Source: Calocera cornea HHB12733 (lineage: Eukaryota > Basidiomycota > Dacrymycetes > Dacrymycetales > Dacrymycetaceae). Taken from it: 54,073 bases of DNA. The position numbers were made by a program, and so were the translations under genes. The stretch covers positions 1 through 54,073 of the forward strand of contig KV424098.1 in assembly GCA_001632435.1 (NCBI GenBank). The letters run 5' to 3'. Shown piece after piece: positions 1 to 54,073 of the stretch. How positions within the stretch are numbered: the stretch's first letter is position 1; each line of letters begins with the position of its first letter. The notes beneath the pieces are model-generated. The model was not told where the DNA came from, did not search any database, and worked only from the letters and a program-made list of their open reading frames with translations.

Positions 1-2
1 TC

Positions 3-1114
3 AAGGACCTATTCTCTAGGTTCGGCGTGCCGGTCCCCAACCGGAAGATGCGGATGGAGCTCATCGGCCCCATTCCGAACATGGTCGCCTCATGGGAGGA
101 CGAGAACTTCCCCAAGGTATGGGTCGAGAACGAGCGCGAGCGGCTCTACAGCCTGCACCTCGCCAACGGCGGCAAGAAGTTCAATATCCGCAAGCACCTG
201 GTCGACCCCGACGCCAAGTCGCGCAAGGAGCTGCGGGCCTCGAAGAGGGTGGGCAGGCAGGCGCGCCAGCTCGCCGTCGAGAAGTCTTTCAAGGCACGCG
301 AGGAGCTGAAGCAGAACGACGAGCTCCAGGGCGAGGAGCGACTGGCCGCCCACCGCAGCAAATGATCGACTTCGACTTGCTGCAAGGCAAGCTGCGCCGA
401 TCGGTCCCCAAGCTCAACGAGAAGCGGGACGGCATCGTCGGCAGTATCCTCATCCGCAGGGATGGAGGTAGGTGCGCGATCCCGCTCATGAGCAAGGCGC
501 CTGCCGACATCGACCGGACCGGGTGGCGCGCTCTGCAGCTGCTCGCTGAACATCGCAAGATGGTCGAAGAGCAGCAGCAGCACCAATAGCAGCAGCAACA
601 GCCCGCTGAGCCCGCTCAGCACGCGCAGCCCGCCCAGCAGCCTCAGCAGCAGCAGCAGGGCCTCGACCACGCGATTGCACTCGGCTCGCCGGTCGACCAC
701 GAGTAGGTCAACAACACCCTGCTCGACCTGCTCGACCAGCAAGCACCCGAGAAAGATCCCCTGCTGCTCGAGGCGCAGGACGACGAGCAGGACGACGCCA
801 AGGACAGGGAGCAGACGCCGCTCTTCCGCGAGGAGACCCCCAACCTCAAGCATGCCTGCGAAGAGACGCACTGGGCGGAATGGGTCAAGCGCGCGCGTAT
901 GTCGGCTTCACCGACGCTGGACTGGGAAGAGTTCCGCACGCCCCCGTCCGAGCGCGTGCCTTCGGATCCGCTTTTCAGGCCTTCGACGCCTCCTCGAACG
1001 CCCTCGCCCTCGCCGCCCCCCCAGCCGACGGGGAAGAAGCTATTCTTCAGCAACCCGAAGGACAGGGCGGAGATGATTGCCAGGCTCAAGGCCAAGAAGG
1101 CGCCCGAGAAGTAG
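3..1114 (+). pseudogene. Decayed hypothetical gene, 3' part, two frames
   Basis: The reading frame is open from the window edge (frame 3) to a TGA at 363-365. The sense message then continues in frame 2 from an ATG at 362 (ATGA overlap) to a stop at 1112-1114. Frame 2 holds two in-frame TAG codons, at 587-589 inside a Gln-rich run and at 704-706. After each, the same frame carries plausible protein (acidic QDDEQDD stretch, Pro-Ser-Thr-rich tail ending KAKKAPEK). Both TAGs are explained most simply by CAG to TAG. GC-rich third positions match host genes here. The product is not recognised. The frame change at 362 may be a frameshift or an unseen intron. Called pseudogene because three separate defects are needed to read it. 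Confidence 0.55.
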
Positions 1115-1152
1115 GCGAGCGGGAGCGGGAGTGGGAGTGGGAGTGGGAACGT
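1113..1152 (+). repeat. GGGAGY hexanucleotide microsatellite
   Basis: Six to seven imperfect copies of GGGAGT/GGGAGC lie just after the stop codon of the decayed gene. It is a short simple repeat with no coding meaning seen. Confidence 0.8.
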
Positions 1153-1599
1153 GCTGTAGCGGTGCCCAGCATGATTATTAAGTGGGGTTTCTGGATGCGC
1201 TGGGTAAGCACATCTCATGTCCAGATCACCTCATGCATGTTCTCATATGATGCGGCAGCACTCCTCCTTCGGTCCCCTTCAGCCGCATCGGGCATCAAGG
1301 CTTGGAGCTCGTTGTCCCAGCGACATCCTCCGCAGCGGACACGCGCCCTTCCTCCCCCATACGACATGATGCGTGCAGATGTAGGCTGTTGTGCGGGCGC
1401 ACAGCAAACATCGCTACATTGTGGACTAAGGACACAGGGCACATACAGTAGGTAGCAACTACAATATCATCTCATGTAGTTAACACTACGGCGATTCTAG
1501 TCGATATGCCACAAGACGTGCTTGCAGTCTGGCCGGCAGCGGCATTTGATGAGTACCCGGGCGTGACGTCCCGCTCCACCTTCGCGCTGTCGCGGTCAA
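1153..1599. other. Gap without a supported gene
   Basis: Short open frames exist on both strands but none shows a recognisable domain, an intron structure or coding composition. It separates the decayed gene from the end of the minus-strand SET gene. Confidence 0.6.
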
Positions 1600-2309
1600 T
1601 CAGAGCCCTATATCTTCGGATTCTCGGCGGAGCACGACACTTACGACGGTGTCGCCATAGTTCGCAGCCAGCGACTCGCCCGCCGAGACCGCCCGGCTAG
1701 TGAACAGACCGACGGTGGGAAAGTCCGCTCGGGGCCCGCCGTTCTGGATGAAGCAAAATACAACATTCGCGTCATCGCACGCGTGATTCTGCCAGTCGAC
1801 CATCAGGCCCGGATGCATCAAGCGAGGAGATGCACGTACGATGAACCTGGACAGCTGAGGGGCATGTGAGTTGGGTCCGAAACGGAATAAGTGGTTCAAG
1901 GAAGCGTACGTTGCCTTTCTGGCTAGCATCAATTAGCCATTTGCCCTGGCCGAGATGCTTCGCGCGCAGTCGTCCACCGGCTGGGGCGAGCGTCGTGGAT
2001 AATCCGAAGAAATATGTCGCCCGTACCGGATCGTGACTAGAGATGGAGGTAATCAGTATTGTCTGGTAGTGACGGGCCATGGAGGCCTTGGCGTACGCTT
2101 CCAGCTTGGCGGCCTGTCGCTCGCTGAGCGTCGAGCCGGTGTAGGTGGCAAGGAACTCGCCGGCGGGGATGGCCTCCAGTGCGCGGACTCCTACAGATCA
2201 AGATATCACTCAGCTCTCGCATCGTGCTGCTTCCACTCACCATAACCGAAAGTCGAGTGCCAATAGAGCTCGAGGTCGTAGTCGAGGCCGTCTTGGGATC
2301 GCTGCGCAT
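1600..2309 (-). pseudogene. SET-domain protein, C-terminal part only
   Basis: Reads on the minus strand as the core and end of a SET histone lysine methyltransferase domain. It starts with GVRALEAIPAGEFLATYTG, continues through ATYFFGL and WLIDASQKGN, and ends with GLFTSRAVSAGESLAANYGD. Two small introns (1855-1909 and 1789-1839, GT..AG) isolate a 15-nt exon at 1840-1854 coding LSRFI. Splicing it restores the family motif GN-LSRFI-NHAC, so the intron calls are strong. The pre-SET part is missing: the sequence stops matching at 2309, inside an intron, where LTR-related DNA begins. The full N-terminal half of the same gene lies inverted at 53,362-54,073. The methyltransferase fold is clear; the histone residue targeted cannot be told. 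Confidence 0.85.
2038..2309 (-). repeat. Inverted duplicate of 53802-54073
   Basis: This 272-bp stretch is the reverse complement of 53,802-54,073 with no difference that I could find, introns included. It spans the start of the SET core. Identity in intron sequence means a very recent duplication, gene conversion or an assembly effect. The match ends at the window edge on the right, so the full length of the duplication is unknown. Confidence 0.9.
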
Positions 2310-2326
2310 AAGAGGGTCACCTATGA

Positions 2327-2599
2327 TGTCGGAGTGATGCAATACATGACTCCCCCTCTGTCATTAGCCACAGCATCATGACTCCACTTCTCTTTCTCCT
2401 GTGCACCCCTCTGTGTATAAGTAGTTAGCACTTGCTGTGTTCTGATCCCTCAGACTTGGTCTCTGAGGATCCTCCACAGGCATACTGTAGGACAATCCCA
2501 ATTGTCATCAAGTCAACCATCCCTGCCCTGCCCTTGTTAGTGTGACTCTTCCCTTCCTGTCTAGGTAGCAGCCTTACCAGAAGCCTGTGTGCCCTCACA
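2327..2599 (-). mobile_element. LTR-like sequence, reverse orientation
   Basis: On the minus strand this begins TGTGAGGGCACACAG and ends CTCCGACA, so it has TG..CA ends. It shares its first 15 bases with the LTR copies at 36,199 and 38,158. Length is about 273 bp. No target-site duplication is visible: flanks are TATGA and GAAGA. It sits exactly between the broken SET gene and a plus-strand gypsy pol tail, so it probably marks a rearrangement rather than a clean insertion. Confidence 0.55.
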
Positions 2600-3270
2600 G
2601 AAGACCAAGGCTTTCCTCCTCCAAGAAGAGTGCAAGGCAGCTCTTGAGCAAGCTCAGGCAGATATGGCAAGATTCTATGATGTCCATCATGGTAACACTC
2701 CTGTGTACCAAACTGGAGACAAAGTGTGGCTGGATTCCAAGAATATCAAGACAACCAGGCCAGCTAAAAAATTGGATGACAAGTGGTTTGGACCCTTTAA
2801 GATATTGGAGCAAATCAACCCCAATGCTTACAGAATCCAATTAATTGCCTTCCAATTTCAAAGTCCATCCTGTATTCCATGTCAGCAAATTCAGACCATA
2901 TAGGGAATCAGACCTGCCTGGTAGGAAGACATACTCCAAACCACCACCTGAAGTCCTGCCAGATGGAGAAGAGAGGTGGGAGGTAGAGAGCATAGAAGAC
3001 AGCAAGTACAAGAATGGCAAGCTGTACTACCTCATCAAGTGGAGAGGCTACCCCTCATCAGAGAATACCTGGGAACCAGAACAGAATGTGGATGCCAAAC
3101 CTGAGATCAGAGAGTTCTACAGGCTACACCCATCTGCTCCTAGAAGGATCTCTGCTCTCTCCTTTCAGAAGTTGAACTTCCACTCCTACTCCAACCTCAC
3201 AATTCTTCCCAAGCAAGTTTTGTTTGACTGGACTGATGGCAAATTGTCTGGCAGACAATCACACTGTTAA
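2580..3270 (+). pseudogene. Ty3/gypsy Pol tail: integrase C-end and chromodomain
   Basis: The first part shows the end of a gypsy integrase ([14 protein letters not shown], then the GPF motif in [17 protein letters not shown]). After a one-base frame change near 2845 it reads [13 protein letters not shown] and then a chromodomain (VESIEDSKYKNGKLYYLIKWRGYPSSENTWEPEQN). In chromoviruses (Ty3/gypsy retrotransposons) this domain steers insertion to marked chromatin. The rest of gag-pol is absent, so it is a dead remnant. AT-richer composition than the neighbouring host genes fits a transposon. Confidence 0.9.
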
Positions 3271-3507
3271 CTGGAAATCCTGCTTAGAACAGAAAATCAG
3301 ACAACAGGGTGCCATTTTGTAGCCACATTTGTGACTAGTCAGAGTCATACAAGACAGATGAAGAAGAAAAGAAGGCCAGTCTGTGCACCTTCAAATAAAT
3401 AGTCTGTCCAGATGCTCTCATCCTTTGCATATACCATCTGTGTCTACTCAACCCATCCAAACCCAGACAGGCTGCACATAGCATGCACAATTGAGCAGTG
3501 CTTCTTC
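3271..3507. other. Gypsy 3' flank, no gene seen
   Basis: AT-rich DNA following the chromodomain stop. No LTR end or polypurine tract could be fixed with confidence. Confidence 0.4.
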
Positions 3508-3725
3508 AGTAGGTCCCGCCGGGACTTTTCCTCTCATTGGGAGGTTGCGGAAAGGTGACTGCAAGGCAGTCAACAACAAGCTGCCAGACTGTGTTCTTGA
3601 AGGAGTTGTTGGACCAGTTGCCATTCACAGCCTGCTCATTCAGGATGTTGATCATCTCTTCCTCTTCTGCTGCTGTCCAGTGCTGGACCTTTGGCTTCTC
3701 ATTGCTGCTTTTCTTCTTGGACATG
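3508..3725 (-). pseudogene. SANT/Myb-like DNA-binding fragment
   Basis: From an ATG at 3725 it reads MSKKKSS..KVQHWTAAEEEEMINILNEQAVNG..NSFKNTVWQ. This is the opening helix pattern of a Myb/SANT-like domain (W, acidic run, then NxxFK..VW), common in fungal transposon-associated proteins. It runs only about 70 residues to a stop, without a second exon that I can support. It is probably the first exon of a transposon gene, now cut off. The target DNA is unknown. Confidence 0.5.
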
Positions 3726-5206
3726 ATGCAACCAAAGAGATGGAGCAGCAAAACAGATGGAGCTCTGAGCTCCATCCAAAAATCTGCTCCATCTGCACAG
3801 ATTGCGCTTCCGCGATCTCTCCCACATCTTGTTGCCAAACAGCACCCTGGCCCGTCATCTGCTGCACCCTCCATCTGCACCTCATTTGGTGCATATTAGC
3901 CCTTTCATCCCGTTCCCAAACGGGCTCTAAAGCAGCATTTGCCAACATCAGCATCTGGATGGCAAACAAGCTCAGATTGTCCTTGTGCTATCCCAGTGTG
4001 ATGTTTGCATTGGGTCTCATAGTGTTTGTGAGACAATACTGATTCATTGATTAGTATGGACTGCCTCAAGATGGGGAGCTGGGAGGTGCAGCCAAGGATT
4101 GCGGTTTTGCACCAGATGAATCCGCAGAGCTCAAAAGCATCCACGAGGTGAATACAGTGTCAGCCTACCGATATCACTCTCTTACAATCTACAATCACAA
4201 CAGACAGTTCTTAGTCTAGAGCAGACTTGCTCACCCATTCTTTGGGATATTCAAACCTTGAAGCGCAAGCTAGACCGGATAGCTGTTGAGGGGATGGGAA
4301 TTCACTCAATGGTTGAGTACTATATCCAGGGCTTGGAGACTGGCTGATGTGAAAGATTGACATAGGCTGTGGGGGAACAGGCAATACTTGCAGCTGAAAT
4401 ACAATCAGAACTTGAGCTGGTAAGATAGCTGCACACTGCACAATCTGTGGTGGTGTCATATTGCTTACATACATGTCATGAGTAGCTGGAGTCAAATCTG
4501 TTACAAGTGGAGGCAGGTTTGACCTGTGCTAAGTGCAGCTTTGTCAACAAATATGTGGTAAGTAACCTACTGTATGATGTGCTGTGCATTGCTGACATGT
4601 ATGAATGTTATAGGTTTTAAGAGGCAACAGCTGTAAGCGGAAGATGAGGTGAGCTTCTAGGCTAATGCGGCACCTGCACCTTGTGCTGACTGGCAGCAGG
4701 GCAATATTGCAGTGGATGCCAAAAATGGTGCAAATCCTTCACTCCTCATTGACGGCATGTTATTTACAAAAGCTTAACGTGGTCCATCAGGGACCGGGTC
4801 ACCCACACAGCCACACCAACCTGTTACTTTGCAAATGTAGTTTCTTTTTCATCACAATACCAAATCAAGTCTAGAAAAAGATCAAGGGCTTCAGGATGAT
4901 CAGATGCTGCAGTATCCAGTGCAATTTGTTCCATTATCTTCCCCCTAAGACCTGTATGACCCATGTACTAGTACACAGCCACAACTGTAGAATCTTGCAT
5001 CTATGGCTGATATCTCATGCAACAATGCCAATATACCCAGGGCATAGTACAGGGAATCTATTGAGTGTATGTAGAAGCTGTGTCATTCAGGGATTGGGCT
5101 GGATCAGCCTGTTTGTGGAAGTCTACCCATCAGGTGCAAGATAAGGGCCATGATTGAGCATAGCTCCAAATCCAGGCCTCTCCAGCCCAATCCTTCTGTC
5201 CCATGG
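3726..5206. other. AT-rich transposon debris, no clear gene
   Basis: Several short frames exist on both strands. One minus-strand stretch near 4960-4850 (EQIALDTAASDHPEALDLF) has protein-like composition but no flanks that hold. GC content is clearly below the host genes on either side. Nothing here can be named. Confidence 0.4.
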
Positions 5207-6300
5207 CTAGTTTACACCCTGAACAAGTGCCTGACCGACAATGACCGCATTGTCATCATCATCATGCTTCTGTTCTGACGTGGCGCTCGTCCAGCGCACC
5301 CATAACGAGGACTCAGACTTTATCGTACGGGGGCGGGAGACCGAGACAGCCAATATCAGCTCCTCGGACTGACGTGTGATAGGCGCGGAGGGCAGCCCGA
5401 GCTCCACCCATGCCTGTTTAGCGCATACCCTGCCCCGAACGCGCCCTTCCCCGCACATCCTCCCCGGCCTGGCCCATGCCTCCTATCCGTCCGACCCACG
5501 TGCTCCCTGCCTGCAGCTGCTGAGAGAACGGCGCTGGTACGGCTGGCTGCTGCTCGTCGGGGGCGGGCCGTGTTCGTCAGGTGCTGGTCAGCTGCCTGCT
5601 GCGCCTGGTCACCAGGCCCGAGTAGCCCGCGCACGTGTGCCGCTATTTGCCGAGTCGGGTACGGCTTGCTTGTGCCACATAGCCTTCCTCATCAGCTGCT
5701 GTGCGTCCTTAGTGGACTGGTGGTCGAAGGTCTTGATGACCGTGAGGCTCCGGTCGAGGTCCCACGTGAACAGCGCGTTCAGCACGCTCTGCCCAAGTCC
5801 ATCGACTCCACATGTTGGCTCATGAAACCACCTATGTTGTTCTGCAGTCGGCTCTTGGTAGCGTTGCGTGGCCGCTCCTGCTCCATCGCCAGCAGCTGCG
5901 AGTAGTCGTGCATGGAGTACATCAGAGGCCCCCCCTCGATGGTCGCGGCGCCCAGGATCTCCATGATCTTCATCATATGGTCCATTTGGGAGGGCAACCT
6001 CTTGAGATGCATATCTTGCTTCATCGCCCCGGACATGGATCGTGAGGTGAGGAGCGCGGCAAAGTCGCGGCCGAGCGGGCCCATGTCTGCAGAGACGGAT
6101 GAGTTGGTGGACAGGTGACTGAGAAATGACAGGTGCGCACCAATAACGGTTGAACAGTACTCGGCTCCCAGCAACAGCTTCGGCACCCGGTACCAGATGG
6201 TGACCACTACCTTGTCGCCCTTCAACCGAGGCACGAGCAGCCGCTGGAACACCCTTGCCAGGCCCACGCCTCCGTCTTGATCACCCCGCGCTCGTGATGA
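5207..6300 (-). pseudogene. Unrecognised host-like gene fragments
   Basis: The minus strand carries a long protein-like stretch from about 6240 down to 5780 (GDKVVVTIWYRVPKLLLGAEYCSTV, then many Met and Leu). It continues in another frame through NALFTWDLDRSLTVIKTFD and reaches a C-terminal frame ending QALVQGVN at 5207. Joining them needs introns or frameshifts that I could not fix. Codon composition resembles host genes. Function not recognised. Confidence 0.35.
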
Positions 6301-6389
6301 GGATGTTTGCAGGCTGGTAGCTTCCATTAGCGTTGCTGAGGCAATATAGCATAAACACAAGAAGACGTACCGGACCGCCGCTGCTCTCG

Positions 6390-6790
6390 AGCGCCTGTGA
6401 GCCTTGTCTGACCTCCTGCGCCTCTCCGCCCAGACACCGCCCTTCAGCTCCAGCACAACAATTTCCCTTACCCTCCGACTGCTGCACGCGCTGCCGGAGG
6501 ATACCATCCTCCACGCTGGGATTCACACCCCGCTGCGCATCATCCACTCCCTCATTCACGCCTGCCTGCTCAACCCGTCACCTCCTCGCGCTCACCAAGG
6601 CTTGCGGGCTGGGCGTGTGCGTCAACGGCTGGGAGGAGGAGCAGCCGAAGGATGTGGAGATCGGGCTGAGGAAGCTGGGGCTGGAGGCGCTGGTCAGGAA
6701 GGGGAAGGACGACGCCAAGGGCGGGAGGGAATGCGAGGGGAGGCAAGTTTGGGGCATGGGGGCGAGTCCGCGGTCGGAGGTGTCCTCGCA
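6390..6790 (+). pseudogene. Unrecognised plus-strand protein fragment
   Basis: Two linked pieces look protein-coding: SDLLRLSAQTPPFSSSTT..LLHALPEDTILHAGIHTPLRII in one frame, then LLALTKACGLGVCVNGWEEEQPKDVEIGLRKLG in another. A short intron or frameshift near 6585 would join them. No start or end is visible and no family was recognised. Confidence 0.3.
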
Positions 6791-7260
6791 GCAGGGTCAG
6801 CGCCGGCCAACCTTCAAGTATGTGCCACTCGGCCACCGGCCGGCCGATCGCCCCAAGCGTTCAGGAGTCGACAGAGGGCACCCCGGGCGCTGCGCCCTGA
6901 CTGTGGCGAGCCTGTGCGCGCTGGGCTCGCAGAGTGGTTTGCCCTGGGCGCTGGGGTGGACTGTGACACCGCGGAGTGGCGGCGACTCGCCCATTGTCGG
7001 GCGGTTGGCGCTGAGCACGCACGAGGCGCTCGAGGGGGGCACGAAGGGCGGCTGGGGGCGGCGGCGAGCGTTCTGGGGCCGGATTGGCCGAGTGGCCCGT
7101 TCTGGAGGGAGAGACAGTGAGCAGGAGTTCCTTGATCAAAGTTGCGGCCGTGAATGTCAACAAACCCACCGGGCACCTCCGAGCACCCGGTATGTGACAT
7201 GTACACCGGATCTCTCTATTAAAACAGACTATCCGACTGGATCAAGCCAAAATAGAAGTA
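6791..7260. other. No supported gene
   Basis: Long GC-rich open frames occur on both strands, but they look like shadows of composition: no motif, no intron signals. Low GC begins near 7190. Confidence 0.4.
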
Positions 7261-7261
7261 T

Positions 7262-7342
7262 TACGAGGCGGGGAGTTGAAACCCGTGCTCCGTAAGAGCG
7301 GCCCGAAGGTCGCGAAAGACGCGTTAGCCATTACACTGCGAA
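7262..7342 (-). tRNA. tRNA-like relic
   Basis: On the minus strand there is a plausible D-arm (GTGT-AATGGCTA-ACGC, four pairs) that doubles as an A box. Further on is GGGTTTCAACTCCCC, resembling a T-arm and B box with one extra T. A perfect GCTC..GAGC hairpin lies between. The acceptor stem does not pair and the T-stem has a mismatch. It is probably a pseudo-tRNA or tRNA-derived repeat rather than a working tRNA. Confidence 0.25.
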
Positions 7343-7434
7343 ATCGGATCACTTGAGCAAGGAAAACAACGGGCATAGCATTACGATCGGTCATTGACTA
7401 TCCCGACTGGGACTACGTACACCCCGTCACATTG

Positions 7435-10199
7435 TCAATGCTTCCACCTCGTGAAAGACTCGAGCATTTCCCTGTGCATCATCCACTGGTCCGCCGTCGA
7501 CCTAGCATCAGGATTAAACTTCTTCAGCTCAAGGCAATGGCCGTTGCACAGGTGTTCGACAGCATCCTCGAAGTCGGCGAGCTTGATGCTGCGATCCTTC
7601 GCGTTGTAGAGCAGGTGATCGTACCTGAGGTTCTCGTGGCTGATACAGCAGCCATGGATGAGTTGCAGGGCCTTCCACACCTGGTGTCGAAGGTCACTTT
7701 TGTGGATGTCAGTACAACAGCAGCATAAAACGGATGTATTCGACTGACCTTTCCTCCAGGCCCGCGGGGAGCTTGCCGATCAGTGGTTCCCCGCTGAAAC
7801 GAGTCACGAAGTAGTGGTTTGGGCTGCCAGCGAACCAGCCAATAGGCTGGGCGACGGCGGCTTCCCAGACAGTAACCAGGCTTCCGTAGATGTCCATTTC
7901 GTGGCCCATGGAGCACCTAGCAGCGGCGGTAGATGCGACCTTGATTAGGACATCCTCGGCTTCCCACGTGCCTCGGTGAACCGCGCCTGCCCGGGTTTCA
8001 TGAATGAAGTCTTCCACGTGAAGGCGACCTTCAGTCAAGCGCGGGTGGACGGACCATTTGACCTTGACGGGGACGGGGACAGGGAGGGAGTCGCTGGTGC
8101 CCTTGGGGCGGCCTTGGTGGGTCACGGTCACGAGGTGACGAAGAGTCTCCCGCGTCCCACGTGCGAAGGGTGGTCCGATCTTCGGTCGTTGGGTTGGAGC
8201 GCCCAGTCCGGTCCTGATCTTGAGCGGCGCCGTGTGTGTTGGCAGAGAGTGCTTCATTTGTATGGCACCTCCATTAGCGCTCGCCTCTCCCTTGCTGTTC
8301 GCCTTCACGTCTTCCTCTTCCCCCTTCTCGTTTGCCGTGGCTGCGCCATTGTCAGTCAGACCATTACGAGGGTGACAGGCCTTCGTGTCCAGGGCCGTGC
8401 TGCCGAATCCGTCCAGGCCGCCTTTGGCTGCGTCCACGCGTTCCCCTTTCCCTTCGCCTTCGTCCTCCCCTTTGCCTTCGATTTTGTTGCGCTTTTTGGC
8501 CGTCTTTGGTGGCGAGGCAGGAAGGTCGGACGAGGGTGAACCAAGCTGTTTCGCGACCAGCTCGTAATTCCGCAACAGGCTGTCTTGCATGTCTGGCAAC
8601 ATCTCGTCCCAGACCTGCTTGAGCCTTCCATGCCTGTTTCTCACAAGCGAGAGGAAGGCGGCGCCCTGGACGGTGAGGAGCAGCCGCTCTTCGAACGTAG
8701 ACGGGTCGGTCACTTCGTTCAGGGTCTGGACACGAAGGTTAGCACTGTGCAGCGTGTATTTTCTGCGTCAGGGACGTACATCGACAATGTCGAGCCCAAC
8801 CCATTGTTCGCCGTTGCCCACCAAAGACACGACGAACACCTTAGTCTCGGACATGAACACGGCAATATCGATTCCGGAATAGGTCATATACGTCTGGATC
8901 TGAATGGGCGGCACGGTCAGCCCGTGTCGAAGCATGCTCAGACCAACAACTTACCTGAATATGGGGTCGTTGCCAAAAGGCAACTGGTCCTTTCAAACCG
9001 GAGGCGAATTCGTACCATTCCGAATTGGAGCTCTTCTGCCAAGCTGGATCGGTTTCATCGGATGCGGACTTGTCGTGTTCCGAGCTTGTGCTGCTCCCCG
9101 AGCTCGATGTATCCCCCTCCTTCTTGGCACTCTTCCCCTCCTTCTCCGTGCTCTTCACCTTCCCCTTCGCCCTCTTCACCTCCTCCTTTGAGAGGCGTCG
9201 GACAGGAGGGTCTATCCCAATGGGCGTCTTGTCTGGTATCTCCGTGTTCAGGTCGACCTTCTCTTTGCGAAAGCAAAGAGCTGCGTCTCGCAACTGGCGT
9301 GAAGTCGCTTTTCCAGTTTGGCTTAGGAGACCGTGCAATCGCAGAACCACACGAACCCACCACTCATGCAGACAGTTAAGCGTAATCCGCGATTTCAGCT
9401 CGCCGACGAACAGGGCAAGGATCGACTTCTGATTGTTCGACAGTAGAGGGTCATCCGAGCACTTGGGCCGAATGACGGCATCGATGGCAAGGCGTTTTCC
9501 GGGGGCGAAGCCGTAAGCATAATCGGCCAAGATGGGGAAGTTGGTGGACAGCGAGATGAGGTGACAGGTCGGCTCGAGGATATGCCGATTGACATAATGG
9601 GAGGATGCCGGCTCGTTGTTCCCTGCGACAACTGTCCGACAAAAGGCGGACATGAAGCGTTTAACATCCACGAGCTCATCCAGCGGGATCCGGGCGTAGC
9701 GAGTGTCAACCTCCCGCCAGACCTGCGTGGCAAGGTGCCCCACTTGACCCAGAGTGCGGGAGAAGACAACGTTCCGAAGACGGTGCGCTTTGGGGATTTC
9801 GAGATCGTCGGGAGTCGGCACACGACTCTGCGGGTTGTTCTTCTTGGTCGTGCCGAAGCCATCTTCGATGGGAGGAAGAGGTGTCTGGAGGAGATCCATG
9901 AATGACCACTGGGGATCGGGCCGCACCGCCGGCTGGCGGAAGAGCATTTCTCCTCGAGGTAAGAGCGGCGAGGGGAGAGGCTGGCGAGGAGAAGGCGGGT
10001 CGGGCGACGGTGATTGAGGCGGCGAAGACTCTGGCAGGTCGGATGGGGCCCCAGGGGGAGGGGGGCTCGGGAGGGTCGGTGGCTCGGAGGTGTTGCCAAT
10101 CGGCCAGGAGGACGGCGACGCCATCCTCCGACCAATGACCGGCCTGAGCATTGGAAGACAGGACTTGTTAGCTGAGGGGCCGGAGAGAAGGCGTAGCAT
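7435..10199 (-). CDS. Divergent protein-kinase-like protein (possible pseudokinase)
   Basis: Four exons join in frame: 10199-8955, 8899-8780, 8725-7749 and 7696-7435, with 52-55 bp GT..AG introns. The N-terminal third is Pro/Ser-rich, followed by a conserved-looking block (WREVDTRYARIPLDELVDVKRFM). The C-terminal half is kinase-like: VLIKVAS supplies the N-lobe lysine and HEMDIYGSL a candidate C-helix Glu. The loop HENLRYDHLLYN stands where kinases have HRDxxxxN, and LADFEDA where they have DFG. The missing Asp in HRD and the DFE in place of DFG make catalysis doubtful. Such kinase-like genes are numerous in Agaricomycetes. The reading is open throughout, so it is an intact gene. It lies just left of the KDZ element. 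ATGs further in are alternative starts. Confidence 0.75.
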
Positions 10200-10331
10200 G
10201 GTAGGAAAGGTGGGACAAATAGAAGAACAGTGGAGGAATGCAGGACAACCTGCGTCGACCGCCCGTGCTGGCTTGTCTCTCAGGGACCTTTCGCCACCAC
10301 CGGATTTGAAGGGTCCTTAGTACCAATAGCG

Positions 10332-10376
10332 TCAGGGTATACGCGAGAAGGACACCGGAAGCAATTGGTGTCCTGG
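10332..10376 (+). repeat. Left terminal inverted repeat of KDZ element
   Basis: Pairs with 18015-18059 at 42 of 45 positions; the three differences are all transitions. The inner half is itself palindromic: GGACACC, ten bases, GGTGTCC. Two more CGGAAGCAA copies lie just inside, up to 10,430. Confidence 0.9.
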
Positions 10377-10544
10377 TTGCACAGCCCGTGTCCCACGGAA
10401 GCAACCAGACACATTTCGGAAGCAATCGGAGGCTAATCCCATTAGTGTCCGCTCAATTTTTCACGCCTTTTGCTTCTTCACTACCATCTGATTCCGCCAT
10501 TCCGCCGGTTCCGGAGTTCCGCTGATTCCAGACCTGATTCGACA

Positions 10545-12969
10545 ATGCTTCTTTTGCACCGTGTCTCTGCACTCTGGCAACATGGCATTGCACTAGGCAA
10601 TGTTACAGTTCAAACTATGATCCATTTCATGGTGTTGGTCACCCAATTCCAGCCTCTTATATCCCTGGTTGCTCGTCTTGACTTGAACCGTCCGGTCTTG
10701 ATCCTACCCACCAATGTTACTGCCTTCCTTATGGAAACACTTGGATTGGATCAGGAAGTCATTCATCTACTCTGGACCACTCTGCTGCCTGTTGTCTGGC
10801 AACAGGATCGACCTGGACATGAGCCTCAGCCATTGCCATTTACGGATCCCGTCCCAGCCATTCTTTCACATGGACCCTCACATGACCTGCGTAAGTCTCT
10901 TCCTCACATATCAGTGCAACTTCTCATCTCCTCTGCGCTAGGTGTGGAAGAGTTCCTTCCACCTGTTCAAACATGTTTCCAAGCACTGTGCCAATCCCCC
11001 AGTCGACTCACTGTTGCAAGAAGGCATGAAGCCCATTACTACACTGTTGGCAGAGGCATTCTTCCTGTCTACATTACCTCTCTTCGCTGCCGAAGTATGC
11101 TTTCTTTCTATGAACTTGATCACCTGATTCACGTCTTCCCCACAGGCTGTGAAACCACCTACCACCTCAACTATTACAGACGCAAAGACTCCAGTAACAT
11201 TGTTCATCGACACTACTACTCTGGACAACCTCAAGTACTTCAGGCCGAGAGTCATGTTCTAGTAGATGCTGCACTTGCTCATCTTTTTCGCTCCTTGCTC
11301 TTCCATTCTCAGTAAGTCAATACCCATTCCCGGAATCGGCGTATTTCCGGAAGCGGCGGTTACACGGACAAAACCGCGATTCCGGATGTGTGGCTGATCC
11401 GGAATCGGCATTTCTATGTGCAAACCGCTGGTTCCGGGATTGCGCCGATTCCGGAATACCCTTTCATAGTACTCATGCTGTTACAGGACAAGTGGCCAAG
11501 CAATGGAACACATGTATACAGATGTCCTTGCCTCAAGTACATCCAACAATGGGAACCGGCCCACCTTAAGGCACACATACCTGTGGGACACATTCTACCT
11601 TGATGCACTATTGCAACATCACGACGAACAAGGAACATCTCTCATCCTACCTGAGAACCCAGCTGGTGCAAAACCTTGGGGGGCCCAAAGGGAGCGGATT
11701 AAGGTGGCCCTACAAGAGCGCAACATCTTTATGGCAGGAACTGGACAGGAGTTCTATGCACATGCATGTGACAGCTGTGTGCGCATCACGGAACACAATG
11801 GTGTCCCTGGTGAGCATGTATTGCTTTCTGCAATGTCACCGACACTCATATCAATAAGTGACACTGCAGGCTGCTGTAACTGATGGTGTAGCCATTGGTC
11901 ATTCCTGCTGCTCTGTTCACAACTGCCATGGTATCCTGCCCTCTGTCACTGCACGCTTCTGTGAAGAGCACAAGGCCCTCAACGGAATCTGTGCTATTTC
12001 CGACTGCAACAAACCCGTTCAGGCCACCAAGCTCACATGCAACAATCCTGCACACCAGCAAATGCAAGAAGAGCGTTATCAGAAAGGCAAATCTATGTTC
12101 AACCTAGCACAGCGCCTGGCCAAATACACACAATCCACCACACCGACCATATTCAACACCGGTACTTCACTCTCTTACGCCGATTCCGGTACCCCGGAAT
12201 CGGCGGTTACAGAAGGTTACACCGTTTCCGGGCTCAGCAATGATACCGACTCGCTCTTCCCCAATACTGACAACAATGGTCTTGAGGGCTTTCAAGGTGT
12301 TCAAACACTCCTCAAGGAAGCCAACCTTCTGTGTGATGGCAAAGGTGCACTTGGCAATCAGACCTTCAAAGCACGCTTCGGCCGATCTTACACCCATAAT
12401 GAGCAACTCATAGTCCGCCCTTGTGGTATCATTGTGGCCCGTGCTACATTCTATGGTGCAGAGTCTGTCTCTTCTGTTGCAGTAAGTTCATTTCACCCTC
12501 TTTAGCGCTCCTGACTAACAGAGTCACTCAGGATATGCTTCAAGCTGTCTTCCCAACCAAAAACTCAGTTCCCGACATTCTCTTCTATGACAACAATTGC
12601 CACCTGCGTCGTCATCTTAGGGCTCAACACTTGCACCATTTTGATGACATGGGCATGCCAGTCGATGTCTTCCACTTCAAATGCAAGCATAGCGAGAAGG
12701 ACGACTATTGTGGACAACACTGCAACCCCCTCCTCTTCCCCGACATCTATGATGCAGAGTCAAAGACATGGTTCTTCAACTCCTCGGCAGCGGAGCAAAC
12801 CAATGCATGGCTCAACAGGTTTTTGCCTATTGTGCATGACATGGACTCGGTCTGTTATGATTTCTTTCTTGATGAAATGATCAAGGAGCACAACCGCTTT
12901 GTCACAAGAAAGCTTGAGGACCAAGGCAAGCATCCCTTCTTGCAGCCATCGGAATGGCTCCAAAAGTAG
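10545..12969 (+). CDS. KDZ-type transposase with CxC5 and CxC6 zinc clusters
   Basis: Six exons join in frame to 682 residues: 10545-10890, 10942-11094, 11146-11311, 11487-11809, 11859-12481 and 12532-12969. Every join was checked against the homologous copy at 49.7-52.2 kb. N-terminal cysteine cluster (..QTCFQALC.., RCRSCETTYHLNYY) fits CxC5. The CxC6-like cluster follows (HSCCSVHNC, RFCEEH, CAISDCNKP, LTCNNPAH). The catalytic part holds FYDNNCHL (Asp), PVDVFHFKCKHSEKDDYC and FNSSAAEQTNAW (Glu), the layout of an RNase H-fold transposase. The first acidic residue is less certain. It should cut and move the element at its inverted repeats. Intron 3 (11312-11486) is almost entirely built of the CGG motif. 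No defect seen. Confidence 0.88.
11312..11486 (+). repeat. Motif-filled intron 3 of the transposase
   Basis: This 175-bp intron holds about seven units such as CCGGAATCGGCGTATT and, inverted, CGCCGATTCCGGAA, between a normal donor (GTAAGT) and acceptor (TTACAG). Other introns of this gene are 49-51 bp and lack the motif. The same intron in the second KDZ copy is longer and carries a different motif. Confidence 0.85.
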
Positions 12970-13179
12970 AGCCGGAAGCGGCGGTTTCCGGAAACGGCGT
13001 AATCCCGAAGTGCATCGGCTTTACGGTACCAGGAACCACCAGAAGTTTCAGGAACCAGCGGAATCTACTTAGGGTCCGGAAACAGCGTTACAAGGGTCCA
13101 TTATATTACCATTTTATTGCATTTTGGCTGTGACCGCGCCAGCCTGAAAATTCCTTTACCATTGCAGCCACCTTCCCAA
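12970..13179 (+). repeat. Motif-rich spacer between transposase and GRF gene
   Basis: Starts straight after the transposase stop with CCGGAAGCGGCGGTTTCCGG and related units, mostly one orientation, some decayed (CCAGGAACCACC). Likely holds the 3' end of the transposase transcript and the promoter of the next gene. No TATA-like box can be fixed. Confidence 0.7.
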
Positions 13180-14828
13180 ATGCTGCCACGCAACAAGCTT
13201 ATGGTTGAGGGCATCCTGCAATACTGGGATGCCCATCCTGAGCTCATGAACTGTACCCGCGACTATGCCAACACTTTGTTCTGCGCCAGAGATGGTTGTG
13301 GGTTGAAGTTTACCAAAGTGGCTGTTGCCCGCAGTGATGAAAATTGGGGATCTTTGTGGACCAAGGTGTGCCCTCCTAACCTTCCAACCATCTTCTCCTG
13401 CTAATTGTAGTACCACAGTGTCCCTTTGGCCATGTGTTCCTCTGGGTCTCACAGAGTATGCCTTCGGACCAGCAAGCAGTCTTCCAGACCATTTATCAAG
13501 GCATTGAACCCACATCACCTGGAGATCCTGGTTTCTCAGGAAGACCATCTCCATGGCATAATGGAGTTCCTGTGGGCGCTTTCTCTCGGCCCTCAGAAGG
13601 TCATACCCCAGTTAAAGGGTCCGGAACCGGCGGTTACTCCGGAATCGGCGGAAGGAATAGCAACCGCGGACCACTCCCCCCCAAAAAATCAGCGGCAGTC
13701 ACTCCAACCCCTATTCGCGTCGGTAAACCACTTGACAAGGATTGGGCAAAGCAATATCAGGGAGCCCGCATCCGTCATGAAGATTCCCAGCAGAAGAAGG
13801 ATGAGAGCAGTGAGGCTGAGAAAGAGTTGGCTCGTTTGTTCACCGTTGTCATTTTGCAGAAGGTGAGCTTCAATTCGGAATTGGTGTTTCCTTATAGTTC
13901 CGGACCCGGAAGCGGCGTTTCTATAGGTAGAACCGCCGTTCCGGATCCGGATTCAGCGTTTCTTGCCAAGGAACCGCGGTTCCGGATCCGGATCCAGTGT
14001 TTCTTGCTAAGGAACCGCTGTTCCGGACCCGGAATCAGCGTTTCCTTTGATGGTGTTACGCCGATTCCGGATTACACTCTTTGCGATCTATCACTGCAGT
14101 CCAAGCACTAACAGTTTACTTAGGATGGTGAACCTATTGAGCTCCCCAACCTTGTGGCCAAAGGCAACCCACCCAACCTTCTGACTGACATGAAAGACTG
14201 GCTTCCCTCTGTTATTCAACGCATTGGTGCGGTCTGCAAAGTCAACACGGAGTCCAATGCATGGATGGTACCAGTACTTGACAAGAGTCGCCAGAAGTGG
14301 GTGGATATGGGTCCCGGCCAAAAAATCAAGGTGCAACGCAATGAGCGCATTGTTTTCAGTGCTGGGGGTGTCTCCACCTCGTCTCCGGAGGTGGAGGAAG
14401 AGGTCTCACTTCTCCATCTCACGCCCCGCCCCAAACGACCAAACCCGAGTCCAGTGGAGCAACCCACCACCCCAAGCAAGAAGCCACGTGCAGCCTCAGT
14501 ACTCACCATCTCATCTGATGATGAAACAGACACTCCAATTGCACTGGAACCTTTGCGCTGGAAACAATCTGATTGGCCCGGTAGGGACCAATTTGTTGTG
14601 GTTGCCGCTGGCTTGGCCGAAATACACAAACTGCACCAAGAGCACCCCAGAACTGCCCTGGTGAAGCTGTTTGCCACTGTTTTCCCGGGTAGAACAGTAA
14701 ATGCAAAAACACTCTCCCGTCACTATAACGCATGGAAGAAGGCCAGCAGCAACCTCGATAATTGGGCCGAAGCTTACCCATCAGGACTATGGATCCGTTG
14801 GTACTCGACTTGCACAGACCACAAATGA
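13180..14828 (+). CDS. GRF-type zinc-finger accessory protein of KDZ element
   Basis: Three exons (13180-13365, 13419-13862, 14124-14828) give 444 residues. Residues about 44-75 read CARDGCGLKF..ENWGSLWTKCPFGHVFLW, which fits a GRF zinc finger (C-x4-C..N-G..KCP..H.F.W), a single-strand or structured nucleic-acid binding module. The finger is split by intron 1, and choosing the second AG restores KCPFGH. The middle is Ser/Pro-rich and its linker (GSGTGGYSGIGGRNS) is coded by the CGG motif. The C-terminal part has basic KRP/KKPR stretches fitting nuclear import, and VLTISSDDETD, the shape of a SUMO-interacting motif. Role is inferred: a DNA-handling helper of the transposase. Intron 2 is 261 bp and packed with motifs. 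Confidence 0.72.
13863..14123 (+). repeat. Motif-filled intron of GRF gene
   Basis: About eight CCGG-cored units in both orientations (for example GTTCCGGATCCGGATTCAGC) lie between GTGAGC and a CACTAAC branch site with TTAG acceptor. It is the longest intron in the element; its length comes almost wholly from the motif. Confidence 0.85.
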
Positions 14829-15229
14829 GGTCTTTCTGGGAGTGAAGGAGCATACTGGAGACTCGTGGGGCAGTAGCTAGAAATGCCCAAGTGGTTTGGT
14901 TTTGGTAGATAGTTGGTGGAAAGAAAAAGTGTGAAAACAAAAGCCGGAATCGGCGTAAGTCTGGAACCAGCGTAACACTGGAAACGGTGTATGCAGCGCC
15001 CGGAATCAGTGTATCTGATTCCGGATTCGGCGGAAGCAACCGGGTGCCGTTTCTGGGCTTCAGCTTTTGCGCTTCCGCTGCTTCCAGAATTACGCTGATT
15101 CCGGGCATATGTGTCAGCAATTGCTTCCGTGCCGCGTGGTGGCCTCCACGTCGTCGCCCCTGTTGCCCGTTCGCGCTCTCCTCCTCTCATCTTCCACCCA
15201 AACTATCCCCTCTCCCACTCTCTGTCAAC
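14829..15229 (+). repeat. Intergenic motif cluster and promoter of zinc-cluster gene
   Basis: Contains about eight motif copies between 14,940 and 15,110, running from exact (CCGGAATCGGCGTAA) to decayed (CTGGAACCAGCG), then a pyrimidine-rich stretch leading into the ATG at 15,230. The CT-rich stretch is typical of fungal promoters. Confidence 0.65.
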
Positions 15230-15434
15230 ATGGTCGAAAGCCGCGCCCAGAAGAACGCTGCCACTGCAGCTCCAGCTCGTACAACCGCCGCTTCCGGACG
15301 TCGGCCCGCTGCACAGAGCAAGGGCAAGGGCAAGGGCAAGGCTGACACGTCGTCGGACGACTCGGGGGAGGATGAGAAGGATGACGAGGATGAGGATGAG
15401 GATGAGGATGAGGATGAGGATGAGGATGAGGAGG

Positions 15435-15470
<36 letters not shown>

Positions 15471-15974
15471 TGATCATCAAGGCGGAGTCCGAGTACGAGT
15501 CGTACAAGGATGAGGAGCCCGAGGTGTTCAGGAAGATGGGCACGGATATTGTGAGTCCGGAATCGGCGGTTACTGGATTCAGCGGTTCTGACATTCGATG
15601 CAGGATCTTCAAGAGACCGGTATCAAGGTTGCGCATGGCGGCTGCAAGTTGCCCCCCGAGGAGGACTGCGATCCGATGGAGGTCATGTGCACTCGCTGCA
15701 AGGACAGCAAGCTCATGTGCTTCAAGGAGCGCTCGTCGAAGATCAAGGCGTGCTGGCATTGCTACAATGCTGCGAAGGCTTGCAGCTCCGCGCCCAAAGG
15801 TGAGTCCGGAATCGGCGTAAACCCGGAAACCGCGGTTCTGACATTGTCTTAGATCGACGCGCAGGCCGCAAAGTGGGCCCTCCAAAGACCCGCGGACGCC
15901 TTCAAAAGGCGATCGATAGCATCGACAAGAAGATTGCTAAGCTCGAGAAGCAGTTGAAGAAGGCACCCGAGTAG
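15230..15974 (+). CDS. Zn2Cys6-like small protein A of KDZ element
   Basis: Three exons (15230-15550, 15604-15799, 15853-15974) give 212 residues. Residues about 65-95 are an almost pure Asp/Glu run coded by GAT/GAG repeats. Then comes CTRCKDSKLMC..CWHCYNAAKAC, that is CX2CX6CX10CX2CX6C, which fits the Zn2Cys6 binuclear cluster of fungal regulators. A basic segment and a Lys/Leu heptad-like tail (IDKKIAKLEKQLKKAPE) could form the dimerising coiled coil. Zn2Cys6 proteins typically bind CGG triplets, which abound in this element. Both introns (53 bp each) start GTGAGTCCGGAATCGG. Function as a motif-binding protein is inference. Confidence 0.72.
15375..15469 (+). repeat. GAYGAG trinucleotide repeat within coding exon
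   Basis: GATGAG hexamers pass into a GAT run ending at 15,469. In frame it codes the Asp/Glu stretch of zinc-cluster protein A. Prone to slippage by whole codons. Confidence 0.9.
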
Positions 15975-16189
15975 TGGACCCGGAATCGGCGGTTAGCCAT
16001 CCGGAATCGGTGTAAGAGCAAGACGGGGGCTCGAGGGGCGGTAGATAGAAATGCCCAAATGAAGAAGTGTACTGTTAGCTAGTGCAGGTGAAAGAAAATG
16101 TGTGAAAAGCCATTGTTAAGAGTGTAAGAGGGCGAAAAAAAAACTCGCGCTTTTTTCGTGGACTTAGACGATAATTTTTTGAAATAGTC

Positions 16190-16282
16190 AAAAAAGATAT
16201 TTTATGACACGACAGGGAATTGAACCAATACATTAATTAATGCACGTCATAACCACTAGACTAGAAGCACTTTACAGTTTAA
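16190..16282 (-). tRNA. tRNA-like sequence inside KDZ element
   Basis: On the minus strand TAGTCTAGTGGTTATGAC matches an A box with a pairing D-arm (GTC..GAC). A pairing anticodon-like hairpin follows (GTGCAT..ATGTAT), then GGTTCAATTCCC, a good B box, and within 30 bases a run of six T. So it has the parts of an RNA polymerase III gene. Acceptor and T stems pair poorly, so it may be a tRNA-derived relic. It lies between the convergent ends of the two zinc-cluster genes. Confidence 0.35.
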
Positions 16283-16519
16283 CTCTGCTGTTGTATTGTA
16301 TGAGTACGGTGTCTAGTAATGTTACGCTGATTCCGGATGAACTCTACCCGGAATCGGCGTTTCCGCACTTCCTTCTAAGTTCAATTTCCCATGTTTGCAC
16401 ACACTATTCAGATGGGTTTTCACACGTTTTCTTTCAACCGCACTAACTATCAGTACACGTGAGGATTGAGAAACTATCTATGAGCATAACGGGCAACCGC
16501 CGATTCCGGATCACTTCCA

Positions 16520-17751
16520 CTACTCCTCATCCGTATCCCTCGCCTTCCTCTTCAACTCCACGAGTTCCTTGCGACGGGTCTTCAGCTCCTTCAGCTCGGC
16601 ACGGATCATCGACTTCGTCTTCACGGTCTTCTTGTTGCGAGCGCAGCCATCTATGGAGTAGTGGGTTAGTAACCGCCGAATCCGGGAACCGCCGTATCCG
16701 GCTCACCTTTCAAGCCCGTGTCGCAAACCACCTTATTATTCTTGCAATGCCAGCAAGACTTGGTGGCCGCGCCGAGCTTCTTGAAGCAGAGAAGGCGGCG
16801 TACTCTGCAATACTTGCACTAGAATCAAAGTTAGCTAAGTATAAATGAATGATAAATAAATGACTTACGCGCACAGGCAAGTTCACCGAATTCTCCTCGC
16901 TCGGTGGCTCACCACCCCACTTCGACTTCTGGATGCCGGGCTCGTCCAAGTCCTAATAGAATGTCAGTTACGCCGATTCCGGAAACCGCTGTATCCGGGG
17001 AAACGCCGTTTCCGGGACTCACCGAGCCGTTCTCCCTGATCTTCCCATCATCAGACCTGGCCGCCCCCCCAGGCGTGGAGGCCTCGTCGTCGCTCGATTC
17101 AGGCGTAGGCGACGGGCGAATAGTCTTACGCGCAGCCTCGCGTCGCGCAGGGGGGGGCTTGGACGAGGGGCGAGGAGTGCGGCTGGAGCGGAGGGGGGGC
17201 GAAACCGAGCGGCCAGAGAGCCCGTCGAAGAGCGGATGACGTTCGGGGACGTCGTAAAAGACGCCGTTCTTCACGTCGTCGTCCGTCTTGCAAGTGGAGG
17301 CAGGCTCCATGTTGCCAGCGCGAGGATGCTCCTAGAAACAATGGTTAGAACCGCCGTATCCGGGAACCGCCGGTTCCGGACTCACTGTCCACGCCAGCCA
17401 CAGCATGCGGGCTCTGTCCCCGAGGTACCTGACCTCCTCGAAGGGCCAGGTGCCGATCTGGTCCGGATAGTCCGCCCAGAAGCTGACAACAGCTTGCTGT
17501 CATGATGGTCAGTTAGGGTTATGGAGCAGGGTTGTTGGACTCACCCTGTAGGCACCCAGCTGGTCCTCATCCATGGCCCAAACCGGGCGGTGATCCGCAC
17601 GCGACTCCCACTGCATCCCAACAGCCTTGCGTCTATCGCGCATGACCGCGAGCTCGGCCTTCGTGCGCTGGGGCCCGGAACCGGCGGAACGCCCGGAACT
17701 GGCGGTTGATCCAGTGCCAGTGCGGGAGGGTTGGCGAACGGCGGGCGGCAT
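16520..17751 (-). CDS. Zn2Cys6-like protein B of KDZ element
   Basis: Six exons join in frame to 317 residues: 17751-17545, 17496-17386, 17331-17023, 16952-16869, 16818-16707 and 16650-16520. The N-terminal half is Ser/Pro/Arg-rich with an aromatic segment (FWADYPDQIGTWPFEEVRYL). Exon 5 codes CKYCRVRRLLC..CWHCKNNKVVC, the same CX2CX6CX10CX2CX6C pattern and CWHC core as protein A. A Lys/Glu/Leu helix follows (RAELKELKTRRKELVELKRK). It is a paralogue of protein A transcribed toward it. Introns 2, 3 and 5 are each two or three motif copies plus a branch site, while introns 1 and 4 are ordinary. Probable nuclear DNA-binding protein; the target is inferred to be the CGG motif. Confidence 0.72.
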
Positions 17752-18014
17752 GTTGACAGATGATTTCAAAGTTGAGCAGAGAGAGATGAGGGCAATGAGC
17801 AGAGGGGAAAGGTCGACGAGGACGAGGGTTGAGTCAGCGGCCTCGTGTTGAGCACATGGTGCACGGCCACCCGGCCCGCAGGGTTTGCGCCACCATGATT
17901 GGCTACACCCGGAATCGGCGTAATTCCGGAACCGGCGTAACATTTGAAACGGAATCAATTACTACTACGGAAGCAAATATACCTCCGGCGGAAGCAAAAA
18001 AAGGGTCCGTTGTC

Positions 18015-18059
18015 CCAGGACACCAATTGCTTCCGGTGTCCTTTTCGCGCATATCCTGA
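18015..18059 (-). repeat. Right terminal inverted repeat of KDZ element
   Basis: Reverse complement of 10332-10376 with three transitions. Contains the same inner palindrome (GGACACC..GGTGTCC). Two CGGAAGCAA copies lie just inside at about 17,970 and 17,990. A 12-bp palindrome CTCCGTACGGAG starts at 18,065 on the outer edge. Confidence 0.9.
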
Positions 18060-18066
18060 TGGTACT

Positions 18067-18285
18067 CCGTACGGAGGCGGGATGCTCGGTAGTGCGTTCC
18101 CGCCTAACCGGCCGACGGAGGCAAACGTGGTGTAATACGGGCATGACAGTCCAAATATGGCAACCCACCCGGGGCAGAGCCGTGTGTCGCGCAAGCGCGT
18201 TAGACCCCGGCGCGTATTCGACCCCTTTCTGGCTCCTCCACGCCTACGGGCCAGGCGCGGTGTGGGGTCATCACGTACCGGGGAA
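18067..18285. other. Flank between KDZ element and tandem array
   Basis: GC-rich DNA without a supported gene; it leads into the first exon-like block of the array. Confidence 0.4.
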
Positions 18286-18289
18286 CGGC

Positions 18290-19570
18290 CGTGCTGATGA
18301 GAGCACGCGTTGGCACAGCTGATACGACCGCCGCGCCTCCTCTGGCCGGACGCACAGTGCCAATTCCATCAGGTGTGCACATGCAGACCCCTCCGCTGTC
18401 CCTGTCCTGCTCACCACCCAGCCTTCCCAGCACGCTCACCACAGCTCTGCTGCCCTCTCTTCCTGCTCAGCGGATGTGGGACGATGACTGGCGCCGAGTA
18501 CGTTCCATCGCTGTCTCCCTCTGCACCGTTAACCTCTTCTCGCAGTCTCGCCTTCTCACTTCGATCAGCACCAGCCCGGGCAGCACCAGCAGCGGGGGAT
18601 GTACGGGTCTGCGTAACGCCAAGTATGTCCTCATTCTGCCCTCCTCTACGCCGCTGATCTTCCCCCATAGCTCCCCCTCTCACGCCGCTGCCAACATACG
18701 CCCCGCGGCGCGACCAGGTGAAGGTTGGCTGGACGAACAGGGCATACGTACGTCGCCTGCTCATTGTTCTGCTGCACTCCGCGACTCGGCTCTCCCTTCG
18801 CAGCTGCTCTGCCCCAGCCCCGGTCGGCGGTCCTGCCCGCAGCGGGGGAAGGTGGGGGGAGGGTGGTCGCCAAAACCTCACGTACGTCCCGTTGCTGCTG
18901 TTCCTGACGTCTTCCCGTGGGCGTACCCTCCAGCACAGCTCGAGCAAGTGGGGGCGTTTCTAGGTGCGCGGTGGCCAAGGACGTGCCGTCGCCTTGCTAT
19001 GGTTCTCTTCTACAACTCTGACCTCTCCTCGTACCATCGCCCCCTTACCCCGGCCAGCACCCGCGCCAGCAACGCGTGCAGTCGGGGGATGGGTGGTGGC
19101 GTGCAGTGCCCAGTACGTCCCCTCCCTGTCGCCCCGGTTTTCCTGTGCTGAATTTGCCTCATAGCTCGCTCCTTGAACCCACGGTCGGCACCGTCGACTG
19201 GCAGCTCGGGCAGGGCGGAGGGGTGGGCGCGCGTTGCCCCCCGTACACCCTCGTCGTGCTCTGCGCCGCTCACCTCTCCTCGCTGCTCGACGCCCTCTAC
19301 CCGGCCAGCGTCGCAACTACCAGGCCGCACAGGCGGGAGACGGGTAGTTGCGCGCCACGCCCAGTACGTCCTCTACCTCTCGACACGTTGACACCGCTTT
19401 TCCACGCTGACACCGCCCCATAGCTCCATCCCCTCTCCTCGGCCAGTCACGGCCATCGGCAGCTCAAGGAGGTGGGGTATCACGAGGCGAGCAGGGCGCC
19501 GAGTACGTCCCCTTGTCATCGTTCCTCTGTTCGTTTGTTGATCCCTACTTGCAGTGCTGGGCGGCTGCTT
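18290..19570 (+). repeat. Tandem array of exon-intron-like units (plus strand)
   Basis: About eight degenerate units of 125-165 bp. Most have a GTACGT-type donor, a short CT-rich stretch with CTGA-like branch sequence, a CAG or TAG acceptor some 50-55 bases later, then an exon-like block of about 75-80 bases with a CCCCAGCCC core, then the next donor. Donors stand near 18,497, 18,624, 18,750, 18,884, 19,112, 19,363 and 19,500. Exon blocks differ in length modulo 3 and share no stable peptide, so I do not call a protein. The same family lies inverted at 22.0-23.2 kb. It could be a decayed multi-exon gene, a spliced noncoding transcript, or a satellite that happens to carry splice signals. Confidence 0.6.
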
Positions 19571-20023
19571 GGCGCACATCATGTCAAAGGAACCCCTCGC
19601 GGTTTGTGCCTTGGGTGGCCCGGTCAAGCGGTGTAGTGGATTGGTTGGTTTGTCATGCTGCTCACCATTTACGAGCTCGGACTGCCTCTGAGGATGCATT
19701 CGGCAAATGAGGTAGACCGGCCTGTATGGAATCGTATCTGTGTCTCAACCTACGTCCCATCCAACATCGGTCCCGGGATGTTCCCATCACGAGGTCGACG
19801 AGAGGCTCGACATGGAAACACAGAACGTGGTGTCTCGTTCCGCACTATCCCTCAGAGCGCCACACGGCAGGCCGGAATAACCCGGGCGGACCAACGCAGG
19901 CTGATCCCGCAAGACAGCTCTGAAAGCCTTGTACAGCCGGAGGACGACTTGCATGATATATTTCACGGTCTTCTTTACGTCAAGCATATACTGTGGAAGT
20001 CCCCTAACCGATATCTACGCAGA
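19571..20023. other. No supported gene
   Basis: Region after the tandem array and beyond the stop of the minus-strand kinase. Short frames only. It probably holds the kinase 3' untranslated region. Confidence 0.4.
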
Positions 20024-21486
20024 TTACTGCCTCCCCTGACCCGTGTGATCAACCTGCACCGTGTCTGTGTTATCCACCTCCTCCGCGCGACGTACGATCC
20101 GGTCCAGCTCTGCCAGGCATTCCTTGATGGAGGGACGTTTACGGGGAAGCAGATGTTGCATGCTTGTCATCAAGGCTCGTAAGGACGGATCTTGCTCTCG
20201 CAGACGCGAACCGATGTTATGAGCGGCTTGCCAGATGTTGGCGGGCTGCGCGTCATATCCCCAAAGGTTGCCTGCCTCTGGGGGCTGGAGAGCTCTATTT
20301 CTTCCGTAGGGCTCACGCATGAACCAACGCCATCGTCCACGCTGGACATCTTTGAGGTCTGCAAGGAGGACACCATTTTCTTGCCCTGAGTCATTGGCTT
20401 CGGTTCGTTCCGTCTTGCCGGTTACCGCATAGTCGCGCTTGCAGCAGAGAAGGTTATCGGAGTGTAGATCCTAGACACAGCATGGTTTTCGTCTGAGCGC
20501 ACTGATACGTGGAAGACGTGGAAGACTTACGCCGTGCGTAAAACCGAGCGAATGGAGGGCCATGATGTTCTGCCACAATGTAAGACATCTGCTGCACATC
20601 CATTGCGAACAGACTCACCCGGAGTATCGCCTTGCACGTTGCGACTGTGGCCGATAAGCCGTGCACCTTGTCGACGCGATACTCCGAGTGGTAGGGATAC
20701 ACGGCCAGTGTGGTTGTGATGCGGTCGATCGATACTGAAAAGATATCCAATGGTAGCAATACGTGGTTCTCAAGGGATTGACGGAATGGAAGAAGTGCTT
20801 GAATGGCGTCCAGTTCATCTTTAACACTTGCGACGGGTAGAATTCGCTCCAAGAGCCCGGCCAATTGTTCATATATCCACGTGGTCGAGGTTGAACTGTA
20901 GACACGGACGCGGATGACTTTGAGAAAGAACCATTGTTTGGACTTGGTTGCAGGATGACCTCGATTGGTCTGGATGAGTGTCAATACAGGTGCGACACGT
21001 GTCAAATGGCTACGTACCAGGAGAAATGCCTTCATCGACTCGTAGGCCACCCCGTCCATCGGGGAAGACTTGTTGGTGACTTTGTCGTCTAGCTTGAAAA
21101 GCCGATATCCGCGTTTTTCAATGTCATGGCGCAGATATGTGCACCATGTTTGGTGCGCGTCGGGTCGCCGCAGTTCTCTCCAAGCTTGTACACTTTCCTA
21201 TGCTGGCGATGAGGTCATGTGCTGGAGTCGAGCTCGGCGAACTTACAGGAAGGGGCCCAGCCGCAGACTTCCCGTCGGTGCAGCAGCACTTCAGGAGCGA
21301 CATTGCTAAGGCTATGAGGCCGATGACAGTGCCTTCAGGCGGGAGGGTAAGTGGAGAGCGCCACGTCGAGCTCGATTGTGAGGCTGTCAGGCTGTGTCCC
21401 TTGCCTGTGGCGGTGCGCCCCGGGTGGTATATATCGAAGGGGTGCTCCGCCGAGACACTGCTGGCACCGTTCACGTCAACCTCGAC
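20024..21486 (-). CDS. Protein-kinase-like protein with HGDLHSDNLL loop
   Basis: Six exons join in frame: 21486-21247, 21197-21018, 20969-20619, 20569-20531 and 20470-20024, preceded by an unseen or very short first exon (the acceptor CACCAG sits at 21,487). Introns are 48-60 bp. It reads a hydrophobic segment (GTVIGLIALAMSLL), then RHDIEKRGYRLFKLDD. The catalytic core is ALHSLGFTHGDLHSDNLL, with LLADLKD at the place of DFG, a PPE in the APE position and a C-lobe ending RKRPSIKECLAELDRI. The HGD and downstream Asn are kept, the DFG Gly is not. It belongs with the many kinase-like genes of mushrooms; substrate unknown. The start codon is not resolved. Confidence 0.7.
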
Positions 21487-21506
21487 CTGGTGCGCATTTC
21501 GATATC

Positions 21507-21932
21507 ATGGCTAACCAGCAGTACGCGATGTTTTCAGGAATGCCAAAGACTATCTGTGACTCTTTCCACAGCACAATCAATAAGGGAGACATTGTCCTCC
21601 TGTGGGGTCCTGTCGGAGAGAACGGAGACCGTGTGGCGTATTTTGGCCAGATTGGCGCAAACCGCCATTCATCTGTCAATGTGCGTTAACATTTGATCAG
21701 CTTTAGAAAGCCCTGCACTTGCTTAAAAGGTTGCTAGGCAGGCAACATCACCCACGAGGTTCTCTTCAAAGACGGGAAGAGATTGCCTGCCGTCAATGTG
21801 ACTGATCTGTGGCCCGCGTACGCTGAACCTCGCTTTTCTGAGACCAAGACACTCATGAATCCCAGTCCCAATATCTCTGAAGCGGCTCTCGACACAACCT
21901 ATAGTCAATCCCACCCAGATGCGGTCGAGTAA
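21507..21932 (+). CDS. Small conserved-looking protein, function unknown
   Basis: ATG at 21,507; exons 21507-21680 and 21738-21932 around a 57-bp intron give 122 residues. It reads INKGDIVLLWGPVGENGDRVAYFGQIG, a beta-rich stretch like a small SH3- or tudor-like barrel, then HEVLFKDGKRLPAVNVTDLWP. No family recognised. It is divergent from the kinase gene, about 20 bp from that gene's first mapped exon, so the two 5' ends overlap or share a promoter. Confidence 0.55.
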
Positions 21933-22029
21933 TCTTGGGGCCTGGAAGAGCAGTTTGATAGGAAGTGAATGAATACAATGGGTTGTCGTAGCTATCCTAG
22001 CTTGCCGCCAATGCTGGCTCGACCGTGCC

Positions 22030-22285
22030 TCGAGCACCGATGGACCGCTGGCTTAGATGAGCAGGGTGAAGACAGAGGACAGGTAGGGGACGTACGACGC
22101 GCCCTCCACACCAACGCGCCCTCCGCCTGGTCTCGTAGTCGAGCGGGGAACGCTGTGCGAGGCTGGGGAGGGGGCGCTGCAAGGAAAGGTCAGCAGGGTA
22201 AAGGCGAAGGACAGCCAGTGACGTACGACGTGCCCCGCCTATGCGCCTTGTCTGCTCACGCGCAGGCTTGGTAGAGGTCGCGCGG

Positions 22286-22361
<76 letters not shown>

Positions 22362-23175
22362 GCTGGTCGGAGCTGGGCTGCAGAAGCTACAAGGAAAGAT
22401 TAGCGGGGTGGAGGCGGAGAACAGGCAGAGACGTACGACGCGCTTTGCGTACCCACGCGCCCCGCCCCCCGCCTGGTCAAAGTCGGGCGAGGGTTGGTGG
22501 TCACAGCTGGGGCTGAGGAGCTGCGAACATAGGTCAGCAGGGTGAAGGAGGAGAACAGGTAGGGTGCGCACAACCCGCGTTGCGCACCCACGCGCCCTCC
22601 ACCTGATCGAGGTCGCGGGGGGTTGCCGGTCAGGTTTGGGGCGGAGGAACTGCGAATAAAGGTTAGCAGGGTGAAGGAGGAGGACAGCGAGGGAGGTACG
22701 ACGCGCCCTCCGCACCCATGCGCGCCCCACGTCGTCGAGCTCGCGTGGGGGACGCTGGGCGGAGCTGGGGAGGAGGAGCTACGAATAAAGGTCAGCAGGG
22801 TGGAGGCAGAGAACACGTAGGGATGTACGACACGCCTTGCTTACCCACGGGCTCCCCGTTTGGTCGAGGTCGAGCAGGGGTTGCCGGTCCGGGCTGGGGT
22901 GGAGAAGCGGCGAATAAACGTTAGCAGGGTGAAGAAGGACGCATGCGAGGGACGTACGACGCGACCCGCGCACCCACGCGCGCCCCGTCTGGTCGAGGTT
23001 GCTAGTCGTGGCTGGGCTGAAGGAGCTGCAAGGAAAGGACAGCAGAGTAGAGGCGGAGAACAAGTAGGGGAGCTACTACGCGCCTTGCGTACGCGCGCGC
23101 TTCCCGCCTCGTCGACGTCTCGGGGGGTTGTTGGTCGGGGCTAGGGCGGAGAAGCCACGAATAAAGTGTTAGGGG
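22030..23175 (-). repeat. Tandem array of exon-intron-like units (minus strand)
   Basis: At least eight units of 118-143 bp. On the minus strand a typical unit has donor GTACGTCYCT, about 50 bases with CCCTGCTGACC as branch site, acceptor TTCGCAG or TTGTAG, then a 78-84 base block (CTCCTCCGCCCCAGCCC .. GCGCGTGGGTGCGCAA) to the next donor. Acceptors lie near 22,188, 22,388, 22,531, 22,660, 22,790, 22,916, 23,037 and 23,155. One (22,916) has lost its AG, reading CGCCG. Block lengths of 84, 78, 79 and 79 bases show the frame is not kept. It is the same family as 18.3-19.6 kb, in opposite orientation. Confidence 0.65.
22287..22359 (+). repeat. 73-base poly-G run
   Basis: An unbroken run of about 73 G inside one unit of the tandem array, replacing part of an exon-like block where neighbours have a short G run (for example CGCGGGGGGTTGC). 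Likely grown by slippage, or inflated in sequencing. It could form G-quadruplexes. Confidence 0.9.
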
Positions 23176-23269
23176 GTGTAACATGGGCACGCAGTTTGAT
23201 GCAGCTGCGTGCAGCTCGGATGCAGCAAAATATCCCTACCCCTGCTTGAGCCTGCCGCAGCAGCGGAGC

Positions 23270-24200
23270 TGTCGACAGACACGCGCCCGCGGATGCCCGC
23301 ACGACTTGAGCGTGATCTCCGGCCCGTCAATGCTAGCCTTCGCAAGCGTCTTCTTGTCACGTTGCCACCGCCCGCGCGAGCGGGTGCTCCGACTTCGTCT
23401 CCGCCGCAGCAACGATTGCCAGCACAAGCGCCTTGCTCGTGGCCCCATCGGCGCTCATGCCTCCCAATCTCTCCTTGCTCGGCTGCAGGCCCTCGCCCTT
23501 CTCCGCCAGCTCGACCTCCTCCAGGCTTCCAGGGGTGGCCGCCCAGCACAGATTGGCAACGCTCAGCTTCCATTGCGTGATCGTCCCCATCTTATCGAAC
23601 ACCACTCTTCTCACATGCCTGCTCGCCTCGAGCGGCCTTCCCCCCTTGATCAGTATCCCGTTGTTGGCCCCTACGCCGGTGCCAGTCATGATCGCCGTGG
23701 GTGTGCTGAGGCCGAGCACGCACGGGCATGCAACGACAACGACGGAGATGCAGAGCCTCAAGCACACCGCGAGGCGCGACGCGCCGGGCATGTGTAAGAC
23801 CCCTGGCACATTGGGCAGGTCCACGATGTGCGAGATGATCATTCACGCTGAGAATGCGAGGACCGCCAGGCCGATGACGGTGGGGACAAAGTAGCCAGCG
23901 ACGCGGTCCGCGAACGCCTGGATCGGGGCCTTGTTCGTCTGCGTCTCCTCGACGAGCTTGACGATCTGCGACAGAGGCCCGGGAGTGGCTAGAGCGTGGG
24001 GCGAAGAGGAAGGATTGGGATCAGCGGAAGGCGTGCGTTCACCCATCCATAAATGCATACAGTCACCTGATACGTTCTGTAGATCATGGGCTAGGGAGAA
24101 GAGTACCTCTAAAGAGCGCATGAGCCGTATGAACGTGGCCCCCAGAGTCATATGACCTTCACCTGCCGATACCATTATTCTATCCGACGGATCCGATCCC
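23270..24200 (-). pseudogene. Copper P1B-type ATPase fragment
   Basis: From about 23,990 the minus strand reads [37 protein letters not shown], then a TGA where the family has a Trp codon, then [10 protein letters not shown]. Next come the CPC metal-site helix ([26 protein letters not shown]) and [24 protein letters not shown]. The phosphorylation motif should be DKTGT; ACG to ATG made it DKMGT. It continues to [10 protein letters not shown] and fades near 23,270. The ATP-binding end, the metal-binding N-terminus and most membrane helices are gone. It is a clear CCC2/ATP7-type relic with at least two C-to-T-type hits. Confidence 0.85.
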
Positions 24201-24203
24201 GGC

Positions 24204-24488
24204 ATGCAAGAAGCTCACCTTGATGATGGCGATAATGACGACGAAGTCGTCGAAGAACCTGCGATCTTCAGGTTCAACCCCCCTCCAGCGTTGTTCTGGC
24301 CTGTGCATCGGGACTTTGCACAAGAAAACGACAACACTCGGTATCCCCGCGTATCAAGGCGCGTGATTCAGAACTTGCCTGTCACCGATAATCCCAGGCA
24401 CGCGGACTGCGTATCCGACATGCAGAATTCACAGGAGGAAGATCCTGGTTTGGTATACCGGCCGTTTGTGAGACGCACAAGGACGTGA
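24204..24488 (+). CDS. Short hypothetical protein
   Basis: ATG to stop, 94 residues, acidic N-terminus ([17 protein letters not shown]) then polar sequence rich in Arg and Asn. No motif. Codon use is plausible but a chance frame cannot be excluded. Confidence 0.3.
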
Positions 24489-24665
24489 CAGACTTGGGGG
24501 CAGCACGGACTCATACCTGGCACGCACTCCTCCATCCCCCTTCATTGCAAGACCAAATGCCAACTGTATCCTAGCTCACGCTTCCGTCGTTCAAGCCTTC
24601 TTCGTTCTTGCATCATTGTTGTTCACTGTAATAGATAACAAAGACATGGCTATGCCGATGTTGGG

Positions 24666-25378
24666 CTATACTGGGGTTGACATCGGGTCAGACCCTATCT
24701 TCACCCACATCCCTCCCAGACTGCGACGATATACTTTGTCCCAGTTGAACAGGTCACCCCTCCTGAAACCCCTAAATGCCACACGCTCCAGTCGCGGACA
24801 GACCTGGCCGACATTATCTCTGAACTTGGAGGATGCGAATGGGGAGACTTGTTGCATGCGTCGCCCATCCACTGACAGCCGCTCGAGGTTATGCAGCCTC
24901 GAGAACGCGAATAATGTCTCGGGAGAGTCGAGAATGCACATTATCTACTCATCTCATTAGCGCATATGCCGATCGCCAGAAAGTAGAACTCACTTCGTTG
25001 CAATCACGCCATAGTACGAAGAGCGTGCTCTCCACAACATCGACGACATGATGCAAAATCGCCCGGATATTCTCCATGTTAATTTCGCGTGGAGACAAGC
25101 AAAAGCTTCTTGATCGGGCCGGCCGAGAGTGCCAAACACTCCGGTTGGGAGGCATGCAAAGTCTCGAGGTTCGAACGGTTCCCGCTCCACGTGAACGACT
25201 CGACCGGTCGATTGGGGACAAAGTAAGCCGCATTCGTCCACATGCCGTTGAATCGTGTCAGGCGGGGGAGCAAGATGTTATCTTCCGGTAGCGGCGCTTC
25301 GATATCGCAATACAGCTTTGGCGACGCGATCAAAGGACGTCTCGGTGATGCTTTGTGGACGTTCTTCAAACAGTACAA
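24666..25378 (-). pseudogene. F-box/LRR-type protein fragment
   Basis: Two exons around a 49-bp intron near 24,960. The upstream part reads LTRFNGMWTNAAYF and SNLETLHASQPECL, the downstream part LFAFSRLHNLERLSVDGRRM and CPRLERVAFRGF, the leucine-rich pattern of basidiomycete F-box proteins. A one-base frame change near 25,090 is needed to connect the first half. No F-box is seen, so the N-terminus is missing or elsewhere. Confidence 0.5.
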
Positions 25379-25563
25379 CCTTATGGCATTACAACATTAC
25401 AACATTACAGCCTTACAACAGTATGAACAGAACCTCCATATGACTTGAGTGTGATCGGTACAACCGTCCATATAAGAAGCGTAAATATAAGCAGCCTGGG
25501 AAGGAAGGTCAGAAACCTGGTCAAGGCTGATAAGCTTGTACTTACGGCGGAGACAGCTGAATT

Positions 25564-26261
25564 TCATCCGCTGCCGAACATCTCGCGAAGTTGTTTGTGT
25601 AGACAAGCAGCGAGGGCCGCGTTCGTGTCGCACTGCTCTTGCGGGAGATGTTGTTGCGCGATGCAACTTTCTCGTTTCTCCCGAGCTTTCTTAAGGCGCT
25701 CCTCCAAGTCCCGGACCGTGGCTTGAGCCTCTTTGAGTCCTCGCTTGAGAGTGATGACTTCTTCGGCAGCTTCCTTCGTTTCGGCTCTCGCCTCTTGAAC
25801 AGCTTCCCCCAAGTCGTCTGCGCTTCGCTTGGTCACTATCAACGCCTTTGCCATCGACGTCGCGTTCTTTACAGCTTGCTGATCTGCAGTGATTTCCTGG
25901 GAGGCGGAATGTTCATCAATGAGTCACGTATATGCGCATATATGCGCATATACGCGCACAGACGCACTAGATCTGTCTCTTCGACGAGCTCATCGAGTAT
26001 CTCATCCCAGCTTGTACTCCTCCCCACGTTCATTTCCATAATCCCGTCGTGCATCTGGCCTGTCATATAGGAGTAGTCGGGTTCATCGTTGCCCTGTCAA
26101 GATACTTCAGACTGGTTCATATAGCGAGTAGCGCGTGTACTTACATCTGAGGCAGCCGGGACAACTTTGATTCCTCTCTGATCGGTGCTGGACCAGCGGA
26201 TGATACAATACAAAGAGTCGGGCGGCCCCATGTGCCACAGGAATGACGTGTAACCTGCCAT
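25564..26261 (-). CDS. Small coiled-coil protein, unknown function
   Basis: Three exons, all whole codons (26261-26145, 26093-25968, 25896-25564), give 191 residues. Residues 1-39 (MAGYTSFLWHMGPPDSLYCIIRW) look like a small folded domain. From about residue 85 there is a long charged helix with heptads (ADDLGEAVQEARAETKEAAEEV, LKEAQATVRDLEERLKKARE). The second intron is 71 bp and contains two TATGCGCATA palindromes. The frame is intact. No family recognised. Confidence 0.6.
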
Positions 26262-26880
26262 TAATGGCAAATACCAGTACAGATTATTCGAGAGAGACCG
26301 AAACAGTGGTAGAAGTACAAGGGGCGACGCGTGCCGGGACGCGACCGATCGCATAGAGAACGCGTCTTGGGACACCCTGATGACGTATGCGACGCGTCGC
26401 TGTCCGAGCCGGAGCCGAACCAGACTCAGCACAGCCACCGTCCGCATACATTTGCTTCCTCCGACACCCGTAGTGCCTTGTCTAATGAGCGCGGACATCC
26501 ACTAGCAGGACTCGTTCCTCCTGCTGCCCATGCCCCTGGTGCTGCTGAACCAAGTCAGGCACTGGGCGCTCAACCGGCACGTCCCCGCGCACAAGGAGCC
26601 CACCGTCTCCTCCCGCCACACGCATGGGTCCGAGCACGCGGACATCTCCACTCTGCAGTTTACCCTCGCGCGCGCACCGTCTGAGGAAAGAGAGGATCTG
26701 CGCAGCGCTGTTTGACGGCAGGGAGGTCGAGAGGTGGGTGAGGAGCTGCTGTGAGGTCTTTCCGGAGAGTAGGACGATGTGGATTATTTTGGGGATTAGG
26801 TTGGGGGAGCGGAGGACGATGGGAAATTGGGGTCAGGGGTGGGGTCGGCCTGGTCTGGACTGGGAGCACGAGTAGCGGGA
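26262..26880 (+). other. Unrecognised plus-strand coding-like stretch
   Basis: PMPLVLLNQVRHWALNRHVPAHKEP in one frame, then KERICAALFDGREVERWVRSCCEVFPES in another, look like protein but no start, end or splice pair could be fixed. It may be the 5' remnant of another gene. Confidence 0.25.
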
Positions 26881-26889
26881 ACACGAGCT

Positions 26890-27180
26890 CGGGGGACCCC
26901 GACGACGCCTCTCAATGGTCAGCAGCTCCAGCAGCAACAACAGCAATCCCCATTCCAGCAGCAAGAACAAGTCCCGCAACAAGAATTCCAGGAACAACGA
27001 TTCCAACAGCAACCATATCAGGGCGAACAAGGAACACCGCGCCCATGTTTCTCTTCGGAACGCAGGAGCGTCCATTCCCGCCCTTCTCTCAATTTCCTGC
27101 GATCTCATACCCCGATCCCGGAGCTCCCACATTGTTCTCTGCTCGATCCTTACTCCTACCCACTCCCTCCCCCAACCTAA
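26890..27180 (+). other. Gln-rich CAG/CAA-repeat segment
   Basis: Reads QLQQQQQQSPFQQQEQVPQQ on one frame. A CAG/CAA-rich stretch upstream of the HIRA fragment; it may be part of a chimeric first exon or unrelated low-complexity DNA. Confidence 0.4.
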
Positions 27181-27411
27181 AACGTCCCTCCCATCCCCAC
27201 CCACCTTTCAGATACCAGCCCCCAACCTTGGGCCCACCGGCCCTCTGCCGCCTGCCCTGCCGCCGACGACTACGAGCAAGCATGGGGCGAGGATCAAGAG
27301 CCCGTTTCTGAGGAAGAAGAGGAGTGCGAGGTTGAGGGAACAGGCGAGGGAGGAGAGTTACGCCTCTTTCCCCTAGTACTATCCAGAGCCTTGCTGACGT
27401 ATCCCGCTAGA

Positions 27412-28426
27412 CTCCAAAGTCCGCATCTGGTCGACCTCCCCAATCATCATGCCCAACAGCCCTATGCCCCGTACCCTCTGCACGCTGACGATGCACGTCG
27501 GGCCCGTCCTGTGTGTGCGCTGGTCGTACAGCGGCCGCCTGCTCGCCTCTGGCTCGGACGACGGCCTCGTCATGATCTGGGACCTGGACCCCTCGGGCGC
27601 GGGCCGCGTGTTCGGCGAGGAGGAGGAGGAGGTCACATTGAGGGGTGGAAGGCGCTCCGCCGGCTGGCGGGGCACGAGAGCGACGTGAGCGACCTCGCGT
27701 GGAGCCCGCAGGATCGGTATCTTGCGAGCGGGAGCGTGGACGGGACGGTCATCGTCTGGGATGGGTACTCGTTTGGTGAGCTTGGGCGCGTACCGGAGTG
27801 CGGAGGACGGCGGGGCTCATGTGCGCATGTAGACCGGGTGGCCAGGTTGACAGGCCAGCAGGGCTTCGTAAAGGGTGTATGCTGGGACCCGGTCGGCCAG
27901 TATCTCCCCACCCAGGTGCGGGCCCCTCTCCCTCTCCCCCCTTCGCAAGCCCACCCTGCTCTCCCAGAGCGACGACAAGACCGTGCGCATCTGGCGGACG
28001 ACCGACTGGGGCCTCAAGCGGCTCGTCGACCAGCCTTTCCCGCTCTCTCCCGCGGCAACCTTCTTCCGCTGCCCGTCGTGGTCCCCCGACGGCGCGCATA
28101 TCACGGCGGCGAACGCCATGAACGGCCCGGTTTTTGTGGCGGCGGTGATTAGCAGGAAGGAGTGGACAAGCGATATCAGCTTGGTGGGGCATGAGAATAC
28201 CGTGGAGGTCGCTGTATGTCCCATTCTCCAGCCTTGCCACGTATATATGTGGGCCCTCGCCTGCTCTCCCCCTATCACACTCCCTCATATCGTGCTGATG
28301 CGTCGACTTCAGTGCTAGAATCCCCACCTCTTTGTCCGCGACGAGTCCAAGCCCGTCGACTCGCACAACATCTGCAGCGTGCTCGCGCTAGGCTCAGACG
28401 ATCGGAGCATGAGCATATGACAGACA
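27412..28426 (+). pseudogene. HIRA/Hir1 histone chaperone, WD40 fragment
   Basis: After an acceptor at 27,410 it reads DSKVRIWSTSPII, then TLTMHVGPVLCVRWSYSGRLLASGSDDGLVMIWDL. A frame change inside a GAG run near 27,640 leads to GWKALRRLAGHESDVSDLAWSP and STVDG-type repeats. Two more short introns follow, before QGFVKGVCWDPVGQY and SDDKTVRIWRTTDWGLKRLV. It ends PDGAHITAANAMN, WTSDISLVGHENTVEVA and ICSVLALGSDDRSMSI, then TGA where the family has Trp. These are diagnostic HIRA/Hir1 blades (H3-H4 chaperone for replication-independent nucleosome assembly). The first blade and the whole C-terminal half are missing. Not functional as it stands. Confidence 0.85.
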
Positions 28427-28429
28427 AAC

Positions 28430-29395
28430 CTAGGACAGTCCTGGCCCACTGCAACTAGGGTCTCTCCGCGATTCTCCTTGCAGTCGACCAGCTCACCAGT
28501 GCCGTTACGGACCTGGCTAACGCAAGTGATGGGCGTCGTAGTGGCGCGTTGTTGTTTCCCACAGGTGTAGTACCGCTTGGTAACCCTTCTACACATGTCT
28601 GGCGCGTGTTCCCTGAAGACTATAAGTCCGTTGCAAATTGGTGAGCAAGCTGGGGGCGACATGGGGCCGGGAGGACAAGCTCACCAGATGAAGGAATCGG
28701 TACGGTTCTTTGAAGGACGAGGTGCCCCTGGCATGCCCACCGCAGGTGGACTATAAAAGTATGTTCGCCTGCCACCCCTATCATCTGAACAATTGCTGCG
28801 CTGGCTCGCGCGCTTGTCTGGATGCGGGAGGTGTGCCTTGAATGGGAATGTCACATGAGAATGCTGTGAATGGGCGGCAACAATGGCGCATCTGTTATGT
28901 CCTATCATGGAGATCAACATCCATGGAGACAGATAGCACGCAGCCGTTGTTCGCTAAGCGACAGGAAGCCTTGAAACCGATGGCATACAGCCATTAACTA
29001 ATTTTTCGATAAGGAAGATTATCCATGGAGGCAGGTGGGATGGGACCCAACCATTTTTGATAAGAGAGATGACTTGCCGGAGGAGCTGTAGTCGCGGCGC
29101 TCGTGTATTTCACGTTCTAGCTGTCCCGTAAGTCTGTTTCAAGCGCTGCACAATCTGCGACGGGACGGAATACTAGACTACCTGACCACGAGGTTTCCCG
29201 ATACAGCCTCTACAATGCGATTCCGTATGCTGCTGCGACAATTCATCCATATTTAGCTAACTAAGGTACTCTATGTAAGTATAGTTGAAGGCTCGACAGG
29301 AAGCTATCCTTTAAACGGCGGCATGCTGTCTGTTGAGACACTCCGAGTTCCGACCTACACAGGAGCCTTGGTACCGCTCCTTTGAGAGAGGAAGT
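28430..29395. other. No firm gene; weak cysteine-containing ORF
   Basis: A minus-strand frame near 28,660-28,430 (CRRVTKRYYTCGKQQ, TTPITCVSQVRNG) resembles small hypothetical proteins common in mushrooms but has no support beyond that. The rest (28,700-29,390) shows nothing but an imperfect repeat of ATCCATGGAGRCAG. Confidence 0.3.
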
Positions 29396-30637
29396 CTACA
29401 TGTTCTTCTTGAATATGTGTTGCACCTCTTCAACAGTGGGGCGCTGGGATGGGGGCCCACAACACCTCCGGATGACATTGTCATACCAAGAAGGAACATG
29501 CGGGGGAAGTGTCGTAGGTAATTCGACCTCGTGCCCATCCTCCTGAGGCTCCATCTCCAAGTTGTTCTTGGAGCGCAGCTCGTCTGCGATGGCGAGCCAT
29601 TGCAGCATGAGGCCGAGCGAATAGATGTCCTGAAGAGTGCTTGGTTGCGTCTCATGCGCCAAAGCCGGGTCTGTAAACGGCAAGGTAACACCACCATGGG
29701 CCTCCAAGTCGATCAGCTGCGCTCTTGGACGGTCCTCAAGCTTGCCAACGTAGCGAAGGATGACGTTTTGTGGCTTCAAATCCCCGTTCGGCTTCTGGAT
29801 CCTGTGAAGCGCCAGAACACCGCAGACGATGTCGTACGCAATCTGGACGCAGGTCGTCCACGGGTACGATCGCAGTCTGAATGCATCGACGAGGCTTTGC
29901 ACAGTCGCGTAAGGCATCAGGAATCCACGGTAGCTGTCGCCGTCGGTGACGAGCGCGGTGACGTTGATGATGTAGGGCGCTTGTCGAAGCTCGAACGCGG
30001 TCTTGACCTCTTTGAGCGGGTCCATCGCCTGGTCGAGTGTGGGTTCAAAGTGCTTGAATGCGTAAAGCGCATCTTCGAGATAGACCATATCAACTCCCCT
30101 GTTTATGTGTTCAATTCGGACAAGGTCGGATATTTGTATGCGCGGCATGCGGCCAAGACACTTGTCGATGGACACACCGGGGGCTTTGGGTAACGGCGGG
30201 GAGATTGTGATCGTGCAGGGTCCGTCTGCAGTAGAGATGTTGTAAGTTGCGTCAGGGATGATGCCCTCGCCATGCTTCCACCATCGTATTCCAAAGTGGT
30301 CAACGAAGGCGTCTTCCAGGGCAGCCAGGGATGCAGGCCAATCGCAACGAGCAAGGATGCTCTCGAGACTGCTGGGATCGTTGTTGTCGGAAAATTTGAC
30401 GTAGTAAGAGAGCCCTTCGTCGTACTTCCTTTGGCTACGGCCGAAGTAAACACACTGAGTGCCGCCGGACCTGCCTTCGAATGTGGTGTAAGGTCCTAGC
30501 TCATGTTTAGGGGATGAGACACAGGAGCGGGTGCTGGTTCGAGACAGGCGCTTGTCGACTGCATGGTAACACATGACGAGGTAGGCGAAGAGGCGAAAGA
30601 TGGTGTTGAAAGAAGACTCAATGATGGCTTCCAGCAT
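29396..30637 (-). CDS. Protein-kinase-domain protein, single exon
   Basis: One open frame from an ATG at 30,637 gives 413 residues. The frame stays open upstream to 30,718 without another ATG. The middle resembles an N-lobe; the catalytic loop is ALHRIQKPNGDLKPQNVIL, with LIDLEAHGG at the activation segment. The C-lobe follows (LQDIYSLGLMLQWLA, then CCGPPSQRPTVEEVQHIF). GDLKPxN is kept, so phosphate transfer is possible, but the DFG is altered. It reads intact and host-like. Substrate unknown. It abuts the broken methyltransferase on the other strand. Confidence 0.75.
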   Translation of the reverse strand: MLEAIIESSFNTIFRLFAYLVMCYHAVDKRLSRTSTRSCVSSPKHELGPYTTFEGRSGGTQCVYFGRSQRKYDEGLSYYVKFSDNNDPSSLESILARCDWPASLAALEDAFVDHFGIRWWKHGEGIIPDATYNISTADGPCTITISPPLPKAPGVSIDKCLGRMPRIQISDLVRIEHINRGVDMVYLEDALYAFKHFEPTLDQAMDPLKEVKTAFELRQAPYIINVTALVTDGDSYRGFLMPYATVQSLVDAFRLRSYPWTTCVQIAYDIVCGVLALHRIQKPNGDLKPQNVILRYVGKLEDRPRAQLIDLEAHGGVTLPFTDPALAHETQPSTLQDIYSLGLMLQWLAIADELRSKNNLEMEPQEDGHEVELPTTLPPHVPSWYDNVIRRCCGPPSQRPTVEEVQHIFKKNM

Positions 30638-30829
30638 AGATGGAGCAATATCATGTGTTGGAAAGTGAGTGTCGGCGAAGCGCAGGGCAAGCACGAGCGA
30701 AGGTGAAAAATGATACACCAGTCGTCACAGAAGTTAATAAAGCGGGAGGCACTGGCTGCCAGAATTGCGGCGGTACCTGAATGGCTGTGCAGGCTGATCC
30801 TGGCTACAGTAATCGACGCTGAACAACAA

Positions 30830-33800
30830 GCAGCAGAGCGTCAAGTACAGTACTTCAGGAAGGAGGGAGGGGTACGCGGCGACGCCCAGCAAGTTCAACC
30901 CAAAGGACTTCTACATCACGCTCCCGCCCAGAGGGGGCGACTCCACCTGGTCCATGCCCGAGAAATGGAACACGCAGGCCCTGCAGATACAGCGTCCTGC
31001 CTCCAGCCCGCTGGATGCGTTCCTCCTCCCTGCTGACGACCCGCGTATTCATCGGGCGAGGGAGAGGCTCGTCCAGGAGGCGACGAGGGCGATGACCCAC
31101 GGGAGGGCAAAGATCGATTGGAGCCGGTGCGAGGGCAGGCATCAGCGGCCGACGCTGTGCAAGGAGCCGGGGCACCAGGAGGCCGTTCAGATTCTGGGAG
31201 GAATGTGCGCATATCTACACTATGACTCTTCAAAGACATGCTGACTCGGCTGCAGGTGGGAAGTCGAACATGCCTGACTGGACATGGCGCGACTGGGGCG
31301 TGGTCGACATCACACTGCTGCGGTACGCGAAGGAGGACTGGGACCCGTCCTACACGACACTGGTCTGGAACCTCTCGCAGAACGTTGATCGCCAAATCGG
31401 ATCCGGTGTCGTTGGCGTCTCTCCCTGCTTGACTCCCTCGAAGATCCCGTACGTTACGCATCGGGGTGGTCCTATGACAGGACTCGAAGCGCTCGCTCTG
31501 CAAGGCTTGCCCAACCATGAGCTCCTGCTCACGCGTGAGACGGAAGACAACCTCGCTGATCTTGCTGGGAATGCCATGACTTCCACCGTCGTAGGCAGCG
31601 CTACCATGGCCGCCCTCTACGTGTGGTTCAAGCACCTGTTTGAAGATCTCGCCGATCGAATGGACGTTGACGAGCACATCGAGTCAGACAGCGCGGTCGA
31701 AGGGCATATAACGGGCGAAGAGCTACTCGAGTCTCACCCACTCGACCCAGCAGCAACGAAGCAGGTCGAACTCATGCGGGTCCTCGACATGGCCCAGTGC
31801 AGCGCGCGGCTCTGCATCTGCGAAAGTCGCGCGGGCATGACGACAGCGACGATCAGCCAGTGCAAAGACTGCCTTGTCACTTCCTGCAAGCGGTGCGGTG
31901 GTCGCCCGACGCACAATCACGCGCCGTATCATGTTGATCGGCTCTCTTCCACGGGGTTCGAGAAGGAGCTTAAGGCTGCTTTGCCTATGTGCCTCGAGTT
32001 CTCAATCGAAGAGGATGATTTGGACTGCGACACCTTGACGGAGAACCTCACCCTCAGCGACGAGGGCGGGATGAGCACGAAGCAGTTCCGGTTCTGGAAA
32101 GAAACCGTTCGACGCGCTATGAAGGACTTACTGCGGTTCACCGCAATCAAGCGGCAAGAGCTCTGGCTGGTCAACTATGAGAGCACCTCCGCACGGCTCG
32201 AGCTCGTCCTGTCCCCCACCTCAAAGCCCCAATGGTTTCTGTATGCCAGGCCGGACCCAACGATGCCTGCCGACTCGCCTTAGTACCAATGGTTGCACGG
32301 CATATCCTGCGTTCTACGGGGAGGAAGGGCTTCTTTGATGGCCGCAAGGAGTTCGGTCTGCCCATCACAGAGACGCTCGACGTCAAGGTCCAGGGCACGG
32401 GCAAGCTGGATCCCAGCTTCAAGAGCGCTCTCGGCCTGCAGGGTGCCTTCGCTGCAGAGCGGGTGTGGCATACGTGGAAGCTCACGGTCGATCCTGATGA
32501 TGCGAAGCGGCTCGACTTCAATATCTCCGGCACGTACAAGCTCTTGCCCGACTGTGGTGGCGCCGCTCGCTCGCTGCATACGAGCTCAGAAAGCTCCTGA
32601 CGTCAGGGAGTACCTTTCTTCCACGATCCCAGGCTGGGCGAGGCGACTTTGCCAAGCAAGACTGCTATTCATTCTCGTCCGCACATCGGAGGATCGACTT
32701 TGGCGAGGATAGACCCGTCGTCACTGCGCTGGCGAAGAGCTGGAGAGAGCATGACGGGAAGGGTGTGGAGCGGGTACACGCCTATGTAAAGCGGCATGGT
32801 CAAGGCCTCTGGGCTTGAGATCCTCGTATGTTCCTGTTTGATCTGTCTTTGATATCAACTCTGATTCCTCTGCAGCCTGTTCAAAAGGGCAACGCTTCGT
32901 TCGCAGTTTCTGCTGTTCCAGAACCTGTCTTGGCTGACAGAGCGCGCCAAGGTAATCTCTGGAATGCAAGATTGGAGCACTGTGCAGACTGCCGCCTGCG
33001 ACTTGCCGGATTGCCCTGCTTGTGCGCCCAAGCCTCCGACGATCCAGTGGTACAAGGCACCGACCAGGGGTGTCATCGCCATGGAAGACATGGCCGAGGC
33101 TGGAAGGTACGAGCGAGCATTGAAGCACCGTCCCTCAGCCTTCGTCACTCAATGCCATCTATTGGACTGCGTCGGCACCATGCAAATTGGTATCAACTTC
33201 GCCAGCCTCGTCCATCGCGCCGCTGCTGCCCTGTCCAATCGAGGCAACAAGGTCGTGCCTCAGCTTTCATGGCGCTTGACGACGGAATACACGCCGGGCT
33301 CCATCCTCGACCTGCCGAAGTTTAAGCTATACAGCAATCATCAGGATCCAGCATCGGAGCAGCCGCCGAATCTCAGGAAGAAAGGTCCACTCTGGAAGGA
33401 GTAGCTGCGGTCGCTCATTCGGCTGCTAAGCTAGGAAGCGAAGGATGCTCTCCCTTTCATCAAGGAAGAGATCGCCGAGGCGGTTCTGGAGCCACTAAGA
33501 TGGCGTGCCGAAGGTTGGGCTATCCATCCGGCTATCATCCGTGGTGGTGTGCTTGCCGATCAAGTTGGGTACGGCAAGACGGTAATCACACTGGGGTTGA
33601 GCGACGCTGCATCTCGCAGGCCAGCACCCAAAGTTGATCGTGAGACCCTGTGGGGTCATGTTCCAGCTCGGCGAACCACGCTGTGTGTTGTCCCTCCTCA
33701 CCTCATCAGCCAGTGGCCCTCTGAGTACAAAAAATCCACGAAGCCGGATGCGTACGAAATAGTCGTAATCGAGAGCATGGGGCAGCTCAACAGTACTACC

Positions 33801-35028
33801 ATTGAGGAGATCCAGGAAGGGAAGGTTGTAATCGTAGCTTCGAATCTCTTCCAGTCCAAGGGTTATGTTGCGCGACTTGGCATGCTAGCGGGCAAGTTGA
33901 TGCCGCCCCCCACGGTCAACGGCTCAGGCCGACATTACCGCGCACGTCTCGACCAGGCTTTGGAGGCTCTACGTCGTGAAATAACACGGCTGATGGGCGA
34001 TGACGGTGCTGCAGGGGTCTGGAGCAAGGTTAAAGCCGGGCAGCTCAGAGGTTAGCATCATCGTTCCTTTTATAGACACCAATATTGATTCGCTCCAGGC
34101 TCTGATGTGGATGACGTGCTCGTTCAGGACAAGCGTGTTCAAGGCCAGAAGTACCGCGATGCCCATGCTCAGGATTCTACGGCAGAGCTCATGAACTAGG
34201 TTGAGTCAGTCCTCTGAGAGGAAGCGAAGTGATGGCGATGACTCGGACGACTCGGACGATGAAAGAAGGCAGTGAAAGCAGTCGTCGATCCTTGTGGTCT
34301 ACAGATCGTCCGGGTGAAAAACGACTAGCGGCAGCTGGCATGCTCTCCCCTGGAGGCTTTCCACTTCGAGCATCTCGTTGTGGACGAGTACACATACCTC
34401 AAAGATGCTCCTCTCGCTGCGGCAACAAAACTGAACTCAGCTTATCGTTCGGTTCTGTCCAGTACGCACCCAGCGCATACCTTCGCGACTGTCAACACAA
34501 TCACCGTGTTCCTGAACATGCATCTCGGCTCTAACGATGCAAGTGAGCTGAAAGTACCAGGGAGAGCGAAATCGAAGAATGAACAGACTTGTGCGTGCCC
34601 TAATTCGGTGTGGGATACGAGAGCTCACTGGTCCACAGCGGTGGAGAAGTTCCATTCGCTCCGAGAAGTGCATTCAACTGCTTGGGATACTCGCCGTCAT
34701 GAGAAGGCCCAGGAGTTCCTCAACCACTTCGTTCGTCAGGTATGGCTACTATCTCGGCCCGTATGTTCTTTGCTGATCCATCTTAGAATATTGCCAAGAT
34801 CGATGAGATCCCGTGCGAGCAGTCTCTCAAGCTCGTCACGCTCCCCGCTGCCGTGCATGCCCTCTACCTTGAGCTGTTTGCACCATCTGATGGCGCTCGA
34901 CATGACCATCGAAAAGGGCACGCGAGGCGAGAGCGATCAAGACAAGCAATTAGACCAATCTCTTGGAGAGAGCGAGGACGTTCAAACAGACCATTGCCGC
35001 CGTGTTGCGTCTGACAGGTCTTCTAGCT
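30830..35028 (+). pseudogene. DNMT5-type DNA methyltransferase/SNF2 remnant
   Basis: The order of domains fits fungal DNMT5. The end of a C5-cytosine methyltransferase (RGGPMTGLEALALQG, LADLAGNAMTSTVVG) lies at 31,440-31,610. A Cys/His finger (CICES.., CKDCLVTSCKRCGG) follows near 31,810, then a linker (NISGTYKLLPDCGG). The SNF2 ATPase comes last, with GGVLADQVGYGKT (motif I, 33,545) and VVDEYTYLKD (motif II, 34,380), then REVHSTAWDTRRHEKAQEFL. Catalytic motifs I-VI of the methyltransferase and the helicase C-lobe are absent. Defects: frame change near 32,280, others between 32,580 and 32,880, TAG at 33,402 and again 39 bases later where Gln is expected (CAG to TAG). It is truncated at both ends by unrelated sequence. 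Confidence 0.85.
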
Positions 35029-35580
35029 GAGGGTTGGGTTTGGATTTGGTGGATTCAAAGCTGAAGAATGAAGGAGGAACATCTGAATCCTCCTCCTTGA
35101 TTTCATTGTCACCCAAGAAGTTTGCAATGTTCGGAGGTGTTTGCCCAAACATCACTGTCGAAAGAAACAGATCGTCGAGTTGGGGGAAACTGAATGGAAA
35201 AGGCAAGGGAAAGACCTCCTCAAAGCTCAGGCTGGTAGTATTGTCAAGGCTTGGAAGAGGTGGCATTTTGATGCCAGTAACGTCGATACCACATAGGCTC
35301 ATATGATCTTGAATGAATGGAGCACAAGTGAGTGAATCTGTAGCAGCGGCGGAATAGATTGTGTTGTTAATGGGCCAGGCGCTGGAGGTGTTGGTGTCGC
35401 ACGGGTAGAACGATTTATTGTTTGTGGCACCAAAAGCAGTAGAGCCCTCATTATGGTTTGCAGCAGGCAGATGTAACTCGTTTGATGGCAGTCCATAAGA
35501 CATATTGCCAGAAGCTGTCATTGCTGTGGCTCCATTGACAAACTCATCTTGTGATGGTGTCGAAGACTTCGAGACATTTG
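34985..35580 (-). pseudogene. Partial copy of the 43-kb transcription-factor-like gene
   Basis: An open minus-strand frame of 179 residues shares blocks with the gene at 41.6-43.8 kb: NNKSFYPCDTNTSSAW, TGIKMPPLP, EEVFPLPFPF, NFLGDNEIKEEDSD. It holds only the N-terminal half; the zinc-finger half is missing. Its 3' end runs straight into the end of the DNMT5-like pseudogene. Confidence 0.65.
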
Positions 35581-35950
35581 CTATCGATTGTCTATGAGGT
35601 CAGTAATACGTTGGTGGCTATCATGAATGCTGCTGACCACTATCACAGTGCTGGCTGAAATTGAGTGATCCTTGATACACCACCATACTCCAGAGGAGCT
35701 CCGACTGGTCACCCTGGCCCAATGCAAGAAGTACCTACCACCCAGCGCAAACACAGCTCATGGGGATCTTTTTGAAGGGTGAGGGAAGGGGTAGGGTATG
35801 GTGAGGGCTTGTGGAGTCCCCAAAGATGCCAAATGGGTGCACATTGCTACAACATGGACATGACACCAAGATCAATCATTGTAGCTTGATCTACATACCT
35901 GAACTCTTACCCATCCTCTGATACACAATCTGACAGTAGCACTCACCCAC
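35581..35950. other. No supported gene
   Basis: AT-richer spacer before the satellite. No ORF or repeat of note. Confidence 0.4.
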
Positions 35951-37315
35951 AGAAACCCTGCTCATCCAATGCTAGTCCAATGCTGCATGCTGTGCTGATT
36001 TGTCCAATGCTGTGCCAACTCATCCAATGCTGTGCTTCCTTGTTCAATGCTAGTCCAATGCTACACCAACTGCTCCAATGCCAGTCCAACGCTATACCAA
36101 CTCTTCCAACCACAGTGCAATGATGTGCAAACTTCTCCAATGCTGTGCCAACTCAATCCAATGCTGTGCTGCCTTATCCAATGCTAGTCCAGTGCTGCTG
36201 TGAGGGCACACAGTCTAGCAAGGCTGCCAACTAAACCCAACTGAGTCAAAGAGAAAGGTAGTTCAGATGAAGCAAGCAGAGTTGGAGAGAGTTCAGAAGT
36301 TTGGAGTGGGAGGACGGATGTGATGACCAGGCTTTCTCACAAGACTATGGAGATTCCTCAGAGATTGGATCTAAGGAGAAGCTACCAAAGCTACCAAGGT
36401 TTATATACAAGTATATGATCACAGCCTCAGCTTCTCCCAAAACACCAAGGTGAGACCCAACACTGCCCAGGACACAGCCAAGGTATAGCTGGCACAGCCG
36501 AAACATAGCCGAGTGGGCACTGCTTTACACTGCCTTACCTAAGCCTGTACCAAGTATCCAAAGTTTTATGCCAAAGGTGCACCTTTGTAACCGAAGACCT
36601 AAATGCGGAGCCAATTTCTTGGGAACTGTTGAAGGTGGTCGAAGGTGTCCAAGTGTTGCAAGATTGTGCCCAAGTTGGACAAATTTGGTGTCCCCTGACA
36701 GCTGCACCAACTGCTCCAATGCCAGTCCAACACTATACCAACTCTTCCAACCACAGTGCAATGATGTGCAAACCTGTCCAATGCTGTGCCACCTCAATCC
36801 AATGCAATGCTGACTTGTCCAATGCTAGTCCAATGCTGCACCAACTGCTCCAATGCCAGTCCAATGCTGTGCCAACTCATCCAATGCTGTGCTGCCTTAT
36901 CCAATGCCAGTCCAATACTGCACCAACTGCTCCAATGCCAGTCCAACACTATACTAACTCTTCCAACCACAGTGCAATGATATGCAAACCTGTCCAATGC
37001 TGTGCCACCTCAATCCAATACAATGCTGACTTGTCCAATGCTAGTCCAATGCTGCACCAACTGCTCCAATGCCAGTCCAATGCTGTGCCAACTCATCCAA
37101 TGCTGTGCTGCCTTATCCAATGCCAGTCCAACACTGCACCAACTGCTCCAATGCCAGTCCAATGCTATACCAACTCCTCCAACAACAGTGCAATGATGTG
37201 TAAACTTGTCCAATGCTATGCCAACTCATCCAATGCTGTGCTGCCTTATCCAATGCTAGTCCAATGCTGCACCAACTGCTCCACTGCCAGTCCAATGCTA
37301 CTAGTATGTGCCTGT
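35951..37315 (+). repeat. Satellite array with 216-bp higher-order period
   Basis: Built of short units around TCCAATGC (TCCAATGCTGTGCCAACT and variants). The marker ATGATGTGCA recurs at 36,761, 36,977 and 37,193, exactly 216 apart. An earlier copy at 36,120 shows a shorter unit once the inserted LTR is removed. Frames stay open on both strands for hundreds of bases only because the unit lacks stops and 216 is a multiple of three; I do not call a protein. Confidence 0.9.
36199..36700 (+). mobile_element. Solo LTR (older copy) in satellite
   Basis: Begins TGTGAGGGCACACAG, ends GTGTCCCCTGACA, 502 bp, flanked by perfect 5-bp duplications GCTGC (36194-36198 and 36701-36705). It is homologous to the copy at 38,158 but lacks about 90 bp near its start. 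Most CpG sites of the other copy are TG or CA here. No internal gag-pol remains, so recombination has left one LTR. Confidence 0.92.
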
Positions 37316-38157
37316 TTTGCAATGCAAGTTGATCGGAGCCTTGAGCCTGCCCTAAACAAAGACCTGTGCATGCAAATTGAGCCTGGAGCGGCTGTAGAAA
37401 GAAAGAAACACAATATATGATGAGAAAAAGTAAGGGGAAATGGTAAGTCTAAGAGAGCATTGACCTATATACTACATTGAATACAGAGGCAGGCTTATTT
37501 CTAGTTACAGGAGTTGTGAGAAGCGTAACAATATTTTGTTCCTTGGTAACATGTGAATAAGCAACATAGGATTGACCATGTGAAAAGACCGCATTGTGCA
37601 TATCCACCCCTACATGCTTCACTAGCTGGCCTTGTGATTTGTTGATTGTCATGGCAAATGCCGGTCAAACCGGGAACTGTTGTCTTGAAAGCTGGAAGGG
37701 AAAAACATCTGGGTCTGCTGTAAGTGTGATTCTTGGTATCAGCGCAGTCTTGCCATGGTGTTCTCCACCCAGGAGCTGAACTTGCAGAATTCTTGATGTT
37801 GCCCCTATGAGAATCATTGATGTGCCATTACACAGGCCTTCTGCAGATGCCAAGTTTTGCAGCAGCATGAGTGGGCAGCCAATCTTGACCTTTAGATTGG
37901 AGACCGGGAATCCAGGAACATTGAGGCAGTTGAAATATTTGACTGGTAAAAGATATGTTTCTGCTGCATCACTGCCATCTTCTGTGGCAACTGAGTCTGC
38001 ACTAAGAAAGGAGTGCTCTTGTCCCTGCACACATTTGAGTACTTCTGCATTGATTTTGTCAGCCACAATTGTTTTGTGCTGCCAGGAGGATTGTTCCATC
38101 CAAGAAGTAGTCATCTGTGAATTGAGCAATGTTTTGATAGATGCAGTTGATTAGTTC

Positions 38158-38749
38158 TGTGAGGGCACACAGTCTAGCAAGGCTGTCGACTAAACCCGAC
38201 TGAGTCGAAGAGACCAAAGATGAGGGATTCGGGGGAGGTCGTGGCTGATAGTATCCAATAATCAACCAATCATACCCTTCGTAAGTCCAACTAGGAGATA
38301 CGTGGGATGTCGAAGGTAGTTCGGATGAAGCAAGCAGAGTTCGGAGGGAGTTCGGATGTTCGGAGCGAAAGGACGGATGTGATGACCAGGCTTTCTCACA
38401 AGACTATAGAGATTCCTCAGAGATCAGATCTAAGGAGAAGCTACCAAAGCTACCGAAGTTTATATACGAGTATACAATCTCAGCCTCAGCTTCTCCCGAA
38501 ACGCCAAGGTGAGACCCAACACTGCCCAGGACACAGCTGAGGCATAGCCCGCACAGCCGAAGCAGAGCCGAGTGGGCACTGCCTTACCTAAGCCTGTACC
38601 AAGTATCCAAAGGTTTATGCCAAAGGTATGACTTTGTAACCGAAGACCTGAACGCGGAGCCGAGTTCTGGGGAAACGTCGAAGGTGGCCGAAGGTTTCCG
38701 AGTGTTGCAAGATCGTGCCCAAGTTGGCCAAACTTGGTGTCCCCTGACA
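38158..38749 (+). mobile_element. Solo LTR (younger copy) in Helitron helicase
   Basis: 592 bp from TGTGAGGGCACACAG to CCCCTGACA, flanked by AGTTC and AGTTT (5-bp duplication with one C-to-T change). It is the CpG-rich relative of the copy at 36,199. A TATA-like TTTATATACGAG lies near 38,460. Confidence 0.92.
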
Positions 38750-39381
38750 AGTTTATCAATGGTATCAACCACTGGCATCTGTGGTTGAAGCTGAACCTTG
38801 CCTTGTGCATCCATTGTACAACCACTCCCTAGATCCAAGAGCCATGCTGCAAACTCTGCACTTGCTGAATCATTGGGATCAAGACACATGTTTTGCTGAA
38901 GGTGAAGAATCTTCATGCTGCGCCAGAGTGCTGAGCACTGCAGACATGCATCAATAATATCTTCCCTTGATCCCTTTGGAACCACTGGTAGTGTTTGCTG
39001 CCAGTCTCCGCCGAATACCACAGTGCAGCCTCCCAAGAGTTGTTTGCTCTGACGCAGGTCTCGGAATGTATGGTTGACTGCTCCAGCACAATGGCAATGC
39101 TGCATTGGTGATTCATCCCAGATGACTAATGCAGTCTGGTGGATGAGTTCCGCTTGCTGGGACTGTGCGGAGATGCCAAGCACTGATTCTCCATTGATCT
39201 TAATAGGAATCTTGAGCATGGAGTGTGCTGTACGTCCACCTGGGAGAAGGAGAGCTGCAATCCCGAATGATGCAACACAAAGCACCACTTGACCTTCTGC
39301 ACACAGTTCTGAGCAAATTGTCTTGTAGACATGTGTCTTGCCCATTCCTGCTAGACCATTGAGGAAGAAGATCTTCCCAAG

Positions 39382-40131
39382 TGTGAGGGCAACACAGATC
39401 CTAACAAGGCAGTCGGTCGGCAATAAGGGAGTTGGTAGTAACGGCGACACGTGTTGCCTACGTCGCAACCCAACCAGAAGGTCTGGCATCCAATTACAAG
39501 CTAGATGCCAAGTTGCAACCAGTTGCACGTGCCAACACAACCCAACAATGCAGGGTTGCCACTGACACTAAGGGGAGGGGTCGAGTTGAGAAGTCACCCT
39601 AGTGGAGCTGCTGTCGCTGTAGGCGACTAGGAGCAACCAAGGTGTGAGTCACCAGATGACAATAAGAGAGGAGGGAAGGTAGAGAGTTGCCTTGGTGGAG
39701 CTGTTGTCACTGTAGGCAACCAAGAGTGACTAAGGGCGACAGATTTTCGAAAATGAGTCTAATGACTAGGACCCATGGGGGTTCCTCAGAGATCAGCTCT
39801 GAGGGGTACAAGGGTCTAGCTAGGAGTATATATACTAGGGGAAAAGGAAGCAAATCCTGTGGCTGACTGTACAGTTGTTCAGGGCCGCTTCCCCATTGCC
39901 TCCTTTGCCTGCTGTCCAAGGGCAACCTGTGATCCCCACTTACAAACCCTCTCCATTTGGGAAATAGAGTATTTTTGTGTTGCCTCTGGCAACCTATAAT
40001 GCCTGAGTGTTATCCGGTCCCATCGCCACTGGTCCATGGCAATTTCTGCCTTGAGGTCCCAAGGGTCAGTGATCTCCCTCGCCTCGGCATCTTGATCTAT
40101 TGCGCCTGGCGAAATGGGGTGTCCCCTGACA
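39382..40131 (+). mobile_element. Solo LTR of a related family in Helitron helicase
   Basis: 750 bp, begins TGTGAGGGCAACACAG and ends GGTGTCCCCTGACA, with perfect 5-bp duplications CCAAG at 39377-39381 and 40132-40136. It shares both ends with the family above but the body differs and holds an internal imperfect duplication (GTGGAGCTGYTGTCRCTGTAGGC, twice). It interrupts the helicase just before Walker A. Confidence 0.92.
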
Positions 40132-40777
40132 CCAAGTCCCTGTTGTACAGAGGCTGCAACCATTTCAAAGGCTTGCTGCTGCTCATTATTCAATGTTGCT
40201 CTGCGCTGCCTTGCATCTGCTTGGAGTTTTTGGATGTTGTTGTTGAGCTGCTCAAAGACATAGTGATTGATGTTGTGATCCCAATCCTGCTGGACTTGTG
40301 GTATTGAAGGGAAGTCAGAGAGCTGCTTATTACTTGCATGCTCTAATGCCTTGTTGAGGAGATATAAGTCATAGTCCTCAATATTGTCTGCACTGGGATT
40401 TTGTCTTCTTCCATCCTGCTGAAGTCGGTGTTCCAAGTCATCACAGATGTAGCACTTGTAACCCTGCCAAAGTATCTCAGGCTGTGCTGGGTAACAGTGC
40501 AGAAGCAATATTGCAAAGAGCAGTTGCAGCTGGTATCCTGATTGTATGAGTGCTGCTTCAGCAAGGCATGACCTCCACTCCCCATCATCCTCCAGCAACC
40601 CACGGGCCAGACATGCCTCCTTGAATGTGTTGTACCGTTGTTGTTCCACTTTACACAGATTTTCAAAGGAAGTCAGGCCCTTCACTACCGTGAGCAGGGT
40701 TTGCAGATAGAACTGCTTGCCAGCCCCTGGAGGTACAAAGAACATTTGACCAATAGCAAAGCCTAAGTGCTGCACAG

Positions 40778-40812
40778 GGTCCAAATGCCCCTCCAAATGG
40801 GGCATTTGGACC
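40778..40812. repeat. Perfect 14-bp-stem hairpin
   Basis: GGTCCAAATGCCCC, seven-base loop, GGGGCATTTGGACC, at the 5' end of the helicase frame. Helitron ends carry hairpins but normally at the 3' end, so its role is unclear. Confidence 0.8.
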
Positions 40813-41574
40813 CCCCGTGCACAGGCGTCATTTCAACAATGAATAATTATTATTATTCAAAATGAAAAAGCACGCCTGATAGGGGCACGTCTCACCTATC
40901 GAGAACGCAAAGAAAAAAAAAGATAATACCATTGTTGAGATATGCGCCCCATTGGGGGACGCATATCCAACGTTCTACAATGTTTAACAATGTATGTGTT
41001 TGAAGCGTAGGCCATGAGGTCGTCCATGTATTCGTACCTAACACCCATATGAAAGCCATCCAGCGTCGGCTTTGGGTCTATGCAGACTGCTGCATAAGTA
41101 TGAGGCAACTGAAGTCGCAATTCCCAGCGGCCTCTTCTGGCCACACCCAGGCTGTGCGTCATGATATTGTTGCTCCTGGTCTTGTATCTTGCCTTCAGAC
41201 CGCTGATAGTTTGTATTTCACCTATTGACTACAGCGTAACTATCAATATCCGGTGCAGCGGATTCAGAATTTCTGGAGACCATTTCAAGCAGCGAGAACA
41301 ATGCGAAGATCGAAGCAAACACAGCATCAGAAGTAAGCAGAATGTAGTTCAGGGAAAGATTACATCGCACGATACCACACGACATCACACAGCATTCACA
41401 AGGATATCATCATCAGTTCGGTAGCACAGCAAGCAAGTTCAGATCACATTTTATCAGCAAGACAGCATCTGTGGTAAGCATGAGCAAGGTTCTAGGTGAA
41501 TGTAGACATTTGGACGAACCTAGTTGTTCATCAAAATGTCCACATTGCGGACCACCGTCCAGCCTCACAGGTTC
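40813..41574. other. No firm gene; second hairpin at 40940-40966
   Basis: AT-rich with ATATGCG..CGCATAT around a C-run and G-run. A short minus-strand frame (ELRLQLPHTYAAVCIDPKP) is plausible but unsupported. Confidence 0.35.
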
Positions 41575-43797
41575 TCATCCCCAGCTTGAAGCCAATGCAG
41601 CCCCTCCTTTCTCCCGTTGGCATTGTCCAGGACGGACACGCCCCAGCTGTTCGACCATTTCGAGTGCGTTTTCACAACCTCCAAAGCAATGCAGCCGCAG
41701 GTGCCTGCAGGCTCGGCAATCATTGCATCCACTTCTGCAGCTCTCTGGGCAAGCAATCCAGGGGAACTTGGCCTCTTGTCCTGGGCGTTGCGGGTCGCCG
41801 AACTCCTCGGGAAGTCGACCAGTTGATGAGGTCTCAAGGGGCATCCAAGTGGTTATTGTATTGCAAGGGCCATGGAGAAGGCCGGCTTCTTTAAGATTCT
41901 TCATCTTAATCCTTTTGCAGTCGTCGCAAAAATGGCGCAAGAGGGAATCAACCCGTGTGAACCGTTTTCCACAATATCCGCAAGGAACGCGAATGAACAA
42001 GCCGCCAAAAATGAATACGTCCTTGTTGATGATTTTGCGGCCCTCATATAGGGCTCTCAGCTTGCGTACCTCGATCTGCGTATGCAACAGTAGATGGCAT
42101 GGGACACTTGCGCAATCCTTGATCGTGAAGAAGGCTGAGCATTGCTCAGCTGGGTTGGATGGGTTTGGGTACGGACAAATGAAGCCGCGATGAGGAACAC
42201 TCGGATCAAGCGTGATCTTCTTTATCCATTTGCGGGGCGGCTCGTCATTGCTGTTTTCATTATCGTCTTCAAGTTCATCAATATCATCTTCTATCTTTGT
42301 AGTACGGCGAGGCTTCCGGATACCATCCCCGCCTTGTTCATCTCCTTCCATTTCGTTCATTTCGTTCCCTTCAGCAATGCGACAGCATTTGTGTGTGTTA
42401 GATATTGGAAGGGCCACGGGCGCCATAGATGTGGTTTGGTTGCAAAGGTGGTGGGAACGGAGATGGCGAATGCAAAGGGCAGCAGTTTGTCTGTTCTCAG
42501 ACGGGGTGATGCTGGGAGATGTGGTGGTCGAGTTGGTGGCCTGTGGTGGCAACTGTGGGAATTTTTCTTCCTCAGAGGATACGCTCCCGGATGTGGTATC
42601 CAATGATAGGTCAGGAAGGTTTGTGGCATCTGACTCATTGTCCGTCAAAGGGGTCAAGGGGGAGGATGCAGTGGGCGAGAGTACTTGGTTTGTGGCTGAA
42701 GACAAGAGCATCCCTGTCCCTGTGGGATGGTGAGGAGAGAATGAAACGCTGGTGTCGTGGTGGCTTCTGGCGTCAAGCCAAAGTTCTTTGGAAGAAGGTG
42801 GTCAAAGGTAGGCTTCTGCCAATAAGCTCTCCGTGGGGAATTCCTGCGACTCCAGCGCACCATCAGACTTGAGAATATTGAAAGGGTGGCTGCCAGCCAG
42901 ATAATGTGCAGATTGTTTGTGCTGAACATGCAGTTCTGTCTTAGAGGTCGGATAACGACACTCCGGGATCTGCAACAGTTGGAGGTCGGGGTTGGGATCG
43001 GCGGATCCAAGCCGGGAGAGGGAGGTAGGAGCGTCTGAATCCTCCACCTTGATATCATCTTCGCCCAAGAAATTCCCAGTTTTCGGAGCGGTCTGCTAGA
43101 ACATAGCTGTTGGAAGGAATGTATTGTCAAGTGTGGAGAGGTTGAATGGAAGTGGTAAGGGAAAGACCTCTTTGTAGCTCAGCCTCGGAGCAGCATTGCC
43201 CCTTGGAAGAGGTGGGGTTTTGATGCCAGTAAAGTTGATGTTGTATACGCTCGTGTGGTTGTGAATAGAGGGAACACCAGTGATGGTAGCAGAGACGGAA
43301 TCGTCTATGTTGTCCGACCGCCAGGCGCAGGAGGTGTTGCCTTGGCAGGGGTAGTACGTTTTGTTGTTCTTTACAGCCAAATCAGCAGAGCCTTCATCAT
43401 GGGGCGCCACAGGTAGATACAATGCAACCATGCGTAGTGCATGTTCTTGAGAAGACATATAAGCAGGTCCCATGGTTGCCACCGTTCCGTCGCTGGCCTC
43501 GTACTGTGATGGTGCCTCAGTGTGCTTGGGCTTGGTGCTTCGTTCAGCCAATATCTGGGTTGAGTGATTGAGGATGGTACTGGTGATATGCTCGCAACTG
43601 GTGGACTCGGGGAAACCAATTTGCGATGCGAATGCGAAAAGCTCATCAAAGCTCGGAATTGAGAATGCGCCACTCGAGGGCGTCGAATGTCTCGACCACA
43701 GCGGGGCATTGAGGAAGATAAGGGGATCGATGAAGCCATCATCGTGATGGTAGGTAGGGACTGCGGCCATGAATGAGCCAAAAATATCTGGATCCAT
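41575..43797 (-). pseudogene. Zinc-finger transcription-factor-like protein, fuller copy
   Basis: Starts MDPDIFGSFMAAVPTYHHDDG at 43,797, just after an intron acceptor. The N-terminal half shares NNKTYYPCQGNTSCAW, TGIKTPPLP and EVFPLPLPF with the 35-kb copy. A TAG at 43,096 interrupts it; the same frame goes on (NFLGEDDIKVEDSDAP). After one more intron the C-terminal half reads acidic (IEDDIDELEDDNENSND). It then shows Cys/His modules: FICPYPNPS..CSAFF..CHLLLH and VPCGYCGKRF..LLRHFCDDC, resembling C2H2/C2HC fingers. A Cys-rich tail ends at 41,575. Likely a DNA-binding regulator of mushroom type; target unknown. Inactive unless the TAG is spliced out. Confidence 0.6.
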
Positions 43798-45050
43798 TTG
43801 ACTAAACAAACTGTCAGATGGCGAGCAATTCGGACTGCCACAAGTCACTTACCTCTTTGCTGCCAAGCACCAAGAAAAACTGCTGTTGGCAATGGAGGAA
43901 GAGGATAAGAGGGTACAAAAGAGATGTCAAGCAGGCAAGATGTGGGAACCACCATTGATGAAGTTAGGGTGACGGTTTCTGCTGGGGGGGCTCGAAGCCC
44001 TGCCTTTTAAGCTGGACAAGTAGCGGAATCGTGACATATTGTTGCAGTCACAGCTGTATCTGGAAGTGGGTCTGGAGGGGCCGGGAATTCGGAAAGATGG
44101 CACATCAGATGTGAAGTTCAGCTTTGACAGCTGTGCCAGGCGCATTGCTATGCTTCTTCTCAAATCCAAAGCCTCGTGGGAGAACTACGTGGAGCACTTC
44201 CCAAATGCGGTCAGTAGCTAGCGAGACTAGGGCTGGTCTCTCACCAATCGCAGACCGCTGCTGATCTTGTTGAGAATCGGGCCGAATGTGTATGGGTTCA
44301 GGGTTCCCTGAAGTGCCTTCGGGCTGGTTGTCCAAGCATGTGCAGTCAGGGCGCGTGCCCCAGAGCAGGGCCGGTTCTCCCAGGGTTGCTTCCATTGCGT
44401 GGTTTTTTATGTTCTGATTGGGCGGAACAGTCCCCTAGTAAGACTGAAATGAATGGATGTTCCTTTTCTGGACGTGTCCCGAGGAGTTCCCTCGAGAATT
44501 GTCTTCAGAACCAAGTCGTTGGCTCAGCGAAGGGGCTATCTCCCCCGAGTGATCCACCATTGAGGCCCTCCTTCCGAACCAAGGGCTTGCACCGCCCGTC
44601 AAAGATAAGCGCCATATGCCATCTGGGAGCTTTGAAGCGCCTCGCGGTTGGAAATGTGTGCTTCTTCGTCCACACGGCAGTGTTCATGAAGCGCAATAGT
44701 GTCCTTTGCCTCACCTTGAGAAATTTATTCAGCTCATCGTGGCTCTGTCCATAAGTTGTCTGAGTCCCCGTGCCTGGGGTTCGCCGCCCACAATCTGTAT
44801 TAGAGTTGCTCGGTGATTCCTCTTCCCCAATACGGCATGTGTACCTTGTGAGCACATCGTTGAGCACGGCATCTCGGGCATCCATCAGAAGGTGCTGATT
44901 CGCGTAACCTTGACTCAGTCATGCCGGGTCTTTTCAGTGCTCAGAAGCGGTCGATGCCCGTTCGAGCTGTGTACCTGGTTGATAAAACTTGCGTCATCAC
45001 ATCAGTTCGCAAATCCGTAAATGGATTTACCCAAATATAGGTAAAATGCA
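43798..45050. other. No recognised gene; one minus-strand ORF at 44505-44885
   Basis: The ORF (126 residues from ATG, HDELNKFLKVRQRTLLRF, HMALIFDGRCKPLVRKEG) has fair composition but no motif. The remainder shows nothing. Confidence 0.3.
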
Positions 45051-45199
45051 CATTGCGGCGTCAGGTGCATGAAGGAACAAGAATTGAATGCTGGAAGCAA
45101 ACAGATCCTTCGCGCATCTCTCTATCTGAGGACCCTGTCCTTTCTCCCCACTTCGTCCGACCCACGACCACTTTCAGCACGCCCTGTCGATATTCAATC

Positions 45200-45655
45200 G
45201 TTATGAGTTGTGTCGCAGATGTATCGAACACGTTGGGCGAGTATATGCTGAAAGGATGGGTGAGTATGATCCCACTTTGAATGCAGATTACATACTGACC
45301 GAGTTGTCCAGACGCTGACCGACCAAGTCTGCCCGACTTGCAGATGTGTGGTCCCTCTCCTGCGATCAAGGGATCATTCCGTAACCTTTTGTGCCAATTG
45401 TGACGGCTCTCCAGAGGCTGCTGTGGCAAAGGAGAGCGGAAGCACAGGTGTGCTTGGGGTTATGTCTGTGATGGCCTGTTTCTGATCTGTATACTCAGCC
45501 CTACACACTGAGGCGTTGTTGGCGCCACCACCGCCCCTATCGTCCACAGGACCGCAACCTTTGTCCCCCGCCTCTACACCCCATACCCATCTTTCACCAA
45601 ACTCGACCCCTCCCACTACGCCACCATCCCGTTCACCTTCCCTCCCCGGGGTTGT
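45200..45655 (+). pseudogene. Zinc-ribbon protein of SSSCA1/p27 type, truncated
   Basis: Exons read DVSNTLGEYMLKGW (45,214-45,258), then TLTDQVCPTCRCVVPLLRSRDHSVTFCANCDG after a 52-bp intron. A Ser/Pro/Thr-rich exon (LHTEALLAPPPPLSSTGPQPL) follows. The LxGW..CP.C..PL.RS..G...C..C pattern matches the Sjogren/scleroderma autoantigen 1 zinc-ribbon family. The frame runs into antisense retroelement DNA near 45,655, so the end is lost. The start codon is uncertain. Confidence 0.6.
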
Positions 45656-48089
45656 CCAGTACATATGCCTGGATGTAGAAAACCATGTCGTCAATCGTTA
45701 CCGGGAGATTGTGGATTACTCCGAGAAGTTCGTCCACAGACCCGTTGGCTGACTCCATCCGGGCTTTCACGTGGGGATCCATCGCCGCTCCAATCTCTTC
45801 ACAGGTCGCCCAGCTGATTGCGACTATTCCGGAACCACTGTCCAGTACACAGTGGAATGGGTGGAGCTTTTCCCCTATCTTAGCTTCGATCTGACGGAGC
45901 GGAACAACTCCTCTTCCAACCAAAAGTTCTTCTCAGTCCGGGGCCAATCCAGCGATGTGAAGAACCTGGTTCTTCTCCGAATCCATTACGATGGTAACCT
46001 TTGCCATTGTTTGTTCCGTGGCCGGAATTGACTTCTTCGTAAGGAACTCCTTTATGCCATTTCGGAGCAGCGGTGAAATTGTGTAAAGGGTTCGGAGAGG
46101 GACCTCTATGGTCTGGTCCAACATATCATGGAGGAGTTGGTTCACCAGGTTTGCGTCATCCGCTGGGGCTACCCGGTTGAACTTAGGTGGCTTCAGGGGT
46201 TCCGGTGCTGTGGCGAGGTCAATGAGGTCCGGAAGCTCGTCCTCCGTCACCTGCAAGGGTGCTGCGTTATGGGGTTCATGGGCTCCGACCTTTGGAATCA
46301 GAGGGGCAGGAATGCGGGGTTCCGGGGATACATTCCGGAGAGGAGAAGCGGGTGTAGGGGTCGGCTGAGGTGGTTTCTTCCCGGCCTTGAACTTGGCCCT
46401 GTTGGCTTGAGCCGCAGCTCTCTTCAAGTTTCTTTCTGCTGCTGCCTGCTGCTCGTTCCTCCTGTCATTCTGGAGCTCGCGTGCCCGATCCGCTTCTGCT
46501 ATCAAGATGTCTACTTCCTCATTGGAGTATTTGTAGCCCGCCGGAGTTGGGTTGTTAATGAGCAAGTTAAGGAGCTCATTACAAACGTCTAACTCCATTC
46601 CGCGTTCCGGGATGGCGTCTTCCTCCTCAACTATGATGCTGTGATATGCTACAACAGCCGTGATACTGGCTTCCGGGTGCCTCTGGTTCGAGTCGGTAAC
46701 CGGGGTGGTTGCTTGGGGCTTGAATACAGAAGACTTGTTCTGGGCATGCCACAGGTCTACCTGTTCTTTGATATCGCGGCCCGGAAGCTCCTTAGCGATG
46801 TAATCTCCGTTGGGGAACAAGTGTCCGCCCCCTTCCCGATGCTTCATGAGTCCTTGCTCAACATAATGCCATGCTCCGGGGCAGTTCCGGATAAGCTCTT
46901 GACAACCCGTAGTTGCTCCGTCGAAGCGACACAACGTTCCAGTAGGTCCGGACTGTTGTCCCTGCTGCTGCCCACCAGTTCGGCGAGGGGGCCCCTGAGC
47001 GTTCTGGTAACCGGAATACGCAACTGGTGGTTGGTATTGCTGGTTTACTCCCGGAGGGGGAATGTACTGTGCCGGGGGTGGTCCGTACTGCGCCAGAGGC
47101 AGAATAAACCGTGGCGGCTGTTGGAACTGCTGTGGGGGGTACATCTGATGTTGCTGTTGTGCCTGGAAGAGGGATAGCACCGTTGAAAACATTCCCTATA
47201 GTTTCTCGTTTTCCGAAGCTAGCCTTTTGATCTTCTTCTCCAATTCCGGGTCCGTCTTCGGAAGAACCGTCAGAGTAACGGTTATAAGCTTTGTGGAGGG
47301 TAGGGAAGCCAACTGAGCCTCTGCGGTCATTGCTGACGTTGCCCCAAGAGCCCATTCCACCGCTTTCCAGTATTCGTCCATGGGTAAGATATCATCCATG
47401 GGTAAGTCCATGGATTTGACTTGGAGATAGTCTTCCATCTTGTCCCAGAGGTTGTTGGTACCTTTTGGATGCCAGAAAACGTTCCGGAACATCCTGTTCT
47501 GGTCAATGACAGAGATCCGGTTCTGGTCGATGAGGAAATTCGAGATCGTGTAGAATTCCCGGTAGAACTGTCCGTAGTCCGCTCTAGTCTCGATCTGTCC
47601 TGTCCAGAGGTGGACTAGATCCTCCAAGTCACATCTTCCGTACTTCCAGTTGTCCGCATCAGAACCGGGGTAATATGTCTTGATGGCCTTCTTGAAACTT
47701 TCGTAGTTGTTTGCCTCTGCCGGAGCCAGTTTGTCGCGGACTTGACACTAGAGGTTGTAACTGCTGTCATCGACATAAAAGATGGCCCAGTTGATCTGGT
47801 CCTTGCCGTCTTTGATCACGGGGTCCGTCCCCTTGAACAGTCTTTCTAATGTGTTGAAGTATTGGTTTACGGAATGTGGGGTCGGAGCAAAATGGGGTGC
47901 AGACGCCATCTCCCGAGAGGTGGGCATAGATCTCCTGGTAGCCATAATGGTGCTAGTCAAGAGTCCGGGATCGGGTAAGGTGTCTTCCGGGGTTGCAAGA
48001 TGAAGCAAGTCCAAGTCTGGAGAAGGAGTTGGGATCCTTTCGAGATCCGAATCAGATTGAGAGGATGTTAGAAGAGGATCGGAGGTCAT
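45640..48089 (-). pseudogene. LTR-retroelement gag and protease, decayed
   Basis: From ATG at 48,089 one frame codes a gag-like protein (VNQYFNTLERLFKGT, LWTGQIETRADYGQFYREF, Pro/Gln-rich middle, charged RARELQNDRRNEQQAAAERN), then PFHCVLDSGSGIVAIS, the active site of a retropepsin. It is interrupted by in-frame TAG at 47,748, TAG at 47,196 and TGA at 45,933. The protein-like reading resumes in the same frame each time, so single substitutions (CAG to TAG, CGA to TGA) explain them. Reverse transcriptase and integrase are absent: the sequence is cut at about 45,640 by the zinc-ribbon gene. TCCGGA is unusually frequent. Confidence 0.82.
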
Positions 48090-48975
48090 GTTCGCTGTTG
48101 AGGACGTTTCCGGAGGTGTTGACTCCGTATTGACTCGCGGAAAACGGCCAGTCGGTATAGGTAAAGGTGGTGGAGAGGGGTACGCGTGACGGCGCGTAGT
48201 TGGAGCTATCCTTTCGACGTGCAGGGAGAACGCGCGTTCCGCCCTGCTGGTGGAAGACTGGGAAATACGCCTTGGACCAATGACTTCTTATCGGAATCCC
48301 TTGCATTGGGCTCCAAAATATGCCTGCACCACTCAGTTTAGGACTGTACGGTGTTCGTCTGAATGGGCAATCCGAGGGCGTCATATTCCGTGAAGTCGTC
48401 ACAGGTCCGGAAGGGTATTCCGGAGTCGGAATAGCAAACGGGATAGGTGTAATTAGTGGGGAACGTCCGGAATAGACTGCAAAGTGTAGCGAGCGATAGG
48501 AGATCTGGGGAAGTAGAGGAGTACGGTAAAGAGAAGATGTCGGAAGCCGGCCCCTTTTCGGAGAAGGAGAATCCGCCTTTTATCTACCTAACCCGATGTT
48601 TACCTTTTGGAATCCCATCTCACAGGGTACATCACCGGGGGCTGATTTCACCTAACCTAAGGGACTATCTCAACTGACAGGACGCCTTTCCAATTGTCCC
48701 TTTTGTAAATTGAGGACCATCCAATGAGAGAGAGTCTTTGCCCGTGAATCCGTCGGATGTGTTCCGTTGTATACGCCATTCCGAGAGGGTTCCGTGACCA
48801 GAACGACCGTACAGAATAAACCCCGCCGGCCCAGATTTGGTCCACGGACCAGAGGGCCAACCAGGGCAAGTCCGAAAGGTGTCCGGACTTCCGGTGCTGT
48901 ATCTCCGGAAGGCTGGAACACGAAAAATTGGGCCACAGTGACAAAGGGAACTGTACAACGCACATGGTAGGGGGG
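48090..48975 (-). mobile_element. Probable 5' LTR and leader of the gag element
   Basis: Upstream of gag on the minus strand lies GTAGATAAAAGGCGG (TATA-like, near 48,580) and a CT-rich leader, fitting an LTR promoter. Exact ends could not be set because no second LTR is in the window. CCGG sites stay dense here. Confidence 0.45.
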
Positions 48976-49440
48976 GGACCTCTTCAGACTCGACCGTACC
49001 CCTATTCCGACATCCTTCTCAGATTATCTCACTACTTGACTGCACTCTATTCCTTACCAACACACCCTAATACTACCTATTCTGAAGCCTATTCCAAAGC
49101 TGGAATAGCCTTGTCTGACCTTTAACTACTTCTTGGAATACAAAACCCTCAGAGACTCCATACAGTCCTAAACTTTGTGGTGCAGACACCATGCTCAGGC
49201 TAAGAGTGATAGGAATTGCCTTGCAATGGCATTGTTTACAATGCCAACCAGCAACAATTCACATGGGGACGTATGCCCAGCTTTCATAGTACTGTTTCAC
49301 ACCCTCAAATAGCAAGGCATGGAGGCCTGGTGCTGCCATAGTACAGTCAGTCCAGGCTGGGTGTTTGAAGGTTGAGGACAGAGACAAGAATGTCACCAGA
49401 GTGCAGTTCCTCCATTTGGGACAATTTTTGCCTCATTTCA
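48976..49440. other. AT-rich spacer, no gene
   Basis: No ORF, repeat or element end could be supported. It may contain the outer end of the second KDZ element, but no inverted repeat matching its right side was found. Confidence 0.35.
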
Positions 49441-49479
49441 ACAAGCCCATACAGTTATTGCCTCCAGCAGGGTTAAGCT

Positions 49480-52370
49480 CCTGGTTCCATCCGGTTGGAG
49501 CCAGTTGTAGCCGGTTCCTGAACTGGCTCAGAAACCGGTCCAGCCATTGCAGGGAGCCCCGGTTAAAGCTGGGGTTTAGAAACCGGACTATAAACTGGAT
49601 GGAACCAGGCAGAATCAATGAACAGTTTGTATAGACTTTGCTACTGCTGTACCTATCTCTGTAGCTACTGGAAGAGTCATTTAGTGGGTATAAGATGAGG
49701 ATGCTTGCCTTCCTTTTCAAGTGATGCAACCAAAAAATGATTCCGTTCTTTGATCATTTCATCCAGGAAGAAATTGAACCGAGGGCCTAGCATGTCATGA
49801 ACAATACTGTGGTAGCCATTGAACCAGACATTAGTCTGCTCTGCTGCAGAAGAGTTGAATAAGCAAGTCTTTGTCTTGACATTGTAGATGTCTGGGAACA
49901 ACAATGGGTTGCAGTGCTGGCCACAGTACTCATCCTTCTCACTGTGTTTTGTTTTGTAGTGGAAGATGTCAACAGGTAGACCCATATTGGTGAAGTGGGT
50001 ATCATTGTTTGCATGAAGATGACAATGCAGATGGCAGTTGTTGTCATAGAAGAGAATGTCGGGCACTGAATTATGTGTTGGAAAGACAGCCCTGAGCATG
50101 TCTTATCATATAGAATCAGCCAACCAATGTCACAACATTCAGGTCCAATAGAACATACCGCAACAGAGGAGATTGCCTCAGCACCATAGAAAGTAGCACA
50201 AGCAATGATGACCCCACATGGGTGGACAATTAGTTGTTCATTGTGAGTCCAAGAGCAACCAAATCTTGCCTTGGCCTTGCAGTTAACTTTAGGACTCTTG
50301 TTGTCACAGTGTGCATCTTCATTGTCAATGAGTTCAGCAAGACTTTGAAATCCTTCTCCAGTTTCAGTCCGGTTTAGGCCGGCTGTAGAACCGGGGTGGG
50401 TTGCAGAACTGGGTAATCCAGTTTCAGAACCGGCAAAACCAGTTCTAATGGGATTGATCAAAACGTGCTTGCGCAGTCGTCGAGCCAGAGTAAACATAGA
50501 TTGTCCCTTTTCCTGGTATGTCTTCTTGGCATCCATGTGCTCTGGAATGTGACATGTGAGAGTGTGAGGGCGGATAGGATTGTTGCACTCCTGCATGGAG
50601 CAGATTCCAGCAAGGTTCTGATGTTGGTGACAAAAGCAAGCTTTAATGGAAGGCAGAGGCTTGTGACAGTTGTGAACCCTGCAGCAATGGCACCCTACAG
50701 CAACACCATCTGTAATGGCTGCATGTGTTGTTGCTGTAAGTGAGATCAGAGACTGTAGAGTGTAGCAGGAGGGGAGAAATACTAACTGAATTGGCCATTA
50801 TTCTCTGAAACTCTGATACACCCATTGCAGGCATGAGCATAGTATTCCTGTCCAGTGCCTTCCATAAATCGGTTGCATTCCTCTAGTGCATGGGTAAGAC
50901 GATCTTTTTGAATGCGACCATTGCCAGGGATGTGTTGCAACAGCAGAAGTGTGGTATGTTGCTCATTGTGATGTTGCAGCAAGGCATCAAGGTAGAAAGT
51001 ATCCCAAATATACTCAATGTGCAGAGCAACAGGTTGCTGAGATGTGGGGGGAAGATCCTGGTTTTTAGACAGGGTAGAGTGCTAGATTTGCATGAATGCA
51101 AGGGCACTGGCACTGTTGCAGGGTGTCAATTGTGGCATTGCGCAGAGAATCAGTAAGAGGGGCCGGTTTAAAGTGGTTTAATCCAGTTGTGATCCGGTTT
51201 AGATGAAGCCATGAATATGTGCAAGTCAAAACCAGACCAAACCGGGTAGTAAACCAGTCAGAACGGAAAGCTGGGCAAGTGTAAAGGAAACCGGGGGCAA
51301 CCGGGGCAAGAACCGGTTCAAACCGGGGTTGGGCCAAGCTCAAACCGGACTGAAGCAGATGGGAATAGGAAGAACAGTATACATACTGAGAGTGAAGTGC
51401 TTGCGCCTTGAACAGAGTGGCCACAGCTGAATCCATGAGAACATGTGCCTCAGCTTGGAGTACCTTGGGATGCCCAGCATAGTAGTGCCATCTCTCCACA
51501 CCATCGGGATCTTGCTGACGGCAATAGTCAAGGTAATATGTTGAGCCACAGTCTATGAGCACAATATTAGGGGCAACACAACATGGCATGACAATGATTG
51601 CAACAAAACTTACTCTTGCATTGCAGCAATGAAACAAAGACCAGAACCACCCCCTTGTCAAGAGTGAAAAGTGATGCTTGATGTCATCTTGCATTGACAA
51701 GTGTTGGTCCCCATGGGCAGGTGGGGCAAACACAATATTGATGAGGTGGGTAGAACTCTTCAAAGCCTACACCTTGTCAGAAGAAGGCAAGGAAATGATA
51801 TAATACATACCTAGTCCTTGGGATGCACTGTGCTCAAGGATGGGTGCAAGGTCTTCAACAAAGGGAGAAGTTCTCTCATTCCCAAGACTACCCGGTATCC
51901 AAAGAGATGGACTGAAGATATGCCATAGCACGTGAACAATGCCTTCATTCACTGCCAGTGACTGAGCAAGAAGTGTGAGTACGGCCGGAGGTAGGGCCAA
52001 TGGCGGTGTATCAAGGTTGCATCGGTTGAGAAGCATTTTCCATGCAATGTAAGGCTGGAAATGGTGTGCCAAGGCAATAAAGTGCTATAAAGAATGGACT
52101 GGGAGCATGCCCAGTGCAGTAGCATAGGGGTAGAGCTGATTGAGGAGGTCTGCAAACAACATCTCGACAAAGGCCAGTTTAGGCCGGTTCCAAATCTGGT
52201 TCAGTATTAGTGTTTGTGTTGAGAGCCGGTTTTGACTGAGTGGTTGTAGACCTGTTTTGAGGAACCGGATAGACCAGTTGTAAAGTCCAGTTTGTACCGG
52301 TTGTGGAGTCCAGTTTTGGCTGGTTCGGATGGTGCAGTATTGACTGGTGCTGCAACCGGGATTGTGCAGT
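49480..52370. repeat. AACCGG/CCGGTT motif set of the second KDZ element
   Basis: Dense in three places: the 3' flank (49,485-49,610), the CxC6-catalytic linker (50,370-50,460) and the large intron (51,160-51,360), plus the 5' flank (52,170-52,370). About 35 copies counted by eye. The exons between are nearly free of it. Confidence 0.8.
49677..52162 (-). pseudogene. Second KDZ transposase, broken
   Basis: Homologous exon by exon to the intact copy at 10.5 kb: FADLLNQLYPYATALG, EEFYPPHQYCVCPTC, YYLDYCRQQDPDG, WDTFYLDALLQHHNEQ, CCRVHNC, LTCHIPEH, WTHNEQLIVHPCGV. It ends with FYDNNCHLHCHL, HSEKDEYCGQHC and FNSSAAEQTNVW. Defects are a TAG at 52,085 near the start and a TGA in exon 2 (AR-stop-HQA against ARRHEA, probably CGA to TGA). 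Introns sit at the same places. The intron matching intron 3 of the first copy is longer and filled with AACCGG/CCGGTT units instead of the CGG motif. The catalytic residues are kept, so inactivation looks recent. Confidence 0.85.
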
Positions 52371-52503
52371 CTGGGTGGGGCCTGGTCACTGCTATTGGTG
52401 ATAACAGTGAAGCACAAAGTGATCATATTACTAACTATGGGCTGGATGTTCCCTAAAGCTGTTGTTGTAGGTTATAAATGCTTCCGGCAGTGTGGCTGTG
52501 TAA

Positions 52504-52521
52504 ATGCGGCCATGGCCGCAT
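52504..52521. repeat. Perfect 18-bp palindrome
   Basis: ATGCGGCCATGGCCGCAT equals its own reverse complement. It sits in the presumed right end of the second KDZ element, near GCTTCCG and TTTTCGCG blocks that resemble the right end of the first element. Confidence 0.85.
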
Positions 52522-52559
52522 CCTGGCTGCTTCCGCCCCATTTTCGCGTCAACTGGCGA

Positions 52560-53300
52560 ATCGGAAGCCAAACACAGTCAGTCGTCGCTGTGAAGAAGGC
52601 CGTCGGGATGTCTCCGCTTTAAGCGCCGAACGCGATCAAGCGCGTCGACCCTCTCACCTCGCAGTTCGACAAGTGCCTGTTCCTTCTTCTCCCATATACC
52701 GCCATGCTGGGTTGTACAAGGATACAGGGCGCCATTCCCGTCCGGAACGCTCAACCACGATGCTCGACTAGAGTGAACGTTGGCGACGACTGCACGCACT
52801 TGCGTACCAGTAAGTGAGCGAGCGCTACATGTAAGATGAGCATCTGGTCAGCATGGTTGGCCGTGAGCAGCGCCTGCTTTGTCTGCTTTACTGCTGCACC
52901 TGTCCGGCTCGAGAGTTGTTCCGGTGCTGCAGTACTCTCGGCTGTCCTTCGGTACCCCGGACTGTGTGATTGGCGGCTCAGAGCTTCGCTTTCTGCGAAT
53001 GCACAACGAGTGAAGGGCGGCAAACACATCTACATCGCAGGACTGGCTACTGTCTTGCCTGCAGACCTTGTTCGTCGTGGGACGACCTGGTTCTCCAGCA
53101 ACTTCTGCACTTTATCAACTGACACACGAACGCGCATCTGTCTCCATTCAATCGGTGTGCTTGACGGACCTGCCTTGCTCGTACCTGTCGACTTTGCGCG
53201 TTGTCCAACAACCTGTTTCTCCACCAATGTCTGCACCTCATCACCTGGCAGGTGAACGCTTACCTGCTCCATCTAGTCGACATATTTGACGCATCTACCT
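52560..53300 (-). other. Hypothetical region with two direct repeats
   Basis: Minus-strand frames are open but unrecognised. Two related blocks at about 53,050-53,130 and 53,180-53,260 code QTLVEKQVVGQRAKSTG and QKLLENQVVPRRTRSAG, an internal duplication of about 135 bp spacing. It may be part of a coiled-coil protein gene or an upstream region of the SET gene. Confidence 0.35.
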
Positions 53301-53361
53301 TCCATCTGCCTTGCTCATAGCACCCTCGGACTCCCGGTCTCCCCTCTCAGGAACAGTGTGG

Positions 53362-54073
53362 ATGACCCGCTCTGAAGAGAGGCAGTTCCATTTCGACCTG
53401 CTTCGTGCCAAGCTCAAGGCTACCGAGGTGGGAGCAGGCGAACTGTCGCTCTCTCCCAGCATACCGGCGCAAGCGCTACGCTCTCTAGTCGAGTTTGAGT
53501 ATCTGGAGGGGCCGAACAAGCTGCCGTCTACACGCGCATCACGGGACATCCTCAATCGACCACACTGCACCTGCGCCACGGTCTGTGTCGCTTCCTCCTG
53601 CGAGTGTCTCAGGTTCGGGGCGAGACTGGGACTCACAGCACCAGCTTACGATGCTGAGGAGCGACTTCGGACGCCGGAGGTTGACACCGAGTACATCCTC
53701 GAGTGCGGGCCCCAGTGCGCTTGCAGTGCGTCGGCAATCTGTGGAAATCGGGTAAGCGTCGTCTACATATGTGCGGCGACATCTGATCTTGGAACCGGTC
53801 CATGCGCAGCGATCCCAAGACGGCCTCGACTACGACCTCGAGCTCTATTGGCACTCGACTTTCGGTTATGGTGAGTGGAAGCAGCACGATGCGAGAGCTG
53901 AGTGATATCTTGATCTGTAGGAGTCCGCGCACTGGAGGCCATCCCCGCCGGCGAGTTCCTTGCCACCTACACCGGCTCGACGCTCAGCGAGCGACAGGCC
54001 GCCAAGCTGGAAGCGTACGCCAAGGCCTCCATGGCCCGTCACTACCAGACAATACTGATTACCTCCATCTCTA
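53362..54073 (+). CDS. SET-domain histone methyltransferase, N-terminal part (runs off the window)
   Basis: Starts MTRSEERQFHFDLLRAKLKA at 53,362. Exons 53362-53751, 53810-53870 and 53921-end join in frame. A pre-SET cysteine array (CTCATVCVASSCECL, then CGPQCACSASAICGNR) should bind zinc as in SUV39/G9a-type H3K9 enzymes. The SET start follows (STFGYGVRALEAIPAGEF, YTGSTLSERQAAKLEAYA). The rest lies outside the window. Its continuation can be judged from the identical inverted copy at 1600-2309. Likely nuclear heterochromatin enzyme; the residue specificity is inferred from the pre-SET domain only. Confidence 0.85.

Follow-up and report, generated by a model that had tools for sequence, protein, structure and literature searches.

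Two KDZ-type transposons with CxC5 and CxC6 domains lie in the window (the whole stretch of 54,073 nt from contig C185 of the jelly fungus Calocera cornea HHB12733, class Dacrymycetes, analysed here), an intact element, F1, and a decayed relative, F3, and each carries a short motif of its own lineage. The motif occupies the weakly conserved sequence along the entire element and halts near its ends. A preliminary description of this DNA had confined it to one transposase intron and the linker between the CxC6 and catalytic parts, which has to be corrected, as neither place is special. The best reading of the analysis, held tentatively, is that the motifs may be element-wide binding sites for a protein encoded by the element itself, acting like the VANC/VANDAL system of plants. 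All genome searches covered 32.1 Mb.

F1 (10324 to 18068, plus strand) is 7,745 bp long with inverted ends. Its left end is common to four copies (C185, C5, C15 and C89) and its right end to two (C185 and C5), and it is 97.6–99.2% identical to the copies on C5, C15 and C89; contigs C15 and C89 terminate within the element. The left terminal inverted repeat (10330 to 10376, plus strand, 47 bp) is 93.6% identical to the reverse complement of the right end of the C5 copy, and its partner at the right end of F1 is at 18068. In the flanks the repeat TAATGTAA is found only between the left flank on C89 and the right flank on C5, that is, across contigs, and this 8-bp repeat suggests mis-joined copies. 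F3, on the minus strand, starts at 52550 and can be traced to about 49271 by similarity to a complete relative on contig C1. The coordinates of the preliminary description, 49480 to 52370, take in this broken element only, the intact one being at 10324–18068. F3 is without its 3′ half and is strongly depleted in CpG, with a CpG ratio outside the motifs of 0.20 against 0.97–1.04 in the flanks of C1 and C72. The element on C1 is 8,461 bp long with inverted ends, and a check for a target duplication found CACGAGTCAG repeated in its flanks; the KDZ target duplication is about 8 bp, or 4–8 bp in Cryptococcus. C72 holds a near-copy of the 3′ part of C1, truncated at its 5′ side. Many CxC6 copies are no more than a few kb from a contig end (for example on C7, C52, C89, C15, C124 and C179), probably because the assembly breaks at repeats. 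The window itself has 272 identical bp, inverted, at both contig ends (2038–2309 and 53802–54073), in SET-domain-like frames.

The transposase of F1 has an exon with CxC5 (10545 to 11311; Pfam 6e-21, with matches in relatives), a CxC6 domain found with Pfam (11876 to 12070) and a catalytic exon identified by similarity to relatives (12532 to 12966), all on the plus strand. In F3, on the minus strand, CxC6 was again found with Pfam (50522 to 50716), and the catalytic exon (49677 to 50102, by similarity to relatives) contains one stop. Both CxC domains are far above the Pfam cut-off in F1 and above it in F3. The KDZ catalytic domain PF18758 did not match the catalytic exon of the window, nor did the genome search with it give any place on C185, and we therefore call the elements KDZ-type; against the protein of one relative it gave only a weak match (E 0.009, 16.1 bits, cut-off 26.6).

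The intron that follows the HSQ codons is at 11312 to 11486 in F1 (plus strand, 175 bp) and at 51113 to 51386 in F3 (minus strand, 274 bp). That the transposase introns lie at matching places had been claimed for these two elements, and in each of the 13 loci listed this intron begins behind the same codons (HSQ, HAQ or LSQ). It had also been described as greatly enlarged, which is true relative to the 48 bp of C95 and C179, the shortest relatives, but most other families have the intron enlarged too, with 85 to 352 bp of readable sequence separating the coding matches. The F1 intron is made of CCGGAATCGGCG units, with eight CCGGAA (0.24 expected), four CGGAATC (0.08) and no AACCGG, while that of F3 holds nine AACCGG (0.19 expected) and no CGGAATC. 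The linker of F1 (12065 to 12367, plus strand), partly written in the motif, has three CCGGAA (0.18 expected), two CGGAATC (0.02) and no AACCGG, and the linker of F3 (50273 to 50527, minus strand) has three AACCGG (0.08), four of the decayed form AACTGG (0.2) and no CGGAATC. The enriched intron and linker counts of the two elements were not attained in any of 500 shuffles, which bears out the earlier observation that each is written in its own units at both places.

To these counts can be added a comparison of 12 families, chosen from 25 catalytic matches by dropping redundant copies and any locus whose intron or linker was unreadable. Introns share more words with their own linkers than with the linkers of others (0 of 20,000 reshuffles, p = 5e-5, for k = 6, 7 and 8), a signal carried by F1, C1, F3, C17, C90, C197 and C5_199. 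With words of k = 8, an intron's own linker comes first in F1, C1, C17, C197 and C5_199, second in F3, C90 and C179, and fifth or lower in C7, C142, C238 and C95; in C238 it ranks first at k = 6 only. The sharing between intron and own linker is absent in C7 and C142, and C95 and C179 have no shared 8-mers. Ordinary tandem repeats are present in the same intron of several other families, which makes this intron a general hotspot. In C17 the intron unit is found inverted in the linker (44 bp at 75%). In C5_199 (C5:199481–203600, minus strand) the translated linker contains, in inverted form, 81 bp of the intron's minisatellite, 88% identical.

Across whole elements the limits of the motif are clear. 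In C1 all 113 AACCGG are inside the element ends, the outermost 190 and 198 bp from them, and no copy occurs in the 4.6 kb of flank that can be read, 1,980 bases being masked; in both F1 and C1 the sites start about 120–200 bp inside the ends. C1 has no AACCGG in 2,650 bp of conserved coding sequence against 113 in the 5,804 bp of remainder, and F1 one CGGAATC in 2,605 bp against 25 in 5,134 bp. F1 accounts for 26 of the 32 CGGAATC of the window and F3 for 22 of its 47 AACCGG. In the genome 42 of the 51 matches to CCGGAATCGGCG are in the four F1 copies, the other nine being single and elsewhere. Pairs of AACCGG 10–12 bp apart occur 110 times, against 29 for the reversed pattern; among the 100 places listed of these 110, 50 are in C1, 25 in C72, three in F3 and 22 elsewhere, including five on C178. 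The pairs on C178 form a cluster at either end of a hAT element and the motif is therefore not exclusive to the clade of F1 and C1. This cluster was considered as a KDZ relative and rejected, the element being a hAT. In the locus concerned (L078, C178:4501–11500) clusters of AACCGGTTC at 2183–2207 and 4780–4840 flank the hAT transposase like subterminal repeats.

The core of the F1 motif, CCGGAATCGGCGTAA, is sharp over 15 bases with little information beyond, and the C1 motif has a weaker second signal 10–12 bp off, reflecting adjacent units. Neighbouring units form same-orientation arrays, the arrangement seen for VANC21 in Arabidopsis, in C1 (70 of 103 neighbours, p = 0.005) and not in C72, F1 or F3. 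Comparison of copy with copy gave no excess conservation at motif sites, with 2.35% against 2.54% for other non-coding DNA in F1; in C1 and C72 the values are 3.04% and 1.86% (p = 0.10), so the sites are not slower-evolving. F3, which is without the accessory part, has an excess of the decayed forms AACTGG (13, 2.7 expected) and AACCAG (10, 3.1 expected), whereas C1 does not (six and seven against 6.1 expected for each). When a second-order background was trained on each element it took up the motif, which left the test with little power in F1 and C1 (4.7 against null maxima of 4.3 and 4.6). By this test only L007 and L008 were clearly above the null, L001, L003, L004, L005 and the control stretch C53 b being barely so.

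Other words are concentrated elsewhere. At L008 (C35:199208–202561), a KDZ locus that matches PF18758, there are 23 TCCAGA (2.5 expected), 12 TCCGGA (1.7) and 17 TCAGGA (3.1), scattered over coding and non-coding parts and perhaps a third private motif. In the window a CCAATGC/CATTGGA minisatellite (35965–37300; 34 against 0.9 expected) adjoins a PIF1-like helicase frame (38584–39567). Beside F3, 45001–49500 has long minus-strand frames with no Pfam match and 16 CCGGAA against 2.2 per 3 kb; it is another element with a CCGG motif.

A transposase tree of 25 rows, 19 of them different, places the four F1 rows with C1, F3 and C72 in a single clade (100/100); the rows of C72 and C75 are partial, and that of C72 opens with residues from beyond its breakpoint. 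This clade divides by motif, the AACCGG side having support of 92/90 at a fork that is not starred. The catalytic exon is 73% identical between F1 and C1 and 91% between F3 and C1. Because F3 is so close to C1 and C72 is a 5′-truncated near-copy of it, the tree shows only one independent motif switch. Within that scope the proposal that position is kept while the motif is swapped is supported for F1 against the AACCGG group, and motif type goes with transposase subfamily in these elements. Nor are the two motifs mixed in one element, C1 being without CGGAATC and without TCCGGA; F1 has a slight excess of AACCGG (eight, with 3.6 expected; 12 of 500 shuffles gave as many).

The motifs of both lineages have the triplet CGG in common. 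Distances between CGGs on the same strand were compared with those of an 8-kb control stretch (24001–32000). F1 peaks at 6 bp (27 + 21; C1 6 + 2, control 3 + 4), while C1 peaks at 10 bp (38 + 44; F1 4 + 4, control 2 + 2) and at 12 bp (31 + 25; F1 5 + 5, control 5 + 1). With the triplet shared and the distances different, the triplet has been retained and the spacing altered, a rule drawn from one lineage pair since C72 is not independent.

Downstream of the transposase are accessory genes that encode a cysteine cluster, C-x2-C-x6-C-x10-C-x2-C-x6-C. F1 has two diverged cluster genes, one on each strand, with cluster a at 15667 to 15801 (plus strand) and cluster b at 16705 to 16821 (minus strand), and C1 and C72 have one minus-strand frame each. 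The Zn2Cys6 pattern is C-x2-C-x6-C-x(5–12)-C-x2-C-x(6–8)-C, and all five aligned cluster members fit it. We name the cluster Zn2Cys6-like because its score is under the Pfam cut-off: cluster b reaches 14.7 bits against the 21 required for Zn_clus, and cluster a and C1 gave no Zn_clus match. Searches with the cluster alignment gave no solved-structure match and no homologue among proteins of length similar to its 45 residues, and folding cluster a from its sequence alone gave a poor model (pLDDT 63). Of eight loci scanned with the cysteine pattern, F1 (twice), C1 and C72 have the cluster; C17, F3, C238, C142 and C90 gave no match, the last two being partly masked. Each cluster query had eight matches in the genome, two each in the F1 copies of C185 and C5 and one each in C1, C72, C53 and C253. 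A prediction that the loci on C53 and C253 would lie in motif-filled DNA failed, no motif clump being found at either (4,691 of 10,000 bases, 47%, are masked on C253). An acidic tract, encoded in F1 by a GAGGAT array (15368 to 15470, plus strand), precedes the cluster in gene a and follows it in C1 and C72, so the gene architecture is not conserved. The clusters of F1 and C1 are 37–41% identical, compared with 73% for the catalytic exon. F1 has a second reading frame at 14124 to 14828 (plus strand), about 31% identical in C1 and C72, for which a homologue search found none. Zn2Cys6 proteins typically bind paired CGG triplets, according to a published account (PMC5559640). The accessory gene, carried by the complete copies and not named in the preliminary description, is a candidate reader of the motif.

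The closest known system is VANC/VANDAL, the anti-silencing system of Arabidopsis (PMC5735166, PMC10398659). VANC21 binds a nine-base motif concentrated in the non-coding DNA of the family to which it belongs; the motif multiplies by way of tandem repeats and is not the same in related families (PMC5735166). Common to both systems is a short motif, dense in non-coding DNA, rare in related families, different between relatives and multiplied via repeats, and in F1 and C1 the motif is likewise family-private and non-coding-dense. The reader there is a proven element protein, whereas here it is a candidate. The transposase superfamily is also another one (Mutator-type in VANDAL) and the candidate reader is unrelated, a Pfam search of the frames examined having found CxC5 and CxC6 and no VANC-type domain; the likeness is one of working principle. 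With the fungal Zn2Cys6 regulators Gal4, Hap1 and Put3, as described in PMC5559640, the elements share the cysteine spacing and a repeated CGG at set spacing, though here the cluster is under the Pfam cut-off and transposon-borne, and its putative targets are the introns and spacers of the transposon itself. The KDZ elements of Cryptococcus (PMC12810828) are similar in size (7.2–11 kb there, KDZ1–3 being about 9–11 kb), in their inverted ends and in having a zinc-chelating CxC domain by the transposase. That domain is CxC1, rather than the CxC5/CxC6 found here, and the accessible part of the paper mentions neither motif arrays nor a cluster gene. A literature search over titles and abstract openings, with most subscription papers outside its reach, found no report of motif arrays in KDZ elements among the matches listed.

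The most serious rival is neutral self-copying, in which each element gains a short repeat that slippage, template switching or conversion then carries, in either orientation, into places that tolerate it, such as introns, the linker and intergenic DNA; no reader would be needed, with selection merely excluding the repeat from conserved exons. We regard this as a possible explanation, though a somewhat doubtful one. The ordinary tandem repeats in the same intron of other families agree with it, as do the inverted intron units in the linkers of C5_199 and C17 and the lack of excess conservation at motif sites. Duplication is evidently at work, since the flanks of units are alike beyond the motif (one-side identity of at least 72%) for 79% of the units in C1 and 29% of the CGGAATCGGCG units in F1, compared with 4% and 0% for random anchors. 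The sharply bounded F1 core, the spacing preferences of 6 and 10/12 bp and the link to the cluster gene on the other hand tell against it, and long repeats are few (8 kinds of exact 30-mer in F1 and 15 in C1 against 199 in C17).

If instead the transposase itself, for example through CxC5/CxC6, were to bind the motif, the sites would be akin to the subterminal repeats of hAT and En/Spm elements, short sites near the ends that are bound by the element's own protein. CxC domains are indeed present in all families examined, and the hAT on C178 has its AACCGGTTC clusters on either side of the transposase, but in F1 and C1 the sites run element-wide from inside the ends and are not end-bound, and we consider this explanation unlikely. 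A splicing or introner role, with the motif helping to define the many small introns of the element, could draw on GTGAGTCCGGAATCGGCG at 15551 and 15800 in F1, the latter next to cluster a, which puts a unit directly 3′ of a likely splice donor twice. The motif is, however, equally dense in untranscribed-looking and translated parts and occurs in both orientations, so that such a role seems very improbable. It seems equally improbable that CCGG has been left behind by mutation in the host, through CpG decay or biased repair. CpG is depleted in F3, where CpGs within aligned motifs seem to survive more often (10 of 23 compared with 17 of 79, counting the outcomes listed, the six commonest per block), yet sister elements of one genome have different motifs, and the motif stops at the element ends with normal CpG in the flanks. 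Host CpG decay was rejected as the cause of the motif because the sisters differ.

To return to a reader encoded by the element, the spare DNA of each lineage, meaning its introns, its 5′ and 3′ regions and the loosely constrained linker, would have become an array of binding sites spanning the element. The reader would be a sequence-specific protein of the element, most likely the accessory Zn2Cys6-like protein, that binds CGG direct repeats and so recognises copies of its own family, activating them or preventing their silencing, in the way that VANC proteins act on VANDAL elements. The sites would multiply via short duplications, held to the half-site and spacing of the reader, and as its preference drifts the array would be rewritten at the same places. 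We infer binding, activation or anti-silencing, and co-evolution from a set of observations that we count in favour of such a reader: the element-bounded motif, its absence from conserved coding sequence, the sharp F1 core, the genome-wide specificity, the CGG spacing, the presence of the cluster in F1, C1 and C72, the habit of Zn2Cys6 proteins of binding paired CGG triplets, the divergence of the cluster and the decay of the motif in F3. Counted against it are the lack of excess motif conservation, the single switch, the sub-cut-off cluster, C53 and C253 without clumps, the unconserved gene architecture, the same-orientation arrays in C1 alone and the ordinary tandem repeats of other families. 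The earlier suggestion that motif and reader co-evolve is plausible in the light of these sequences, and can now point to a specific candidate and a definite rule of spacing, from one lineage split.

A bolder form of this proposal is that KDZ-type elements have a self-recognition code independent of plant VANC, in which a Zn2Cys6-like protein reads CGG repeats, lineages are split by spacing (6 against 10/12 bp) and homologous introns and the translated linker are rewritten to match; we put it forward with some reserve, as conceivable rather than probable. Even if neutral self-copying were the right explanation, these elements would still be a clear case of element-bounded repeat spread remodelling introns and a protein linker. 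Because complete copies of two sister lineages are found together in one genome, whether reader and motif co-evolve can be tested directly. The system may be a fungal counterpart of the self-recognition of plant transposons and, if so, self-recognition through a private motif would have arisen more than once in DNA transposons, the fungal version having used a zinc-cluster domain of the type found in fungal regulators.
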